64,000 nt of DNA from Desulfobacterium sp. (GTDB lineage Bacteria; Desulfobacterota; Desulfobacteria; Desulfobacterales; Desulfobacteraceae): contig JAQYWC010000066.1 in NCBI GenBank assembly GCA_030145245.1, positions 38,680 through 102,679 on the forward strand, read 5' to 3'. Position numbers and translations under genes: made by a program. This document shows, in pieces, positions 1 to 64,000 of the stretch. Each line of letters opens with the position of its first letter. Position 1 is the stretch's first letter. The notes under the pieces are model-generated. The model did not search any database, was not told where the DNA came from, and was given only the letters and a program-made list of their open reading frames with translations.

Positions 1-339
1 CAGGATATCCTGTACGGATTCGTCGTTAAGATACTCTTCCAGGGGACCAAACCCTGTTATCTCATTGATAAGGTCCGAGATGAGCATGGAACGTTCGTCC
101 ATATTAAGGGGAAGGTCTTCGTTAAGGGTTATCTCGTTGAGCATATTCCTGATGGCAACTTCAAGATCTTCAGCTGAAAGATCGGTGACGGTTGCAAGAT
201 CAAGGCGGTCAACAAGCAAAAGATGAATCTTTGACTTTACCCTGTTATACATTTCACGGTTTATGATCTTGGGAAAACTGTTTTTTGAGTCGTTTGCAAG
301 CCCGCCCCCCCTGGAATTTATCCGGCTGCTGAGCTTCAT
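1..339 (-). CDS. cpaF: Tad pilus ATPase CpaF/TadA, N-terminal part (cut by window edge)
   Basis: The first 113 codons of a CpaF/TadA-type secretion ATPase, the motor of Tad pilus assembly at the inner membrane. The visible part is the helical N-terminal domain, ending in the family signature NEITGFGPLEEYL just before the window edge; the Walker motifs would lie outside. The ATG at 339 overlaps the cpaE stop by four bases (ATGA), so the two are translationally coupled. Family and position as the last visible tad gene agree. Whether the rest of the gene is intact cannot be seen. Confidence 0.85.
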   Translation of the reverse strand, partial: MKLSSRINSRGGGLANDSKNSFPKIINREMYNRVKSKIHLLLVDRLDLATVTDLSAEDLEVAIRNMLNEITLNEDLPLNMDERSMLISDLINEITGFGPLEEYLNDESVQDIL

Positions 340-1502
340 CCTAGCAAGCCTCCTGAAAGGATTTTTTTCCAGTCCTTTTCTTCATGGGGTTTGATCCCGG
401 TCAGGTTTCCTGCAATCGCCTTCATATCATTGTTGATTTTACCCTTTTTATCCGTCTGGTTCAGGGTTTCCCCCTGGTTTGAAGCCATGGAAAAAAGGGG
501 ATAATTGTTCTCTATGGTAGCAAATATTTTCTGCTGGAAAATTTTTTCAAGGTCAACATCATCCATATCGTTTTTTTTCAGATACCGGTTAATGATCACC
601 TGGAGCTTCTTTTGCTCAAAATTGAGTTCCCTGAAGAATTCTATCACCTTCAGGGCACTCTTTACCGTGGGAATATTCTGCTGGGTCATTACAAGCACCC
701 TGTCTGCCTGGGTGCAGACCTCCAGGGTGCGGTCTGAAAAATCATGGGGGCAGTCGATGACGATATAGTCAAAATGCTGCTTTAACAAGGAGAGCATACC
801 CATGATGTCATTGGCTGTTATCCGGTCTGAATCACTTATCTCTTCCGGGGTCGTCAGGATATAAAAACCGTTTGGATGTTGAAAAAGAGAGGAAAAAAGA
901 AGATTTTCATCCATTCTCTCCATATCCTTTATAAGGTCATAGGGCGTATAGGAGATCTCGATGTTGAGGTAGCTGCTTATATCCCCCATGAACAGGTTCA
1001 GATCCAGGAGAAGCACCCGGTCCTGTGTGAGATCATGGATATGATCCGCAAGATTGATGGCCGTGGTGGTAACCCCGATTCCTCCCTTGAGGCTGAATAC
1101 CGGGAAAATGTCAGCACCCTTGGAGAGACCGCCGGATCCGTCCAGTGCTCTTCTTACGGACCCTGCAAGTTCGGCCTTGTCAAAGGGATATGTCAGGAAA
1201 TCGGTGATTCCCATCCTGAAGCCCCGGAGAAGGAGGTCAGGATCTTTTCTTGAATTTATCATGAACAGACCGGTTTGGGGCTGGATCTTTTTGATGCGTT
1301 TTGCAAGATTCATGAGATCACTTTCCTGCATGGTGACATCGAGAAAAACAAGATCTGTCTTTTTCTCCCTTATGGTCGCGTACCCCTTGGAGATGTCGGA
1401 GATGCTGTCGGTAATATCGACAATGGGCATGAGTTCACCGGCAAGTTCCCGGTGGAGTTTCCTGTTTTCACTGATTAGAATACCGCTTGATTTTTCCTTC
1501 AT
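336..1502 (-). CDS. cpaE: Tad pilus localisation protein CpaE/TadZ
   Basis: Receiver-like domain followed by a ParA/MinD-type ATPase, the usual CpaE/TadZ build; in this family it positions the pilus machine at the pole. Counting from a TTG at 1535, the receiver Asp is in DLVFLDV (residue 66) and the deviant Walker A is KGGIGVTT (residues 150-157), followed by the DLNLFMGD stretch and the Walker-B-like IVIDCPHD. I prefer the ATG at 1502 (388 residues) because the TTG at 1535 has its AGGA only one base away; neither start has a perfect ribosome site. The gene lies 36 bp after cpaC (3 bp from the TTG) and overlaps cpaF by four bases. Confidence 0.9.
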   Translation of the reverse strand: MKEKSSGILISENRKLHRELAGELMPIVDITDSISDISKGYATIREKKTDLVFLDVTMQESDLMNLAKRIKKIQPQTGLFMINSRKDPDLLLRGFRMGITDFLTYPFDKAELAGSVRRALDGSGGLSKGADIFPVFSLKGGIGVTTTAINLADHIHDLTQDRVLLLDLNLFMGDISSYLNIEISYTPYDLIKDMERMDENLLFSSLFQHPNGFYILTTPEEISDSDRITANDIMGMLSLLKQHFDYIVIDCPHDFSDRTLEVCTQADRVLVMTQQNIPTVKSALKVIEFFRELNFEQKKLQVIINRYLKKNDMDDVDLEKIFQQKIFATIENNYPLFSMASNQGETLNQTDKKGKINNDMKAIAGNLTGIKPHEEKDWKKILSGGLLG

Positions 1503-1538
1503 ATACCCTGTTTCCCTTAAAAGCGTTTCAATCAAATC

Positions 1539-3062
1539 CTATTTTGAAAAACCGTTTTGCCCCTTAAAGACAGGAACGCTTTTTTCTGTTTTTTTGGTCA
1601 GATCAAGATTGTTGTTTATGAAAAAATCGAAATCGCTGATCATATTTTTAAGGTCCTGGCCGGGCAGTATCGGCACCTCTCCCTTGTTCAACGGCCGTAC
1701 GATCTGGGGGGTCACAATGATAACCAATTCGGTTTCCTGGTGTTGAGTCTCCTTGCTTGTGAAGAATGAACCAAGGTAGGGAATATCCCCGACAAAGGGA
1801 AGTTTGTTTGTTGAGACAAAACTTTCCTCCTTTAAAAGACCTGCCAGGGCAAATGTCTGTCCGTTTTTCATCTGAATGGTTGTTGAAACCTTTCTCTCGG
1901 TCAGCCCGGGAACGGTTACACCGGCGGCTGTGACGCCAAGGGAGTAATCAGGGGCACTCACCTCAGGGGTCACCTCAAGTGTAATGGTCTCCTGATCAGT
2001 GATATAGGGAGTAAAATTGAGCTTTATGCCGTAGGAGTTGTACTCAATAGTAATTCCGCCTTCGTCGGTCTGAACCGGGATGGGGTAGGAACCTCCGACC
2101 TGGAAGCTTGCTTTTTGACCGTTCATTGTGACCAAGGTGGGCGATGCAAGGGATTTTGCAAGTTTCTGCCCTTTAAGCAGGCTTATTATACCAAGCCAGT
2201 CGTGCTTTGTGGAATTAAGGGCTATCTGAAATGCAGTGCCAAAGGGAGAGTTAAAGCTGCTGGAGGATCTCTGGGAAGAACGGGTGCTGTTTATAGGCAT
2301 TCCGCCTGAAATAGTTTGTTCAAAACTATTACCGAATTCTCCGCCGATTGTTGTCTTTGTTGTTATACTCGGGGATGTATAATCCGTCGAGCTTGAGGAG
2401 GTGCTGTTTCCGGTGTAGTCTCCCCCCTTAAAGATCCCGATTCCCAGGTTTTCCTTGCTGTTCAGGAAATTGATCCCCATCTGTTTCAATCCGGACTTTG
2501 AAATTTCAGCGATCACAACCTTGAGCTGCACCTGCTGGGGGCCTGTAAGATTTATCAGGTTGAAGAATTTAATATCAAAGCTTTTTACCACGGTAAGGAC
2601 TTTTTCAAGAATCGCCTGGCTTGTTACCTCGCCTTTGAGGATGATCGACCGTTTCCCGCTGGATTGCCGGACCGGCAGAATTTCGATCTCAACCTCCGGT
2701 GCAATCTCTTTTACCCTTGCTTCCATGAGTTCCAGGATGGACGGGGGCATGGGAGAATACACCTCTATATGAAACGTCTCCGCCATATTTTCATCCTTCC
2801 ACAGGATCAGGGTGGTGGAGGCGGACTTCTTTGACTTGGAGACAATAAGCATCTGGGTGGGCGTTACCACACTTACATCGGCAATATTGCTATCAGCTAC
2901 GGCGGCCCGGATAATGGGATACCGGGTTTTCATGAGATAGGAGTGATGGAGCTGAATCCTGATGGGTTCCCCCTTTTCAGTTCCATCCGCCATGGCGTTA
3001 TCCGGCAGGAAGATGAAAATCAGGATCAATGGGACAAAAATATTTTTTATCAGGTTCTTCAA
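1539..3062 (-). CDS. cpaC: Tad pilus secretin CpaC/RcpA
   Basis: 507-residue outer-membrane secretin of the Tad system. It starts with TTG at 3062 behind a good AAGGAG site about eight bases away; the next residues form a signal peptide (MKNLIKNIFVPLILIFIF). Then come the CpaC N-terminal pilus-assembly domain, a BON-like segment and the secretin domain. The C-terminal signature VPFVGDIPYLGSFF and the block ELVIIVTPQIVRPL are typical. A Ser/Thr-rich insert (about residues 215-260) precedes the secretin core. It follows cpaB by 35 bp. It is one of three secretins in this window. Confidence 0.93.
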   Translation of the reverse strand: MKNLIKNIFVPLILIFIFLPDNAMADGTEKGEPIRIQLHHSYLMKTRYPIIRAAVADSNIADVSVVTPTQMLIVSKSKKSASTTLILWKDENMAETFHIEVYSPMPPSILELMEARVKEIAPEVEIEILPVRQSSGKRSIILKGEVTSQAILEKVLTVVKSFDIKFFNLINLTGPQQVQLKVVIAEISKSGLKQMGINFLNSKENLGIGIFKGGDYTGNSTSSSSTDYTSPSITTKTTIGGEFGNSFEQTISGGMPINSTRSSQRSSSSFNSPFGTAFQIALNSTKHDWLGIISLLKGQKLAKSLASPTLVTMNGQKASFQVGGSYPIPVQTDEGGITIEYNSYGIKLNFTPYITDQETITLEVTPEVSAPDYSLGVTAAGVTVPGLTERKVSTTIQMKNGQTFALAGLLKEESFVSTNKLPFVGDIPYLGSFFTSKETQHQETELVIIVTPQIVRPLNKGEVPILPGQDLKNMISDFDFFINNNLDLTKKTEKSVPVFKGQNGFSK

Positions 3063-3097
3063 TACAAATCTCCTTATGGAATCACATGCGCTCTTTT

Positions 3098-4201
3098 TTA
3101 ATCAACATAGAATTTTATCGGGTGGGTTGTAGAACCTTTCAGTACTTCAATGATCCTGAATGCTCTTTTGTCTTTTAAAAACAGGTCACTCAAGAGTTCT
3201 CCCCGGGTTGTGATCCGCTCCCTGTCCTTGGGATTTCTTGTTACGATCCTGAGATCTCCATTTGTTGAAGAGTCCGCGATTACAGCCAGTTTTTCCGCCT
3301 GGGTCGGCGTTACGACCAGGGTAACGCAAGTGGCGGCTTTATTCTTATCAAAGACGTTTTTAAGAAGCTGCTCCGTTGTCAGGACCTCAACATCCTGGAG
3401 CAGGATTTTCGAGGATTTCCTGACATTAAAGATCTCTCCCTTTGTTCCCACAGCCTGGTTGCCTCCTTCAGTAGAGAAAACCGAGGCCTTGCTCGAAAAG
3501 ATCACATCCACCCGGTCCCCGGGCTTCAGGGTTCCGCAAACCCCGTCGGTGTTGTCTATCTGAAGTGTTATGGCCCGCATTCCGGATTTGATGAGAGTTG
3601 CGGGATTGGATGCAGACCGGTTAACGGTGACAACCCCGGTATCGCTTGCATATATGGTGGGCATGGTTTCAAGGATTTCATTGTCATTGGCGTTTCTCAA
3701 AAGAAGCCGCAGCTTGGTGGCCTCGCTGATTGAAGCAATGACCGCACCCTGTTCCGGCGTAACCAGCAGATGAATGGTCCATGTTTTCTTTTTCCTGGCG
3801 GCCTTATCTGTAAGTTTTTTCTTAACGGAGGTCTCCTCCAGGGTATATATTTTTATATTCTGGAGCACGATACGGGAGATCTTGCCATTGGATACCCCTT
3901 TGTAAGGTGTAACAGCCAGGATATCCACCCGGTCGTCCTTTTCAAGCTCCCGGGTCACCCCTGAGATCTCATTCACCCCGATGGTGACAATCCTCATGCC
4001 TTTGGGAATGGCCCGGGAAAACGCCCTCCCCTTATCAACAGGCTGTTCCGGTATTTTCTTTTCCGGTTTTTGAACAGGAACGGCCTGAATGACGGGAGCA
4101 GCCTGAACAGGCTCTCTCTTCAGCATGGAGACCCCTTTTACGGCCAGAAGCCCCATGAAAACTGAAATAAGCAGTGCAATAACGGTTTTTGCTTTAAACA
4201 T
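3098..4201 (-). CDS. cpaB: Tad pilus assembly protein CpaB/RcpC
   Basis: 367 residues starting at ATG 4201, with an N-terminal membrane anchor or signal (residues about 5-27) and a Pro/Gln-rich linker. Two SAF/RcpC-type modules follow, recognisable by the paired stretches GVTRELEKDDRVDILAV and GVCGTLKPGDRVDVIF. CpaB/RcpC is periplasmic and helps stabilise the CpaC secretin, possibly through its SAF domains binding peptidoglycan. The order flp-cpaA-tadE-cpaB-cpaC-cpaE-cpaF supports the call. A 72-bp gap separates it from tadE. Confidence 0.9.
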   Translation of the reverse strand: MFKAKTVIALLISVFMGLLAVKGVSMLKREPVQAAPVIQAVPVQKPEKKIPEQPVDKGRAFSRAIPKGMRIVTIGVNEISGVTRELEKDDRVDILAVTPYKGVSNGKISRIVLQNIKIYTLEETSVKKKLTDKAARKKKTWTIHLLVTPEQGAVIASISEATKLRLLLRNANDNEILETMPTIYASDTGVVTVNRSASNPATLIKSGMRAITLQIDNTDGVCGTLKPGDRVDVIFSSKASVFSTEGGNQAVGTKGEIFNVRKSSKILLQDVEVLTTEQLLKNVFDKNKAATCVTLVVTPTQAEKLAVIADSSTNGDLRIVTRNPKDRERITTRGELLSDLFLKDKRAFRIIEVLKGSTTHPIKFYVD

Positions 4202-4273
4202 AGATTATCGTCTCTCCATCAATTGGATTCTCCAGGCAGTTATTCCTTAAAACAGGGGACAGGCTCAACATGG

Positions 4274-4732
4274 TCAGGGGAATGCCATCAGTGATACAGC
4301 GCTTATGGTGCGGGGAATCATGCCCTCGGGCAGATAACCGGTCAAAGGAGTGTACTCATAGTCAACCACCCTGACCTCCAGGTATTTGCAGGATTCATAA
4401 TCGTCCAGGGAACTATTCCCAGCGCCCTTGAAACTAACCTCAACCCCGCTACCATCCAGGGAATCATCGAGCCAGAAGCCTTGGTTTACTGCATTGATCG
4501 CAATCTGTTCAGGATCCTCGTACTCCTCATCATCGGAATCCAGCCAGTACTTAACCTTTACCCCTGCCCTGGCACCTGAGGAAACGGCATTCTCCATGAT
4601 CATCACATTGGTCAGGTACCAGGAGTAATCCAGGAGTCCGAAGAAGATCATGAACCAGATGGGCAGGAGAATCGCAAATTCCACTGCGGCCGTACCCCTG
4701 TTGTTGAGAAATCGTGCTTTGAAAATTTTCAA
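4274..4732 (-). CDS. tadE: TadE-family pseudopilin
   Basis: 152 residues. The N-terminal segment NRGTAAVEFAILLPIWFMIFF is the TadE signature: short basic leader, conserved Glu, one long hydrophobic helix. TadE proteins are pseudopilins processed by the Tad prepilin peptidase, encoded immediately upstream here. The start is a TTG at 4732 that overlaps the cpaA stop by four bases, with GGAG four bases upstream. TadE usually comes with TadF/TadG; none is seen in this part of the operon. Confidence 0.85.
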   Translation of the reverse strand: MKIFKARFLNNRGTAAVEFAILLPIWFMIFFGLLDYSWYLTNVMIMENAVSSGARAGVKVKYWLDSDDEEYEDPEQIAINAVNQGFWLDDSLDGSGVEVSFKGAGNSSLDDYESCKYLEVRVVDYEYTPLTGYLPEGMIPRTISAVSLMAFP

Positions 4733-5247
4733 ACCGCTCCCCCCGCAATGAGATAGGCAATATATCCTGTAAGAATCGGAACCGAATAGGGAATACTCTC
4801 CCTCTTCCCAGCTGCCAAAACGGGCGACAGGTTGAAAATCAGCACTTTCAGATCTTCAACAATACCGGTCAAGGAGCTTAACCTCTTTTTTTTCAACAAC
4901 AGGAAAAGCGAAACAACTCCCCCGGCCATGGCACCGTAGAGAAATATCCAGGAAACGGCAAGGGGGCCGACAAGGGAACCGATCGCTCCCAAAAGCTTCA
5001 CATCGCCACCTCCTGCCCCGCCCAGGAGAAACGGGACAATAAAGACCAACAGCCCTGCTGCCAACCCTTTCAAAGCCCAAAAGACGCCCGGCCCCATTCC
5101 CAGTTGAACTGCATTCAGCCAGATTCCAAGAACGACAAAGGGCATGGTGAGCCAGTTGGGAATCTTTCTCCACAACAGATCGGTACAGACCGCAATGCAA
5201 ATCAGCACCATGGTCCCGGAAAAAGGAGTCTGTATCCAGCTTATCAC
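4729..5247 (-). CDS. cpaA: Prepilin peptidase CpaA/TadV
   Basis: 172-residue A24 aspartic prepilin peptidase, without the N-terminal methylase domain of PilD. The two catalytic Asp regions are visible: the first in CTDLLWRKIPNWLT, the second in the GxGD motif GGAGGGDVKLLGAIG. The rest is membrane-spanning. It should cleave Flp and TadE leaders at the inner membrane. The GTG start at 5247 is chosen because AGGAG lies six bases upstream. It follows flp by 12 bp. The window holds no PilD/GspO, so the Gsp pseudopilins must use a peptidase encoded elsewhere, or this one. Confidence 0.9.
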   Translation of the reverse strand: MISWIQTPFSGTMVLICIAVCTDLLWRKIPNWLTMPFVVLGIWLNAVQLGMGPGVFWALKGLAAGLLVFIVPFLLGGAGGGDVKLLGAIGSLVGPLAVSWIFLYGAMAGGVVSLFLLLKKKRLSSLTGIVEDLKVLIFNLSPVLAAGKRESIPYSVPILTGYIAYLIAGGAV

Positions 5248-5259
5248 GACTTTCTCCTG

Positions 5260-5463
5260 CTACTCGGTGACAGTGGGGTTTTTAATTTTCTCTGTTGTCG
5301 TTTCAAGCTGGTCTGAGATGGCATCAAAAAGAAGGCCCAGCTTTTCGCTGAAACCGCCTAGTACAGTTACGAGAAGTGCCGCCATGATCCCTGCAATCAA
5401 ACCGTACTCAATGGCTGTTGCACCAGATTCATCTTTCCATAGTTTTTTTAACAATCGTTTCAT
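5260..5463 (-). CDS. flp: Flp-type class IVb pilin
   Basis: 67-residue major pilin. The class IVb motif ESGATAIEYGLIAGI shows the cleavage Gly (G/ATAIEYG), the Glu at +5 and the Tyr next to it that mark Flp pilins, followed by one hydrophobic helix. I use the ATG at 5463, with AGGTG five bases before it, rather than an in-frame extension to 5529, because that extension would give an implausible leader and would run through the inverted repeat at 5487-5515. It is the first gene of the Tad operon. Confidence 0.92.
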   Translation of the reverse strand: MKRLLKKLWKDESGATAIEYGLIAGIMAALLVTVLGGFSEKLGLLFDAISDQLETTTEKIKNPTVTE

Positions 5464-5486
5464 AGTTTCACCTGACCTTAAGTTGT

Positions 5487-5515
5487 GGCAAGGATTCCAT
5501 GTAGGAATCCCTGCC
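5487..5515. promoter_or_regulatory. Inverted repeat in the flp leader
   Basis: GGCA-A-GGATTCC / ATGTA / GGAATCC-C-TGCC: an 11-bp stem plus one mismatch around a 5-base loop, 24 bases upstream of the flp start codon. No U-tract follows on either strand, so it is not a normal terminator. It could be an operator for the adjacent AraC-type regulator or an mRNA 5' hairpin. The structure is read directly; the role is inference. Confidence 0.45.
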
Positions 5516-5650
5516 CTGTTCTCATTCATCGTTATCCGATAGTAAGTAATACCCGATCAATCGATTCAATGCTTGGATTTTATTGCTAAAGAACAGCACT
5601 ATTTTGCTATTAACTAAAGACCACTGATTTATTCAGTGCCGGACCGGGCT

Positions 5651-6550
5651 CTATCTTAGAACAAGGCTCTTTTGCCCGGCCTGGCCGCAGCCGTCAATTT
5701 TCCAGTGAAGGCTGTTGAGCCAAAGATCCGGAGTCCCCTCCACATCAACGGTAACGGATTGTTTTTTCGCTAAAAGAGATTTCCGGTACAATGAGGGACT
5801 TGTGCCCTGGATCTTCTTAAACACACGTGCAAAATAGGAGACATCGTTAAACCCCACGGCATAGCAGATCTGGGAAACGTTCATACCCTGATTTCCCATC
5901 ATCCGTTTGGCCTCCTTGATCCGTGTGCGATTAAGATATTCCTTGAACGAGCAACCGAGAGTATGTTTAAAGAGACGGGAGTAATGGTACCGGCTCAATC
6001 CATTAATGGCCGAGACATCATCCAGGGTGATGGAGCCCATATATTGGGTTTCAATGTGCTCCAGGGATCGCTGGAGTTTTTTACGGCCCTTTGGCACGAT
6101 CGGTTCCCCACCGGACATTGGGGCGGAACGGGTCTGAAAATACAGGCTGCCAAGCCGGCTTAAGGCGGCGTTTTCGAAAAAGACGCTGATCTCGGGATAG
6201 GTGTTGAGCATCTCGACAAAATCCACCGTTTCAATGGTGTAGCAGGTCGTGGGCCGGGTTGCCACAAGATCAATGATGGAGAGCCCCTTGTCCACAAGGG
6301 CCATAAGGCCGTAATACTCGCCCACGGTTAAAGAACCGTTGGAACGGATCCCCCCCTCTTTAGAACAGCGCTCAATTGCGAGGTTGCCGGAAACCACATA
6401 CCCGATCTGGGCCACTGCCTGGTTTTCCTGTAAGAGGAGGGTATCTTGGGAAAAAGTGCGCAACTGGAACAAGGATTCTATCTTGTCCCTTTTCGCGGGT
6501 TCAAGGGTGCTGAAAGGGGGAATATACTGCAGCAGGTCACAGGTTTTCAT
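5651..6550 (-). CDS. CRP-like sensor / AraC-type transcription regulator
   Basis: 299 residues from ATG 6550 (GGAG seven bases upstream; a TTG two codons earlier is less likely). Residues about 1-140 resemble a cyclic-nucleotide-binding beta-roll of the CRP family (for example GYVVSGNLAIERCSKEGG, SLTVGEYYGLMALV). The C-terminal third has two AraC helix-turn-helix units: ITLDDVSAINGLSRYHYSRLFK and the signature VSQICYAVGFNDVSYFARVFKK. It lies 187 bp upstream of flp on the same strand, so the Tad operon is the obvious target; this is inference. Expression should be controlled by the cobalamin riboswitch and terminator just upstream, which is unusual for such a regulator. Confidence 0.85.
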   Translation of the reverse strand: MKTCDLLQYIPPFSTLEPAKRDKIESLFQLRTFSQDTLLLQENQAVAQIGYVVSGNLAIERCSKEGGIRSNGSLTVGEYYGLMALVDKGLSIIDLVATRPTTCYTIETVDFVEMLNTYPEISVFFENAALSRLGSLYFQTRSAPMSGGEPIVPKGRKKLQRSLEHIETQYMGSITLDDVSAINGLSRYHYSRLFKHTLGCSFKEYLNRTRIKEAKRMMGNQGMNVSQICYAVGFNDVSYFARVFKKIQGTSPSLYRKSLLAKKQSVTVDVEGTPDLWLNSLHWKIDGCGQAGQKSLVLR

Positions 6551-6560
6551 TCTCAAGCTC

Positions 6561-6599
6561 CAAAAAACAAAAATCCCGGCAACAGTATTGCCGGGATTT
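6561..6599 (-). terminator. Intrinsic terminator between cobalamin riboswitch and AraC-type gene
   Basis: On the minus strand a perfect 12-bp stem (AAATCCCGGCAA / TTGCCGGGATTT, loop of five, plus 6571-6599) is followed by TTGTTTTTT. It ends directly before the GGAG of the regulator at 5651-6550. Its position downstream of the riboswitch makes it the expected expression platform for B12-dependent attenuation. Confidence 0.9.
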
Positions 6600-6656
6600 A
6601 CGTTTTTAAATCCACTTAAGGTGTCGACGTCCTTTGTCCGTAAGGATAGTCAATTC

Positions 6657-6816
6657 ATGCAGGTCGGTCTTCTGACTCACGGATCATTTTACTTGTCGCG
6701 CCTTCCCGTTTTAAAAAAAACAGTGACATAAATGCGACGTTCATCCCCGTTCACAGCGGCGGGCCCGTCATCGGTTTTCACGATGTTCCCATGCTCTATA
6801 AAATGAGCACCTGCAT
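6657..6816 (-). ncRNA. Cobalamin (AdoCbl-type) riboswitch
   Basis: Read on the minus strand, the closing helix P1 is ATGCAGGT (6816-6809) pairing with ACCTGCAT (6664-6657). In order come a P3-like hairpin ATCG..CGAT, the core ACGGGCCCGCCGCTGTGAAC then GGGGA, the CACTG block, CGGGAAGGCGCGAC (pairing back to GTCGC), and the B12-box-like GTGAGTCAGAAGACC. This matches the known cobalamin riboswitch consensus element by element. A terminator stands 57 bases downstream. The gene it controls by position is the CRP/AraC regulator at 5651-6550, not a B12 synthesis or transport gene. Confidence 0.95.
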
Positions 6817-7242
6817 TCCATAATTTTTTATGAAACCATCGGTTTGGTTAAGATGTATGAAACAACCCCAAACGACATGGGGTGGTTCTAAAAACAATCA
6901 CAAAAAAAGTCAAGCAATAAAATCGACATCACATTTTAAATAAAAACCTGCCGCAAGACCACTGTGCGCAAATCAAAACCAACGTCATCCCACCATCAAA
7001 AAAAACAGGGTTCATTCACAATTTCCCTTGTGTTTTCCCACAAAACAGCTATCAATAACAGGGAAAGCATTAAATCATGATCCATTGACGACATTTGACG
7101 ACATTGCCGAAAAAAGGAGCTAAAACCGCTAAAAAATCCTATTATTCGGCAATAAATCAATAGCAAAGATATGAAATTTATCGTATAAAAAAGCAGTCTT
7201 GGATTGTTTTTCACCCATGTAAACGAATAAAGAAGGATGGAT
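6817..7242. promoter_or_regulatory. Divergent upstream region of the riboswitch and of the gsp operon
   Basis: AT-rich and without a convincing gene. It holds an 8-of-9-bp hairpin (6861-6887, AACAACCCC/GGGGTGGTT), a tandem 10-bp direct repeat TTGACGACAT (7085-7094, 7095-7104), and a spaced 9-bp inverted repeat ATTGCCGAA (7103-7111) / TTCGGCAAT (7145-7153) that encloses a smaller AGGA/TCCT pair. TATAAA at 7184-7189 is a possible -10 box for gspG, but its -35 region is weak. AGAAGG at 7231-7236 serves the ATG at 7243. Confidence 0.4.
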
Positions 7243-7686
7243 ATGACACTGTCTTCAAAAAATGAAAAAGGCTTTACACTGATTGAACTGATGGTGGTGG
7301 TGGTGATTCTGGGAATCCTGGCAGGACTCATCGTGCCGAGGCTCATGGGAAGAACCGACGAGGCAAAACAGGTCAAGGCCCAGGTTGATATCGCAGCCAT
7401 TGAAACGGCGTTGAAACTCTATCGCCTGGACAACGGCAACTACCCGCCCACGGAGCAGGGACTCATGGCACTTGTGGAAAAGCCTTCGTCCGAGCCCGTG
7501 CCTGCCAAATGGCATGAAGGCGGCTATCTTGAAAAAGGCAAGACACCCAAGGATCCCTGGAACAGGGAGTATCTCTACCTCTGCCCCGGCATCCACGGAG
7601 ACTTTGACATCATCTCCTACGGCGGAGACGGCGCACCCGGAGGAGAAGGTAAAAACAGGGACATAAAGAGCTGGGAACTTGAGTAA
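7243..7686 (+). CDS. gspG: Type II secretion major pseudopilin GspG
   Basis: 147-residue major pseudopilin that forms the periplasmic piston of the type II secretion system. The leader ends at the prepilin site KG/FTLIELMVVVVILGILAG with the conserved Glu at +5. The C-terminal part has the GspG hallmarks NGNYPPTEQGL, PKDPWNREYLY and the calcium-loop region DIISYGGDGAPGGEG. The ATG at 7243 is preferred over 7237 because AGAAGG then sits six bases upstream instead of touching the start. It is the first gene of the gsp operon. Confidence 0.95.
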   Translation: MTLSSKNEKGFTLIELMVVVVILGILAGLIVPRLMGRTDEAKQVKAQVDIAAIETALKLYRLDNGNYPPTEQGLMALVEKPSSEPVPAKWHEGGYLEKGKTPKDPWNREYLYLCPGIHGDFDIISYGGDGAPGGEGKNRDIKSWELE

Positions 7687-8194
7687 AAAGCGTTCGGGGG
7701 AAACCGGGTTTACCATCATAGAGCTTGTTATTGTTCTAGTCATAGCAGGTATTCTCCTGTTTTTCGCCCTTCCAACGTTCCAGAATGTACACTTTTTTTC
7801 AGACCCGGAAAACGCCCTTGGAAAAACGATTCAATTGATCGACTCGTTAAAAAGAAAGGCTGTGACCGACAACAGGGATTATATGATGCATGTGGACATT
7901 ACCGCAGGCCGCATATGGGTTTCGGACGATTCCATGGACCAGGAAGCAATGAAAATCGCCAGGGAAAAAGGCATTCAATTCTCGGGCAATACCATTGTCC
8001 TTGACGTGGAATTTCCCGGCGCCATGCCCCTTGCCTCGGATGACGTCCGGATAAAATTCCGCAGGCAGGGGTATTCGGACATGGCATTGATCCACATCCA
8101 GGAGGAGGAGAACGATGTCACCCTGAGGGTCGAGCCCTTTCTTTCAAGGGTTGAACTTGAGAACAGGAGTGTCTCCTTTGACCAGTGCATGTAA
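7679..8194 (+). CDS. gspH: Type II secretion minor pseudopilin GspH
   Basis: 171 residues. Prepilin cleavage site TG/FTIIELVIVLVIAGILLFF with Glu at +5, then a variable GspH-type domain. It starts with TTG at 7679, overlapping the end of gspG by eight bases; no better start lies upstream of the cleavage motif. Assignment rests on the motif plus its place between gspG and gspI. Confidence 0.88.
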   Translation: MSKKRSGETGFTIIELVIVLVIAGILLFFALPTFQNVHFFSDPENALGKTIQLIDSLKRKAVTDNRDYMMHVDITAGRIWVSDDSMDQEAMKIAREKGIQFSGNTIVLDVEFPGAMPLASDDVRIKFRRQGYSDMALIHIQEEENDVTLRVEPFLSRVELENRSVSFDQCM

Positions 8195-8591
8195 ACCATC
8201 CATGGTAAGGACGATTGAAGGGTTTACCCTTCTTGAGATAATGGTGAGTCTCTCCATTGTTGCCATCGTCTTTGTCTCCCTGTTCAAGATGCAGTCCTCG
8301 AGCATTCTGCTTGCCGGGTACGGCAAATTTCATTCAACCGCCCCCTTTCTTGCACGTCAGACCATCACCCGGATCGAAGGGGATCTTGCCGATGATTCCG
8401 ACCTGTCAGGTGATTTTGGAGACAGTTTCCCAGGGTACCAGTGGAGCGCAAGGATAACCGATTATCAGACCTTTGATTCTGCGATCATCCCGGAATCGGC
8501 AGCAGAACGACTCAAGCGGGTGGAGATCGATATCCTCCAGGGAGAAAACCAATTTACCCTGAACACCTGGAGATATCTTAGTAATGAATAG
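8178..8591 (+). CDS. gspI: Type II secretion minor pseudopilin GspI
   Basis: Minor pseudopilin of the tip complex; cleavage motif EG/FTLLEIMVSLSIVAIVFV. Two starts are possible: TTG at 8178 (AGGAG seven bases upstream, 15-residue leader, overlaps gspH) and ATG at 8202 (7-residue leader but no ribosome site). I chose 8178 on the ribosome site. It overlaps gspJ by eight bases. GspI, GspJ and GspK form the tip that primes the pseudopilus. Confidence 0.85.
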   Translation: MTSACKPSMVRTIEGFTLLEIMVSLSIVAIVFVSLFKMQSSSILLAGYGKFHSTAPFLARQTITRIEGDLADDSDLSGDFGDSFPGYQWSARITDYQTFDSAIIPESAAERLKRVEIDILQGENQFTLNTWRYLSNE

Positions 8592-9249
8592 GGGATTCAC
8601 GCTGATAGAGATCCTCATCGCCGTCCTGATCTTCGGGATCCTGATGACCACCCTGTTCACCTCGTTCCAGTCTTTCATCTCCTCTTCAACGGCCGTAAGC
8701 GACGGGATGGCACAGGACGAACGGATCAGAACCCTCCTGGGGCACCTGGAAAGGGATCTTGGCGCCCTCTACATCTCCCGGCCCCCACGGTACAAAAAAC
8801 CTGCATCCATTTCCGACCCGGATCCGTTCAGGTTCGACGGCACCCAGGAGAGCGTTGGCGGCACCCTTGTCTCAAGGCTTGGGTTTGCCTCCCTCAACCA
8901 CCTCTCCCTGGGAAAAAAGGATATCCCCGGCGTGGCACGGATCGCCTACCATGCAAGGTCCAATAACGACAACGGAATCGATCTTTGCAGGTCCGACACA
9001 TTAAGACCCTTTGACGAGCCCAGGGAGGGCTCCTGCGATCCCGTGCTTATCCACAACATATCGGAATTCGAATTAATTTATGTGGACCAAGAGGGGGATG
9101 AACACAGCTCCTGGGACTCTGAATCGGACACCGTCAAGTACACCTTTCCCGTTTCCGTAAAGTTCAAGATCACCCTCAACACAGGCGATGTCCCAAAGAT
9201 CGTTGAGACCCAAATTGCCCTTCCCGTTTCAAGGGAGGCCCTGGATTGA
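8584..9249 (+). CDS. gspJ: Type II secretion minor pseudopilin GspJ
   Basis: 221 residues from ATG 8584. A very short leader precedes RG/FTLIEILIAVLIFGILM, with Glu at +5. The rest fits GspJ in length and in the conserved QDERIRTLLGHLERDL region after the helix. It overlaps gspK at a TTGA junction, so the two are likely coupled. Confidence 0.9.
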   Translation: MNRGFTLIEILIAVLIFGILMTTLFTSFQSFISSSTAVSDGMAQDERIRTLLGHLERDLGALYISRPPRYKKPASISDPDPFRFDGTQESVGGTLVSRLGFASLNHLSLGKKDIPGVARIAYHARSNNDNGIDLCRSDTLRPFDEPREGSCDPVLIHNISEFELIYVDQEGDEHSSWDSESDTVKYTFPVSVKFKITLNTGDVPKIVETQIALPVSREALD

Positions 9250-10349
9250 CAAAGGTCGGCAACAATAAAAACGGCATGGCCCTCCTGATCTGCCTTGCCA
9301 TCATTTCGGTACTTGCCGCAGCCGGTCTTGAACTGGGGAAAAGGGTGAGGAACTCAACCGACCATGCCATTGTGCTCCAGGAAAGCTTCAGGGCCGAAGA
9401 GATGGCCCTGGCAGGAATCAACCTTGCCATGCTGCTCCTGGAAGAGGATGCAAACGCCAACGAGACCGATTCCGTTCAGGAGAACTGGGCCGACCCGGAT
9501 ATCCTTGGGTCGGCAATCGCCTCCCTGGGATACGACACCGGAAAGGTGACCCTCTCCATTGTTGATGAACTGGGAAAAATCCAGGTAAACGCCCTGATAA
9601 CCGAATTTCCCGGCAGCACCTTCAACACTGACCAGCAAGAATTTTGGGAACGCTTTCTGGACCTGCTGATCTCGGCTGACAAATCCGAGGATGCAAGGGA
9701 TCCCGTGGAGATCATCAACTGCCTCAAGGACTGGCTCGACTCAAATGATGATGACCTGGAAACAGGCACCTCCGGCGAAGAATCCTCCTATTACCAGGAC
9801 CTTGACCCGCCCTACACCTGCACCAACGGTCCCTTTGATATCCTGGACGAGATCTTTCTGGTCAAGGGCGTGTCAAAGGATATTCTGACCCATGAAACGG
9901 TTGAGGGGGCCCCGGAGGTCACCCTTGAATTTTCAGAAGCCTTTACCGTGTTCGGGATGGATGATACTGTGTCCGAAAATGGGCGCTACCGTTTTCCTGG
10001 GACCATCAACATCAACACGGCCAATGACATGGTACTGGCGGCCCTTCTTCCTTCAGGCATGGAAGACCAGGTCCAGGAGCTGGTTGATTACAGGGTTCAG
10101 AAACAGGAAGAGACAGGGGATTTTGTAAACACCCTTGACAAGGGATGGTACAAAACGGTAATCGACTTATCAGAAAAAGAGGGTAAACGGTTCGACCGCC
10201 TGATACGCTACTCAAGCCATATTTTCAAGGCAGAGTGCTCAGCTACAGTGGGCAATACGGAAAAAACGATAAGAGCCTATATTAAGAGAAAGAAGGACAA
10301 AGAGACCAACAGATGGACTTGCAGAACCATCCGGTTGTTGAGGAGTTAG
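9246..10349 (+). CDS. gspK: Type II secretion minor pseudopilin GspK
   Basis: 367 residues starting with TTG at 9246; GGGAGG lies seven bases upstream. The cleavage region NG/MALLICLAIISVLAAAG lacks the Glu at +5, which is the known mark of GspK. A helix-hairpin-helix-like segment is visible in GTININTANDMVLAALLPSGM. It is somewhat longer than usual GspK proteins. GspK caps the pseudopilus. Confidence 0.92.
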   Translation: MTKVGNNKNGMALLICLAIISVLAAAGLELGKRVRNSTDHAIVLQESFRAEEMALAGINLAMLLLEEDANANETDSVQENWADPDILGSAIASLGYDTGKVTLSIVDELGKIQVNALITEFPGSTFNTDQQEFWERFLDLLISADKSEDARDPVEIINCLKDWLDSNDDDLETGTSGEESSYYQDLDPPYTCTNGPFDILDEIFLVKGVSKDILTHETVEGAPEVTLEFSEAFTVFGMDDTVSENGRYRFPGTININTANDMVLAALLPSGMEDQVQELVDYRVQKQEETGDFVNTLDKGWYKTVIDLSEKEGKRFDRLIRYSSHIFKAECSATVGNTEKTIRAYIKRKKDKETNRWTCRTIRLLRS

Positions 10350-10358
10350 AGGCTTTTT

Positions 10359-11789
10359 ATGAACAGAACGATCCTTGGACTTGACATAGGAAACAATTCG
10401 CTTTCGGCCGTTGTTGTGGAAAAGCCGTTAAAGGGGTTTTCCATAAAGGAAAGCGTGACCATCTCCTTTGACGACCTTGAGAGCCATGGGGATTCCACCC
10501 CGGAAGAGACGGATATCAGCCGCTTTGAGCAGGCTCTTTCCCTTCTTATGGAAAAGATCGACTGCAAAGGATTCTCCGCTGTGGCCGTGGCCATTCCCTC
10601 ACCCTGGGTCTCGTTCAGGAACATCTCCCTTCCGTTCCGCTCAGCCAAAAAGATACGGCAGGTCCTTGGGTTTGAGCTGGCCTCCCACCTTCCCCTGGCA
10701 GACGAGACCTATGTGTCGGATTTCACCCAGCCCCCCAAAACAGGCGCAGGTGATTTCCCCCCTTTGTTGACGGCATCGGTTCCGGACACGACCCTTGGGG
10801 ACTGTTTCAGCGCCCTTGCAACAGCAGATCTGCAACCCTCCCTCATCACGGTCCAGGGCTACATAGCCGCCGATCATTTGTTAGAATCCGGCATTGACGA
10901 GGAGCACACCCTGTGGATCGACCGTACCGAAGATCACACCACCCTGTGCCTTGGCGTAAAGGGAGCCATCGTCCAGGTCCGGTCCCTGGGAGCGAACCTT
11001 ACTATACCCGCCCTGGCAAAAGCCGTACAGCAGACTGTTAAAGGAGAACACCAGCGGTCCCAGGAGGGGTTTATGCCCCAAAGATGCATCATCACTTCCC
11101 CGGAGGAAGATGCTGCCCCCCTGTGTGCCCCCCTTGAAGAGGCACTCGGGTGTCCGGTGGTCTCCATGGATCCGCAACCCATCAATGCAATCTCAGCCGC
11201 CCTTGCCAATGCGACCTCCAGACCTGTCTTCAATTTCTGCCAGGGAGACTACTCCGAGGATTCCATCCTGAAACGCTATACAGCCAATATCGCTGTGCTG
11301 CTCATCTTTGTTGTCGTGGCATTTTCAGCCTTTATGTTCAAGGTCCATGCCGACATCGCATTCATGGAGAACAACGCAGCAGAGCTCGAGCAGGCAAGCA
11401 CTGCCATATTCAAAAAGAGCTTTCCAAAAGTAACGAGGATCGTGGATCCACTGATGCAGATGAAAATAGAGCTCAAACAGCTCAAGGAGACCTCGGGCCT
11501 TTCCGGCGAGGGAACCACCCCCCCGGATGGACTCAACCACTCTTGCGTCGACATTCTTGCTGAGCTGTCAAACAAGATACCGATGTCCATCGACGTTGAA
11601 ACCAACAGGTTTATCCTGAACCCGGGCCGTATTCTCCTGTCCGGGTCCACGGCAAACTTCAACAATGTTGACAAAATAAAGGGGCTGCTTGAAGGGTCGG
11701 CTCTGTTCAAGCAGGTGGAGATCCAGAGCGCTGCGGCAGATAAAACTGGAAAACGGGTTCGATTTAAATTTGTCATTACCCTGGGATAA
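10359..11789 (+). CDS. gspL: Type II secretion inner-membrane protein GspL
   Basis: 476 residues from ATG 10359 (AGAGG upstream). The N-terminal cytoplasmic domain has the actin-like PilM/GspL fold signature ILGLDIGNNSLSAVVVEK. One transmembrane helix at about residues 307-329 (NIAVLLIFVVVAFSAFMF) is followed by a periplasmic domain. GspL anchors the GspE ATPase to the inner-membrane platform with GspM, the next gene. Confidence 0.88.
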   Translation: MNRTILGLDIGNNSLSAVVVEKPLKGFSIKESVTISFDDLESHGDSTPEETDISRFEQALSLLMEKIDCKGFSAVAVAIPSPWVSFRNISLPFRSAKKIRQVLGFELASHLPLADETYVSDFTQPPKTGAGDFPPLLTASVPDTTLGDCFSALATADLQPSLITVQGYIAADHLLESGIDEEHTLWIDRTEDHTTLCLGVKGAIVQVRSLGANLTIPALAKAVQQTVKGEHQRSQEGFMPQRCIITSPEEDAAPLCAPLEEALGCPVVSMDPQPINAISAALANATSRPVFNFCQGDYSEDSILKRYTANIAVLLIFVVVAFSAFMFKVHADIAFMENNAAELEQASTAIFKKSFPKVTRIVDPLMQMKIELKQLKETSGLSGEGTTPPDGLNHSCVDILAELSNKIPMSIDVETNRFILNPGRILLSGSTANFNNVDKIKGLLEGSALFKQVEIQSAAADKTGKRVRFKFVITLG

Positions 11790-11796
11790 TTTACGT

Positions 11797-12330
11797 ATGA
11801 ACATTTCACAACGAGACAAAAAGGCGTTGATCATCTGCGCAGGATTTCTGATAACCTTTGTTGTTGTTCAGTTTATCCTGGTGCCGGCCCTGGACCGCAA
11901 AAAAGAGCTGGAACAGCGGGTTGCGGCCAATGAAACAGCCTTGAACGAAATCATCGCACTGCAGCAGGAGTATTCCAGCCTCTCCAGGATGAACATGGCT
12001 GAAACCGGTATTTTGTCCCAACGGGCCAAGGGGTTCACCCTATTCTCCTTTCTGGACACCCTGGCTGAAAAGAGCGGCGTCAAGGACAACGTGGCCTACA
12101 TGAAGCCCTCCTCCAGGACCTTCAACGACAAAAACTACGCCATCTCCATGGTCAAGATAAAACTGGACACCCTCTACCTCAAGGAGCTGGTGGATTTTCT
12201 CTACAGCGTTGAAAGCTCCCGGAACGGTGTGCACATAAGATCCCTGTCCCTCTCCAAGACGGGCAAGGAGCAAACCATGATAGACGCCATTGTCGAGGCT
12301 GAAACCCTGGTAAAAGGAGATGCCGCCTGA
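11797..12330 (+). CDS. gspM: Type II secretion inner-membrane protein GspM
   Basis: 177 residues from ATG 11797. Short cytoplasmic N-terminus, one transmembrane helix (ALIICAGFLITFVVVQFILV), a coiled-coil stretch (residues about 34-60) and a small periplasmic ferredoxin-like domain: the GspM/PilO build. The call rests mostly on this topology and on its place between gspL and gspN. Its TGA and the gspN ATG share one base. Confidence 0.85.
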   Translation: MNISQRDKKALIICAGFLITFVVVQFILVPALDRKKELEQRVAANETALNEIIALQQEYSSLSRMNMAETGILSQRAKGFTLFSFLDTLAEKSGVKDNVAYMKPSSRTFNDKNYAISMVKIKLDTLYLKELVDFLYSVESSRNGVHIRSLSLSKTGKEQTMIDAIVEAETLVKGDAA

Positions 12331-13196
12331 TGGGTGCAAAAAACGTCTCCCTCTACCTGACCTACGCCATCCTGACCTTCCTCGTTTTTGCATACCTGCT
12401 CTTTCCAGGTGAAAAGGCAGGCCTTCTCATGGCGGACAGGCTGAACCGAATCAGCCAGGACCTTAAGGTGGAGCTCAACCCGGTAACCCCGGTACTGCCC
12501 ATGGGATTAAAGACCCTGAACCCGGAGCTCACCCTTTTCAACACCACCACGGTCACCCTGGATTCATTCTTTTTCTCCCCGAACATTTTTTCCCTGTTCA
12601 AATCCCAGAACTCGGCGGATTTCACAGCAGCGCTCTTCAACGGGATCGTCAAAGGCCATGTGTCAGCACCACGCTCTGCCAACCCGTCCGGAATCACCCT
12701 CACCTCGAAATTTTCAGAACTTGAGATCGCCCCCATCGAATTCAACACCGGAGAGACCGCCCTGAGTTCCCGTTTCACCCTGGGCGGCACCTTTGATTAC
12801 GGCCTCAATCAGGCACCCGGGGATGCCAGGGGCACCCTTCGCCTTTCAAATCTGATCACCGAGGTCCACAACCCGCTGCTTGAAAAGCTGGGCATCTCTG
12901 AGTTTCATTTCACCACCGTTGACATGAACTACACCATCAAGAAGAACCGGATGGATATCCTGAGTTTCAAGGCCCTGGGAAGCGAGGCAACCATAACCCT
13001 GACCGGCACAGGCGTAATCAACGCGCCTGTTGGAAAAAGCAGATTGAACCTCAAGGGAGAAATTCGACCGGATACGGCCTATCTGACCAGCTTTGCCGGG
13101 CTATCCTCCGTTGCAATGCTGTTTGACGATTCAAAAAAAGGGGGAATTCCCTTCACCATTTCAGGAACCGTGGAGAAACCCATTTTCAGATTATGA
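12330..13196 (+). CDS. gspN: Type II secretion protein GspN
   Basis: 288 residues: one N-terminal transmembrane helix (YLTYAILTFLVFAYLLF) and a periplasmic beta-rich domain ending in GIPFTISGTVEKPIFRL, typical of GspN in deltaproteobacteria. GspN is an accessory component that many systems lack. It overlaps gspC by four bases. Confidence 0.85.
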   Translation: MGAKNVSLYLTYAILTFLVFAYLLFPGEKAGLLMADRLNRISQDLKVELNPVTPVLPMGLKTLNPELTLFNTTTVTLDSFFFSPNIFSLFKSQNSADFTAALFNGIVKGHVSAPRSANPSGITLTSKFSELEIAPIEFNTGETALSSRFTLGGTFDYGLNQAPGDARGTLRLSNLITEVHNPLLEKLGISEFHFTTVDMNYTIKKNRMDILSFKALGSEATITLTGTGVINAPVGKSRLNLKGEIRPDTAYLTSFAGLSSVAMLFDDSKKGGIPFTISGTVEKPIFRL

Positions 13197-14059
13197 AAAC
13201 TCTTTTTACATGCTTAAATCTCATCTGTTTGACGGTTGCCCTCTATTTCTGCACCGGGATCATGTACAAGCGAATCGAGACCGCAACATACAGCCCTCCC
13301 GATCTCTCCCAACGCATGAACAAGGGGGGGCAGGAACGGCAGACCCGGGATGGAAAAAAGATCTCCGCTGCTCAAACCCGGTCGATCACGGGCCGCAATC
13401 TTTTCAAGGCATCGGTGGCCCCGGACAAAAAGGAAAAGAACACCCCGGAGGTTGATCTTGAAAACCAGGAAGATCTTGAAAAAACCACCCTCAACCTGAA
13501 GCTGTGGGGAACCGTGGCAGGCATCGGCAGCGGGTCCTTTGCTGTGATCCAGGAAAAATCCAGCAGGACCCAGGCCCTGTACCACGAGGGTGACAGCGTT
13601 GCCGGCGCCGAAATAAAGAAGATCATGCGATCCAGCGTAATCCTCAACCACAACGGCGAGAACCAGATCCTGGAGATGGAGACCACCACCCCCAAGGGGC
13701 GGGGCAGATCCCCCTCTCGAGAACCTTCGATCAGCTCTTCTAACATGACCATACAGCGGTCCGTCATTGATGAAGCCATGGGCGACATGGAAAGCCTGAT
13801 GAAACAGGTCAGGGTCAGACCCCATTTTTCCAAGGGCAAACCCGACGGACTCTTGATATACGGCATAAAAAGCAATGCCCTTTTCAAAAAAATGGGATTA
13901 AGAAACGGAGACATCATCATGGGGGTTGACGGTAAAGAGATCACCTCCATCGACGATGCCCTCTCCCTGTACCAGGGACTGAGACAGGCGTCCGAAGCGA
14001 ACATAAAACTGAAAAGGCGAGGTAAAGTAAAGGAGATCAACTACCATGTCCAGCAATAA
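13193..14059 (+). CDS. gspC: Type II secretion inner-membrane protein GspC with PDZ domain
   Basis: 288 residues. N-terminal transmembrane helix, then the homology region (NLKLWGTVAGIGSGSFAVIQ, residues about 100-160) that contacts the GspD N0 domain. A C-terminal PDZ domain follows (IKSNALFKKMGLRNGDIIMGVDGKEI), implicated in substrate choice in related systems. The last 14 bases overlap gspD, whose product is its partner. Confidence 0.92.
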   Translation: MKTLFTCLNLICLTVALYFCTGIMYKRIETATYSPPDLSQRMNKGGQERQTRDGKKISAAQTRSITGRNLFKASVAPDKKEKNTPEVDLENQEDLEKTTLNLKLWGTVAGIGSGSFAVIQEKSSRTQALYHEGDSVAGAEIKKIMRSSVILNHNGENQILEMETTTPKGRGRSPSREPSISSSNMTIQRSVIDEAMGDMESLMKQVRVRPHFSKGKPDGLLIYGIKSNALFKKMGLRNGDIIMGVDGKEITSIDDALSLYQGLRQASEANIKLKRRGKVKEINYHVQQ

Positions 14060-15995
14060 ATTTTGGGTACTTCCCCTTTTTGCAATACTGATTATCAACT
14101 GTTTTTCCCCCCTTCCATCTGTAGTCACCCAGGCTCAGGCCGCTGATTCCAAGGTTGCTGGCAAATATATATCCATTGATTTCAACAATGTGGATATCAA
14201 CGTGTTCATCAAGTTCATCAGCGAACTGACCAAAAAGAATTTTGTGGTGGATAAAAGGGTCAAGGGCAACGTGACCATCATCTCTCCGTCCAAGATATCG
14301 GTGGAAGAGGCCTATGGGGTGTTTGAATCCGTGCTTTCCATCCACGGATTCACCGCGGTTGAAGCAGGACAGGTGACCAAAATCATCCCTGCTCCTGAAG
14401 CCCGGTCCAAAAGCATCGATACCCGGATCTCAAAGGGGAAAGAATCCCCCACAGACAGTATCGTCACCCGGATCATCCCCTTGAAATTTGCCGAGGCAAA
14501 CGAGCTCAAGAAACTCTTCACGCCGCTTATCTCCAAGGGAAGCGTCATCCTTGCCTATGCCGCCACCAACACCCTGATCATCACCGACACCCTCTCCAAC
14601 ATCGAGCGGCTTTTGACCATCATCAATACCGTGGATGTTATGGGCATCGGGAAACGGATCTCCGTGATTCCCATCGAGAATGCCGATGCGGTCAAGCTTG
14701 TCAAGAACCTCTCCACCATCTTCATGGCCAGAATCAGGACCACCAAAAGCAAGCAGGCCCCGGAGATGATCGTGAAATTCGTGGCCGACGACCGCACCAA
14801 CTCCATTGTGGTGCTGGCAAGCGATATCGAAACCGACCGGGTCAAGAAACTTGTGGCCCTGCTGGACAAAAAGATTCCCAGGGGAGATGAGAAGATCCGG
14901 GTCTACTATCTGGAGCATGCATCTGCCGAAACCCTTGCCAAGGTGCTCCAGGAGATGCCGGTGAAAAAGAGCGCCCAGACCAAAAACGGAAAAAAAACCG
15001 CCCCGGTGATCTCCGACACGGTGAAGATCACGGCGGACAAGGCCACCAACAGCCTGATCATCATGGCGGAAAAAGAGGATTATCCGGTTCTCGAAGAGGT
15101 GATCCAGAAACTCGACATCCCAAGGTCCATGGTCTATATCGAGAGCCTCATCATGGAGGTAAAGGTCAACGCCGGGCTCAATATCGGCACCCAGTGGCAG
15201 GTCGGGGAAGGGTATGACCAGGACTCAGACGGCAACGACCAGGGCGCCTATTTCGGCGGATTCGGAGGAAAAGATTACGGCAATCTAATTACTGCTGCCA
15301 CAAAGGGGGCACTTCCTCCTGGATTTTCCGCCGGCATCGTTGGCAAAACCATCACCATCGGTGATGTGACCTTTCCCAGTATCGGGGCGGTGATCCAGGC
15401 CTATGAAACAGACAATGACACCCACATTCTCTCAACCCCCCAGATCCTCACCACGGACAATGAAGAGGCCACCATCACCATTGGCAAGAACGTGCCCTAC
15501 CAGACCCGGTCAGCGGCCGAGAGCGGCACCGACACCTACAGCTCCTATGAGTACAAGGACGTGGGCATCACCCTGAAGATCACCCCCCAGATCAGCAAGG
15601 ACCGGCTGGTTCGACTCAACGTGTTCCAGGAGATCACCTCCCTTGACAACGCCAACCCGACAACCAATGACCGCCCCACCACCCTGAAGCGCAAGATCGA
15701 GACCACCCTGATCGTGGAAGACGGCAACACCGTGGTAATCGGAGGGCTCATCGACGAAACCCTCTCCAACATAGAGCACAAGGTGCCCTGCCTTGGAGAT
15801 ATTCCCGGCCTCTCCTATCTGTTTAAATCCCTCTCCACCGGCGATGACAAGACCAATCTCTACGTGTTCCTGACCCCCAGGGTAATAAAAAACCCCTTTG
15901 AGGCCACCGAACTCTACAAATCCAAGCGCCAGGAGATCGATGAAGTGCGCCAGGGGGATGTAAAACTCTACAACGGCACAGAGGAGAGTAAATGA
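14046..15995 (+). CDS. gspD: Type II secretion outer-membrane secretin GspD
   Basis: 649 residues. Signal peptide (cleavage near AQA/ADSK), N0 domain (ISIDFNNVDINVFIKFISEL), repeated N1-N3 modules with NTLIITDT, TNSIVVLASD and TNSLIIMAE, then the secretin core: TIGKNVPYQT, VGITLKITPQIS, NTVVIGGLIDE and IPGLSYLFKS. It forms the gated outer-membrane channel. No S-domain for a pilotin is obvious at the C-terminus. Confidence 0.95.
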   Translation: MSSNKFWVLPLFAILIINCFSPLPSVVTQAQAADSKVAGKYISIDFNNVDINVFIKFISELTKKNFVVDKRVKGNVTIISPSKISVEEAYGVFESVLSIHGFTAVEAGQVTKIIPAPEARSKSIDTRISKGKESPTDSIVTRIIPLKFAEANELKKLFTPLISKGSVILAYAATNTLIITDTLSNIERLLTIINTVDVMGIGKRISVIPIENADAVKLVKNLSTIFMARIRTTKSKQAPEMIVKFVADDRTNSIVVLASDIETDRVKKLVALLDKKIPRGDEKIRVYYLEHASAETLAKVLQEMPVKKSAQTKNGKKTAPVISDTVKITADKATNSLIIMAEKEDYPVLEEVIQKLDIPRSMVYIESLIMEVKVNAGLNIGTQWQVGEGYDQDSDGNDQGAYFGGFGGKDYGNLITAATKGALPPGFSAGIVGKTITIGDVTFPSIGAVIQAYETDNDTHILSTPQILTTDNEEATITIGKNVPYQTRSAAESGTDTYSSYEYKDVGITLKITPQISKDRLVRLNVFQEITSLDNANPTTNDRPTTLKRKIETTLIVEDGNTVVIGGLIDETLSNIEHKVPCLGDIPGLSYLFKSLSTGDDKTNLYVFLTPRVIKNPFEATELYKSKRQEIDEVRQGDVKLYNGTEESK

Positions 15996-17686
15996 GCGTT
16001 GAAACATTTATAGAACATCTCTCCCAGAAAACCTTTGTGGATGATGATGCAATAGAAACCATCAAAGATCTTTACCAGCACCAGGGAGACAATTTTTCCG
16101 AAGCCCTGGTGATGTCAAAGCTGGTGCCGGAGGATGCCATGCTCCAGGCCCTTGGATCCATCTACGGCATCCCCTTTGAACCTGAGCTTTCCGGGCCAAC
16201 CACCTGGGCTGACTTTACGGAAACCGTGTCCATCCACTTTTTAAAAAAGTTCCTCCTGGTTCCCCTGAAAGCGGAGAACGGCCGGACCACCATCGCCCTC
16301 CACGATCCTTGCGACCTCCAGGCCGTGGACGATATGGCCGCCATCCTGGGCCTTGACGACTACAGCCTGGTGCTATCGTCAAAGGGCGAGATTCTATCGG
16401 CCATCAATGCCCTGTACAACCAGAGCCAGGACAACGTCCAGCAGCTGGTGGAGGACATGGAGGGGAACAGCTCCAACATCATCATGGAGATCGAAAAGAC
16501 GGCCGATCTTCTGGACGACACCAGCGACGCCCCGGTCATCCGGCTGGTGAACCACATCATATCCAGATCGGTCAAGGCCAATGCCAGCGACATCCATATC
16601 GAACCCTTCCAGGAGAGCCTCAAGGTAAGATACCGCATCGACGGCATCCTCTACGAGATGCTCACCCCCCCAAAATGGATCCAGTCGGCCCTGATCTCAA
16701 GGATCAAGGTAATGGCCAAGATGAACATCGCCGAGAAACGGGCCCCCCAGGACGGCAGGCTCGAGGTGAGAATCGGTGAGCAAAAGATCGACATCCGTGT
16801 GTCCACGGTGCCCACCTCCTTTGGTGAACGCCTGGTAATGCGGCTGTTGAACAAGTCCGGCTCCCTGTTGAAACTTATGGAGTTTGGTTTTTCAGAAAAA
16901 GACCTCACCCTCATCAAGGAGCTGATCTGCCTCAACAACGGCATCGTCCTCGTGACCGGCCCCACGGGAAGCGGCAAGACCACCACCCTCTATGCGGCCC
17001 TGTCCGCCATCAACTCCCCGGACAAGAACATCATCACCATTGAGGACCCCGTGGAGTACAACCTCATGGGCATCGGCCAGATCCAGGTCAACCGGAAAAC
17101 AGGGGTCACCTTTGCCGCAGGCTTGAGGTCGGTCGTAAGGCAGGACCCGGATGTGATCCTGGTGGGGGAGATCCGGGATCTCGAGACGGCGGAAATCGCC
17201 ATACAGTCCGCCCTCACCGGCCATCTGGTTTTTTCCACCCTCCACACCAACGACGCGGCAGGGGCTGTAACCCGGCTCACGGACCTTGGGGTGGAGCCCT
17301 ATCTGATCACCTCCTCGGTCAAGGCAGTAATCGCCCAGCGCCTGGTACGAGTGCTCTGCGAAGAGTGTAAAGAGGAATATTGCCTGAGCGAGGCGGAGCT
17401 TGGCTACCTCAAGATCCAGGACCGCACACCCGGCCAGTGCAGGGCGTTCAAGGCCAGGGGATGTGACAACTGCTTTGACACGGGGTACACGGGCAGACAG
17501 GCGATCCTGGAGATCATGGAGATCGATGAAGAGCTCAAGTCCATGATCCTCACCACCTCCGACTCCAACCAGATCAAATCCCTGGCCCTGAAACACGGCA
17601 TGGAGACCCTTCGCCAGAACGGCGTTGCCAAGGTGCTGGCCGGTATCACCACGGTGGAAGAGGTGCTGCGTGTCACCCAGGAGTAG
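15992..17686 (+). CDS. gspE: Type II secretion ATPase GspE
   Basis: 564-residue hexameric ATPase. N-terminal GspE_N domain (residues about 1-150), then the catalytic core: Walker A GPTGSGKTT (residues 323-331), Asp box region TIEDPVEYN, Walker B GEIRDLETAEIA, His box TGHLVFSTLHTND. A four-Cys zinc site is complete (C456, C459, C491, C494). It overlaps gspD by four bases. The next gene is not gspF, as in most operons, but a YidD-like gene. Confidence 0.96.
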   Translation: MSVETFIEHLSQKTFVDDDAIETIKDLYQHQGDNFSEALVMSKLVPEDAMLQALGSIYGIPFEPELSGPTTWADFTETVSIHFLKKFLLVPLKAENGRTTIALHDPCDLQAVDDMAAILGLDDYSLVLSSKGEILSAINALYNQSQDNVQQLVEDMEGNSSNIIMEIEKTADLLDDTSDAPVIRLVNHIISRSVKANASDIHIEPFQESLKVRYRIDGILYEMLTPPKWIQSALISRIKVMAKMNIAEKRAPQDGRLEVRIGEQKIDIRVSTVPTSFGERLVMRLLNKSGSLLKLMEFGFSEKDLTLIKELICLNNGIVLVTGPTGSGKTTTLYAALSAINSPDKNIITIEDPVEYNLMGIGQIQVNRKTGVTFAAGLRSVVRQDPDVILVGEIRDLETAEIAIQSALTGHLVFSTLHTNDAAGAVTRLTDLGVEPYLITSSVKAVIAQRLVRVLCEECKEEYCLSEAELGYLKIQDRTPGQCRAFKARGCDNCFDTGYTGRQAILEIMEIDEELKSMILTTSDSNQIKSLALKHGMETLRQNGVAKVLAGITTVEEVLRVTQE

Positions 17687-18029
17687 CAAAAGTAGCGCCT
17701 TTTGCCTGATTGCCCTGGCCATCCTCCTTGCAGGCTTTGCCCAGACGGCAGAATGCCGGGAGAACAGCAATCCAATCATAAATTTCTACGGAAAGTATAT
17801 CTCTCCGGCCGACGGGGACCGGTGTGCCATGACCCCCTCCTGCTCCGGCTATGCTGCCGAGGCATTCCGGAAACACGGCCCCCTCATGGGATGGATCATG
17901 ACCTGTGACAGGCTGGTCCGGTGCGGCAGGGACGAAACCCGGCTCTCTCCCAATATCATTAAAGGCAACACCCGCTTGACCCTTGATCCGGTTTCAGCCA
18001 ACGATTTCTGGTGGTACGACAAAAAATGA
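17670..18029 (+). CDS. YidD-family protein with an apparent signal peptide
   Basis: 119 residues from GTG 17670 (AGAGG six bases upstream), overlapping gspE by 17 bases. Residues about 35-90 carry the YidD/haemolytic-domain pattern: NPIINFYGKYISP, MTPSCSGYAAEAFRKHG and CDRLVRCGRDET, close to the canonical PSCSxYA and RLLRC blocks. Unlike normal YidD, a hydrophobic stretch with a signal-peptide look (FCLIALAILLAGFAQTAEC) comes first, so the domain may act outside the cytoplasm. Normal yidD lies near rnpA-yidC; this one trails gspE and overlaps the next gene (ATGA). Role unknown. Confidence 0.75.
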   Translation: MSPRSSKSSAFCLIALAILLAGFAQTAECRENSNPIINFYGKYISPADGDRCAMTPSCSGYAAEAFRKHGPLMGWIMTCDRLVRCGRDETRLSPNIIKGNTRLTLDPVSANDFWWYDKK

Positions 18030-18961
18030 ACAAAGTAAAACGCCTCGTTCAGATCACGGTCGCTCTTTTTGCGTTCATGACCATGACGCTCCAGCCCCCC
18101 TGTGCCGCCGGGAAAAACGGCCTTTATATCAACGCTGACATGCAGTATGACTATGCCCAAAAGTGCTTTAAGGAACGAGACTATTCCACAGCCATGGTGG
18201 AGTTCAAGCGCTTTGCCCACTTTTTCCCAAAAGACCAACGGACCAGGCAGGCACGATTCTACACCGGCAAGGCCCTCTACCACCTCAAGGACTATAACAA
18301 AGCAAAACAGGTATTTGACTCCTTTCTCTTTCCCTTTTCAGAGGATCCCCTGGTCACAGAAGCCTATTTCATGCTGGGCATCACCTATGAGAAAATGGGA
18401 AAAAGCGGACGGGCAGAGACCGTTCTCCAGAACCTGCTCATGCTCACCGACGACATCGCAACCAAGGACCGCATCCACGCGACCCTGGGGTGGACCCACC
18501 TGAAGCGCTCCCAGGAGATGGACCCTGCCGCCCTTGAAAGGGCCGAAGCAAACATCGACAGTATCAGCCCCTCAGGCGCCCAGCCCTACGGCAAACAAAG
18601 ACTGAAAAAGACCATCACCGCCATAAAACAAGAAAAGGAAAAGAGTCCCGCCATAGCCGGAGCAGTAGCACTGGTACCGGGCATGGGCTTCCTGTACTGC
18701 GAACGCTACAGGGATGCTGCCATCTCATTCCTCCTGAACGCGGCCCTGATCATGGCGGCCCATGAGTCCTTTGATAATGGCAACGAAGCCCTGGGCGGGG
18801 TGATCACCTTTGTGGAGGCAGGCTTCTACTCAGGCAACATCTACGGTTCCATATCCAGCGCCCACAAATACAACCGAAACCTGCGCCAAAACGCCCTCGA
18901 ATCCCTGGAACAAGAATTAAAACATCCCGCTGCCCTTCCCCTCTTCACCGTCAAGTTCTAG
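18026..18961 (+). CDS. TPR protein with C-terminal membrane segments, paired with YidD-like gene
   Basis: 311 residues from ATG 18026. N-terminal signal peptide, then TPR-like repeats (DYSTAMVEFKRFAHFFPKD, DYNKAKQVFDSFLF, GRAETVLQNLLML). The C-terminal third is hydrophobic and Gly-rich: AGAVALVPGMGFLYCERYRDAAISFLLNAALIMAA, then GFYSGNIYGSISSAHKYNRN. It is coupled to the YidD-like gene. No specific function is recognised. The 3' end has a diverged relic copy at 19932-20042. Confidence 0.7.
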   Translation: MNKVKRLVQITVALFAFMTMTLQPPCAAGKNGLYINADMQYDYAQKCFKERDYSTAMVEFKRFAHFFPKDQRTRQARFYTGKALYHLKDYNKAKQVFDSFLFPFSEDPLVTEAYFMLGITYEKMGKSGRAETVLQNLLMLTDDIATKDRIHATLGWTHLKRSQEMDPAALERAEANIDSISPSGAQPYGKQRLKKTITAIKQEKEKSPAIAGAVALVPGMGFLYCERYRDAAISFLLNAALIMAAHESFDNGNEALGGVITFVEAGFYSGNIYGSISSAHKYNRNLRQNALESLEQELKHPAALPLFTVKF

Positions 18962-18964
18962 GGT

Positions 18965-18983
18965 CAGGTCTACACTCTTGACA
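18965..18983 (+). repeat. 19-bp direct repeat, left copy
   Basis: The 19 bases CAGGTCTACACTCTTGACA occur here, just after the TPR gene stop, and again exactly at 20092-20110, just after the relic of that gene. The two copies bracket the integron cassette and the relic. The preceding GGGT/GGGG resembles a GGGGTCAG head seen in other intergenic spots of this window. Confidence 0.9.
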
Positions 18984-19107
18984 ACAACGGTCATAATTGA
19001 CAAGCAGGTTGTCATTAGGTAATGTTATTTTACGTCGATACTGGCAAACACCAAATATTTAAATTTTGAAATTATCCATCCTTTCGAATAACATTACAAA
19101 CAGAGTG

Positions 19108-19127
19108 ATATACTTCTATAAGTATAT
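19108..19127. promoter_or_regulatory. Perfect inverted repeat upstream of the cassette gene
   Basis: ATATACTT / CTAT / AAGTATAT: an 8-bp perfect inverted repeat ending 53 bases before the GTG start of the cassette gene. It lies in very AT-rich DNA where a promoter would be expected, so an operator for autoregulation is possible. The palindrome is seen; the role is inferred. Confidence 0.4.
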
Positions 19128-19180
19128 TAGAAACAGACAAAAAACGACTAAAATTACGCAGTTATATATAAGGAGATATC

Positions 19181-19811
19181 GTGCCAGAAGAAAATAACAT
19201 ATTTGAATCCGAAGAACGCAAAGTGTTAGCAAAGGGGGGTCATTAATAGTATTATTCAATCAGCTATTGCGTATGGTGCGATCGATGTTGATGGTTTATC
19301 TGACGAAGAAGCAAAGGATAAAGCAATTGATTATTTACAGCTCCTTCAGGAATCAAGAGAAGAGTTAAACTTTACGACTGATCACACAAATAGCTTACTC
19401 AATGAGGCTAAGAATTTTGTAACATCAAACAAGTACAATTTAGCATTAGTCACATATGCTACTTGGTGGGAGCACTGGATTAATGGAATTATAAAATCAA
19501 AGCTCTACCCAAAAGATATTGCAGGAAAAGAATTTAAACAAGTAATCACTTCTCTGAATAATCGTTCGAAAACTAGTTGGTTCTTAAAATTAATTGATTT
19601 GCCACCTTTTGACACGGCCCATTTGACTGTAATGACAAAGCTATCGGAAAAACGGAATAGCTTTGTTCATTATAAATATCCAATTGAAAATATAGATGGG
19701 GAAGACTTTGACTGGGGAACATTCTTTGATTCAGTTGAAGAATCAATTTCATATTTTCACGAGTATGAAAATACTAATATTTATCAATCCCAAAAAGGAT
19801 TAGAGTTATAA
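19181..19811 (+). pseudogene. Cassette gene with HEPN-type R-x4-H motif, frameshifted in a G6 tract
   Basis: GTG at 19181 has an AGGAG five bases upstream. The frame runs 21 codons (MPEENNIFESEERKVLAKGG..) to a stop at 19244-19246. If one G is removed from the run at 19234-19239, the frame stays open to the TAA at 19809-19811 and gives a 209-residue protein. Near its end is EKRNSFVHYKYP: R-x4-H (codons at 19653 and 19668), the catalytic motif of HEPN ribonucleases found in toxins and abortive-infection proteins. The body is helical and acidic. Codon use is AT-rich, unlike the neighbours. A disabled gene, a phase-variable tract or a sequencing error would all look like this. Confidence 0.65.
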
Positions 19812-19812
19812 T

Positions 19813-19919
19813 ACGTAACAAACTGTTCAAGCGGATGCAGTTACACTCGGCGTTTTTAGTTTGAAGTCCGGTGTGCTTGGTTAGTTCAATGTTATGAGTG
19901 CTTAAACAGGGCGTTAAGC
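19813..19919 (+). other. attC recombination site of the cassette
   Basis: Left simple site ACGTAAC (19813-19819), then AAACTGTTCAAGCGGA; the right end is GTGCTTAAACAGGGCGTTAAGC. The inner arms pair as CTGTT-c-AAGC with GCTTAAACAG, and the outer as TAAC with GTTA, leaving the usual unpaired base. GTTAAGC (19913-19919) matches GTTRRRY exactly. The wording resembles Vibrio-type chromosomal integron sites (TAACAAACTGTTCAAG, AACAGGGCGTTA). It begins two bases after the stop of the cassette gene, as is normal for cassettes. Confidence 0.82.
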
Positions 19920-19927
19920 ACTCATAA
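19892..19927. repeat. 14-bp perfect inverted repeat across the attC crossover point
   Basis: TTATGAGTGCTTAA (19892-19905) and TTAAGCACTCATAA (19914-19927) are exact reverse complements with an 8-base loop ACAGGGCG. The right arm begins exactly at the crossover base after G19913, so half the stem belongs to attC and half to the flank. No U-tract follows. Confidence 0.85.
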
Positions 19928-19931
19928 ATCA

Positions 19932-20042
19932 CGACATTTGCGGGCGATCAGCTTTGTGAAGACAGGCTTCTACTCTGGAAACATCTACAGCGCCCGTAAG
20001 TACACAACCGAAGCCTGCTCCAAAGAGCGCTTGAATCGATAA
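19932..20042 (+). pseudogene. Relic of a second copy of the TPR-gene 3' end
   Basis: Reading CGA CAT TTG .. to TAA at 20040-20042 gives RHLRAISFVKTGFYSGNIYSARKYTTEACSKERLNR in pieces that match the end of the protein encoded at 18026-18961 (ITFVEAGFYSGNIYGSISSAHKYNRN). DNA identity is patchy, with a 12-base gap. Only about 37 codons survive and there is no start. It is the diverged end of a paralogous or replaced copy of that gene. Confidence 0.75.
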
Positions 20043-20091
20043 AACAGTGATCTCAATCTCAAGCATCTTGGCCTCCCCCTCTTTTAAGGGG

Positions 20092-20110
20092 CAGGTCTAC
20101 ACTCTTGACA
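20092..20110 (+). repeat. 19-bp direct repeat, right copy
   Basis: Exact second copy of CAGGTCTACACTCTTGACA (first at 18965-18983). It lies between the TPR relic and the 3' end of gspF, so the pair brackets the inserted and duplicated segment. Confidence 0.9.
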
Positions 20111-20112
20111 CC

Positions 20113-21348
20113 CTACTTCACCAGCTGGTTCATCTCAAAGATGGGCAGGCAGACGGAGAGCACGATGAAGCCCACCACGGCTCCCATGACAAGGATGATC
20201 AGGGGCTCCAGGAGCGCCGTCATGGCGGTGACAGAAGACTCCACCTCCCGTTCATAGAGATCGGCTGTCTTTTCCAGCATCTTTTCCAGCTGGCCGCTCT
20301 TCTCCCCGATCTTGATCATCTCCACGGCAAGGGGGGGAAACACCCGTTCCGCTTCCAGGGAGACACCCAGCTCGCCGCCCTGCTCCACATCAGTGGCTGC
20401 CCGGGAGATGATGGCTGAGATCACCCTGTTGCCGGCCGTGGCCTTGGAGATCCCCAGGGCCGTCAGCATGGGAACGCCGTTGGCCAGAAGGGAGGCAAGG
20501 ATTCTTGCAAACCGTGCGGCGGCAAGTTTTTTCAGCATCTCCCCAAGCTTGGGGGTCAGGAACAGGGCATTGTCGATGAGATACGCCCCTTTTTCGGTTC
20601 TTGCCATGGCGTAGAGAATAACGCCAATGGAGACCGGAATCATCAGCACCACCCACCAGAACCGTTTCAGAAACGAGCTCACCGAGATGAGAAACAGGGT
20701 AGGAGCGGGCAGGGTCTGGTTCATGTCTGAAAAGATCGAGATGATTCCCGGCACGATATAGGCCAGGAGAAACAAAAGCACCAGGGTCCCTACAATGGCC
20801 ATGAGCACGGGATAGGCAAGGGAGGCCTGGATCTTCTTCTTTGTCTCCTCCCGCTTTTCAGTGATGTCGGCCAGGCGCTCAAGCACAATCTCAAGGGTGC
20901 CTGAGGACTCTCCAGCCCTGATCATGTTGACATAGATGGACGAGAAGATCGACGGGTACATGGCCAGGGCCTCGGCAAAACTCTTTCCCTCCTCAATGGA
21001 CCCCTTTATCTTGGAGAGGACCTTTTTCAGCGCCTTGGACTTTGTCTGGGCAACAAGGCTTGTAACAGCGGAGATCAGCGGAAATCCTGCCGAAAGAAGG
21101 GTGGAAAGCTGGCGGGTCACCATGGCGAGTTCCGCGTTTTTGATGCGGCCGAATAAAAAAGATCCCGGAGAGGGACCATCGGACACGTCTCCGGTCCCGG
21201 ATCGCTCCGAATCGACCTCAAGGATGGAAGTGGGATAGATGCGCTTCTCCCTCAGCCGCGTCCTTGCCGAAACAAGGCTTTCGGCATCGATGATGCCTGT
21301 CTTTTTTTTCCCCCTGCTGTCAAGGGCCTTATATTCAAAAACCGGCAT
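20113..21348 (-). CDS. gspF: Type II secretion inner-membrane protein GspF
   Basis: 411 residues from ATG 21348. Starts MPVFEYKALDSRGKKKTGII, the classic GspF opening, followed by two T2SSF domains (LSTLLSAGFPLISAVTSL.. and ARFARILASLLANGVPMLTAL..), each ending in hydrophobic segments; total length is typical. GspF is the platform protein that couples GspE to the pseudopilus. It is normally next to gspE in the same direction. Here it is alone, inverted and convergent with the operon, separated by the cassette and relic. Confidence 0.95.
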   Translation of the reverse strand: MPVFEYKALDSRGKKKTGIIDAESLVSARTRLREKRIYPTSILEVDSERSGTGDVSDGPSPGSFLFGRIKNAELAMVTRQLSTLLSAGFPLISAVTSLVAQTKSKALKKVLSKIKGSIEEGKSFAEALAMYPSIFSSIYVNMIRAGESSGTLEIVLERLADITEKREETKKKIQASLAYPVLMAIVGTLVLLFLLAYIVPGIISIFSDMNQTLPAPTLFLISVSSFLKRFWWVVLMIPVSIGVILYAMARTEKGAYLIDNALFLTPKLGEMLKKLAAARFARILASLLANGVPMLTALGISKATAGNRVISAIISRAATDVEQGGELGVSLEAERVFPPLAVEMIKIGEKSGQLEKMLEKTADLYEREVESSVTAMTALLEPLIILVMGAVVGFIVLSVCLPIFEMNQLVK

Positions 21349-21467
21349 GGATCGTCTCTGTGCATGGTAGGGTCATGGATGGTTTTTCTCTTTTTTATAG
21401 ATAAGTAATAGTTAAAGAAAAATCTACACAATAAAAGGGGTTGTGTAAACCGCTTTCTTGTTTTTCC

Positions 21468-21494
21468 TTGACACGGGTCCCATGGAAATATAGG
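21468..21494 (+). promoter_or_regulatory. Possible promoter for dgcA
   Basis: A perfect -35 box TTGACA (21468-21473) is followed after 15 bases by TATAGG (21489-21494). The spacing is short, so the call is weak, but it is the best candidate in the 216-bp space between divergent gspF and dgcA. Confidence 0.35.
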
Positions 21495-21564
21495 GAATGT
21501 GGCTGTTGCTTACGTTTAGAAGACCAGAAAAGAAGGAACTCAAAATGAAAGGATCAAGGGTCAG

Positions 21565-22632
21565 ATGAAGATAACAGCAGTTCGTTGGTGGGAGGAATCC
21601 CTTCCGTTGACAAGGCCCTACACCATTGCCTACCAGACAATCAGCGCCGTTGAGAACCATTTTGTCACCATTGAGACCCGGGACGGCACCATGGGGATCG
21701 GGGTGGGCTCACCGGCCGAGGAGGTTACAGGAGAGAGTGAAACGGCCTGCGGCCAGGCCCTTGACTCCGTTCTGGAGCCGCTGCTCCTGGGCAGGGATAT
21801 CCGGCATCTCAACGCCATTTTAAGGGAACTGGACCGGGCACTACCCAAGGCGCCTGCGGCCAGGGCCGCCATTGACATCGCCCTCCACGATCTGGCTGCT
21901 AAGCACCTGGGCCTTCCCCTGGTGGATCTTCTGGGCCGGTGCCACACCACCCTTCCCACCTCCATCACCCTTGGGATCAGATCCCTTGAAGAGACCCTGG
22001 AGGAAGCCCGGGAGTACAGGGCAAGGGGATTCAACTACCTCAAGGTAAAGATCGGCAAATCCCTTGACGAGGATGTGGAGCGGCTGGTGCGGCTCAGGGA
22101 GGAGATGGGACCCCATGTGAAGATCCGGGTGGATGCCAACCTGGGTTACACCTATAACCAGCTGGTCGCCTTTGCCATCAAGACCCGGAACGTTGACCTT
22201 GAATTGATCGAACAGCCCCTGAAGGCCCATGACCTGGCCGGGATGCGAGCACTTTCAGACCGGACAAGGAACCTGATCGCGGCAGACGAAAGCCTTGTCA
22301 CCGTCAGTGACGCACTGGCCCTGGCAGGACCATGCCCGCCATTCGGCATTTACAACATCAAGCTCATGAAATGCGGCGGCATTGCCCCGGCACTGAAGAT
22401 CGCCGAGATTGCGAGACTTTCCGCCATCGATCTCATGTGGGGGTGCATGGACGAGAGCATTGTGGGCATCTCGGCCGCCCTCCATGCTGCCCTTGCCTCC
22501 CCTGCAACCCGCTATCTGGATCTTGACGGCAGCCTGGACCTGTCAAGGGATCTTGTACAGGGCGGATTTGTTCTGGAGAACGGAATGCTGAGGGTAACGG
22601 ATAAACCCGGCCTCGGGGTTGAACGCATTTGA
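21565..22632 (+). CDS. dgcA: Enolase-superfamily dipeptide epimerase / N-acetyl-D-Glu racemase-like
   Basis: 355 residues. The muconate-lactonizing subgroup catalytic set is complete: KVK at K160 and K162, metal ligands D190 (RVDANLG), E216 (IEQPL) and D241 (ADES), and the opposite Lys at K266 (NIKLMK), then GCMDES near the end. This fits L-Ala-D/L-Glu epimerases. Paired with a DUF1611/DgcN gene, it matches the DgcN-DgcA D-glutamate pathway, in which DgcA racemises N-acetyl-D-glutamate. Substrate is inferred from the neighbour. The start has AAGGG just upstream. Confidence 0.88.
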   Translation: MKITAVRWWEESLPLTRPYTIAYQTISAVENHFVTIETRDGTMGIGVGSPAEEVTGESETACGQALDSVLEPLLLGRDIRHLNAILRELDRALPKAPAARAAIDIALHDLAAKHLGLPLVDLLGRCHTTLPTSITLGIRSLEETLEEAREYRARGFNYLKVKIGKSLDEDVERLVRLREEMGPHVKIRVDANLGYTYNQLVAFAIKTRNVDLELIEQPLKAHDLAGMRALSDRTRNLIAADESLVTVSDALALAGPCPPFGIYNIKLMKCGGIAPALKIAEIARLSAIDLMWGCMDESIVGISAALHAALASPATRYLDLDGSLDLSRDLVQGGFVLENGMLRVTDKPGLGVERI

Positions 22633-22643
22633 GAACCACATAC

Positions 22644-22709
22644 TTGAAAAAAGAACGCCACCTTGCCACCAGGGCTGAAAAAACCGGTCTTGGCGTGGAA
22701 CGGATATAA
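22644..22709 (+). pseudogene. In-frame relic: start of dgcN fused to end of dgcA
   Basis: TTG at 22644 reads MKKERHLATRAEKTGLGVER-I and stops at 22707-22709. The first part copies the start of dgcN (MKKENAIV..SLATEAA), including the shared CCTTGCCACC. The second copies the last codons of dgcA (DKPGLGVERI). It is a 21-codon leftover of a former tandem copy of this gene pair, still in frame. Probably not functional; the dgcN ribosome site follows directly. Confidence 0.65.
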
Positions 22710-22720
22710 GGAGAAGTGAG

Positions 22721-23830
22721 TTGAAAAAAGAGAACGCCATCGTCCTGACAAAGGGAAGCCTTGCCACCGAAGCAGCCAAATCCGCCCACGGCCTGATCCG
22801 GGGAGGAGACAGGTTCAATATTCTTGCCGTCATCGACCATATCGATGCCGGCAGGGATGCAGGGGAGGTGCTGGACGGCAGATCCAGGAACATCCCGGTC
22901 CATGGCTCCATCCGGGAATTCCTTGATGCAGGAACTGCCCGCCCCGCCTTTTGCATCATCGGAGTGGCCCTGGCCGGCGGCAGGCTGCCAAAAGAGTGGA
23001 ACAGCCTCCTGGTTGAAGCCCTGGAGAACGGGATATCCATTGTCAATCCCATGCACCAGCGGCTAGGGCAAGTCCCGGAGCTGAAACAGGCCGCCCAAAA
23101 AAGCGGGGCCGCCATCATCGATGTTCGGGAACCACGGCCCCTGGAAGAACTCCACTTCTGGACCGGAGAGATCTACCGGGTCAAAACGCCTAAAATCGCC
23201 GTGCTCGGTACCGATTGCGCCCTTGGCAAGCGAACCACCTGCTCCCTTCTCAAGGAGGCCTGCCAGGAAAGAGGAATCCACGGGGAGATGATCTACACCG
23301 GCCAGACCGGCTGGATGCTGGGCAACCGGTTCGGGTTCATCCTCGACTCCACCCTCAACGATTTTGTGAGCGGTGAGCTGGAACACGCCATTGTAGAGTG
23401 TGAGAAAGCCACTTCCCCGGACTGCATCCTCATCGAAGGACAGTCAAGCCTTAGAAACCCCTCGGGTCCCTGCGGCTCTGAGTTCATCCTGTCCGGAAAC
23501 GTCAAAGGGGTGATCCTCCAGCACGCCCCGTTCCGGGAGTGCTTTGATACCCTTGAAGAACCCGGGTGCATGATTCCAAGCCTGGAAGATGAGATCGAGA
23601 TCATCCGGCTCATGGGTGCCAGGGTCATTGCCATCACCCTGAATCTGGGCCATGCAGAAGAGCAGGACGGTGTTGCCTGTCAGCAACGGCTGGAGGAGCA
23701 GACCGGTATCCCGGTTATCCGTCCCCTTGAACAAGGAATGGAAAGGCTGGTCTCGGTGATCGACGGGTTCATCAGGGAGGACGATCCTGAAACCACGGTC
23801 ACTCAACTGAATAACAGGTCACGGATATGA
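22721..23830 (+). CDS. dgcN: DUF1611 / DgcN-type protein
   Basis: 369 residues from TTG 22721, with AAGGAG seven bases upstream. DUF1611 architecture: an N-terminal Rossmann-like domain (residues about 1-140) and a C-terminal P-loop domain whose loop GTDCALGKRTT spans residues 163-173, followed by YTGQTGWM and LIEGQSSLRNP. DgcN members N-acetylate D-glutamate before DgcA acts. The adjacent dgcA supports that role; the acetyl-donor step itself is knowledge of the family, not seen here. Confidence 0.85.
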   Translation: MKKENAIVLTKGSLATEAAKSAHGLIRGGDRFNILAVIDHIDAGRDAGEVLDGRSRNIPVHGSIREFLDAGTARPAFCIIGVALAGGRLPKEWNSLLVEALENGISIVNPMHQRLGQVPELKQAAQKSGAAIIDVREPRPLEELHFWTGEIYRVKTPKIAVLGTDCALGKRTTCSLLKEACQERGIHGEMIYTGQTGWMLGNRFGFILDSTLNDFVSGELEHAIVECEKATSPDCILIEGQSSLRNPSGPCGSEFILSGNVKGVILQHAPFRECFDTLEEPGCMIPSLEDEIEIIRLMGARVIAITLNLGHAEEQDGVACQQRLEEQTGIPVIRPLEQGMERLVSVIDGFIREDDPETTVTQLNNRSRI

Positions 23831-23843
23831 CAGAGGAAGAAAG

Positions 23844-24650
23844 ATGAGCCGGGAATTTTTCCACAAAGATCCCGGCCTGCCCTTTGCCGAGTGCCGCTAT
23901 ACCACAAACAGCGGCCGCCACTACAAACCCCACATGCATAAGACCTTCAGCATCGGGGCCATAGATCAGGGGGAGGTGGTCTACCAGGTCAACGGCCAAC
24001 CCGCCCTTCTCAAGCCCGGCACCCTTGCCCTCATCAATCCGGAACAACTCCACGCCTGCAACCCCACCCAACCGGCCAGGCGCAGTTACTACATGCTCTA
24101 CCTCACCATGGAGTGGTGCCTGAACCTCCAGCAGTCCCTGTGGAAGACAGACACCTTTATCCCGGTAACTGCCGTTGCCCTGGAAGACGAACTTCTCTAC
24201 GGGCAGTATATCGACCTCATGGATTTGATGACAAGAAAGGAAGAGGTACTGGACAAGGAGCAGCTGCTGGCAGAGCTTGTGGGAACCGTTTTTACGAGGG
24301 TCTGCGAACATGGCGAAAAACCCGGCCACCTTGCTATGGATATAAAATCGGTAAAGGGGCAGTTGGGTAAAAACCTCCACCGGGAACTGACCCTGGCCCA
24401 GCTTGCCGAAAACCTCCGGGCCAACCCCTACACCCTGCTCAGGCAGTTCAAGCGGGCAACGGGCTTAACGCCCCACGCCTACAGGATGAACTGCCGGATC
24501 GAGCGTGCCAGGCAACTCCTGCAACAGGGGATGGCGGTGTCCCAGGTGGCCCTGGAAAGCGGTTTTTTCGACCAGAGCCACTTTCACCGCCATTTCAAGG
24601 CCATGACCACGGTGACCCCAAAAGAGTACCAGGTCAATTTTATACAATAA
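23844..24650 (+). CDS. AraC-family regulator with N-terminal cupin
   Basis: 268 residues from ATG 23844 (GAGGAAG upstream). The N-terminal cupin (HYKPHMHKTFSIGAIDQGEV, LKPGTLALINPEQLHACNP) binds a small effector in this family. The C-terminal AraC domain has LTLAQLAENLRANPYTLLRQFKRATG and VSQVALESGFFDQSHFHRHFKAM. Lying 13 bp after dgcN and before a LysE exporter, it probably senses an amino acid or its acyl derivative and controls this cluster. Confidence 0.85.
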   Translation: MSREFFHKDPGLPFAECRYTTNSGRHYKPHMHKTFSIGAIDQGEVVYQVNGQPALLKPGTLALINPEQLHACNPTQPARRSYYMLYLTMEWCLNLQQSLWKTDTFIPVTAVALEDELLYGQYIDLMDLMTRKEEVLDKEQLLAELVGTVFTRVCEHGEKPGHLAMDIKSVKGQLGKNLHRELTLAQLAENLRANPYTLLRQFKRATGLTPHAYRMNCRIERARQLLQQGMAVSQVALESGFFDQSHFHRHFKAMTTVTPKEYQVNFIQ

Positions 24651-24702
24651 CCCTGTGACCAACAGGGGCTATGGTGTTGCTTAAAAAAAGGAGAAGCAAC
24701 CC

Positions 24703-25311
24703 ATGGAATTTTTAATTATCGCATCCACCCATTTCCTGGCGCTCCTGAGCCCGGGACCCGATTTTTTTCTTATCCTGCAAACAGCCCTGAGGCTGCCCCT
24801 GCGTTACGCCTTTGCCGTGTGTGCCGGCATTGCCGCTGCAAACGCGCTTTATCTTGCCATTGCAGTGGCAGGCCTTGAAGCGGTAAAGGAGATGACCGTT
24901 TTGATGCTGGTCCTGAAATACCTTGGCGGCGCCTACCTGGTCTACATCGGCGTGCTCCTGATCAAGGCGCCCAAACGCGCCATGGACGGGGCCGGGAAAG
25001 CAGGGTGTATCCATGCCAGAAGCATGAAACGACAGTTCACCCTTGGCTTCATGTCCGGAATACTCAACCCCAAAAATGCGGTGTTCTATCTCTCCCTCTT
25101 TACGGTGATGGTCTCGCCCACAACCGATCTTGGCCTGCGAATCTTCTACGCCTGCTGGATGACGGCAACGGTCCTGTTCTGGGACATGGGGGTGGCGGTG
25201 ATGGTGGGGAACCCGGTGGTGAAAAAAAGACTGGGACGGTGGATCTTTGGCATTGAAAAGATATCCGGCGCCGTGCTGACCCTCTTTGGCATCCTGTTGA
25301 CCATCCGGTAG
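24703..25311 (+). CDS. LysE/RhtB-family amino-acid exporter
   Basis: 202 residues, the usual family length, with about six membrane segments. The N-terminal signature is FLALLSPGPDFFLILQTALR; also AYLVYIGVLLIKAP and GFMSGILNPKNAVFYLSLF. AAGGAG precedes the ATG. These carriers export amino acids to avoid overload; with dgcAN and an AraC sensor upstream, the likely cargo is an amino acid made or spilled by that pathway (inference). Confidence 0.9.
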   Translation: MEFLIIASTHFLALLSPGPDFFLILQTALRLPLRYAFAVCAGIAAANALYLAIAVAGLEAVKEMTVLMLVLKYLGGAYLVYIGVLLIKAPKRAMDGAGKAGCIHARSMKRQFTLGFMSGILNPKNAVFYLSLFTVMVSPTTDLGLRIFYACWMTATVLFWDMGVAVMVGNPVVKKRLGRWIFGIEKISGAVLTLFGILLTIR

Positions 25312-25335
25312 GAGGATCTCCAGGCCTGAAAACCG

Positions 25336-25367
25336 CGATCCTCAACCGCTTCAGCGGCCGAGGATCG
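25336..25367. terminator. Hairpin between convergent lysE-type gene and iorB
   Basis: CGATCCTC / GAGGATCG outer stem with an inner CCGC / GCGG stem. It stands between two convergent genes, so it probably ends both transcripts, although no clear U-tract follows on either strand. Confidence 0.55.
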
Positions 25368-25375
25368 TGGATATT

Positions 25376-25972
25376 CTATGCTGCGCCGGCAGCAGCCTCA
25401 AATCCCAGGTTAAACGCGGCAAGGTTCATATCAACGAACGCCGGCTTTGTCCGGGTTTTAATGGCCTGTTCAACGCTCTCCCGGGTCAGGGGAAGGATTC
25501 CTGTCTGAATCAAAGCGCCCACCAGAACAATATTCGTGGACATGGGGCTTCCCGCCTTTATGGCAAGTTCCATGGCGTCAAAGGCGATGAGGGAACCGGT
25601 TCTCTCTTTGATCAGGGCCTGGATCGTGTCCATCTCCGGATAGACCCCCCTGCCGATGGAAACGGTAAAGGGAGGGAGTGGGGCAAGGTTGGTTATGACC
25701 GTGGTCTCCTTGTTGCACCGGTTCAAGGCCCTCAGGGTCTCGGAGGGTTCAAACCCGAGCAGCAGATCTGCCTCGCCGTCGGAAATAATGGGGGAGCTGG
25801 CATCACCGAACACAATGGCTGATTCCACGACCCCGCCCCGCTGGGCCATGCCGTGGATTTCGCTCATACGGACCGGCACCTTGCAAATCAGGGCCGCCTC
25901 GCCAAGCACCTTTGAGGCAAGCAGGTTTCCCTGGCCGCCAACCGCCACCATGATTAATCTTTTTATATCCAT
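25376..25972 (-). CDS. iorB: Indolepyruvate:ferredoxin oxidoreductase, beta subunit
   Basis: 198 residues. Opens with LIMVAVGGQGNLLASKVLGEAA and MSEIHGMAQRGG, the gamma-type fold of 2-oxoacid:ferredoxin oxidoreductases as in IorB. With IorA it oxidatively decarboxylates aryl pyruvates (indolepyruvate, phenylpyruvate) to aryl-acetyl-CoA and reduced ferredoxin in anaerobes. It lies 28 bp downstream of iorA, same operon. Confidence 0.93.
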   Translation of the reverse strand: MDIKRLIMVAVGGQGNLLASKVLGEAALICKVPVRMSEIHGMAQRGGVVESAIVFGDASSPIISDGEADLLLGFEPSETLRALNRCNKETTVITNLAPLPPFTVSIGRGVYPEMDTIQALIKERTGSLIAFDAMELAIKAGSPMSTNIVLVGALIQTGILPLTRESVEQAIKTRTKPAFVDMNLAAFNLGFEAAAGAA

Positions 25973-26000
25973 ATCAAGTCATATCCTTATCGTTTAAAGA

Positions 26001-27857
26001 TCATTTTTTCAGGGGGACGATGGCATTTTCAGGACAGATCTGGGCACACAGGGCGCATCCCACACAGGTGGTGGCATCGATCCTGACCTTGTCATCCTCA
26101 AGAAAAAACGAGGGACAGGCAATTTCGTTGATGCAGTCCCGGTGGTTCTTGCAGCGGTCCGTCACGGTAAAGGCCCTGGGCTTTAAAAGCTTGAGCCCCT
26201 TGGCATGGAGAGCGCAAGGCTCCTTGGAGATGATGACGGAAACCCCTTCGAAGGCAAGGGCCTCTTTGATCGCTTCAACGCTCTTTTTAACCTTAAAGGG
26301 TTTAACAACCGTAACATGCTCGACCCCAAGGGCTTTAACCACATTCTCAATGGAGATCCGGTTGTAGCCTTCCAGGTTGAACAGGGACATGTCCACCCCG
26401 GGGTTGGGCTGGTGGCCGGTCATGGCTGTGATGCCGTTGTCCAGGATCACCAGGGTAAAGTTGTGGTTGTTGAACACGGCATTGGCAAGACCGGTCATGC
26501 CGGAATGGAAAAAGGTCGAATCGCCGATGAAGGAGATCACCTTCTTGTCCGTGGCCTTTGCAAACCCGCAGGAAGAGCTGACCGAAGCACCCATGCACAG
26601 GACGAAATCACCTGTTGAAAGGGGCGGAAGGAATCCCAGGGTGTAGCATCCGATGTCCGAGGGACAGATGGTGTCCATATCAAGGGCCTTGGCAGCCTCT
26701 TTCACCTCGTAGAACGTGGCCCTGTGGGAACAGCCGGAACACAGGTTTGGCGGACGCTGGGGAATCTCGGGAAGATTGGAGGTATCCACCGGCTCCTTTG
26801 CCTGGTACTCGATTTCAAAATAGGACGCCATGACCCGTTTGACCATGGCCGGGTCAAACTCATAGAGCCTTGAAAAGAGGTTGTCGCCTTTGCCCTTTAT
26901 GGAAACAGAGATTCCTGCATCCTGGGCAATGGACCTCACCGCCTCCTCCATGAAGGGTTCACCCTCTTCGATCACCAGGACCTTGTCGCAATCCTTGAGG
27001 AACGCTTCGATCATCTGGTCGGGCATGGGATTGGAGAATCCAATGCGGAGGATCTTGACCTTGTCTTCAATCCCGAGATCCTTGACAGCATCTTCGGCAT
27101 AGAGAAAGCTCACCCCGTTGCAGATAACCCCGAATCTGCCCGTACCCGTGAGAATATTGTGCTCAGAACGGTTGGAGATCGCCTGGGCCTTATCAAGGTT
27201 CTCAAGGAGCTTGACATGGAGCTTCCTTGACACGGCAGGCACGGTCACAAAACTCATGGGGTCCTTTATGAACTCACCCTTTGTGTTTCGTTCCTTGATA
27301 TCCCCCAGGGTCACAAAGGCGCTGGAGTGGTTGATCCGTGTGGTTGTCCTGAGAATAACAGGTTCCTGCAGGGTTTCCGAAAGCTCAAACGCGGCCTTGG
27401 CCATATCCTTTGCCTCGGCCACGGATGATGGCTCAAGAACGGGGAGTCCTGCAAACTTGCCGTAGTAACGGTTGTCCTGCTCATTCTGGCTTGAAAACAT
27501 GGACGGATCATCTGCCGTGAGAATGACAAGCCCCCCCTTCACGCCCACATAGGCCAGGGTCATGAGGGGATCGGCAGCCACATTGAGTCCCACGTGCTTC
27601 ATGATACACATGGTTCTGAGTCCTGAATTGGCGGCTGCTGCCGCTACCTCAAGGGCGACCTTCTCATTGGTGGAATACTCGAAATAGAGGTCCGTCTCCT
27701 GGGAGATCTGAAAGAGGTTGAGGGAGAGTTCCGACGACGGTGTGCCAGGGTAGGTGGTGGCAAAGGCAAGGCCCGCCTCCACGGCACCCCTGGCAAGGGA
27801 TTCATTGCCCAAAAGCATGATCTCTTGATCTGGAGCGTTCTGTAGAAGTTTGTGCAT
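26001..27857 (-). CDS. iorA: Indolepyruvate:ferredoxin oxidoreductase, alpha subunit
   Basis: 618 residues. N-terminal pyrimidine domain (GLAFATTYPGTPSSELS), thiamin-diphosphate domain (PPNLCSGCSHRATFYEV, IGDSTFFHSGMTGLANAVFNNHN), then two C-terminal iron-sulfur motifs: CKNHRDCINEIACP and CVGCALCAQICP (C598, C601, C604, C608). This full set is standard IorA. A candidate promoter lies 50-78 bp upstream. Confidence 0.95.
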   Translation of the reverse strand: MHKLLQNAPDQEIMLLGNESLARGAVEAGLAFATTYPGTPSSELSLNLFQISQETDLYFEYSTNEKVALEVAAAAANSGLRTMCIMKHVGLNVAADPLMTLAYVGVKGGLVILTADDPSMFSSQNEQDNRYYGKFAGLPVLEPSSVAEAKDMAKAAFELSETLQEPVILRTTTRINHSSAFVTLGDIKERNTKGEFIKDPMSFVTVPAVSRKLHVKLLENLDKAQAISNRSEHNILTGTGRFGVICNGVSFLYAEDAVKDLGIEDKVKILRIGFSNPMPDQMIEAFLKDCDKVLVIEEGEPFMEEAVRSIAQDAGISVSIKGKGDNLFSRLYEFDPAMVKRVMASYFEIEYQAKEPVDTSNLPEIPQRPPNLCSGCSHRATFYEVKEAAKALDMDTICPSDIGCYTLGFLPPLSTGDFVLCMGASVSSSCGFAKATDKKVISFIGDSTFFHSGMTGLANAVFNNHNFTLVILDNGITAMTGHQPNPGVDMSLFNLEGYNRISIENVVKALGVEHVTVVKPFKVKKSVEAIKEALAFEGVSVIISKEPCALHAKGLKLLKPRAFTVTDRCKNHRDCINEIACPSFFLEDDKVRIDATTCVGCALCAQICPENAIVPLKK

Positions 27858-27906
27858 ACAAAATCCTTTTCCTGTGTTTATAACAGCCTAACCTGGACAA
27901 GCCAGA

Positions 27907-27935
27907 ACCATAGATCTTTCGGATTCTCTTGCCAA
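27907..27935 (-). promoter_or_regulatory. Candidate promoter of iorAB
   Basis: On the minus strand TTGGCA (27935-27930), 17 bases, then TATGGT (27912-27907). Five of six and four of six matches to the sigma-70 boxes with ideal spacing, 50 bp before the iorA start. Confidence 0.4.
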
Positions 27936-28006
27936 AATGACACAAAAATCAGAAATAAGAACCTAAAGGTTAAGCGCCTGGCTGCCAGGGAGAGAAATGG
28001 CAGGTG

Positions 28007-28318
28007 TTAGGAGTAGAGTTTTTCAGCCTCATCCAGGGAGGAGGCATACCCCTTGAAACCGTGAACATCTTCGCAGGAGTTGATGGCCTGGGAAGCGAAA
28101 AAGCCTTCGACCATGGTCTTGTCTCCATGCTTCATCAGCCCGAGAAAAAGAACAGGAACAAGGCTTAAACCGGAAACGCCCTGCATTACGGCATGATCCA
28201 TGGGTGTATCGCTCTGGTACACGGCATATAGATCCTTCTGGGCAGGCATGATCTGAACGATTTCAGGATGGTGATGGTGATGGTGACTGTGTTCATGTTC
28301 ATTACAGTTGTTACACAT
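28007..28318 (-). CDS. Small His/Cys-rich protein, unknown function
   Basis: 103 residues. The N-terminus is a likely metal-binding tail: CNNC followed by HEHSHHHHHH. The rest (MPMAQ-like PAQKDLYAVYQSDTPMDHAVMQGVSGLSLVPVLFLGLMKHG, in two parts) is not recognised; one Cys (NSCED) remains near the end. The ATG directly follows the stop of the phosphoesterase gene, so it belongs to that operon. The His tail suggests binding of Ni, Zn or Co, but no role can be given. Confidence 0.6.
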   Translation of the reverse strand: MCNNCNEHEHSHHHHHHPEIVQIMPAQKDLYAVYQSDTPMDHAVMQGVSGLSLVPVLFLGLMKHGDKTMVEGFFASQAINSCEDVHGFKGYASSLDEAEKLYS

Positions 28319-29071
28319 TTACAATGACCTCTCTTGGTTTGACGGTTGCACTAATCGCTGGGCAAATTCTTCTGAAATACCCGCCTTTCTAATCTTTTTT
28401 GCGGCAGCCTCCCGGTCGTAATCCACATACCTTGCTTCGATACAGTACCGGTCAGGATCAAAAACAAGGTACTTGGCATCAAGACTTGACTTCCTCGGCT
28501 GTCCGACGCTTCCTGCATTGATAATATATCTGCTTCCTTTGTCAAGGAATAGAACTTTTTTTTCAATCTTCGACCGACTCACCCTGTCCCGGTCAAGCCT
28601 GATGACCTCCAACTGGTGGGTGTGGCCCACAAAGGCGATCCGCTGTTCCATGCTATCCATGATATGCGAAAGCCTCGTATCAGAAGCCCGGGACAGATAG
28701 GCGGTCACCAAATCCGGGGGAAGGCCGTGGACAAACAGGCACCCCTGGCGAACCAGAAAGGTCCTGAAACCACTGATCTGTACACGACTCTTCATTGAAA
28801 GCAGACGCTTATTGATCATGAGCGCCTTCCTGGCAAGGGGGTGAAAAGCCTCAAGACAGGCCGGATCCAGCATTGCAAGCTCATGGTTGCCGATCACGGA
28901 ATCGATTTTCTGTTGCCTCAACAGCTGCACAACGGCCTCCGGATCACCGCCATAGCCGATGTTGTCCCCAAGGGAGACCACCTGGTCAATCCCGAGGGCG
29001 GCCACATCCCTGAGTACCGCTTCAAGGGCCTCCAGGTTGCTGTGAATGTCCGAGACAACAGCCAGTCTCAT
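28319..29071 (-). CDS. Metallophosphoesterase, YfcE/diadenosine-tetraphosphatase type
   Basis: 250 residues. Calcineurin-like motifs in order: VSDIHSNLEALEAV (D-x-H), SLGDNIGYGGDP (GD), IGNHELA (GNHE), VGHTHQLEVI (GHTH). These supply the two-metal site. Such proteins hydrolyse phosphodiesters; the substrate cannot be told. The start overlaps the Hsp33 stop by four bases. Confidence 0.9.
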   Translation of the reverse strand: MRLAVVSDIHSNLEALEAVLRDVAALGIDQVVSLGDNIGYGGDPEAVVQLLRQQKIDSVIGNHELAMLDPACLEAFHPLARKALMINKRLLSMKSRVQISGFRTFLVRQGCLFVHGLPPDLVTAYLSRASDTRLSHIMDSMEQRIAFVGHTHQLEVIRLDRDRVSRSKIEKKVLFLDKGSRYIINAGSVGQPRKSSLDAKYLVFDPDRYCIEARYVDYDREAAAKKIRKAGISEEFAQRLVQPSNQERSL

Positions 29072-29991
29072 CTTTTCATATTCTCGATATCGCTCTTTGT
29101 AAAGCTGTAGACGGTGTTACAGTTGTGACACCTGAGCTCCACGGGGAAGGGACCGTTTTCAAGGATCTCTGCCAGGTCATCCTGGGGAAGGCTTGCAAGG
29201 TGACCGCGCATGACCTCCTCGGTACAGCGGCAGAAGAATTCCACCCTGTGATTTCCCATGAAAACGGGCATTAGGCTGTGAAACTGCTCCTTGACGATGG
29301 CTTCAGGTTCCACGGCATCGGCAAACGCCTCGCCCAGGGAGGAGATATCCTGTAGCATGGCCTGGGCATCGTCCAGCACACCCTCATCGGCCCCGGGCAT
29401 TGCCTGGAGAAAGAGCCCACCGGCACCGATCACGTCTCCCCGGTCGTTGAAATGAACACTCAGGTTAAAGGCCGTTGGGGTCTGTTCGCTGGTTAAGAAA
29501 TAGTTGGCAAGATCCTCGGCAATGCTGCCGTATTCAAGCACCACCTGGCCGGAATAGGGTTGTTTTAAATCTTCCAGGTATTTTGTCACCGTTAAAAAAC
29601 CCGCACCGAAAAAGGGAGAAAGGGTCTTGGTCTCCTGGTTGACCTCCTGGGAAAAAATGGGGTTTTTCAAAAATCCCCGCACCTCGCCAAAAACATTGGA
29701 TTCCACATCAAGCCCCTTAAGGGGACCGGAACACTGGATGTTGATGCTGACCCGGTCCTTGCCCTTGAGGCTTGCCGTCAAAAGGGCGGCGGCAATGTAG
29801 GCCTGCCCCAGGATCAGGGTCTCGACAACCCCCAGCTGGTGATTGGCACGCATCTCATTGACCATCCGGGTGCTCTTAACAATGCCGCCCCGGATCATGC
29901 CGTCGGCCATCATGAAGCGGTAAAGCCTGTCCTGGGCTGAAGCCCTGAGCTGATCCTTGATGCTGCCCTCGAAAATATCTTTTTTTATCAT
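29068..29991 (-). CDS. hslO: Redox-regulated chaperone Hsp33
   Basis: 307 residues from ATG 29991; an in-frame ATG at 30012 lacks a ribosome site. The N-terminal domain (LRASAQDRLYRFMMADG) and the C-terminal redox switch CRC..CHNC, a C-x-C / C-x-x-C zinc pair, identify Hsp33. When oxidised the zinc is released and the protein holds unfolding proteins. Usual in size; placed with a phosphoesterase and the His-rich small gene. Confidence 0.93.
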   Translation of the reverse strand: MIKKDIFEGSIKDQLRASAQDRLYRFMMADGMIRGGIVKSTRMVNEMRANHQLGVVETLILGQAYIAAALLTASLKGKDRVSINIQCSGPLKGLDVESNVFGEVRGFLKNPIFSQEVNQETKTLSPFFGAGFLTVTKYLEDLKQPYSGQVVLEYGSIAEDLANYFLTSEQTPTAFNLSVHFNDRGDVIGAGGLFLQAMPGADEGVLDDAQAMLQDISSLGEAFADAVEPEAIVKEQFHSLMPVFMGNHRVEFFCRCTEEVMRGHLASLPQDDLAEILENGPFPVELRCHNCNTVYSFTKSDIENMKR

Positions 29992-30082
29992 TTTCTGATT
30001 CTTCTTTTCCATGATCATGGGCAGGACCCACGATTTGTTATTGTTCTTATAATAACCCGTGCCGCTCAAAGGAACAAAGCAT

Positions 30083-31618
30083 TCACAGGGTGTCTATTCT
30101 ATCAAGGCTCCTGTACTGGATCGCCTCTGCAACATGGCGATGAAGCACACGGGGCTCATCTTCTATATCGGCAATGGTTCTGGCGATCTTCACCGCCCGC
30201 CCATGCCCCCGTGCCGACATGCCAAATGCGTCAACGGCCCTGGCAATAAGCGCCACAGCCTCAGGGTCCAGGGAAGCAAACCCCTTGATATGGGTCGGCC
30301 CCATCTGGGCATTGCAATGGATTCCTGCCCCCTGGAACCGTTCTGCCTGACGCTTTCTTGCACCCTCTACCCGCTGTCTCACACCAGAGGAGGCCTCGGG
30401 CAAGGTCGATTGGGACAGCTCTTTAAAAGGCACCTGGGGAACATCAACATGAATATCGATTCTGTCAAGCAGGGGCCCCGAAATCCTTGCCCGGTAACGC
30501 CGGACCTGGGCGGCGGAGCAGGTGCACTCCTTGAGACGATCCCCGGCATAACCGCAGGCGCATGGATTCATGGCGGCCACCAGCATGAACGAGGCAGGGT
30601 AACACACCCTGAAACCGGCCCGGCAGATGGAGACAACTCCATCCTCCATGGGCTGCCTTAACGCTTCGAGCACATTTCTCTTGAACTCGGGAAGCTCGTC
30701 CATGAATAAGACCCCGTTATGGGCAAGGCTGACCTCACCGGGTTCGGGACGCTGTCCTCCCCCCACAAGCCCTGCATCGGAGATGGTGTGGTGGGGAGAC
30801 CTGAAGGGCCGCTCCATGACGACGGGGGAATCTTCCTCTAAAAGGCCTGTCACCGAATAGACCTGGGTGGTCTCCAGGGCCTCGTCAATGGTGAGCCTTG
30901 GCAGGATCGAGGGCAGGCGTTTGGCCAGCATGGTCTTTCCGGAACCGGGCACACCCGTCATGAGGAGGTTGTGGCCGCCTGCCGCAGCAACCTCCATGGC
31001 CCGCTTGGCATGGTTCTGTCCCATGACCTCAAAAAAATCAACCCCACCCTGGGACGACGCGCCCTCCTCGAAAAACGAGGCATCCTTTTTTATGGGCTCA
31101 ATGGTCCGGTTCCCGGACAAAAACTCCACCACCTCAGCCAGGGTCCTGGCCGGAATCACTTCCACACCTTCCACAATGGAGGCCTCCACCCGGTTACCAA
31201 AGGGTACGATGATTCCCTTGAACCCACCGTTTTTTGCAGCAAGTGCTGCGGAAAGAACACCCGGGACCGGCTTTACCCTTCCGTCAAGGGAGAGTTCTCC
31301 GACCATCAGAAACTGTAAGCCGCAATCCAGTGGAAGAACCTTGGACGCCAGCAGAATCCCCATGGCAACAGGCAGATCAAGGCTTGTTCCCTCTTTTTTT
31401 ATGGCGGCAGGAGCAAGATTCACGACAATCCTGTCCACCGGGAACTTGTATCCGGAGTTTTTCACAGCGCTCTTCACCCTCTCACGGCTCTCACGAACCG
31501 CGGTCTCGGGTAATCCCACAATGTTGAACACAGGAAGCCCGAACGAGATATCCACCTCAACCTCAACGATATAGGCATCGATTCCGGCAACGGCAGAACT
31601 CTTGATCCTTGCAAGCAA
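30083..31618 (-). CDS. YifB/ComM-family Mg-chelatase-like AAA+ protein
   Basis: 511 residues. N-terminal Lon-like ChlI domain (VEVEVDISFGLPVFNIVGLPE), AAA+ core with Walker A GVPGSGKTM and Walker B VLFMDELPEF, and a Cys cluster CACGYAGDRLKECTC. TTG at 31618 is chosen: AAGGAG is seven bases upstream and the protein then begins MLARIKSS, like relatives; the GTG at 31624 touches the ribosome site. ComM acts as a branch-migration helicase in natural transformation. Confidence 0.92.
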   Translation of the reverse strand: MLARIKSSAVAGIDAYIVEVEVDISFGLPVFNIVGLPETAVRESRERVKSAVKNSGYKFPVDRIVVNLAPAAIKKEGTSLDLPVAMGILLASKVLPLDCGLQFLMVGELSLDGRVKPVPGVLSAALAAKNGGFKGIIVPFGNRVEASIVEGVEVIPARTLAEVVEFLSGNRTIEPIKKDASFFEEGASSQGGVDFFEVMGQNHAKRAMEVAAAGGHNLLMTGVPGSGKTMLAKRLPSILPRLTIDEALETTQVYSVTGLLEEDSPVVMERPFRSPHHTISDAGLVGGGQRPEPGEVSLAHNGVLFMDELPEFKRNVLEALRQPMEDGVVSICRAGFRVCYPASFMLVAAMNPCACGYAGDRLKECTCSAAQVRRYRARISGPLLDRIDIHVDVPQVPFKELSQSTLPEASSGVRQRVEGARKRQAERFQGAGIHCNAQMGPTHIKGFASLDPEAVALIARAVDAFGMSARGHGRAVKIARTIADIEDEPRVLHRHVAEAIQYRSLDRIDTL

Positions 31619-31715
31619 AGACACTCTCCTTATGTCGGTTCAACCAATGAATGAAGAGCAGTATAGCATGCGCTATCTGAAAATAACAATTCCAGTAAAG
31701 ATTTTTCTCAATTAT

Positions 31716-31744
31716 TTGCCTTCCTGAACAAAATCGGGTATAGA
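31716..31744 (+). promoter_or_regulatory. Candidate promoter of lpxC
   Basis: TTGCCT (31716-31721), 17 bases, TATAGA (31739-31744), 73 bp before the lpxC start. Four of six matches in each box. Confidence 0.35.
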
Positions 31745-31817
31745 CTACATCAATAGTCAACAACGCCCCCGGGATCGTACCCGGCCTGCAAATTAGAGGC
31801 AAAACAACAAAATAACC

Positions 31818-32705
31818 ATGAAAAACTTTTACCTGCAACAAACCCTGGCCAGGTCCGTAGAATGCACGGGCATTGGTGTCCACTCCGGAAAACAGGCCAA
31901 CATCGTCATCAAACCCGCCCCGGAGAACCACGGGATACGGTTCAGGCGAGTGGATCTTCCAGGCACCCAGGACATCCCGGCGCTTTTCAAGACCGTTGTC
32001 GATACGAGCCTTGCAACGGTGATCGGCAAAGAGGGAGCCATTGTCTCCACCATCGAACACCTCATGGCCGCATTTTCCGGCCTATCCATCGACAATGCCC
32101 TGGTGGAGATCGACGGGTATGAAATGCCCATCATGGACGGCAGCGCAAAGGAGTTTGCCCTAGGGCTCACAAATGCCGGCATAGTAGAGCAAACCGCGCC
32201 CAGGTGGTACTTTGTAATGACCAAGCCCGTCAGGTTCTCCCAACAGGAAAAATTCGTGGAGATCGTTCCGGGCAAGGGGTTCAGCATCGCCTGCACCATC
32301 GATTTTGACCACCCCCTCATCGGCCGGCAGGAGATCTCGTTTGATCCCCTCCAGGAGAGTTTCAAGGATAAGATCAGCCAGGCAAGGACATTCGGTTTCA
32401 TCCAGGACATGGAGTATCTGAAAAGATTCAGCCTGGGCAGGGGAGGAAGCCTTGACACGGCCATTGGCATCGACAAGGACAAAATTCTCAACCCGGGCGG
32501 TCTCAGATATCCGGACGAATTTGTACGCCACAAGCTCCTGGACAGCCTGGGGGACTTCTCCCTGCTCGGCATGCCCATCCAGGGCCATATCACAACCTTT
32601 AAATCCGGCCATGCCCTGAACCACTCCTTCATCCAGCACCTTCTTTCCACAAAGGATGCCTGGGAGACCCGGCCGGTGCCAATAGAGGATGCCACCTCCC
32701 TATGA
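31818..32705 (+). CDS. lpxC: UDP-3-O-acyl-N-acetylglucosamine deacetylase LpxC
   Basis: 295 residues. Starts YLQQTLARSVECTGIGVHSG, with zinc-site blocks STIEHLMAAFSGL and later HKLLDSLGDFSLLG and the C-terminal catalytic His in GHALNHSFIQHL. Commits lipid A synthesis in the cytoplasm, showing the host has an outer membrane. Length is normal. Overlaps the DUF4390 gene by four bases. Confidence 0.96.
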   Translation: MKNFYLQQTLARSVECTGIGVHSGKQANIVIKPAPENHGIRFRRVDLPGTQDIPALFKTVVDTSLATVIGKEGAIVSTIEHLMAAFSGLSIDNALVEIDGYEMPIMDGSAKEFALGLTNAGIVEQTAPRWYFVMTKPVRFSQQEKFVEIVPGKGFSIACTIDFDHPLIGRQEISFDPLQESFKDKISQARTFGFIQDMEYLKRFSLGRGGSLDTAIGIDKDKILNPGGLRYPDEFVRHKLLDSLGDFSLLGMPIQGHITTFKSGHALNHSFIQHLLSTKDAWETRPVPIEDATSL

Positions 32706-33277
32706 AATCCCAGCTCGGAAAAAAGCTCATTGCCGGAGCACTCCTTGTTGTGATGACCCTCGTCCCCTTTGCGGCCCTGGCGGCTCCGGAGGCGTCCCTT
32801 GAGAACATCATCCTCACCAACACCCGGGACGACCTGGTGGTCTACTTTGATGTTGAAAACGCTTTCACCGACGGAATCAAAAAGGCCGTACTCAACGGGG
32901 TTCCCACCTCGTTCTCCTTTGTTGTCTCTGTCTACAAAACCCGGGATGCCTGGTTCGATAAAAAGATCCGTAACCTTGAGATCGTAAGCACCCTGAAATA
33001 CAACAGCCTGAAGCAGGAGTTCACCGTTTACAGACCCTGGAAAACGGACAAACCCTCGGTCACCCCCTCCTTTGACCAGGCAATGTCCATGATGACAGAG
33101 ATCGACAACCTCGGGGTCACCCCCCTGTCAACCCTTGCAAAAGGAGATAAATACCAGATCAGGATCAAGGCGGAGCTGAGCAGGGTCACCCTCCCCCTGT
33201 ACCTGCATTACATTCTCTTTTTCGTTTCCATGTGGGACTTTGAAACAGATTGGCACACAATGGATTTTATCTATTAA
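32702..33277 (+). CDS. DUF4390 protein
   Basis: 191 residues with a signal peptide (MKSQLGKKLIAGALLVVMTL, cleavage near ALA/APEAS) and a single beta-rich domain containing FSFVVSVYKTRDAWFDKKI and a C-terminal hydrophobic patch. This is DUF4390, regularly found just before ntrY-type kinases, as here. Probably periplasmic; function not known. Confidence 0.85.
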   Translation: MKSQLGKKLIAGALLVVMTLVPFAALAAPEASLENIILTNTRDDLVVYFDVENAFTDGIKKAVLNGVPTSFSFVVSVYKTRDAWFDKKIRNLEIVSTLKYNSLKQEFTVYRPWKTDKPSVTPSFDQAMSMMTEIDNLGVTPLSTLAKGDKYQIRIKAELSRVTLPLYLHYILFFVSMWDFETDWHTMDFIY

Positions 33278-33298
33278 CCGTCTCCTGCCCCAACGATA

Positions 33299-35530
33299 AT
33301 GGTAAAAAGACAAAAAAACAGCAGCCTTCCCAACCCTCCGGAGTGGGAACGGGCAAGACGAAAACGAGAGGGCGCCCTGATCCTTGCCATCCTTTTGGCA
33401 GTGGGGCTGCTCACCTATGCCGAGACAAAGATCACCGGCTTCGGGGCCAACTTCCCCGTGTCCAACACGGTGTTGATGTTCATCCTGATAAACACCAACC
33501 TCCTGCTGCTCCTTGCCCTCATCCTTCTGGTGTTCCGGAACCTTGCAAAACTTTACTATGAGAAGAAAAGCGGAATCCTCGGCACAAAGCTCAAAACCCG
33601 GCTTGTGGCCGCCTTTGTCACCCTGGCCCTGGTGCCAACCACCGTGCTGTTCTTTTTCTCCATCCACTTCATCAACACATCCATTGTGTTCTGGTTCAAC
33701 GCCCCGGTGGAACAGGCCCTTGACAACTCCCTCTCCGTCGGCCGGAAACTCTATGCCTATGTTGAGGACAAGAACCTCTTTTTTGCAAAACGGGCGGCAT
33801 TCCAGATCCACTCGAGGAACCTTCTGGCCCCGGAGAAAACCAAGGAGCTGAGCCGGTACGCCCAGGTGGTCCAGCGGGCCTTCAATCTCCACGGGGTGGA
33901 GGTGTACACACCCGATGCAAGAAGAACAACCCTGTCATTGGCAAAGGAGCTGAAAAACAGCTATTTCGGGATCCTCACCGGAGACGATCTCATGAAGATA
34001 CCAGAGGGCGAGACCTCAAGAACCCTCTCCGAGATCATCGATGCGGGAGAGAGCATACGGACCATCACCACCATCCCCTTTGGCTCCTCCCCGGACCGGA
34101 GCCAGGCGTTTCTGGTGATCACCGCGCTGATCTCTTCTGATCTGTCCCAGGATCTGGCCTCCATCTCCAGGGGGGCCGAAGAGTACCAGCAGCTCAAGAT
34201 GATCAAACGGCCGGTTCAGATCTCCAACTACATCGCCCTCTCCATTGTCGCACTTCTTGTGATCTTCTGTGCCGTGTGGTTTGGGTTTTACCTGGCAAAA
34301 TCCCTCACCATCCCCCTGATGAAGTTTGCCGAGGGCACCCAGCGGGTCACCCAGGGGGACCTTAACTACCAGATCGATTTCCAGTCCGACGACGAGCTCG
34401 GCACCCTGGTGGACTCGTTCAACTCCATGACAAAGCAGCTGGCCCTGGGCCGGGAAAAACTGGCCAGCTCTGAAAAGACCATGCGCCAGCAGAACATTGA
34501 GATCGAAAAAAGCCGGCAGTACATGGAGATCGTGCTTCGAAACATCTCGGCCGGGGTGATCTCGCTTTCAAGCACGGGAACCATCACCACCATCAACAAA
34601 GCTGCCGAAACCATGCTTGACATCAAGGCCGGGGAGACGTTGAACCGCAACTTCAGGGAGCTCCTCCGGGAGGATCACCTGGCCATCGCCAAGAAGATTG
34701 CCGACACCGTCTCCTTTGCATCGGACAACGTGGAGTTTCCCCTGTCCGTCACCATCAACGGCAGCCCCAGATACTTTGCCGTCCACTTCAACGCCCTGAA
34801 GAGCGATACCGGTGAAAATATCGGGGTGGTGATGGTGTTTGACGACCTGACCGAGCTTGAAAAAGCCCAGCGCATGGCTGCCTGGCGGGAAGTGGCAAGA
34901 AGAATCGCCCATGAGGTAAAAAACCCCCTCACCCCCATCAAGCTGTCGGCCCAGCGCCTCAAGCGCAAATACTCCAAAACCATCAACGAAGAGGTATTTG
35001 ACAAGTGCACGGAGATGATCGTGGTTCATGTGGACCTGATCCGCAACCTGGTCAATGAATTCGCAACCTTTGCAAAATTTCCCGACACCAACGCCCAGCC
35101 GTGCCGAATCGAGGGAATCCTCGACGAAACCGTGGCCCTCTACCAGGAGGGGCTTGAAAACGTCGAATTCCTCACCCAGGTGGCCCACAACCTTCCGGAG
35201 ATCAACCTGGACCGTCAGCAGATGAAGCAGGCATTTATCAACCTGTTTGACAACGCAGTGGCCGCCATCAACAAGCAGGGCACCATCACCGTCGACACCT
35301 CCTTTGACCCGATCCTGAAAATTGTCCGGGTGGAGGTTGCCGATAATGGAAAGGGAATATCAGACGAAGAGAAGACCCGGCTGTTTGAGCCCTACTTCTC
35401 CACCAAAAAATCCGGCATAGGCCTGGGCCTTGCCATCGTAAACTCAATCATTACCGATCACAAGGGAATGATAAGGGTACAGGACAACAAACCAACGGGA
35501 GCCCGTTTCATCATTGAGCTTCCGGCATAG
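33299..35530 (+). CDS. ntrY: NtrY-type membrane histidine kinase
   Basis: 743 residues. Several N-terminal membrane helices with a periplasmic part, HAMP domain (residues about 335-390, FYLAKSLTIPLMKFAEGT), PAS domain (about 410-520), His phosphorylation site RRIAHEVKNPLTPIKL (H538), and the ATPase blocks NLFDNAVAAIN, VADNGKGIS and GIGLGLAIVNSI. Topology and pairing with the next gene match the NtrY/NtrX system. Stimulus unknown; nitrogen control is not certain in this group. Confidence 0.92.
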   Translation: MVKRQKNSSLPNPPEWERARRKREGALILAILLAVGLLTYAETKITGFGANFPVSNTVLMFILINTNLLLLLALILLVFRNLAKLYYEKKSGILGTKLKTRLVAAFVTLALVPTTVLFFFSIHFINTSIVFWFNAPVEQALDNSLSVGRKLYAYVEDKNLFFAKRAAFQIHSRNLLAPEKTKELSRYAQVVQRAFNLHGVEVYTPDARRTTLSLAKELKNSYFGILTGDDLMKIPEGETSRTLSEIIDAGESIRTITTIPFGSSPDRSQAFLVITALISSDLSQDLASISRGAEEYQQLKMIKRPVQISNYIALSIVALLVIFCAVWFGFYLAKSLTIPLMKFAEGTQRVTQGDLNYQIDFQSDDELGTLVDSFNSMTKQLALGREKLASSEKTMRQQNIEIEKSRQYMEIVLRNISAGVISLSSTGTITTINKAAETMLDIKAGETLNRNFRELLREDHLAIAKKIADTVSFASDNVEFPLSVTINGSPRYFAVHFNALKSDTGENIGVVMVFDDLTELEKAQRMAAWREVARRIAHEVKNPLTPIKLSAQRLKRKYSKTINEEVFDKCTEMIVVHVDLIRNLVNEFATFAKFPDTNAQPCRIEGILDETVALYQEGLENVEFLTQVAHNLPEINLDRQQMKQAFINLFDNAVAAINKQGTITVDTSFDPILKIVRVEVADNGKGISDEEKTRLFEPYFSTKKSGIGLGLAIVNSIITDHKGMIRVQDNKPTGARFIIELPA

Positions 35531-35542
35531 ACAGGAGACAAC

Positions 35543-36895
35543 ATGTATCCAGCAGTATTAATCGTAGATGATGAAGCATCCATCATTGAATCCTTGGAGG
35601 GTATTCTTTCGGATGACGGGTTTGAAGTCTCCCACGCCTTCAACGGATATGAAGCCCTGAAAAAAATCGAGGCAGAATCACCGGACATCGTGCTTCTGGA
35701 CATCTGGATGCCGGGAATGGACGGCATTGAGACACTCAAGGAGATTAAAAAACAGTTCCCCAACCTGCCCGTGGTGATGATCACGGGCCACGGCACCATT
35801 GAGTCCGCCGTGGACGCGACAAAATCCGGGGCCTTTGATTTTCTGGAGAAGCCCCTGTCCATCGACAGGGTGATCGTGACCATCAACAACGCCCTCAACT
35901 TCCGGCGCCTTGAGGAGGAAAACCTCTACCTTCGAACAAAGACCATTCAGAAACACTCCATCAACGGGTTCAGCCCGGCGGTACAGGAACTCAACAAGGA
36001 GATCATGAACGCCGCCCCCTCCACTGCCTCCATTCTCATCACCGGGGAGCACGGAACCGGAAAAGAGCTTGTGGCAAGGACACTCCACCAGTTCAGTTCC
36101 CGCCCTGAAGAGCCGTTCATCATCGTCAACTGCGCCGCAATTCCCGAAGAGACCATTGACAGCGAACTGTTCGGCCATGAAAAGGGTGCCTTTCCCGGGG
36201 CTGCAGCAAAGAACAAGGGAAAATTTGAGCTGGCCTCCGGGGGCACCCTGTTCCTGGACGAGATCGGCGACATGAACCTCAAAACCCAGGCAAAAATTTT
36301 GCGGGCCCTTGAATCAAAAACCTTCCAGAGAATCGGTGGCGGACGCACCCTTAGCGTGGACCTGAGGATCATCGCGGCCACCAACAAAGATCTTGAGGCT
36401 GAGATCGCTGCCGGCAATTTCAGGGAGGAACTCTTTTACAGACTCAATGTAATTCCGGTGGCCGTGCCTGCCCTGCGGAACCGGAAAGAGGATATCCCCC
36501 TGCTCGTGGATATTTTTCTCAAGGCCGCGGCCCGGGAAAAAGCCGGAGGCCCCAAGGACATGGACAAAAAGGCCCTGGATCTCATGGCCGGCTATGAATG
36601 GCCGGGCAACGTCAGGGAACTCAAAAACCTTGTGGAACGGCTTGCCATCATGGTGGAACACGATACGATCCAAACCCGGGACATCCCTGTGCCCTACAAC
36701 CCTGGCAACGGGGACACCGCCAAGGAGAAACAGGCCGATCTTTTCTCCATGGACGATTGGGAAAAAGCCAGGAAAAAATTTGAACAGGAATTTTTCAAAC
36801 AGAAACTGGCAGAAGCCAAGGGAGAAATTGAGACCGCGGCCGCCAAGCTCGGCGTGGACCCCATTGATCTTGCAGCCAGGGTTCAGGACAAATAG
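35543..36895 (+). CDS. ntrX: NtrX-type response regulator with altered GAFTGA motif
   Basis: 450 residues. Receiver domain with phospho-Asp D53, AAA+ domain with Walker A GEHGTGKE (168-175) and Walker B GGTLFLDEIGD, and a short C-terminal Fis-like helix-turn-helix. The loop that contacts sigma-54 reads GAFPGA (215-220) instead of GAFTGA; the Thr is replaced by Pro. This argues against normal sigma-54 activation and for another mode of action. The kinase gene is 12 bp upstream. Confidence 0.92.
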   Translation: MYPAVLIVDDEASIIESLEGILSDDGFEVSHAFNGYEALKKIEAESPDIVLLDIWMPGMDGIETLKEIKKQFPNLPVVMITGHGTIESAVDATKSGAFDFLEKPLSIDRVIVTINNALNFRRLEEENLYLRTKTIQKHSINGFSPAVQELNKEIMNAAPSTASILITGEHGTGKELVARTLHQFSSRPEEPFIIVNCAAIPEETIDSELFGHEKGAFPGAAAKNKGKFELASGGTLFLDEIGDMNLKTQAKILRALESKTFQRIGGGRTLSVDLRIIAATNKDLEAEIAAGNFREELFYRLNVIPVAVPALRNRKEDIPLLVDIFLKAAAREKAGGPKDMDKKALDLMAGYEWPGNVRELKNLVERLAIMVEHDTIQTRDIPVPYNPGNGDTAKEKQADLFSMDDWEKARKKFEQEFFKQKLAEAKGEIETAAAKLGVDPIDLAARVQDK

Positions 36896-36896
36896 C

Positions 36897-37466
36897 ATGA
36901 GAATCATCAGCGGAAACTGCAAGGGCAGAAAACTTGTCACCCCCAATGGACGGGACACAAGACCCACGTCGGACCGGGTCAGGGAGTCAGTCTTCAACAT
37001 CATCTCCCAGGAAGTTACAGGAGCCAGGGTGCTTGACCTGTTTGCCGGCACCGGGGCTCTTGGCATGGAGGCTTTGAGCCGCAATGCCAAGTCAGCCCTG
37101 TTTGTGGAGAAAAGCCAGGAGGCCTGCGCCGTCATCAAAGAGAACATCAGCCTGTGCAGGCTTGAAGACTCGTCAACCGTTCTCTGCCACGACATCACCC
37201 AACAGATTCTTCCGGCCTGGGCAACCCAGGAGAAGTTCGACCTTGTCTTCATGGACCCCCCCTATGGCCAGGGCCTCATCGACACCGTGCTTGGGTCAGG
37301 GTCATTTATCGACATTCTGGCCGACCATGCCATCATTATTGCGGAACAATCCGTAAGGGAAAACCCCATACAACCGATTTCAACACTTGACATTCGCGAT
37401 CAAAGGAAATACGGAAAGACACTGATTACCTTTTTAACACTGAACCTGTCATGTGAAAGGGATTAA
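36897..37466 (+). CDS. rsmD: 16S rRNA (guanine(966)-N(2))-methyltransferase RsmD
   Basis: 189 residues from ATG 36897, one base after the ntrX stop. MRIISGNCKGRKL, RPTSDRVRESVFNII, SAM-binding VLDLFAGTGALGMEALSR and the catalytic MDPPYG are all present. Methylates G966 of 16S rRNA. Confidence 0.95.
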   Translation: MRIISGNCKGRKLVTPNGRDTRPTSDRVRESVFNIISQEVTGARVLDLFAGTGALGMEALSRNAKSALFVEKSQEACAVIKENISLCRLEDSSTVLCHDITQQILPAWATQEKFDLVFMDPPYGQGLIDTVLGSGSFIDILADHAIIIAEQSVRENPIQPISTLDIRDQRKYGKTLITFLTLNLSCERD

Positions 37467-37472
37467 CATTTC

Positions 37473-37976
37473 ATGGAAAAAAACCCCAAAATAGCAATCT
37501 ACCCCGGATCCTTTGATCCATTGACCAACGGCCATGTGGACATCATCGAACGGGCGCTGAAAATCTTTGACAAGGTGATTGTATCGGTGATGCACAATCC
37601 CAAGAAAAGCTCGCTTTTTTCCGTCCAGGAGCGGGTCGATATGATCCGGGATAGTATCGGGAAGAAAGCCAACCTTGAAGTTGACAGTTTTGACGGACTC
37701 CTGGTCGATTACACCCGGATGAAAAACGCCGTTGCCATCATCAGGGGCATGCGGGCCATTTCAGATTTTGAAAACGAATTCCAGATGGCATTGATGAACC
37801 GCCGCCTCAACCGGGATGTCCAGACCATCTTTCTGATGACCGGCTTAAGGTGGATCTTCACAAGCTCCTCCATCATCAAAGAAGTGGCAACATTTGGCGG
37901 GGACATCACCGGAATGGTTCCCCAACCGATCAAGCTCAAAATGCTGGAGAAATTTCCAGCCAGGAAAGAGAATTAG
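37473..37976 (+). CDS. coaD: Phosphopantetheine adenylyltransferase CoaD
   Basis: 167 residues. Nucleotidyltransferase motifs IAIYPGSFDPLTNGHVDII, IRGMRAISDFENEFQMA and the SSSIIKEVA end motif. Fourth step of CoA synthesis. rsmD-coaD is a common pair. Six bp from rsmD. Confidence 0.97.
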   Translation: MEKNPKIAIYPGSFDPLTNGHVDIIERALKIFDKVIVSVMHNPKKSSLFSVQERVDMIRDSIGKKANLEVDSFDGLLVDYTRMKNAVAIIRGMRAISDFENEFQMALMNRRLNRDVQTIFLMTGLRWIFTSSSIIKEVATFGGDITGMVPQPIKLKMLEKFPARKEN

Positions 37977-37977
37977 C

Positions 37978-38877
37978 ATGGATTTGTGGCAGCTGAAAGT
38001 GTTTACCAACGTGGTTGAGAAACGAAGCTTTTCCAAGGCCGCAGAGGCCATCCACCTTTCCCAGCCAACCGTTAGCAGCCACATCAAGGAGCTTGAAGAG
38101 CATTTTGGGTGTCGGCTCATGGACCGCCTTGGCAGGGAGACCGTTCCCACAAAAGCCGGCGAGATCCTCTTCTCCTATGCAAAAAAGCTGCTCCTGCTCC
38201 GGGATGAAGCGGAATCGGCCATCTCAGATTTCCAGGGCAAGATCCGGGGCCACCTGGTGGTCGGGGGCAGCACCATCCCATCCGGCTATATCCTGCCCAA
38301 GATGATCGCCCCCCTTGCCAAGGCGTTTTCCGAGGTATCCATCTCCCTTGTGGCAGGAGACACGGCAGAGATCATCGGTCAGGTCACCCAGGGAGAGATC
38401 GAAGTGGGAATAGTCGGGGCCAGGGTGGACAGCGGCCTGGTCAACCAGGAGAAACTGGTGGACGACGAGATGAAGCTGATCATTCCCTCCACCCACAAAT
38501 GGGCAGACCGGGACCAGGTGGAATGCGCCATGCTGTTCAACGAGCCCTTCCTTGCCAGGGAGCAGGGCTCCGGCACCTGGCGGTCCATCACACAAAGCAT
38601 GGAGACCGCAGGGTATAATCCGGAGAGACTGAACATCATTGCCACCATGGGCAACACGGCCTCGGTGATCCAGGCCGTCCTGGGCAATGCCGGCATCTCC
38701 ATCCTCTCAACCATTGCCGTGGCCGACCTTTTGGAATCGGGCCGGCTCAAGGCACTCACGGTCAAGGGCCTCGACCTAGGGAGAAGCTTCTACATCACCA
38801 CCCACGGCAAGCGAACCCTGTCCCCGCTTTCCAAGACCTTTATCAAGTTCATCAAAGAAAAATTTTCAGTGGATTAG
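37978..38877 (+). CDS. LysR-family transcription regulator
   Basis: 299 residues from ATG 37978, one base after the coaD stop. N-terminal winged helix (MDLWQLKVFTNVVEKRSFSKAAEAIHLSQPTVSSHI, here in two blocks) and a substrate-binding domain. The opening resembles LysR proteins that some anaerobes keep near selenium-metabolism genes; no such gene is in this window, so that link is a guess. Its stop overlaps the convergent cyclase gene by four bases. Confidence 0.85.
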   Translation: MDLWQLKVFTNVVEKRSFSKAAEAIHLSQPTVSSHIKELEEHFGCRLMDRLGRETVPTKAGEILFSYAKKLLLLRDEAESAISDFQGKIRGHLVVGGSTIPSGYILPKMIAPLAKAFSEVSISLVAGDTAEIIGQVTQGEIEVGIVGARVDSGLVNQEKLVDDEMKLIIPSTHKWADRDQVECAMLFNEPFLAREQGSGTWRSITQSMETAGYNPERLNIIATMGNTASVIQAVLGNAGISILSTIAVADLLESGRLKALTVKGLDLGRSFYITTHGKRTLSPLSKTFIKFIKEKFSVD

Positions 38878-40703
38878 CCCTCTTCGGCCCCAAACACCTC
38901 AACCCGGTCCCTTCCCCGGGATTTTGCCTGGTAAAGGGCCTTGTCCGCACATTCGATGAGCTCTTCCAGACACTGCCCCCGGGATGGTACCAGGGTGGCA
39001 AGGCCCATGCTCAAGGTCACCTTGGTACCAATGGAAGAGCCCTTGTGGGGGATATTCTCCTGGGCCAGGCGCCCCCTGATCTCCCGGGCAATGGCAAGGA
39101 CGCCGTCCCCAGGGGTGTTGGGAACAATGGCGGCAAACTCCTCTCCTCCGTACCGGGCCATAAGATCGGTGGATCGCTTGACCGAATCCTGGAGGACCCG
39201 GGCTACATGCTTGAGACACTCATCCCCCTTCTGGTGGCCGTAGGTGTCGTTGTACACCTTGAAATAATCGATATCCATCATGATGAGGGAGATGGGGTCG
39301 GCAGTGCGCATGGCCCGGTCCCACTCCCGTTGAAGCACCTCATCAAACCTGCGGCGGTTAGCCACCCCGGTGAGGCCGTCCTTGAACGACATGGCCCTGA
39401 GCCGTTTGTTGACCTTCTTGAGCTTTAAGGTGTAGGCATTGATCACCTTCTCATTTTTCAGGCGCTCATCCATCATTGCATTGGCCCCATGGGCAAGGGC
39501 CACAAACTCCTGGAAGCCGAGACCGGTAACATCGATCTTCTTGCCGGAAGAACCTGCCCCATGGAAAAAACGTTGAAACACGGCAAAATTCAGCTCGATC
39601 TGCACCCTGAAAAAATATCCCAGCAAAAACACGGCAACAGAGATAAAAAGGAGAAGCGTTCCCATCACAAAAAGCCCCTGGCGCGCCTCTATTCTCAGCT
39701 TGGTGATGCTTTTGGCGACATAGGCATCGACTTTCCCCATTCCCATGCCGATCCCCATGATCCAGCCCGATCCCCCATGTCTTCGGACATAGATCAATTT
39801 GGATTCAGTCTGGCCGGTTTCAACTATTTTGCCAGGAAGATCAACAAAAAAACCGTCCGGTTCCCGGATGGACCGTTCAAGGATCGTCCCTGACAACGAT
39901 GAATCCCTCTGTGTAAGTTCGGGAAAATTGTTCAGAAGTATCCTGCCCCTTTTGTCCATGGCAAAGGCATACTCACCGGTTCCCAGGAGGGTGGTCTCCA
40001 TAATCCCCAGGATTTCCGACTGCATCTCCTTTTTGATTTTATCAAGATCAGCTCCGGATCCGACAACCCAGTTCAAGGGCTTGACCAGTTTCACATATGC
40101 GATCTTGGGAAAATTCAACAGGTCGGGGCTGCCGAATTTGTCCCACTCGTACCGGTAAAACCCCTCCCCCTTTTTCAATGCGATATCGATCATCTCCCGG
40201 ACAACAGACTGCCCATTGGAATCGGTCAGTCCCAGGATGTTGTCGCCCTCACGATTGGGATCAGGGGGATAAACCTGGAGAACCCCGTCCGGGGAAAAGG
40301 CAAAATAGTAGCCGTCCCCGTCGCCGTAGCGGATGTTTCTCAGGATCTCCCTTTGAGAAAAGATATCGTCCTTTGATAAATCCGGGTTAAAACCTTGCCC
40401 TTTGATCCTGCCAAACATTACCTCAACCATTGAATCAAGGGCGTTGACCTGGGATTTGACCACCCATTTCACCCGTTTCTCAAGCCTGGACTCATAATAT
40501 TCGGCCGTTGAAAAAAAGGAGTCCATCCAGTGCCGGAGGTCCTGCTGGGTGTTTGAAAGGAACCGGTTCTCCAAGGCGTTGATCTCGTTCTCATACGCTT
40601 GATATTGATTGGATATGTACCAGATCCCCATGGGAGCGAGGACAAAGACAATACAGACCATTGCCACCCAGACCGGTATCTGGGTGATCCGTTTTTTTTC
40701 CAT
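38874..40703 (-). CDS. Membrane diguanylate cyclase with Cache sensor
   Basis: 609 residues. An N-terminal helix, then a periplasmic Cache region in two parts: the first contains YGDGDGYYFAFSPDGVLQVY, the second GTGEYAFAMDKRGRILLNNF. A second helix lies near residue 345. The GGDEF domain has an intact active site GGEEF (519-523) and an inhibitory RxxD site (RSTD, 510-513) at the right distance. It should make c-di-GMP in response to a small ligand, with product inhibition. Given the three pilus or secretion systems here, a surface-related role is plausible. Confidence 0.92.
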   Translation of the reverse strand: MEKKRITQIPVWVAMVCIVFVLAPMGIWYISNQYQAYENEINALENRFLSNTQQDLRHWMDSFFSTAEYYESRLEKRVKWVVKSQVNALDSMVEVMFGRIKGQGFNPDLSKDDIFSQREILRNIRYGDGDGYYFAFSPDGVLQVYPPDPNREGDNILGLTDSNGQSVVREMIDIALKKGEGFYRYEWDKFGSPDLLNFPKIAYVKLVKPLNWVVGSGADLDKIKKEMQSEILGIMETTLLGTGEYAFAMDKRGRILLNNFPELTQRDSSLSGTILERSIREPDGFFVDLPGKIVETGQTESKLIYVRRHGGSGWIMGIGMGMGKVDAYVAKSITKLRIEARQGLFVMGTLLLFISVAVFLLGYFFRVQIELNFAVFQRFFHGAGSSGKKIDVTGLGFQEFVALAHGANAMMDERLKNEKVINAYTLKLKKVNKRLRAMSFKDGLTGVANRRRFDEVLQREWDRAMRTADPISLIMMDIDYFKVYNDTYGHQKGDECLKHVARVLQDSVKRSTDLMARYGGEEFAAIVPNTPGDGVLAIAREIRGRLAQENIPHKGSSIGTKVTLSMGLATLVPSRGQCLEELIECADKALYQAKSRGRDRVEVFGAEEG

Positions 40704-40779
40704 GTCAGCCCTCCGCTGTCAGCTGTGGATGAATTCGACTCTTATGGATAGCAATGGCGACAAAAAACCAAAGGAGGTG

Positions 40780-41160
40780 TTAAAGCACTTTAATTCCAGG
40801 GCACTGCTTTGACAGCTCTTCCGGTTGGGTTCGAAAATGGTTCCAGAATGGAAAGGTCCTGCATTGAACCGGCCTGGCACCGTAGATCAGGCACCCTTGG
40901 CCAGGTTCCAGAAAAACACATAGATATTCGTCCCCTGAAACGATCTCCTTGATGGAGAAACGATTCCCGACCCGTTTAAAATAACGGTCCATGCCGTCAA
41001 TCACATTGATGTTCAACGTTTCGCAAATAGCTTGAATATCCCGCTGGGTGACCCAGATGTTTCCGGAAACACCCCTGCAGCAACGGCTGTTGCACTGTTC
41101 ACAGGCCTTGGGATCGAAACCGAAATCAAATCCCTGTTTTGTTACAAGATCCACATTCAC
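40780..41160 (-). CDS. YkgJ-type Cys-cluster protein
   Basis: 126 residues. CEQCNSRCCRG, GCLIYGARPVQCRTFPFW and KQC match the CxxCxxxCC..C..C pattern of the YkgJ family, thought to bind zinc or an iron-sulfur cluster. Starts with GTG at 41160 (AAGAAG upstream; a second GTG two codons later is possible). Function unknown. Confidence 0.82.
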   Translation of the reverse strand: MNVDLVTKQGFDFGFDPKACEQCNSRCCRGVSGNIWVTQRDIQAICETLNINVIDGMDRYFKRVGNRFSIKEIVSGDEYLCVFLEPGQGCLIYGARPVQCRTFPFWNHFRTQPEELSKQCPGIKVL

Positions 41161-41194
41161 ACTCTTCTTTAACTGCTTGTTTTATAGATAGTGG

Positions 41195-41776
41195 TCAGAA
41201 AAGATATTTCAAGGCCACAAATCCTGCAACCAGCAGCAGGGTAAACGCCGTGGCCAACAGGTTGAAATAGCTGTCGATGAACCGCTGTATCCCCGAACCG
41301 AACCAGTAGATCAAGCTTCCCAGAAGGGCGAACCTGAGGGTTCTGGAAACGGCAGAGGCGATCACGAACACCGGGAAGTTTACCCCGAATGCCCCGGCAG
41401 AGATAGTAAAAAGCTTATAGGGCAGCGGCGTAAACCCAGCAATGGAAACGGCCCAGGCATCGTATTTCTGATAAAGGGAGGAGATGTAGTCGACCTTGTC
41501 CCCAAGGCCGTAGAGCTCGATGATCCTGTCCCCGACAACCCCCATGAACTGCCAGCCGATGCAATAGCCCAGTACGCCCCCCAGGAGGGATCCGAGGCTG
41601 CAGACCGCAACAAATTTAAAGGCCTTTTTCGGGGCGCCCACGGCAAGGGCAATGAGCAGGACATCCGGAGGAATGGGAAAAAAGGACGACTCACAAAAGG
41701 CCAGGACAAACAGGGCCCAAGCGCCGCCGGGTCTCTCGGCCCAGCCAAGCACCCAGTCATAAAGCCGTTTGAGCAT
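41195..41776 (-). CDS. YqaA/DedA-family membrane protein
   Basis: 193 residues, membrane-spanning. FCESSFFPIPPDVLLIALAVG and the later GFTPLPYKLFTISAGAFGVN are the two half-motifs of the SNARE-associated/VTT family, YqaA branch. Relatives act in lipid scrambling or membrane homeostasis. Three bp after pcm. Confidence 0.88.
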   Translation of the reverse strand: MLKRLYDWVLGWAERPGGAWALFVLAFCESSFFPIPPDVLLIALAVGAPKKAFKFVAVCSLGSLLGGVLGYCIGWQFMGVVGDRIIELYGLGDKVDYISSLYQKYDAWAVSIAGFTPLPYKLFTISAGAFGVNFPVFVIASAVSRTLRFALLGSLIYWFGSGIQRFIDSYFNLLATAFTLLLVAGFVALKYLF

Positions 41777-41779
41777 GGA

Positions 41780-42436
41780 CTACTCCTTCCATCCGTGCTG
41801 TCCGATCAGTTTTACAAAGCGGCAGCCGCCAAGACTCTGGGTTACAATGCCGTCAGCGGTCTTCTCCACCCGGATCAACTCCTGGCTGAAGAGCCCTCCC
41901 ACCGGCATCACCAGCCTGCCGCCCACGGCAAGCTGATCGATCAGGGGCTGGGGAATTTTCTGACCGCCAGCCGTGACAATGATTGCGTCAAAAGGACTCT
42001 CCGCGTTCCACCCCTGGGTTCCGTCCGAGTACCTGGCAACGATATTATGGTACTTGAGTTGGTCAAACAGCTTCCTGGTTCTCATGAACAAGGTGTTGTT
42101 CCTCTCGATGGTATAAACCCGGAAAACAATTTCAGCCAGCACGGCGGCCTGATATCCCGATCCGGTTCCGATCTCAAGAACCCGCTCTTCGCCGGTGAGT
42201 TCAAGGGCCTGGGTCATCTCGGCAATGATATAGGGCTGGGAAATAGTCTGGGCTTCCCCAATGGGCAGGGGGAAATCCCCATAGGCGCTGTCTGTTAACG
42301 CCTCACTCACAAAAAGATGTCGCGGTATCCGGCCCATGGCGGCAAGCACCTTGGTATCGGTGATCCCCCTGGATATTAACTGCTTCTCAACCATCTCCCG
42401 TCGCCATCGCTCAAATTTTCTCTCTTCTTTGTTCAT
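41780..42436 (-). CDS. pcm: Protein-L-isoaspartate O-methyltransferase
   Basis: 218 residues from ATG 42436. Motifs RGITDTKVLAAMGRIPRHLF, YGDFPLPIGEAQTISQPYI and the SAM site VLEIGTGSGYQAAVLAE are characteristic. Repairs isoaspartyl residues. The frame stays open upstream to a GTG at 42517 and would add a hydrophobic, signal-like stretch; no ribosome site supports it, but export cannot be excluded. Confidence 0.93.
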   Translation of the reverse strand: MNKEERKFERWRREMVEKQLISRGITDTKVLAAMGRIPRHLFVSEALTDSAYGDFPLPIGEAQTISQPYIIAEMTQALELTGEERVLEIGTGSGYQAAVLAEIVFRVYTIERNNTLFMRTRKLFDQLKYHNIVARYSDGTQGWNAESPFDAIIVTAGGQKIPQPLIDQLAVGGRLVMPVGGLFSQELIRVEKTADGIVTQSLGGCRFVKLIGQHGWKE

Positions 42437-42534
42437 GGCACCCAGTTTATCAGCACACTTTGCATCAGTCAAGAAGATAGCAATGGCAATTATCACCTTG
42501 CTTTTTCCCAAAATCACGGTTATAGGAATTCCAT

Positions 42535-43536
42535 ATGAACAAACTAAGACAAATCATGATTGCCGCGGTAATATCCCTGGCAATATCCATCATTGGTACA
42601 GCCGGCTACATGATCATTGAAGGGTGGGATTTCCTTGATTCCTTCTATATGGTTGCCCTCACCCTGAGCACAGTGGGATACAGCGAGGTACATCCCATCA
42701 GCCCCGGGGGCCGGGTCTTCACGATCATACTCATCATCACAAGCGTGAGCCTTGTACTCTACCTGGCCGGAATTATCGTGCAGTTTGTAGTTGAAGGAGA
42801 AATACGATCCATACTGGGGAGGAGAAAATTGGATAAGCGCATTGCCAAACTGAAAAACCACTATATCGTCTGCGGCTATGGAAGGATCGGAAGAATCCTG
42901 TGCAAGCAGCTTGCCGAACAGACCTCGGACATTGTCGTTCTGGAGAAGAGCAATGAGCTTGAGCCAGCCCTTGTGAAAGATAACATGCTTCACCTCATGG
43001 GCGACGCCTCCGACGAAACCCTGCTTCTCAAGGCGGGCATAAGAAACGCATCCCACCTGATCGCAGCCCTTGCAACGGACACGGACAACGTGTTCCTGGT
43101 GCTCACGGCGCGGCAGCTCAACCCGGGGATCGACATCATGGCCCGGGCCGAAAAAAAGGCTGCAAAGAGCAAACTCTATGCAGCCGGTGCCAACCTGGTG
43201 GAATCACCCTATGATATCGGCGCCGTATCCATGGGACTGCGCCTGCTCCGGCCCAGCGTCAGCAACTTCCTGCACATTGCCCTCACCCGAAAGAAGAGAG
43301 CGATCCAGATCGAAGAGGCACCGATCTCCGCAAACTCGAACCTAATGAACGTCATGCTCAAGGATTCAGGGATTCGGCAAAAGTACAACCTGATCATCAT
43401 TGCCATCAAAAAAGCAGACGGAGAGATGATCTTCAACCCTTCGTTTGACACCTATATGGAGGAGGGAGACACTGTCATCGCCATGGGCCGTGCCCGGGAC
43501 CTGAAACGCTTTCACCAGGAACTAAGTCCCGGTTAG
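42535..43536 (+). CDS. MthK-like K+ channel with TrkA-N/TrkA-C domains
   Basis: 333 residues. Two membrane helices around a pore loop whose filter reads TLSTVGYSEV, then an RCK domain with the Rossmann motif YIVCGYGRIGRILC and a TrkA-C domain. Built like MthK/GsuK potassium channels gated by ligands or NAD. The filter has Ser where TVGYG is usual. Lies 98 bp from pcm in divergent orientation. Confidence 0.9.
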   Translation: MNKLRQIMIAAVISLAISIIGTAGYMIIEGWDFLDSFYMVALTLSTVGYSEVHPISPGGRVFTIILIITSVSLVLYLAGIIVQFVVEGEIRSILGRRKLDKRIAKLKNHYIVCGYGRIGRILCKQLAEQTSDIVVLEKSNELEPALVKDNMLHLMGDASDETLLLKAGIRNASHLIAALATDTDNVFLVLTARQLNPGIDIMARAEKKAAKSKLYAAGANLVESPYDIGAVSMGLRLLRPSVSNFLHIALTRKKRAIQIEEAPISANSNLMNVMLKDSGIRQKYNLIIIAIKKADGEMIFNPSFDTYMEEGDTVIAMGRARDLKRFHQELSPG

Positions 43537-43575
43537 CACTCTCGGGAACAGATTTGCTCGGTGACAAGATTTGCT

Positions 43576-43600
43576 GGGGACAGATTTGAAATCTGTCCCC
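43576..43600. repeat. Perfect palindromic hairpin, REP-like
   Basis: GGGGACAGATTT / G / AAATCTGTCCCC: a 12-bp perfect stem with a single central base, between convergent genes. Partial copies AACAGATTTGCT and GACAAGATTTGCT lie just upstream (43551-43575). It may end both transcripts, but no U-tract is seen; the form recalls REP elements. Confidence 0.7.
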
Positions 43601-43650
43601 TTATATCCTTTATCCCTTTTATCGAATTGGTACCCTTATATCAGGACAAT

Positions 43651-44238
43651 CTATATTTTGTAGATAATTCTCTTGTCGGTGATGATGATATCGAGATTAT
43701 ATTTCCTCGACTCCATCTGGACATGATCGGCCACCTGCTCTTCAAAGGCAATGGATATCTTACGGGTTGTTTCTGGAAGCTTTGCGATAAGCCGGTTGTA
43801 ATACCCTTCCCCAAACCCCAGGCGGCCACCCTTTTCATCAAACGCAAGCCCCGGGATCACGGCGATATCGATCTGATCGAGGGTGACCTTTTTGCAGGTC
43901 TCAGGATCAGGCTCAAGCCGTCCCTGGTCTCCTTTGACAAGGTCGGTGTCAAAGTTGTGGATCCGGAGCAGGTTGATGGCGTGCCTTGCATCGAAAAATG
44001 CCGGAAGCACAATCCCTTTTTTAAAATCAAGACTCTTTTTTATGATGTTCCCCGTTGGGATCTCGCTGCTTCTCTCGATATAGAGAAGCGCCAGCTGAGC
44101 TTCCATGAAATTGGCAAACTCAAGCAAATTCTGTTCAATCTGGGCCTGTTTCTCAGCTATTTCATCTTTGGTGAATCGGGCAAGTTTTTCTGAGATTTCA
44201 GCCAGAACGCTTTTTTTACTATCTTTAATATCATCCAT
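43651..44238 (-). CDS. 5-formyltetrahydrofolate cyclo-ligase
   Basis: 195 residues. The C-terminal motif IPGLAFDEKGGRLGFGEGYYNRLI is diagnostic; also IVLPAFFDARHAINLLRI. Converts 5-formyl-THF to 5,10-methenyl-THF. Small divergences in the N-terminal region but full length. Confidence 0.93.
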   Translation of the reverse strand: MDDIKDSKKSVLAEISEKLARFTKDEIAEKQAQIEQNLLEFANFMEAQLALLYIERSSEIPTGNIIKKSLDFKKGIVLPAFFDARHAINLLRIHNFDTDLVKGDQGRLEPDPETCKKVTLDQIDIAVIPGLAFDEKGGRLGFGEGYYNRLIAKLPETTRKISIAFEEQVADHVQMESRKYNLDIIITDKRIIYKI

Positions 44239-44316
44239 AATTGTCTTTGTCCCCAGTCGTATTATTTTTTAAAAATTATTATACACAAGCTAGCAATTGT
44301 CAACCTGCAATAATCA

Positions 44317-44345
44317 TTGACGGATCTTATGGGCCGTGATATTTT
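44317..44345 (+). promoter_or_regulatory. Candidate promoter of serS-thrC
   Basis: TTGACG (44317-44322), 17 bases, TATTTT (44340-44345), 63 bp before the serS start. Five of six and four of six matches. Confidence 0.42.
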
Positions 44346-44408
44346 TTGCCGATGATCAGTGGATCTTAAAACTCGTAATCTTCGCACACATAGCAGATAG
44401 GTATTTAA

Positions 44409-45692
44409 ATGCTGGAAATCAAGTACGTTAGAGAAAATTTGGATGAAGTCAAACAGGCCCTGGGCAAACGGGGCGGCAAGGCTGATTTCGACGGTTTTGC
44501 CGAAGCAGAAAAAAAAAGAAGAGAACTTCTTCAACAGATCGAAGAGCTGCGACACCGAAGAAACACGGTTTCGGATGAGATTGCCAAAATGAAACGCCAG
44601 GGAGAGGATGCAGAGTCGAGCATCCTTGAAATGCGAACCGTTTCGGAACAGATCAAGACCCTGGACAAGTCCCTTGCTGAGACGGATACCACCATTCAGC
44701 AGTTTATGATGTCCATCCCCAACATGCCCCACCCGGATGTTCCACTTGGGATGACAGACGAGGACAACCTGCTTGAAAAAACTGTGGGAACCCCCAGGAC
44801 CTTTGATTTTCCCATCAAGGCCCACTGGGATATCGGCGAAGATTTAGGCATCCTTGATTTTGCAAGGGCAGCCAAAATCACAGGAGCCAGGTTTCCCTTA
44901 TATATGGGAAGCGGTGCACGGCTTGAACGGGCCCTGATCAGCTTCATGCTCGACATCCATATTACCGAGCACGGATACACCGAGACCCTCCCCCCCTTCA
45001 TCGTAAGCCGGAAGAGCCTGTACGGCACAGGCCAGCTTCCCAAGTTTGAAGAGGACCTCTTTAAGATTGAAGGCCTGGACTACTTCCTCATCCCCACCTC
45101 CGAGGTTCCCATGGCCAATATCTACAGCAACGAGATACTCAAGGAAGAGGATCTTCCCATCAAGTTCACCGCCCATACCCCCTGTTTCAGGTCAGAGGCG
45201 GGCTCCCACGGCAAGGACACCCGGGGACTTATCCGCCAGCATCAGTTCAACAAGGTTGAGCTGGTCAAGTATACCACACCCGAGACATCCACGGCCGAAC
45301 TGGAATCGTTGCTGCTCAATGCCGAAACCATCCTCCAGCGTCTGGGACTGCCCTACCAGGTGGTAACCCTCTGCAGCGGAGACCTTGGTTTCTCTGCAAC
45401 AAGGACCTACGATATTGAAGTGTGGATGCCCGGCCAGGACTGCTACAGGGAGATCTCATCCTGCAGTAATTGTGAGGCCTTCCAGGCACGGCGGGCCGGA
45501 ATAAAATTTAGACGAGCCGGCCAGAAAAAACCCGAATTTGTACACACATTGAACGGCTCAGGCCTTGCCGTAGGCCGGACCGTGGCAGCTCTCCTGGAAA
45601 ATTACCAGCAGGCTGACGGTTCTGTCATAATCCCCGAAGCCCTCAGACCCTACATGGGCGGCAAAGAGGTGATCACCAATGAAACCAGATAA
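44409..45692 (+). CDS. serS: Seryl-tRNA synthetase
   Basis: 427 residues. N-terminal coiled-coil arm that grips tRNA ([20 protein letters not shown]), then class II motifs: [36 protein letters not shown] and the motif 3 region [19 protein letters not shown]. Complete. Overlaps thrC by 14 bases, an uncommon pairing that suggests coordinated amino-acid supply. Confidence 0.97.
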
Positions 45693-47184
45693 TTTCCCGG
45701 AAGAGGTCAGACCCTTTGTGGTTCCCAAGCCTGCCGGAGATCTGTGCTACCGCTGTCTTGGATGTGGTGAAGAATTTTCCATCACCGAGTTGCTCTATGT
45801 CTGCCCCGGCTGCGGCGATGTTCTTCTCATCGAGGACAGGGATATCGACCGCCTCAAAGAGATCCCCGGAACCACCTGGCAGAAGATCTTCGACTACCGC
45901 AGGATGCTCAAGATACCGGCGCTCAAGGGGATCTACCGGTACCACGAATTTATCGGTCCCAACATCCCCCTTGACTCCATTGTCTACCTGGGAGAGGGGC
46001 ACACCCCGGTTGTCGAAGCCAACCAGCAGCTCCAGGAGCGGGCAGGAATGCGCTTCTTCTACAAAAATGACGGTCAGAACCCCAGTGCATCCTTCAAGGA
46101 CCGGGGCATGGCAAGCGCACTCTCCTACATCAAATACCTCATTGATCAGGATCTTGCCTCTGACATCATCGCCATCTGCGCATCCACGGGAGACACATCT
46201 GCTGCGGCAGCGCTCTACGCCTCCTACCTGCAGCCCCACATCAAATCCGCAGTACTCCTGCCCCACGGAAAGGTGACCCCCCAGCAGCTGTCACAACCCC
46301 TGGGAAGCGGCGCCAGGGTGTTTGAAATTCCCGGGGTGTTTGACGACTGCATGAAGATCGTGGAAAAACTCTCCGAAGAGTACAATGTGGCCCTGTTGAA
46401 CTCCAAGAACGCCTGGCGTATCCTCGGCCAGGAATCCTACTCCTATGAGGTCGCCCAGGATTTCGAATATGAGATGAAGGACAAGGTAGTGGTCGTCCCC
46501 ATCGGCAATGCCGGCAACATCTCAGCCGTGATGAGCGGTTTCATCAAGTTTTTCAAGGCCGGCATCATCGATGCCCTGCCCAAGATCGTCGGGGTTCAGA
46601 GCGAACATGCGGACCCGGTATTCCAGTACTATCTTGAACCTGATGCAGCCAAGCGGCAGTTCAAGCCAGTGACAGTCAAGGAAAGTGTTGCCCAGGCCGC
46701 CATGATCGGCAATCCCGTTTCCATGCCAAGGGTAATTGCACTGACCAACCGCTACAACGCCCTTGCCGGAGAACAACGGGTCTTTGTTACCCAGGTTACG
46801 GAACAGTCCATCATGGACTGGCAGCTCGAAGCCAACCGGAACGGCCACATCACCTGCACCCAGGGCGGCGAATGCCTGGCAGGACTTGTGGAAGCCCTTG
46901 CCCAGGGAGTTGTCACCAAAGACGAGACAGCCATTGTTGATGCCACAGCCCATGCCATGAAGTTTTCCGGATTCCAGGAGCTCTACTTTGACAAAAAGAT
47001 TCCTGCGGCATTCAACATTCAATCCAACCCAGACTTCATAAACTATCCAAAGCTTGTGATGCCTGAGGATACAAACAACGTTCCTGGCCAGGGAACCCCC
47101 CTTGAAGAAGATGATTTCAAACGATTCGCAGGGGATGTATCGCAAAAAATTGCAAAGGAATTGAACCTGAAGAATAGCCTATGA
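45679..47184 (+). CDS. thrC: Threonine synthase
   Basis: 501 residues. PLP-binding Lys in [19 protein letters not shown], the SxGNxx-like [18 protein letters not shown] and the phosphate loop [14 protein letters not shown]. An N-terminal zinc ribbon ([14 protein letters not shown]) is kept, as in the long bacterial ThrC class. Converts O-phosphohomoserine to threonine. ATGA overlap with the next gene. Confidence 0.93.
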
Positions 47185-48689
47185 CGACATGGCAGAAAGC
47201 ATGGGGTACCCTGATCTGCATAGCAATATGTACAACGTGGGTCTGCCCCCTGCCCTCTCCTGCCATGGAACAGTCGGTCAAGACCTCGTTTAAACGGTAT
47301 GCGGTCTATCCCTACAACGACCGAAAAGTCCTTTGCGAACCCTACCGGGTTGCAAAGGATGACTGGCTCTACAAGATTTTTCGACAAAAGGGGGAGATCT
47401 CGGATAGTGATTTCCCCCTTTTCCTTGCCATCTTCAAGACATTGAATCCCGGCATCAGCAACATCGACAGCATCAACCCGGGCCAGGAGATCCTTATCCC
47501 CCTCAAAACGATACTCCAGGAGGATTTCAACGAAACAGTTCCCGGAATGGTGGATGTTCCCATGATCGAGTTCTCATCCCTTCCGGAAACCCTCTCCCCC
47601 CATCTGAGAGAATACAGGGTTCAACGGGGAGAAACGGTGTCTGAGCTGCTTGATCCCGTGTTTTTAGACAGGTACGGCACCCTCACCGAACAGGGGGTTC
47701 GCGCCTTTAACCTGGCCAACCCCCATGTGAAAAACATCGATCTTATCTATGAAGGCTCTGTTCTCAACCTTCCCTCCCCTTCGCTTCTCTCCCAGAACTG
47801 GTTCTCATCCCTGTTCCCGGCTGCCCCACACAATACAAATTCAAATACAAACCAGGCACCGTCTTTTCCCGTCCTTGACAAGGCCGGAATAAAGGCAGGT
47901 TTGAAACGATATGCCGCTATGAAGCAGGGGAGCCTGATCCAAAGCGGAAAATATTATTTCCCAAAAAAAGACGACCAGGATCTGGTTCTTAACCTTGAAG
48001 CAACGCCCCTCATAGTGCTCAAGAATGGCTCCAGGCTCGTGATGGTAGATCAAAACAGCCGGGACCGCCAACTTGAAGCTGCCATGGGGGCATACTGGAA
48101 AAATATAACCTTTGTTGAGAAGGAAACTGCCCTCCAAACCGTCCCCCCCCTTACCGGCTCGGCCGATAATCCCGGGAAAACAAAAGCAGGTAAATCTGAT
48201 CCGGGACAGATATCCATGGACCACACCACTGCGGTCCGGGAACTTCTAGAACACACGGGGGTTGAGTACATCCCCGATACCGTCATCACCCTGAACCTCG
48301 GAGGGGTCGAGCTGGATGTAAGGGTGGGAAAGATCCCGAGACAGGGGCGCTCCGACCTTATTGTGGCGTTAGGCGATGTTTACGGTTTTGCACTTGAACA
48401 GATCAGGGAACAGGGGTATGAGATCATCTCCCTCTCCCCCAGGGATACGACCCGGGATATGGCAATCAAACTCTTCTCAAACCTGGAAATAACAGTGGTG
48501 GAAGATCCCGCCTTTATCAGCACCCTTGAGAAGCGAACCGTCACCATTCCCGGAATTTACATCACAGGAGCCCCCCGGAAGCAGAAGATCCTGGTTGCGG
48601 AGCAGCGCCTTGACAGGGTAACAATTGATTTCTTGAGACAGAAGCAGATCAAGGTTTTATACACGATCCCCCAGCCCCCTGGAGCCTAA
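47181..48689 (+). CDS. Exported protein with LysM-like modules, unknown function
   Basis: 502 residues. Signal peptide (cleavage near SPA/MEQS). Two LysM-like segments: YRVAKDDWLYKIFRQKGEI..NPGQEILIPL (residues about 54-112) and YRVQRGETVSELLD..LIYEGSVLNLPS (about 148-200). The C-terminal half is an alpha/beta domain with no recognised motif. LysM would hold it on peptidoglycan. It sits between thrC and a PilW-like lipoprotein, so a role in pilus anchoring is possible. Confidence 0.65.
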   Translation: MTTWQKAWGTLICIAICTTWVCPLPSPAMEQSVKTSFKRYAVYPYNDRKVLCEPYRVAKDDWLYKIFRQKGEISDSDFPLFLAIFKTLNPGISNIDSINPGQEILIPLKTILQEDFNETVPGMVDVPMIEFSSLPETLSPHLREYRVQRGETVSELLDPVFLDRYGTLTEQGVRAFNLANPHVKNIDLIYEGSVLNLPSPSLLSQNWFSSLFPAAPHNTNSNTNQAPSFPVLDKAGIKAGLKRYAAMKQGSLIQSGKYYFPKKDDQDLVLNLEATPLIVLKNGSRLVMVDQNSRDRQLEAAMGAYWKNITFVEKETALQTVPPLTGSADNPGKTKAGKSDPGQISMDHTTAVRELLEHTGVEYIPDTVITLNLGGVELDVRVGKIPRQGRSDLIVALGDVYGFALEQIREQGYEIISLSPRDTTRDMAIKLFSNLEITVVEDPAFISTLEKRTVTIPGIYITGAPRKQKILVAEQRLDRVTIDFLRQKQIKVLYTIPQPPGA

Positions 48690-48719
48690 AGCAAAAAAAC
48701 ATAAATCAAAGGATGTTCA

Positions 48720-49460
48720 ATGAAACAGCCCTTCATGCTACTTCTCGCAAGTCTGACCCTTCTTTCCTGTGCCTCAAACAGGGTCCAGGAGCAAAAGATC
48801 GCTGCGGCCACCGTGGAACTTGGGGAGGTTTACCTGAACCAGGGTAATTTCACGGCAGCCTTAAAAGCACTCCTGGATGCGGAAAAGGTGCTTCCCAACG
48901 ACCCCTACCTTCATAACGACCTCGGGGTCGCCTATATGGGAAAAGAGCGGTTTGAACTGGCAGAACACCATTTCAAAAAAGCCGTAACCCTTAAACCGGA
49001 TTATATTCCAGCCCGGAACAACCTTGGCACGGCCTATCTTAAACAGAAAAAGTATGACAAGGCCATAGAGTGCTATAAGCAGTTTTCCACAGACCTGCTC
49101 TATTCAACCCCGCACTTTGCCTTTTCCAATATGGGATGGGCCTATCTTGGCAAAAACAACCAGCCCCTTGCCCGGAAATATTTTTCAAAGGCCCTGAACC
49201 TGAAACCCGATTTTATCAACGCCGTTCATGGTCTTGCAACGAGTTACATTCAATCCGGCAATGCCCGCAAAGCTGAAGCAATTATAGAGAAAACCCTGAA
49301 AAAAAGACCCAATGCTTCGGTCCTCCATGCGGACCTTGCCAGGGCCTATGAGGCACTAAACCAGTCTTCCCAAGCCAGAGCAGCCTGGGAACGGGTTCTC
49401 CTTTTCGCCCCTGAAGCAACCCCCCTGGCCCTAGAGGCCGAATCAAAACTTAACAACTGA
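48720..49460 (+). CDS. TPR lipoprotein, PilW/PilF-like pilotin
   Basis: 246 residues. Lipoprotein signal with lipobox LLSC (Cys at about residue 17), then five or six TPR units (GNFTAALKALLDAEKVLP, ERFELAEHHFKKAVTLKP, NQPLARKYFSKALNLKP, and so on). The size and the repeats match PilF/PilW, the outer-membrane pilotin needed for PilQ assembly. It faces the pilMNOPQ operon, convergent with pilQ, which supports this. Confidence 0.8.
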   Translation: MKQPFMLLLASLTLLSCASNRVQEQKIAAATVELGEVYLNQGNFTAALKALLDAEKVLPNDPYLHNDLGVAYMGKERFELAEHHFKKAVTLKPDYIPARNNLGTAYLKQKKYDKAIECYKQFSTDLLYSTPHFAFSNMGWAYLGKNNQPLARKYFSKALNLKPDFINAVHGLATSYIQSGNARKAEAIIEKTLKKRPNASVLHADLARAYEALNQSSQARAAWERVLLFAPEATPLALEAESKLNN

Positions 49461-49636
49461 GACCTCCAAAGCCTGGAAAAGAAAGACTGCCGGTAGTGGT
49501 GCTGGCACGGATGGTCACACGACCATTCAAAGAAACCCACACATAATTTATTGCAATAAATGCATCATGGTCTTGTCCTTGATTATCCGGTTGTATGAAA
49601 AGGCCTTCTTGAAACCGCAACACAGGTTCCACCAAA
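49461..49636. other. Intergenic space between convergent pilotin-like gene and pilQ
   Basis: No clear terminator. On the minus strand an open frame overlapping the end of pilQ runs 49450-49665; its tail (AFIAINYVWVSLNGRVTIRA, STTTGSLSFPGFGGLS) has protein-like composition but no convincing start or family. It could be a small gene or the remnant of one. Confidence 0.3.
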
Positions 49637-51907
49637 TCAATTCTTCTTTTGCTCAAGCTGAACAATGGTTGGCGTAATAAATATCAACAACTCGTTTTTC
49701 TTGTCGACACTGGAGTCCGACCCGAACAACCGTCCAAGCCCTGGAATATTTGAAAGTCCGGGAAATCCGTTCTCGGCCTCGGAAGCGGTATTTTTTACGA
49801 CTCCGCCGATAACAATGGTATCGCCGTCATTGACCAGAAGTTCAGTCTCAGCCTCATTGGTTGAAAGGGATGGAACGCCACCAACATCACCGGCAAGGTC
49901 GTTCTTTGTGATAAAAACACTCATGGCAATGCGATGGTCCGGTGTCACATGGGGAGTCACCTCAAGCAGAAGATTGATCTCTTTATATTTCACAGATGAT
50001 CCTCCTGAATCGTCCCGCTCAAGATAGGGATGCTCGATGCCCTGTTTGATCATGGCCTTTTTATTGTCTAAAGTAAGAATTTTCGGCGACGATATGATCT
50101 TGACATCCCCCTTGATTTCAGAGGCTGTCAATGTTGCATTGAGTTCCAGCGGCGTCCCGGTAATTCGGCTAAAATCAAATCCAATGCTTCCCTGGCTTGC
50201 CACAGGATAATTCATTGCCACGTCAAACCCATAGGCATTTCCATCGTCATTATTCCTCCAAGTATCTCTTGATGCACCCCAGTTGATCCCCAGGGATTTT
50301 GTAAAATTCTTGTTCACCTCCACCACCCTTGCCGAAATCATAATCTGGGGAGTCACCTTGTCCAGTCGGTAGATTAGCTCTTTTGCCTGATCGATCTTCT
50401 CCTGGATGTCGGTCATGATGATCATGTTGGTCCTTTCATCCACACTCAACACTCCCCTTTCCGGGGTGAGGATCTTCTCAAGATGGGGGCTTACATCGCT
50501 TCCAGCACTGGAGTAATTGATGGGAATGTACTCGGTCATCAAGGGTTCCAGGCTCTTCCTCTGCTCCTGGGTCGCCTTATAGGCTGCCAGGGCATCCTGT
50601 TTCAGCTTCTGCTCCTGGGCCAGGGTCGTAAGGGTGGCTATACGGACGATGGTTCCCTCCTGGATCTGACCCAGGCTGTTCATCTTCAACACCAGGTCAA
50701 GGACCTGGTCCCAGGGAACGGGCTTGTCCAGGGTAATGGTGACACTGCCGGTCACATCCTTGTCAATGGCAAAATTCTTTCCGCTCACGCTCCTCAGTAT
50801 CCTGAAGACATTTTTTATATCCGTATCAAAAAAGTCGAGGCGGATCTTCTCCCCGGTATAGACCTTTTTTTCAAATAAACCGGTCTGCCCCTTTGTTGAT
50901 TCTTGTTCATTGGTATTTTCTACTTCACCCTTCTTTTCTTCAACCCGCCCCTGGACGGTGGCGGAGGCAACCCGCTTTATCGCCTGGTCAAAGGCTGGCG
51001 GTTCCAGGGTCGACGGCTCAAACGTGAGATAAATTCCATCCTTGCCCTGGACAATGCGATAGGGCACCTGCTCACGCATTTCCACCTCGATTGTTGAAGC
51101 TGCTTCGCCCTGGGGCCGCTGAACCGGAACGATCCGTTCCACGGCCGATTTGAAATAGGTTGTGACCAGAGAGCGGCGGTGGTAATCCGGAATATCCGTA
51201 TCATAGAGCCTGAGTCTCAGATCCCCTTTATCCCCTTTTTCAAGATCGTAATTCACCGGTTGGGAGGTTTTCACAAAGATGTCGGAGGAACCATCCTCGG
51301 TGGCGTTAAAAAAGATTCCGGTCAAAGTAGACGGCCCCGGGGGAATCACAATGGGAGCGTCGGCTGAAGGCTCCAGCGCTTTTGCAACCAGGGCCTTACC
51401 CGGTGTTGTCTCCGGTGTTGTCGCCCCATCATCTCCTGAGGTAAGGTCTCTTTGTTTAAGGAAAATCACTGTCAAGCGGGTCGTATCATCGATCACCTCG
51501 TAATCAAGATTCGCCTTCAGGAGGATCTCCACCTTGGCCGTTTTCCTCTCCCGGTCGGCATAGGAGACAGAAATGGCGCTGATATCCCCCGCCCCAGCCG
51601 GCATGGACTCCTGAATCTTCTCCAAAATCACGGTGTCAGGCAGATAAACCGCAACCCCCAGGGGAAAAGCCTGCTTGACCGAAGTGTAGGTCGGACTCTG
51701 GTTGCAAATGATATCGATCTCCACCGTATCAGCGGTCTGCCCCACCTCAATGGCGGTTATCGCCCGATGTTCAGCAACAGGCTGTTCCGACGTTTCAATC
51801 GTGCTGACCTGTTTTTCAGCGGTACAACCGAAAAAGAGCACCACAGCCAAAATCAACCATACCGATCTTACGGAAAACGTCCTTAATCTTATCAATGGAT
51901 GAGACAT
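49637..51907 (-). CDS. pilQ: Type IVa pilus secretin PilQ
   Basis: 756 residues from ATG 51907 (GAGG six bases upstream). Lipoprotein-like signal with LFFGC, an AMIN-type N-terminal region for peptidoglycan binding, the STN/N0 domain (IRLDFFDTDIKNVFRILRS) and the secretin domain: ISARVVEVNKNFTKSLGINWG, DTIVIGGVVKNT, IPGLGRLFGSD, NELLIFITPTIV. Forms the outer-membrane pore for the pilus. Overlapping the next gene's end shows operon structure. Confidence 0.95.
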   Translation of the reverse strand: MSHPLIRLRTFSVRSVWLILAVVLFFGCTAEKQVSTIETSEQPVAEHRAITAIEVGQTADTVEIDIICNQSPTYTSVKQAFPLGVAVYLPDTVILEKIQESMPAGAGDISAISVSYADRERKTAKVEILLKANLDYEVIDDTTRLTVIFLKQRDLTSGDDGATTPETTPGKALVAKALEPSADAPIVIPPGPSTLTGIFFNATEDGSSDIFVKTSQPVNYDLEKGDKGDLRLRLYDTDIPDYHRRSLVTTYFKSAVERIVPVQRPQGEAASTIEVEMREQVPYRIVQGKDGIYLTFEPSTLEPPAFDQAIKRVASATVQGRVEEKKGEVENTNEQESTKGQTGLFEKKVYTGEKIRLDFFDTDIKNVFRILRSVSGKNFAIDKDVTGSVTITLDKPVPWDQVLDLVLKMNSLGQIQEGTIVRIATLTTLAQEQKLKQDALAAYKATQEQRKSLEPLMTEYIPINYSSAGSDVSPHLEKILTPERGVLSVDERTNMIIMTDIQEKIDQAKELIYRLDKVTPQIMISARVVEVNKNFTKSLGINWGASRDTWRNNDDGNAYGFDVAMNYPVASQGSIGFDFSRITGTPLELNATLTASEIKGDVKIISSPKILTLDNKKAMIKQGIEHPYLERDDSGGSSVKYKEINLLLEVTPHVTPDHRIAMSVFITKNDLAGDVGGVPSLSTNEAETELLVNDGDTIVIGGVVKNTASEAENGFPGLSNIPGLGRLFGSDSSVDKKNELLIFITPTIVQLEQKKN

Positions 51908-51908
51908 A

Positions 51909-52733
51909 TCACCCCTCAAGCTCTTGTTTATGAAGTTTCATTTCCCTGGAATGGGAAACAGTCTCCCCCCTGAAATTCTTCACGACCTCTTTGATCACGA
52001 TCCTGTCCTTCAGTATCTTCTCCACCCTGCCTTCGTTCTTGCCTATATAGGTTCCGATCCTTACCACATACCCCTTGCCACTGGTCTCCTCCACCATGGC
52101 GAGATTATCCGATTCGGCAAGCACCACGGCAACGAGGCGGATCTGGCTCAGATCTAATTTTTCCAAGGGAGTCAGCACCCGCTGGGGTTTCTTTTCCCTT
52201 ACATCCGTCCCGGCAACCGCTTTTTCTTCTGTCCGGATCAGGGGCAGAAAAGGATCTATCTTGCCCTTGGCGGAATAAAACTGCGGTTGCGCAGATTCAG
52301 TAACAACGGGTTTCTGTTCGGTTTGGGACACTGGCGGAGCAACGGCCGGTTTCTCCAGTGGAGCCGCATCTTTCCGGCCACTCTTTGCGATCTCCTGCTT
52401 CGGCAATATTGCTGTTTCCTGCTTCAGTGGTATTGGTGCCACCTTCTTCGGTGGTATTGCTGTTTCCTGCTCCGGTGGTATTGGTGCCACCTTCTTCGGT
52501 GGTATTGCTGTTTCCTGCTCCGGTGGTATTGGTGCCACCTTCTTCGGAGGTATTGCTGTTTCCTGCTTCGGTGGTATTGGTGCCACCTTCTTCGCTGTTA
52601 TCGGTACGGAGACAACGGTCGGTTCCGGTGCAACCGTCTGTTCCGGTTGATCTTGACACGAGGTCAGAACCACCAGGGCAAAAAAGATAAATACGATTAC
52701 TCTTTCAAGGCTGGCATGCATGATCTGTCTCAT
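51909..52733 (-). CDS. pilP: Type IVa pilus lipoprotein PilP with internal repeat
   Basis: 274 residues. Signal with lipobox LTSC, a long Pro/Lys/Glu linker built of four 16-residue repeats (KKVAPIPPEQETAIPP type), then the PilP domain (LEKLDLSQIRLVAVV.., YVVRIGTYIGKNEGRVEKI). PilP bridges PilN/PilO and PilQ across the periplasm, so the repeat length may set the reach. The ATG abuts the pilO stop. Confidence 0.92.
   Translation of the reverse strand: MRQIMHASLERVIVFIFFALVVLTSCQDQPEQTVAPEPTVVSVPITAKKVAPIPPKQETAIPPKKVAPIPPEQETAIPPKKVAPIPPEQETAIPPKKVAPIPLKQETAILPKQEIAKSGRKDAAPLEKPAVAPPVSQTEQKPVVTESAQPQFYSAKGKIDPFLPLIRTEEKAVAGTDVREKKPQRVLTPLEKLDLSQIRLVAVVLAESDNLAMVEETSGKGYVVRIGTYIGKNEGRVEKILKDRIVIKEVVKNFRGETVSHSREMKLHKQELEG
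52401..52592 (-). repeat. Four 48-bp tandem repeats inside pilP
   Basis: Four consecutive 48-bp units encode KKVAPIPPKQETAIPP, KKVAPIPPEQETAIPP twice, and KKVAPIPLKQETAILP. The central two are nearly identical in DNA. In-frame length change would not break pilP. The last unit is the most diverged. Confidence 0.9.
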
Positions 52734-53360
52734 TTATTTTTTTACATCCTTCTTTTTTTCGACAAACATATAGGTGACAGCATTGCAGGATGCTTCAAGG
52801 CCGTCTGACTTACTCCGGGACTTAATGCTGATATCGTTGATGTTTACAATCCGATAGAGCCGGGCCACCAGATCGAAGAAGGTGGCTAACTCATGATACC
52901 TCCCCTGCACCTTGACCGCCACGGGAATTTCGGCATAGAACTCCTTCTGGACCTCGGCCTTGGGCTGAAACAGATCAAATTCCAGACCTGCGTTACTGCC
53001 GGATCTTGAGATGCCGGTCAAGAGGGAAGGGATCTCCTTTTTGTCTGGCAGGGCGGTCATGGCAAGGTTGAACCTGGCCTGGACCTGGGCCATCATTTTT
53101 TCATATTTTTCAAGGGCTGCAGCCTTTTGTTTATAGGACACAAGCCGGGTTTCAAGGGTGGTAAGCTCATTCTCAAGCCGTTTCATCTCCTTCTGCCTCG
53201 GCATGTAGAGGAAATAGACATACCCTGCCGAAAGCAGTGCAAAGGTGACCACACACACAAGGATTCTCTGAACCATGGTGAGGTTCCCGATCTTTTCAAA
53301 AACCGGGGCGGTCTTCTTACCGATTTTGTCGCTGATACTCTCCTTGTGCTCATTTTTCAT
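52734..53360 (-). CDS. pilO: Type IVa pilus inner-membrane protein PilO
   Basis: 208 residues. One membrane helix (VQRILVCVVTFALLSAGYVYFLYM), a coiled coil (KEMKRLENELTTLETRLVSYKQKAAALEKYEKM, in two blocks) and the ferredoxin-like periplasmic domain with IPVAVKVQGRYHELATFFDLV. Overlaps pilN by four bases; the two products dimerise. Confidence 0.93.
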   Translation of the reverse strand: MKNEHKESISDKIGKKTAPVFEKIGNLTMVQRILVCVVTFALLSAGYVYFLYMPRQKEMKRLENELTTLETRLVSYKQKAAALEKYEKMMAQVQARFNLAMTALPDKKEIPSLLTGISRSGSNAGLEFDLFQPKAEVQKEFYAEIPVAVKVQGRYHELATFFDLVARLYRIVNINDISIKSRSKSDGLEASCNAVTYMFVEKKKDVKK

Positions 53361-53938
53361 TTTTTCACATTACCCGGTTTGTCTAAAATATTAGGAATTG
53401 CTTTTTGACAAATCAGCTCAAACTCCTTCATCTGAATGGTCTTATCAATCGTTTTCCTCTTGAGATTTTTCAGATCCACATTGATAAAAAGCGGGGACGC
53501 TTCGAGCCGGGTCATGAAATCCGCCACGGTTTTGTTGTCAAAGGCGATTCCGTTCAGGGCCACCATGGACTCTCCGGTTTTCAGGCTGGTCAGCCACATC
53601 CGTTTGGGAATAACAAGTGACGTCATGGTATCGAGGAGTTCCACAGGTTCCCGCCTCTTTAACTCAAGGGACTTGACGATGGCAAGTTTCCGCTCGAGGA
53701 CGGCGAGATTTTTCTTTATCCTGGTGACCTTATCGGCCTTCTCCTTGTATAGGGCAATCTGTGACTTGACACCGTTTATCTCGGACCGGATCAGATCCTT
53801 TTTTTTATCAAGATGAATGGTATAATAGGCAAGCCCCAGAACAAAAAGAACGATCATCAGGACAAAAACGGAGACCTGGCGCCGAATGTTCTCTTTCCGC
53901 CGTGCGGCCCTGAATGGTAATAGATTTATCCGTATCAT
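53357..53938 (-). CDS. pilN: Type IVa pilus inner-membrane protein PilN
   Basis: 193 residues. The cytoplasmic start MIRINLLPFRAARRKENIR contains the INLLP motif that docks into PilM. One membrane helix and a periplasmic domain follow. Overlaps pilM by four bases. Confidence 0.95.
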   Translation of the reverse strand: MIRINLLPFRAARRKENIRRQVSVFVLMIVLFVLGLAYYTIHLDKKKDLIRSEINGVKSQIALYKEKADKVTRIKKNLAVLERKLAIVKSLELKRREPVELLDTMTSLVIPKRMWLTSLKTGESMVALNGIAFDNKTVADFMTRLEASPLFINVDLKNLKRKTIDKTIQMKEFELICQKAIPNILDKPGNVKK

Positions 53939-54993
53939 TTGTCATCCACTTTTCTTAAGGCAAGGCCAAGAGCAATGGGGGCCAGGGGGGCCATTTTTGT
54001 GAGCAGAGCGTCTGGAAACAGCTCCTCATCAATGATCAGCCCGGAAAACGGGTCAAGGATGGCAACCTCTGCCGCAACCTCCGCCGCCAGACTGTCGGAA
54101 AACCCTTCCACAAAGGCCCCTCCCCCGCACAGCACCACCCTGTCCAAGATTCCTTCACTGGACTTGGACTGGTAAGTATTCACAACACTGTAAATTTCAG
54201 AACACCATTTCTGCACAATGGTGCCACGGATCGCATCAACCTCTTCCTGGGGTATCCCCCCGGATTCCCGCCCCCAAAGAGCATCCTCGGCCTGCCCGGG
54301 GGTGCACCCGGTTGCAGCAACGATCTCCTCAATAATCTGGGCAATTCCGGAAGAGTTATCCCGCATCATCAACGAGGTCGTCCCCTTGAGAATGTTCAGG
54401 GAAGTCTTTGAATGCCCCACGTCCACCAACATCACCACATGATCGTCGCTCCCCGTATCAACGAGTTCATGGATGTTCTGGAGTGCAAAGGTGTCCACAT
54501 CGATGATGCAGGGATTAAGCCCGGCCATGTGGGTCAGGTCCATATATTCCGCGACCAGATCCTTTTTCACGGCCACCAAAAGAACGTTCATCTGATCCGG
54601 GGAAAAAGCGCTGGTTCCCAGGATCTGAAAATCGATATTCACATCTTCGACGTCATAGGGGATGTATTGTTCCGCCTCAAAGCGGATCGACTCATGGAGT
54701 TCCTGTTCCGATGTTGTTGGGAGGCTGATGGTCTTGATAACCACCGAGTAACCGCCAGTGGAGATGGCGACGTTCTTCTCTTTGATCTTGTGGGTCTTGA
54801 AAAGGGTGCGAATCGTATTGGCAATCCCTCCGACATCCTGGATGCTTCCATCGACAATGGATCCCGGGGCTATCTTTGCTATGCCGAACTTTTTAAGCAA
54901 CGGCCCCCTGGAGGTCTCCTTGATCTCAGCAACCTTTATCAGGGAAGATCCAATGTCCAGTCCCACAAGATGATCACGTTTTCTAAAAAGCAT
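53935..54993 (-). CDS. pilM: Type IVa pilus protein PilM
   Basis: 352 residues from ATG 54993 (TAGGT five bases upstream); the frame is open further upstream but without a usable start. Actin/FtsA-like: HLVGLDIGSSLIKVAEIKE, VMLVDVGHSKTSLNILKG, VVLCGGGAFVEGFSDSL. Cytoplasmic partner of PilN that links to the motor ATPases. First gene of the operon; no pilB, pilT or pilC in the window. Confidence 0.95.
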   Translation of the reverse strand: MLFRKRDHLVGLDIGSSLIKVAEIKETSRGPLLKKFGIAKIAPGSIVDGSIQDVGGIANTIRTLFKTHKIKEKNVAISTGGYSVVIKTISLPTTSEQELHESIRFEAEQYIPYDVEDVNIDFQILGTSAFSPDQMNVLLVAVKKDLVAEYMDLTHMAGLNPCIIDVDTFALQNIHELVDTGSDDHVVMLVDVGHSKTSLNILKGTTSLMMRDNSSGIAQIIEEIVAATGCTPGQAEDALWGRESGGIPQEEVDAIRGTIVQKWCSEIYSVVNTYQSKSSEGILDRVVLCGGGAFVEGFSDSLAAEVAAEVAILDPFSGLIIDEELFPDALLTKMAPLAPIALGLALRKVDDK

Positions 54994-55117
54994 AGTACCT
55001 ACTCTGTCGGCCTGAAAAGACATTAAAGAGACATCGGCGCCACAGGCGAGCAAAAGAGTGACGCGCCATATTTTAAGGTTGATAACCAGAGGTATTACTA
55101 CTATACTTACAGTTCTT

Positions 55118-55145
55118 AAAGTATCGTATATTGATGTTAAGTCAA
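55118..55145 (-). promoter_or_regulatory. Candidate promoter of pilMNOPQ
   Basis: On the minus strand TTGACT (55145-55140), 16 bases, then TACTTT (55123-55118), about 125 bp before pilM. The best candidate in the 251-bp space between divergent pilM and the kinase gene; the space is otherwise AT-rich and without a gene. Confidence 0.38.
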
Positions 55146-55244
55146 GAACAATCATCGATTGGATAAAAAAACAGCGATTTTCAGATGCAAAAGAGACGGC
55201 CCTGCCGACTTATTTTTGTAAAAAGGACGGGGTCAGATTAAAGA

Positions 55245-56660
55245 ATGAAACACCATGATATAAAGGAGAAAAGGCCTTTCCGGCTGGTCAAATATTTTAC
55301 CTTTACCAGCCTTGTTGTCATGTTTGCCGCCACCATCATCATCTCGGCCATCAACACCCACTGGGTAAGAAGCATTCTCCAACAGAAAAACGAAGAGTAT
55401 GCCCACCTTCTTGTGGAGAACCTCAACCACCAGGTCTTTCTGCAGTTCATCATCCCGGTCGTCCTGAAATACGGCCAGATAAAACTCAGGGAGGAAGCCC
55501 AGTTCAAACGGATGGACCGGGTGGTCAAGACCACCCTCCACAGTTTTAACGTGGAAACAGTCAACATCTACGACATGAACAACATCATCTCCTACAGCTT
55601 TGACAAAACCAGAATCGGCACGAAAAATGCCGGCGGTTCAGGCTACGAAAACGCTGTAAAAAGTACGTCAAGCTCCCGCCTGGTGCAAAAGGGCTCCTCC
55701 CTGGAGCTTTTTTTAGGTGTGCCAAAGGAGACCAAGATCGTCACCTTTGCCCCCCTTCGGGCAGAAAAACCCCTCTCCTCCATCTCGGGTCCGGTGCTCG
55801 GAGTCGTGGAAATCGTCCAGGATGTCTCCAAGGACTACCAGAAGATTTTCAGGCTCCAGGTGATGGTGACGGTCACCTGCTGCATCGTCATGGGCATCCT
55901 CTTTATCGTTCTCATATTTGTCGTAAAACAGGGCGAAAACATTATAGACCGGCGAAATCTGGAACAACTGAAACTGGAAGAAAAGCTCAGGAGAGCCGAA
56001 CACCTCTCCGCCATCGGGGAGATGACCGCCGGGGTCTCCCATGAGATCCGGAACCCCCTGGGAATCATCAAGAGCTCAGCCGAGTTGCTGAAGAAAAAGA
56101 TGGCAAAGCTTGACACCGCCACCACCATTCCCGATATCATCGTTGAAGAGTCTGTCCGGCTCAACAACATCATCAAGGATTTTCTGGATTTTGCCCGGCC
56201 CATGAAACCCGACCTCCGCCCTTGCAGAATCGAGGATATCATCGAAAAAAACATCTCCTTTTTAGAACCCAAAATCCTTGAAAAGGGGATTGAGATCGAG
56301 AAGCGCTTCAGCGACAACATTCCGGGAATCCTGGCCGACAGTTCCATGCTCTACCAGGCGTTTCTGAACATCTTTCTCAACTCCTTCCAGGCCATGGAGG
56401 ATGAGGGCAGAATCATCATCAGCCTGTTTTATGATGACACCGAGGTGGTCATCCTGTTTGAAGACCAGGGAAGCGGTATTGGTGAAGAAAACTTAAAAAA
56501 AATATGGAACCCCTTTTTCACCACAAAGGAGATGGGCACAGGCCTGGGACTTGGCATCGTCAAAAACATCATCGAATCCCACGGCGGTGAGATAGAGCTT
56601 TCAAACAGAGAATCAACCGGCGTCCAGGTGGAGATCATCCTGCCGGCAGAGGAGAATTAA
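55245..56660 (+). CDS. Membrane histidine kinase, partner of an NtrC-type regulator
   Basis: 471 residues. Two membrane helices (about 18-38 and 203-225) enclose a periplasmic sensor with no recognised domain. Then the HisKA site AGVSHEIRNPLG (H266) and ATPase blocks NIFLNSFQAM, FEDQGSGIGEENL and GTGLGLGIVKNI. Five bp before its regulator gene. A GGGGTCAG motif lies just upstream of the start. Confidence 0.92.
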   Translation: MKHHDIKEKRPFRLVKYFTFTSLVVMFAATIIISAINTHWVRSILQQKNEEYAHLLVENLNHQVFLQFIIPVVLKYGQIKLREEAQFKRMDRVVKTTLHSFNVETVNIYDMNNIISYSFDKTRIGTKNAGGSGYENAVKSTSSSRLVQKGSSLELFLGVPKETKIVTFAPLRAEKPLSSISGPVLGVVEIVQDVSKDYQKIFRLQVMVTVTCCIVMGILFIVLIFVVKQGENIIDRRNLEQLKLEEKLRRAEHLSAIGEMTAGVSHEIRNPLGIIKSSAELLKKKMAKLDTATTIPDIIVEESVRLNNIIKDFLDFARPMKPDLRPCRIEDIIEKNISFLEPKILEKGIEIEKRFSDNIPGILADSSMLYQAFLNIFLNSFQAMEDEGRIIISLFYDDTEVVILFEDQGSGIGEENLKKIWNPFFTTKEMGTGLGLGIVKNIIESHGGEIELSNRESTGVQVEIILPAEEN

Positions 56661-56664
56661 CAAT

Positions 56665-58029
56665 ATGGAAAAGATCCTGATCGTTGATGATGAAAAAAAC
56701 TACCCCACCATCCTGGGAGAGGTCCTCAAGGAAGAGGGATTTTCACCGGTTACGGCAGCAAGCAGCCTCATGGCACTGGACATTCTCAATGACCAGCGCA
56801 TCGATCTTGTGCTCACCGATGTGAACATGCCAGGCATGGACGGAATCGAACTGATGAAAAAGATCAAGGAGATCACCCCGGACATGCCCGTCATTGTCAT
56901 GACCGCCTACGGGAGCGTTGAAAAGGCGGTGGAGGCCATGCACAAAGGCGCCTACACCTATATTCTCAAACCCTTTGAGAACGAAACCCTGGTGGCCCAT
57001 ATTTCAAAGGCGATCTCGATCCACGGAATTGTGCAGGAGAACACCATTTTAAGGGACGCCGTGAGCGCGGCCTACAGCTTTGGCAACATCATCGGCAAGA
57101 GCAAACCCATGCAGGAGCTCTATGAAACCATCAAAAAAGTGGCTCCGACCAACGCCAGCATCCTCATCGAGGGAGAGAGCGGCACGGGAAAAGAGTTGGT
57201 GGCACGATCCATCCACTTTAACAGCCCCAGAAAAGCCAAGCCCCTGGTGGCCGTCAACTGTTCGGCCTTTGCCGAGAGCCTTCTTGAGAGCGAGCTGTTC
57301 GGCCATGAAAAAGGCTCTTTTACCGGGGCTGCGGCCATGCGAAAGGGACGGTTTGAAATGGCCGACCAGGGCACCCTGTTTCTCGATGAGATAGGGGAAC
57401 TCCCCATGAGCCTCCAGGTGAAATTATTGCGGGTGGTCCAGGAAAAAACCTTTGAGCGGGTCGGGGGCACAAACCCGCTTACCGTTGACTTCCGCCTGAT
57501 TGCAGCAACCAATAAGAACCTTGAAGATGAGGTCGAGAACGGCAATTTCAGGGAAGATCTCTACTACAGGCTCAATGTGGTAAAGGCCGTGATCCCCCCC
57601 CTCCGGGAGCGCCAGGATGATATCCCCCTGCTGATCAACCACTTCATCGAAAAATACTCCAATGAACGCAAATCAACGGAACCTGTAACCGGGGTAAACC
57701 AGGAAGCGGCCCAGCTGTTTTTCGACCACGCCTGGCCCGGAAACGTAAGAGAACTTGAAAATACCATAGAGCGGGCCGTGATCCTCTCCTCAAACGACCG
57801 CATCACCCCGGCCGACCTTCCCTTGAAGATGCGGCAACCCATCTCAGCCCCGCTTCAACTCGATGGCATTCCCGAGAATGCCGGCCTGTCAGAAACCCTT
57901 GCCGCCGTTGAAAAGAGAATGATCCAGAGGGCGATGATGCTCACCGGCAATGTCCAGACCCGGGCGGCCAAGCTTTTGGGCATCGGCAAGAGCGGGTTGA
58001 ACCAGAAGCTCAAAAAGTACAAGTTATAA
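56665..58029 (+). CDS. NtrC-family sigma-54 response regulator
   Basis: 454 residues. Receiver with D52; AAA+ domain with Walker A GESGTGKE (170-177), an intact sigma-54 loop GSFTGA (217-222) and GTLFLDEIGELPM; C-terminal Fis helix-turn-helix (GNVQTRAAKLLGIGKSGLNQKL). A full activator, in contrast to the NtrX-type protein at 35543-36895. Targets unknown; pilM and its own operon are the nearest candidates. Confidence 0.94.
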   Translation: MEKILIVDDEKNYPTILGEVLKEEGFSPVTAASSLMALDILNDQRIDLVLTDVNMPGMDGIELMKKIKEITPDMPVIVMTAYGSVEKAVEAMHKGAYTYILKPFENETLVAHISKAISIHGIVQENTILRDAVSAAYSFGNIIGKSKPMQELYETIKKVAPTNASILIEGESGTGKELVARSIHFNSPRKAKPLVAVNCSAFAESLLESELFGHEKGSFTGAAAMRKGRFEMADQGTLFLDEIGELPMSLQVKLLRVVQEKTFERVGGTNPLTVDFRLIAATNKNLEDEVENGNFREDLYYRLNVVKAVIPPLRERQDDIPLLINHFIEKYSNERKSTEPVTGVNQEAAQLFFDHAWPGNVRELENTIERAVILSSNDRITPADLPLKMRQPISAPLQLDGIPENAGLSETLAAVEKRMIQRAMMLTGNVQTRAAKLLGIGKSGLNQKLKKYKL

Positions 58030-58231
58030 AAAGTTCAAGATTATGAACATGAATCAGGGTTGAAAAACCGGGCCTTGACCGCCACCCCTTCCCGATTCTG
58101 CAGATGGATTCATTTTTTTGAACCCCAGGGCAAATACGCCAACACCGCCTGATTGTCGACCATTGGGACCAGGGAACGACAAAAAACCATCCGTACCGGT
58201 TCAAAATTTTGAACTTTTTGACCAAAATCCC
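58030..58231. other. Space after the NtrC-type gene with two related palindromes
   Basis: Holds GTTCAAGATTATGAAC (58033-58048) just after the stop and a perfect 16-bp palindrome GTTCAAAATTTTGAAC (58199-58214) followed by TTTTTG. The second may act as a weak terminator for the kinase-regulator pair, or both may be binding sites. No gene recognised. Confidence 0.4.
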
Positions 58232-58387
58232 ATGCCAAAATCCGGCTCAAAAACAGGTCAGAATTTAAATAATGGAAACAAAGGTGGGATTAACAGGGCT
58301 TTGGGCAAGAAACTAAAAAAAAAGAAAGGCAGAACAACAAAGTGGCAAGCTGTTTGCATAGATAAATGTAAGGCTAACAAAGATTAG
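58232..58387 (+). CDS. Possible 51-residue basic small protein
   Basis: ATG 58232 gives MPKSGSKTGQNLNNGNKGG followed by a Lys-rich stretch (LGKKLKKKKGRTTKW) and two Cys (AVCIDKCKANKD). No good ribosome site is visible. The stop codon lies inside a terminator hairpin (58370-58391), which suggests a real transcript ends here. It may be a small nucleic-acid-binding protein, a small RNA or chance; no family recognised. Confidence 0.35.
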   Translation: MPKSGSKTGQNLNNGNKGGINRALGKKLKKKKGRTTKWQAVCIDKCKANKD

Positions 58388-58403
58388 CCTTTCATCTTTT
58401 TCC
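58370..58403 (+). terminator. Terminator hairpin at the end of the small ORF
   Basis: AAGGCTAA (58370-58377) / TTAGCCTT (58384-58391), followed by a T-rich run CATCTTTTTCC. An eight-bp stem of moderate strength on the plus strand. Confidence 0.6.
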
Positions 58404-58411
58404 TCCTTTTC

Positions 58412-58456
58412 TTAAAAAGGCTGCCCTGGAAACAATTTCCAAGGCAGCCTTTTTAA
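58412..58456. terminator. Strong bidirectional terminator
   Basis: TTAAAAAGGCTGCC (58412-58425) and GGCAGCCTTTTTAA (58443-58456) form a 14-bp perfect stem, with an inner TGGAAA/TTTCCA pairing in the loop. A-rich and T-rich flanks make it work on both strands, ending the gene at 58479-59156 and anything from the left. Confidence 0.9.
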
Positions 58457-58478
58457 GTTTTAACAATAGCTGTTCAGA

Positions 58479-59156
58479 TCAATCGTTGATCCGGGCCTCC
58501 ACCATAGGCTTATAGAAAGACTCGCCATGGTCGGAGACAAGGGTTTTAAACAACTTCTGGCTTTCGGCTGTATCCCCTTTATCTGCCAGGAGCACGCCCA
58601 GGTTAAACAGGGCCTCCCCCTTCAGAAGGGAGCTCTTGCCATCGGCGATTTTCCTGAACCAGGTTTCAGCCTCATCATGGCGCTCCATGGCCTGGCAGGT
58701 ACGGCCCAGGGATGCCTGCAATAGATTTTCCATGACCTGGTCGCCCTTGAAATCATCCAGGGCGGCAAGATACATCTTATGGGCCTCCTCAAACTCAGAC
58801 GCCTTGAATGAGATCTCGGCAAACCGGACCCTGGCCTGGGTAGCTGCGGCCGTGTTGGGATAGGACTCGAGGAACTCGGCAACATCATCCTTCACCGTTT
58901 CATACCCCTTTACCGGGTCCGCATCGCTGTACCGGGAGAGGGTCTGGGCCAGGAATTCGGAAGCTTTCTCCTCGGAGCGGTTAATGCTGTAGATCGTTCC
59001 GGAAAAGATGGCAACAACAGCAACCACGGCACATACGCCCATGGCGATCTGTTTCCTGTATTTTGTGTAAGCATTGGCATACCCCTGCAATGCCTCCAGA
59101 AAAGGATCCGGCTGTTCAAGCTCTTTTTTACGCGCATTTGATATTTTATCGACCAT
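58479..59156 (-). CDS. Membrane-anchored TPR protein, YfgM/YbgF-like
   Basis: 225 residues. Cytoplasmic start, one membrane helix (IAMGVCAVVAVVAIFSGTIY, about 37-56), then TPR-type repeats (FEEAHKMYLAALDDFKGD, DEAETWFRKIADGKSS, AESQKLFKTLV) facing the periplasm. This is the layout of YfgM-like ancillary proteins of the Sec and chaperone network. Exact role not clear. Confidence 0.75.
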   Translation of the reverse strand: MVDKISNARKKELEQPDPFLEALQGYANAYTKYRKQIAMGVCAVVAVVAIFSGTIYSINRSEEKASEFLAQTLSRYSDADPVKGYETVKDDVAEFLESYPNTAAATQARVRFAEISFKASEFEEAHKMYLAALDDFKGDQVMENLLQASLGRTCQAMERHDEAETWFRKIADGKSSLLKGEALFNLGVLLADKGDTAESQKLFKTLVSDHGESFYKPMVEARIND

Positions 59157-59193
59157 TTTTTCCTCTCTCTAAACAATTATAAGTTGTAAATGC

Positions 59194-59679
59194 TTACCAG
59201 ACAAGGGTCTTATAGATCCAACCCCTGTCGCCGTCACCATGTTCCACCCGAAGCCAGTTTCCTTTTTTCTGAAGCACCTTAAACGGAACACCCTTTTCCA
59301 CCGTAAAAACAACAGCATTTTTTGGTCCCGGGCCGGAGCGGACATTGCAGTTATCCTTGACGGTAATAACGGAACGGATCTTTCCGACAATGGATTTGTG
59401 AACCCAGCCAACGTCCCCTTCAAAATCTTTAAATCTGTACCAGCCACCCTTTTTTTCGATAACAATAAAGGGGTGAAAGGTCTCCATTTTCCAAAGGGTC
59501 TCGTGGTTGGTTCCGGGACCTGACCTTACATTGGCGATCTTGGATGTGACGCAAAGCCGCTCTCCTGCCCAGGCAACCTGGCAAAACATGGTCGCCATGA
59601 AAAGAAAGCAGACCAGAGACCACACCCCTACTCCTTTCTTCCTCTTTATATGTCTACTAAAACTTGGTATTGAACACAA
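59194..59679 (-). CDS. Exported protein with two bacterial SH3 domains
   Basis: 161 residues from TTG 59679 with a strong AGGAGG six bases upstream. Signal peptide (SLVCFLFMATMFCQVAWA), then two SH3b repeats: ANVRSGPGTNHETLWKME..GWVHKS and CNVRSGPGPKNAVVFTVEKG..GWIYKT. Such domains bind cell-wall peptides. Periplasmic; function unknown. Next to feoB, with an 18-bp gap. Confidence 0.85.
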   Translation of the reverse strand: MCSIPSFSRHIKRKKGVGVWSLVCFLFMATMFCQVAWAGERLCVTSKIANVRSGPGTNHETLWKMETFHPFIVIEKKGGWYRFKDFEGDVGWVHKSIVGKIRSVITVKDNCNVRSGPGPKNAVVFTVEKGVPFKVLQKKGNWLRVEHGDGDRGWIYKTLVW

Positions 59680-59697
59680 AATACACCTCCTGGTTTT

Positions 59698-61869
59698 CTA
59701 TCCAAAGCCTAACAATTTTCCACCCTGGTATACCAGAAAAGAGAGACTCCATGCAACGCCTGTCGTATATAAAAGGTTAAACCAGGCCCATTGCCCGGAA
59801 GCCTCTTTCCAGATGGTTGAAACCGTTGCGATACAGGGAATATAGAGCAGCACAAACACCATGATGGAGAGCGCCGAAAGCGGCGTCATTCCGGCATTAT
59901 GAAGGGCATGGTTCAGGGCGTCGGACTCATCGTCCCCCGCGCCGTAGAGAACCCCCATGGTGGAGACCACCACCTCCTTGGCAACCAGCCCGGTCACCAG
60001 GGCCACACCGGCCCGCCAGTCGATGCCAACGGGCGCAAAGACGGGTTCCAGCACCTTGCCAAACCGTCCGATAAAGGAGTTTTCCACAAGTTCCTTGTCC
60101 CTCTCCTTTTCAAGGGCGGCAACCCTTGCCCCGACCTCTTGGGCAAGCTCTTTTTGCAGGGCCGGATCTGCCGCAGCCATCTTCTGGGCGTACTCGCTGG
60201 TCACCCTGGAAATATCATCGGAATAGCGGGCCGAAACACCGGGATCCTTAGGAAAGGTGGAGAAGACCCAGATGATGATGGACCCCACAAGGATCACGCC
60301 GCCCATCTTTCTCAGAAACATCTTGCTGCGGTCCCACATGTGGATCATGAGACTCTTGAACATGGGAACCCGGTAGGGGGGAAGCTCCATAACAAAAGGG
60401 GCGTCCTCTCCCTTGAGCAGGGTGGAACGAAACAGCCTTCCGGAGAGGATGGCAATGAAAATGCCCGTGGCATAGAGACCAAAGATGACGGTGCCGGCCC
60501 GTTCGGCAAAAAACGACCCTGCCAGGACGATGTAGACCGGCAGCCTGGCTGAGCAGGACATAAAAGGCGTGATCATGATGGTCAGAATCCTGTCCTTCCT
60601 GTTCTCAAGGGCCCGGGTTGCCATGATGGCGGGCACGCTGCATCCAAATCCCATGAGCATGGGAATAAAAGATTTACCGTGTAGCCCCACCGTATGCATG
60701 ATCCTGTCCATGAGAAAGGCGGTCCGAGCCATGTAGCCGGTATCCTCGAACAGGGCGATACAAAAAAACAGGATCAGAATATTGGGCAAAAAAACAATAA
60801 CGCTGCCGATGCCTGCTACAATACCGTCCAGGAGAAGATCCTTGAACATCCCCTGGGGCAGCAGGGTATCCAGAAAGGATGAAAACAGGGTCACGCCGGA
60901 GTCGATCCACTCCATGGGATAGACACCCAGGCTGAAGGTGAGCTGGAACATGGCCCAGATAAAAAAGATAAAAATGGGAAAACCGAGAAACCGGTTGGTC
61001 AGGACAAGGTCGATGTTCCGGGAAATGTCCGCCCGTTTTCTGGCAGACACGGTAACCGCCTCCCTGACAATCCCGGCAATGAATCCGTAGCGCTCGTCGG
61101 TCAGGACAATCTCGGGCTCATCATAGTAAAGCTCCTCCATGCGGGAGCGGGAGCGTTCGGCCACGGCCAGCACCTCATCCACCCGGCCCTCCTCCATGGC
61201 GGCAAGGTTCTCCTCCACCACCTGGTCATCTTCCAACAACTTGATGGCCGCCCATCGCCTGGGCCAGGAATCCAGGTTGAGGCCGGTCTCATCGATGGAG
61301 GTCTCGATCTCCCGGATAAAGGCTTCGATCTCCCGGTTATAGGTAACCCTGCGTCCCTCCTTGCCCTTTGGCCCGGCAAGGGCTTCCTTGATGGCTGTCT
61401 CCACAAGAAGATCGGTACCCTGCCCCCGGTTCCCCACGGTAAAGATAACAGGCAGGCTCAACAGTGCTGAGAGCTTTTCAGCGTTGATGGTGATCCCCTT
61501 GGATTTTGCAAGATCGGCCATGTTAAGAACAAAGATCACGGGGCGGTCGAGCTCCATGATCTGCATGGCAAGGTAGAGGCTCCGCTCAAGGTTAGCGGCA
61601 TCGATGATGTTAACAACCACATCGGGTTTTTCGTTGAGGATAAAATCCCTGGCCGCAATCTCTTCGATTGAAAAGGGGGTAAGACTATAGGTGCCGGGCA
61701 GGTCCACCACCTTCAGCTGGTACCCGTTCCGTTTGATCGTCCCCTCTTTTTTCTCCACCGTTACCCCGGGCCAGTTGCCGACCTTCTGCCGGGCGCCGGT
61801 GAGATTATTAAATATGGTGGTCTTACCGCAATTGGGATTTCCAGCCAGGGCTATTGTCAGACACTTCAT
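59698..61869 (-). CDS. feoB: Ferrous iron transporter FeoB
   Basis: 723 residues. N-terminal G-protein domain: G1 GNPNCGKTT (10-18), G3 DLPGTYSLTPFS, G4 NMADLA. Then the membrane domain with the two Gate regions (MARTAFLMDRIMHTVGLHGKSFIPMLMGFGCSVPA, in two blocks, and FAPVGIDWRAGVALVTGL). Takes up Fe2+ across the inner membrane. Overlaps the Fur-FeoA fusion gene by four bases. Confidence 0.96.
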   Translation of the reverse strand: MKCLTIALAGNPNCGKTTIFNNLTGARQKVGNWPGVTVEKKEGTIKRNGYQLKVVDLPGTYSLTPFSIEEIAARDFILNEKPDVVVNIIDAANLERSLYLAMQIMELDRPVIFVLNMADLAKSKGITINAEKLSALLSLPVIFTVGNRGQGTDLLVETAIKEALAGPKGKEGRRVTYNREIEAFIREIETSIDETGLNLDSWPRRWAAIKLLEDDQVVEENLAAMEEGRVDEVLAVAERSRSRMEELYYDEPEIVLTDERYGFIAGIVREAVTVSARKRADISRNIDLVLTNRFLGFPIFIFFIWAMFQLTFSLGVYPMEWIDSGVTLFSSFLDTLLPQGMFKDLLLDGIVAGIGSVIVFLPNILILFFCIALFEDTGYMARTAFLMDRIMHTVGLHGKSFIPMLMGFGCSVPAIMATRALENRKDRILTIMITPFMSCSARLPVYIVLAGSFFAERAGTVIFGLYATGIFIAILSGRLFRSTLLKGEDAPFVMELPPYRVPMFKSLMIHMWDRSKMFLRKMGGVILVGSIIIWVFSTFPKDPGVSARYSDDISRVTSEYAQKMAAADPALQKELAQEVGARVAALEKERDKELVENSFIGRFGKVLEPVFAPVGIDWRAGVALVTGLVAKEVVVSTMGVLYGAGDDESDALNHALHNAGMTPLSALSIMVFVLLYIPCIATVSTIWKEASGQWAWFNLLYTTGVAWSLSFLVYQGGKLLGFG

Positions 61870-62849
61870 CGCTTGGTCACCGTTCTCACCCCTTCGACAC
61901 TGATGTGGGCCGCCTCCTCAACACGCATGGAAACATGGTACCCCTTGACGATCAACTCAATGGGATCCTTCAGGGGAGCATATTTTTCAACATAAACGGT
62001 GGCACCACGGTTGATGCCCATCTCAAGTATTCGCCTTCTCAAACGGGTCTCCCCGGCCACCCGTGCAATGACCCCCTCCTGGCCCTCCTTCATCTGACTC
62101 AGTGGAATCGTCTCTCCGGTTCTTTGACACCTCCTCAAACATCGCGGCTTCGGAAGAGCCACATGGGGATGATGGCAGACATGCTCGACCCTCACCTTCT
62201 GGGCAAGACCCTGTCCCATGACAAACCGGTTGTCGCCAAGGGCGATGACAAGCTGGCCCCCGGCCTGGGTGGAGACCACTTCGATGGTGTCTCCAATCCT
62301 GAGCCCCATGGAAGTGAGGCGCATCTGGGCCTTTTTTCCACCTTCAAATCCCTTGATGACCAGAAACTCCCCCTGTTTTGTCCTGGAAAGGGGCACCAGC
62401 ATGGACCGCTTTTTCAGGCAGTCGCCACAGATACCGTAGATCTCCATTTTGTGCTGGAGCATGTGAAAGCCATAGGCCGCAGCAAGATCCACCTGCTGCC
62501 GTTCCAGGGTTTCGTCCCTGAATTCGATGATGATTCCGCACTTGGTGCAGACCATGTGATCATGGTGAAGGCCCAGGTGACGGTGCTCATACCTGGGAGG
62601 GCCGTCATCGAATTTCAGCTTGTGGGCAAACCCGAACCTGCACAGAAGCTCCATGGTCTCTGCAACGAATCCCGGCCCTAAAGTAAGCCCCTCCTGTTCG
62701 AGCCGCATGGATATCTCAGGGCAGGTTTCATGGTTTTCACTCTTTAAAAACGACTCAAGAACTTGAAATCGTTTATCAAGTTCATCCACACCCTCCTGGC
62801 CCAGGAGCTTGATGAACTGTTTTTTCTCTTGTTCGTGCCTCTCATTCAT
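61866..62849 (-). CDS. Fur-type regulator fused to two FeoA domains
   Basis: 327 residues. Residues 1-148 are a Fur-family repressor: winged helix, the metal site HHDHMVCTKCG (H95-C104) and the second zinc pair CGDC (141-144). Residues 150-223 and 247-320 are two FeoA (SH3-like) domains, recognisable by LTSMGLRIGDTIEVV and ILEMGINRGATVYVE. The linker has further Cys and His (CHHPH, CLRRC). FeoA normally is a separate small partner of FeoB; here sensor and partner are one protein, coupled to feoB. Confidence 0.9.
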   Translation of the reverse strand: MNERHEQEKKQFIKLLGQEGVDELDKRFQVLESFLKSENHETCPEISMRLEQEGLTLGPGFVAETMELLCRFGFAHKLKFDDGPPRYEHRHLGLHHDHMVCTKCGIIIEFRDETLERQQVDLAAAYGFHMLQHKMEIYGICGDCLKKRSMLVPLSRTKQGEFLVIKGFEGGKKAQMRLTSMGLRIGDTIEVVSTQAGGQLVIALGDNRFVMGQGLAQKVRVEHVCHHPHVALPKPRCLRRCQRTGETIPLSQMKEGQEGVIARVAGETRLRRRILEMGINRGATVYVEKYAPLKDPIELIVKGYHVSMRVEEAAHISVEGVRTVTKR

Positions 62850-62881
62850 ATTATTATTCCTGACTTTAAAAATGAGTTATC

Positions 62882-62910
62882 AAATTATTACAGGCATGGA
62901 AAGATGTCAA
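62882..62910 (-). promoter_or_regulatory. Candidate promoter of the fur-feoA-feoB unit
   Basis: On the minus strand a perfect TTGACA (62910-62905), 17 bases, then TAATTT (62887-62882), about 33 bp before the start codon. The region is AT-rich and could hold a Fur site, but no clear 19-bp box was identified. Confidence 0.5.
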
Positions 62911-62938
62911 CATGAACTATGGGGTATAACAAGGATCG

Positions 62939-63967
62939 ATGACAGACAACGATAAGTACACAAGCTATATACAGCAAAGCATCACCATCAAGGGAAGAAA
63001 AGTCGCAAACAGGCTCTTTCTCGCACCCATGGCAGGCCTTGGTCATGTGGCATTCAGGGAGCTTGTCTCGGAATTCGGCGGCTACGGCCTTCTGTTCACG
63101 GGCATGTGCAGCGCCAAGGCCCTTCCCCATGAAAATCCCAGGGTCTCCCCGGTATTCAAATGGCGGGAGGAGGAACTCCCAAGTCTTGTGTGCCAGATCT
63201 TCGGCCCGGACCCGGCTTCCATGGCTGCGGCGGCCCAACGCATCGAACGGGAGGGTTTTTTCGGCGTGGACCTGAACTTCGGCTGCTCGGTTGCGGCCAT
63301 CTGCAAGCGGGGATGCGGCGCAGAGCTGTTAAAGACCCCGGCCCTTGCAGCCGAGATCGTGGCCCGGGTGAGGGAATCGGTCTCCATCCCGGTTTTTGTC
63401 AAGTTCCGCACTGGCTGGGAAAACAATCCCACCCTTGCAACGGACATGGCAAAGCGGTTTGAAGATGCAGGCGCCGATGCCATGGTTTTCCACCCAAGGG
63501 TGGCCCCGGACCGGCGTTCCAGGCCGCCCAGATGGGAACAGATCGCCATGGTGAAAGAAGCGGTCTCCATCCCCGTGTTTGGCAACGGCAACCTCTTTGA
63601 TATAAATGATGCATCAACCATGCTGGAACAAACTGGGTGTGACGGCCTCTCCATCGGCCGCATGGCCATTGCAAAGCCCTGGATATTTGCAGAGTGGAGC
63701 CAGGGGTTTGAGCCTGACGCCACCACCTACCATCACATGGCGACCCGGATGACCGAGCTTCTCCTGAAATACCATGACGAGGCCTTTGCCGTCCGGCTCT
63801 ACAAAAAATTCATCCCCTATTTTTCGGCAGGCTTCAGGTTCGGGCACAGCATCTGCAAACAGCTGCTCAAGGCAGATACCATGGAAAACCTCAGGGAGAA
63901 CATCGACCGGGTGTTTGAAACCAATCCTGAAACCGTGGCCCGGCCCAACATCAACCTTTTCACTTAA
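62939..63967 (+). CDS. tRNA-dihydrouridine synthase family protein
   Basis: 342 residues from ATG 62939 (AAGG upstream). FMN-barrel with the Dus layout: NRLFLAPMAGLGHVAFREL, LVCQIFGPDP, VDLNFGCSVAAICKRGCGAELL (the usual GCP reads GCS), VFVKFRTGW, MVFHPRV and FGNGNLFDINDA. C-terminal helical tRNA-binding part present. Branch (DusA, B or C) not decided. Confidence 0.85.
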   Translation: MTDNDKYTSYIQQSITIKGRKVANRLFLAPMAGLGHVAFRELVSEFGGYGLLFTGMCSAKALPHENPRVSPVFKWREEELPSLVCQIFGPDPASMAAAAQRIEREGFFGVDLNFGCSVAAICKRGCGAELLKTPALAAEIVARVRESVSIPVFVKFRTGWENNPTLATDMAKRFEDAGADAMVFHPRVAPDRRSRPPRWEQIAMVKEAVSIPVFGNGNLFDINDASTMLEQTGCDGLSIGRMAIAKPWIFAEWSQGFEPDATTYHHMATRMTELLLKYHDEAFAVRLYKKFIPYFSAGFRFGHSICKQLLKADTMENLRENIDRVFETNPETVARPNINLFT

Positions 63968-64000
63968 TTCATTGGGGTCAGGCTTAGCTTATTGTCGTTA

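Follow-up and report, generated by a model that had tools for sequence, protein, structure and literature searches.

A cobalamin riboswitch heads an AraC-type regulator predicted to bring Tad pilus, type II secretion and B12-binding-family genes of Desulfobacterium under B12 control

Cobalamin riboswitches are usually regarded as local switches of B12 genes. Among transcription factors, AraC at araBAD binds half-sites repeated directly at a distance of 21 bp, the proximal one lying against the -35, and the genes of the Tad/Flp pilus comprise flp, a prepilin peptidase, TadE, RcpC, secretin, CpaE, TadA, TadB, TadC and TadG-like genes. Riboswitch control of a regulator is described for Listeria monocytogenes, where the riboswitch lies 3' and antisense to pocR and PocR is made at high B12, for B12-dependent enzymes (PMC9943018). 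Capture of B12 at the cell surface is described for Bacteroides thetaiotaomicron with its proteins BtuG, BtuH and BtuJ (PMC8941943, PMC12751083, PMC13398666).

The locus described here lies in a 64-kb window, i.e. the whole stretch of DNA analysed (G000:C72:38680-102679), of a 6.4-Mb Desulfobacterium genome in 83 contigs (G000). It resembles Listeria pocR in that a cobalamin riboswitch would set the level of a regulator and spread B12 control to other operons; unlike that system, the riboswitch is sense and 5', ends in a terminator and is predicted to turn the regulator on at low B12, a CRP-like domain replaces the PocR domain and the predicted targets are pili and surface proteins. With Bacteroides it shares B12-binding proteins of the DUF4465 (BtuJ) family. 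There, these are made under B12 limitation from riboswitch-regulated loci and occur as lipoproteins and with vesicles, whereas here PEP-CTERM-type proteins go with Tad and type II secretion (T2SS) genes and control is predicted to act in trans through the riboswitch-gated regulator. The 21-bp direct-repeat spacing and the half-site against the -35 recall AraC at araBAD; unlike AraC, however, our regulator has a CRP-like sensor domain and its signal is predicted to enter via RNA level rather than as arabinose. The Tad gene set is the familiar one, to which a predicted control by B12 scarcity and a neighbouring B12-binding-family gene are added; a literature search for a link between Tad pili and B12 found nothing relevant. 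We consider it probable that the AraC-type regulator binds direct repeats before the Tad, T2SS, DUF4465 and secreted-protein operons and that B12 scarcity switches this regulon on.

An earlier sequence-only reading of this DNA had seen a complete cobalamin riboswitch followed by a 12-bp terminator, and the covariance-model search it proposed bears this out. RF00174 matches 6829-6645 on the minus strand with 104.9 bits (gathering 31.5; E 3.4e-25) over the full model length (positions 1-189), the only match above Rfam gathering in the whole 64-kb window, and the closing helix (6816-6809/6664-6657) is indeed present as ATGCAGGT paired with ACCTGCAT. Between aptamer and start codon lies an intrinsic terminator (6599-6571, minus strand) with a stem of 13 pairs and a T tail, TTGTTTTTT, directly after it; the expression platform folds at -33.9 kcal/mol (z -4.80 vs shuffles). 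The gap of about 20 nt that separates the terminator from the ATG at 6550, where a separate promoter would have spoken against riboswitch control, has no promoter-like match wholly within it. A strict terminator is found in 16 of the 21 regulator leaders examined (G401 and G734 were left out). Since aptamer and platform are 94.6% and 94.7% identical to those of the closest relative (G059), as compared to 78.9% for the upstream DNA and 81.8% for the regulator coding sequence, the RNA seems to be under a constraint of its own.

The regulator frame runs from ATG 6550 to 5651 on the minus strand and encodes 299 residues, a predicted activator. As the earlier reading had proposed from the letters, Pfam places a cyclic-nucleotide-type sensor domain (cNMP_binding, PF00027; residues 31-118, 37.6 bits, cut-off 27.5) before an AraC/XylS-type C-terminal double helix-turn-helix (HTH; residues 181-257, HTH_18 82 bits, HTH_AraC 77.3 bits). 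In CRP-like sensors the Glu and Arg of the phosphate-binding cassette are the cyclic-nucleotide residues. When the profile is aligned with a PDB chain and read by hand (GEYLGEIAFLNEQPRTAS in the chain, GEYYGLMALVDKGLSIID in the regulator), Leu82 stands for the Glu and Ser91 for the Arg. Cyclic-nucleotide binding of the usual kind is thus improbable for the CRP-like domain, and we judge such an input unlikely. The comparison with PocR made in the sequence-only reading stands in part: NCBIfam PocR is the best partial match and speaks for a related HTH as in Listeria PocR, but it covers residues 154-261 only and scores 84.5 bits against a cut-off of 500, the PocR ligand-binding domain (PF10114) has no Pfam match in the protein, and the riboswitch is sense and 5'. 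Direct membership of the regulator among PocR-like proteins is rejected because the PocR domain is missing.

To see how far the arrangement extends, a regulator profile built from 13 relatives was searched in 389 genomes of the order and in a draw of 395 from the phylum; up to six candidates were scored per genome, so the counts are lower bounds and "no detected regulator" is not the same as proven absence. The order gave at least 25 hits in at least 24 genomes; a search at class level, which seems to have covered the same 389 genomes and hit the same 16, yielded nothing further. RF00174 lies upstream on the same strand in all 16 hits with E <=2.7e-44, within about 0.7 kb and mostly much closer, and in none of the nine weaker AraC hits; the longest gap (about 0.6-0.7 kb) belongs to G133, whose hit also has internal stops. 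Among at least seven further hits from the phylum draw, six have RF00174 upstream, one of them weak (37.7 bits), while G401 has no RF00174 above cut-off upstream of its regulator. Altogether 22 of 23 genomes with close regulator homologues carry the riboswitch upstream, and in a protein-database search the homologues stand apart as one group, among them proteins of the culturable relatives Desulfosarcina ovata subsp. sediminis and Desulfobulbus elongatus, before similarity drops to PocR-domain proteins. The sequences show that the regulator shares a single leader-gene unit with aptamer and terminator and that its pairing with the riboswitch is repeated across the phylum.

Sixteen of the 23 regulators are full-length, although one (G025; L038 9882-12223) is split behind its riboswitch by an open reading frame that gives the impression of a mobile element and has no Pfam match. 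The other seven (L054-L057, L096-L098) are reduced to the HTH, with open frames of 112-160 aa and no sensor domain, and six of these still have the riboswitch upstream. Such members would have no obvious sensor besides the RNA, and some may be remnants. Other neighbourhoods carry additional RNA elements or transport genes. At L099 (8452-10567) and L102 (9127-10944) a cobalamin riboswitch, the regulator, a second cobalamin riboswitch and a c-di-GMP-I riboswitch follow each other before a PEP-CTERM/DUF4465 operon, possibly a two-ligand RNA gate. In G020 two c-di-GMP-I-GGC riboswitches (L035 7959-8035, 11203-11279) flank the regulator, each heading a PEP-CTERM gene and lying near an operator of the kind described below. 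The riboswitch-regulator-flp unit of G664 is directly preceded by a TonB receptor gene that has a cobalamin riboswitch of its own (L101 10985-13375). NicO and DUF1007 genes, both of Co/Ni uptake families, lie beside the regulator at L069/G266 (Pfam), and L068/G229 has a NicO match (blastp).

Downstream of the regulator and on its strand, the sequence-only reading had placed flp and the Tad operon, and Pfam agrees. The flp prepilin gene (5260-5463, Flp_Fap; its ATG 5463 taken from the G059 homologue, which starts MKRLLKKLW, the mechanical frame beginning at 5529) is followed by a prepilin peptidase (4729-5247, Peptidase_A24), a TadE-like pseudopilin (4274-4732), RcpC/CpaB (3098-4201), the Tad secretin (1539-3062) and a CpaE/TadZ-like ATPase (336-1535), all on the minus strand. 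Beyond the window edge the operon runs on with TadA, TadB, TadC, TPR and TadG-like genes (blastp), so that the locus has a complete set of flp, peptidase, secretin and RcpC (Pfam) plus TadA, TadB and TadC (blastp). Divergent from it on the plus strand (7237-17686) lies a T2SS-like operon with GspG, pseudopilins, GspK, GspL, GspM, GspC, GspD and GspE. Pfam assignments in the window cover the genes between 336 and 17686; genes outside the window are simple open reading frames compared by blastp with named queries, and by Pfam for chosen ones.

In the survey of related genomes that the earlier reading had called for, the regulator has Tad genes nearby in 13 of the 23 genomes (G000, G059, G081, G020, G025, G124, G266, G229, G345, G381, G605, G664 and G401). 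Of the other ten, five regulators (G050, G335, G132, G180, G252) sit on contigs of 4-9 kb and five (G642, G668, G734, G467, G133) have no Tad genes in about 20 kb. As Tad order and strand relative to the regulator vary among genomes, this neighbourhood is not one frozen block. We also reject a purely accidental Tad neighbour, since the combination of riboswitch, operator and genes returns from family to family.

What may connect the regulator with these operons is a promoter motif first seen when G000 and G059 were aligned: before flp (5575-5608, minus strand) lies a direct repeat, AGCAA-N16-AGCAA with a period of 21 bp, the sole exact copy in the 64-kb window. This predicted operator scores 46.9 in a leave-one-genome-out model (the highest shuffle in any genome reaches 20.9), and a -10-like element of the flp promoter, TATTAC (5546-5551, minus strand), follows at offset +57 from the operator start. 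A second predicted operator (7127-7160, plus strand; score 30.1) precedes the divergent T2SS-like operon and has an equivalent in G059 (30.0) located 55 nt before GspG. In other loci scanned, exact AGCAA-N16-AGCAA copies are likewise present in the promoters of Tad operons and of operons for DUF4465 and secreted proteins. In G000 itself operator sites stand before flp/tad and GspG as well as before the DUF4465 gene and one secreted-protein operon. Throughout its 6.4 Mb the exact AGCAA-N16-AGCAAT occurs eight times, with three copies in the 15-kb locus described here (P ~1e-6) and a single copy of the backward control. A longer pattern derived from the G000 and G059 sites, with up to three mismatches allowed, has four hits in G000, three of them perfect and identical to its source sites, and six in G059, five of which are in regulon loci and three of these new (flp, a secreted-protein operon, three on a contig that also carries PROP and PEP99b-like genes, one elsewhere); backward controls gave 0 and 1 hits, respectively.

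In 23 aligned sites, two of which are near-identical G605 copies, a -10-like TAtnA follows at a fixed offset of +57 to +61 (T in 21/23 at +57, A in 21/23 at +58, T in 17/23 at +59 and A in 16/23 at +61). This element played no part in picking the sites, and its five columns hold 5.03 bits of information vs 2.06 for the best non-overlapping window. The half-sites are 13 bp long and 21 bp apart, and the second abuts the -35 position, where TTGACA is absent. Because this is the layout of a class II AraC-type activator, we predict the regulator to be an activator.

With the leave-one-genome-out model, which includes the -10-like element and whose threshold of 21 was set after the shuffles (highest 20.9) were known, 39 sites are found in loci of 18 of the 23 genomes, one of them, in G668, at exactly 21.0. 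Genome-wide operator searches covered G000 and G059; elsewhere the scan was confined to loci selected for the regulator they contain, and in G059 two stretches had come in through the operator pattern itself. Seven of the 12 genomes that contributed no training site are among the 18. No site at or above 21 was seen in G081, G467, G133, G050 or the G229 stretch scanned, which is without the flp side, nor in a control of 110.5 kb from the other B12 loci of G000. Within 1.6 kb downstream of 29 of the 39 sites lies a Tad, Gsp, DUF4465, PEP or PROP gene, and the remaining sites are followed by a contig end or an unannotated gene, in a single case by the regulator. The first named gene downstream is flp in G000, G059, G605, G664, G020 and G345, and GspG in G000 and G059. 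The labels PEP35b, PEP99c and PROP were coined in this analysis. A link between PROP and the BtuG propellers was looked for at the sequence level and not found: profile matches in the PDB are to type-3-repeat, dockerin and calmodulin-like calcium-binding stretches only, which is why "propeller-like" is for PROP an impression and nothing else. The PEP35b family has no PDB match.

The link to B12 beyond the riboswitch comes from DUF4465. The sequence-only reading had noted no B12 gene in the window, which the Pfam assignments address for the genes between 336 and 17686; the only DUF4465 gene found in G000 (G000:C72:28255-28767, minus strand; PF14717, 149.2 bits) lies some 10 kb past the window edge, where the Tad operon has already ended, at a distance of 15.6 kb from the regulator. 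Eight distant members of the family bind B12 according to PMC13398666, which mentions no Desulf- taxa, pilus or PEP-CTERM. Nine of the 23 regulator genomes have one DUF4465 gene each (a fragment in G133); in eight of these genomes gene and regulator share a contig and are less than 24 kb apart, and the ninth gene, in G059, lies on a different contig, with genes that correspond to the G000 region adjoining Tad. None was found in the remaining 14, of which G020, G025, G381, G605 and G266 carry other secreted proteins of the same set. Over the 389 genomes of the order, with the regulator in at least 16 and DUF4465 in 34, the two occur together in five where 1.4 are expected (p 0.008, kinship ignored), a modest association. 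Solved relatives in the PDB include 9hmu, labelled D5EK; PMC13398666 describes D5EK51 as solved with B12. The same paper reports an HI-loop contact tyrosine in 97% of homologues and a second one in the DE helix (Y146 of BtuJ1). The former is kept in all eight aligned DUF4465 proteins (loop NVPKYV in the G000 protein, NTPAYF in six of the eight). The latter, a contact residue outside the Pfam definition of DUF4465, is by hand count Tyr in six of the eight, Trp in G059 and Phe in G000, and because of this Phe, B12 binding by the G000 protein itself is likely but less sure.

Put together, a riboswitch before the regulator, a common promoter motif before pilus, secretion and DUF4465 genes and a layout that is in good part repeated in distant relatives lead us to predict that B12 shortage induces this surface machinery. 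Adenosylcobalamin binding to the aptamer would favour termination (an OFF switch); at low B12, RNA polymerase would pass the terminator and the regulator would be made, bind the two 13-bp half-sites abutting the -35 and activate flp/tad, T2SS, DUF4465 and other secreted-protein operons. The regulon may thereby display B12-binding proteins at the cell surface, with the T2SS as their presumed exporter and Tad pili either adhering or presenting them. Because T2SS, DUF4465 and secreted-protein operons are included in the predicted regulon, the B12 control most likely belongs to the cell's means of acquiring B12, and surface machinery turned on by B12 shortage would likely help the cell to catch the vitamin. 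The suggestion of the sequence-only reading, that B12 status controls the regulator and perhaps pili, gains support from the riboswitch in 22 of 23 genomes, Tad genes nearby in 13 and an operator before flp in six, and we keep it as a prediction.

How the pili would serve such a regulon is where a rival has real weight. The B12 regulon may exist while the Tad pili are for attachment or biofilm, e.g. to B12-producing neighbours, instead of B12 capture, a reading to which we give a serious chance, if somewhat short of even. Tad pili are established adhesins, and c-di-GMP riboswitches share these leaders in G642 and G668 and neighbour the regulator in G020. Against it, G000, G124, G345 and G664 have B12-binding-family genes close to Tad, with an operator upstream in all but G345; this fits capture, though this is adjacency and not physical coupling. 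More daring, and in our estimate rather doubtful, is a pilus that fishes for B12: in B12-starved cells the riboswitch-gated activator would build Tad pili and a T2SS exporting and presenting B12-binding proteins, and pilus extension and retraction would gather the vitamin. If true, this would parallel siderophore scavenging, with proteins in place of siderophores, and would be a trait conserved in Desulfobacterota-like families.

Whether the regulator activates or represses bears on the sign of the predicted response. Were it a repressor, B12 scarcity would shut the Tad/T2SS regulon and pili would be made when B12 is plentiful. Repression is possible for AraC-family proteins, but sites just upstream of a -10 at fixed distance and against a -35 lacking consensus are a classic activator layout, and DUF4465 genes of relatives point the same way. 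DUF4465 without a detected regulator is found in 29 genomes of the order, and 27 of them supplied one DUF4465 locus each. In 21 of these 27 a B12 box lies within 1.5 kb, 20 of them upstream on the strand of the gene by our own reading, while in 92,925 control bases the B12-box expression is not matched once; by established logic, a B12 box means induction at low B12. So we regard the repressor as improbable and retain activation. The operator occurs in one of the 27 loci only (L159/G319), where the DUF4465 gene has both an operator (36.4) and a B12 box and no regulator was detected in a genome that is 88%-complete, whereas the G000 DUF4465 locus has the operator and no B12 box. Similarly, the G605 counterpart of the T2SS has its own RF00174 (133.8 bits) and those of G000 and G059 have the operator, and in G642 and G668 the secreted-protein operon is preceded by a stack of operator, cobalamin riboswitch and c-di-GMP-I riboswitch. 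This suggests that cis riboswitch control has been replaced by trans control at related B12-binding genes.

The polarity of the switch itself may be judged from other riboswitches of the genome, which has 15 RF00174 matches. A first gene was assigned for 13 of the 14 other sites, and none is a regulator: there are five TonB receptors, CobN, a chelatase, FecCD, RACo and a ThiC-like radical SAM gene followed by CobT (L027 4574-7241), the ThiC-like gene being perhaps part of an anaerobic, BzaF-like lower-ligand route. At the fourteenth (L030), CobO/BtuR lies farther along the same strand. Three riboswitches head genes without obvious B12 role, i.e. cytochrome c assembly (L025 7414-7607), ABC-2 export (L026 2692-2909) and a sodium symporter accompanied by a methyltransferase (L033 6160-6389), so an odd-looking target alone proves little. 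Many of the leaders share by eye one platform, a short GGAT/ATCC hairpin overlapping the terminator arm. Cobalamin riboswitches of uptake and synthesis genes switch their genes off when B12 is present, and as the same platform (by eye) follows the TonB receptor, CobN and chelatase aptamers, we infer OFF polarity for the regulator, too. The opposite, an ON switch in which bound B12 would prevent termination and thereby switch on the regulator, is even less probable than repression: in its favour, no strong antiterminator can be drawn and the short GGAUUU/AAAUCC hairpin that overlaps the 5' arm of the regulator's terminator is absent from the predicted fold, in which the terminator forms, yet the platform is the one found behind B12-repressed genes. 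Least of all do we believe in control in cis only, with riboswitch read-through governing regulator and flp together and no trans regulon: regulator and flp share a strand in G000, G059 and G664, with only a weak 6-pair terminator-like match between them in G000, but the regulator is opposite in strand to Tad in G020, G266, G229, G345 and G381 and the operator recurs before separate operons, GspG and DUF4465 included.

With induction of the regulon at low B12 as our preferred reading, a cobalamin riboswitch seems to work here via a dedicated activator, so that one aptamer would command several operons, pili and secretion included. The 21-bp-period operator is named and open to direct testing, and PEP-CTERM-type proteins and the Tad pilus of Desulfobacterium-type anaerobes gain a testable physiological cue. 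If borne out, the predicted regulon would extend surface B12 capture beyond Bacteroides.
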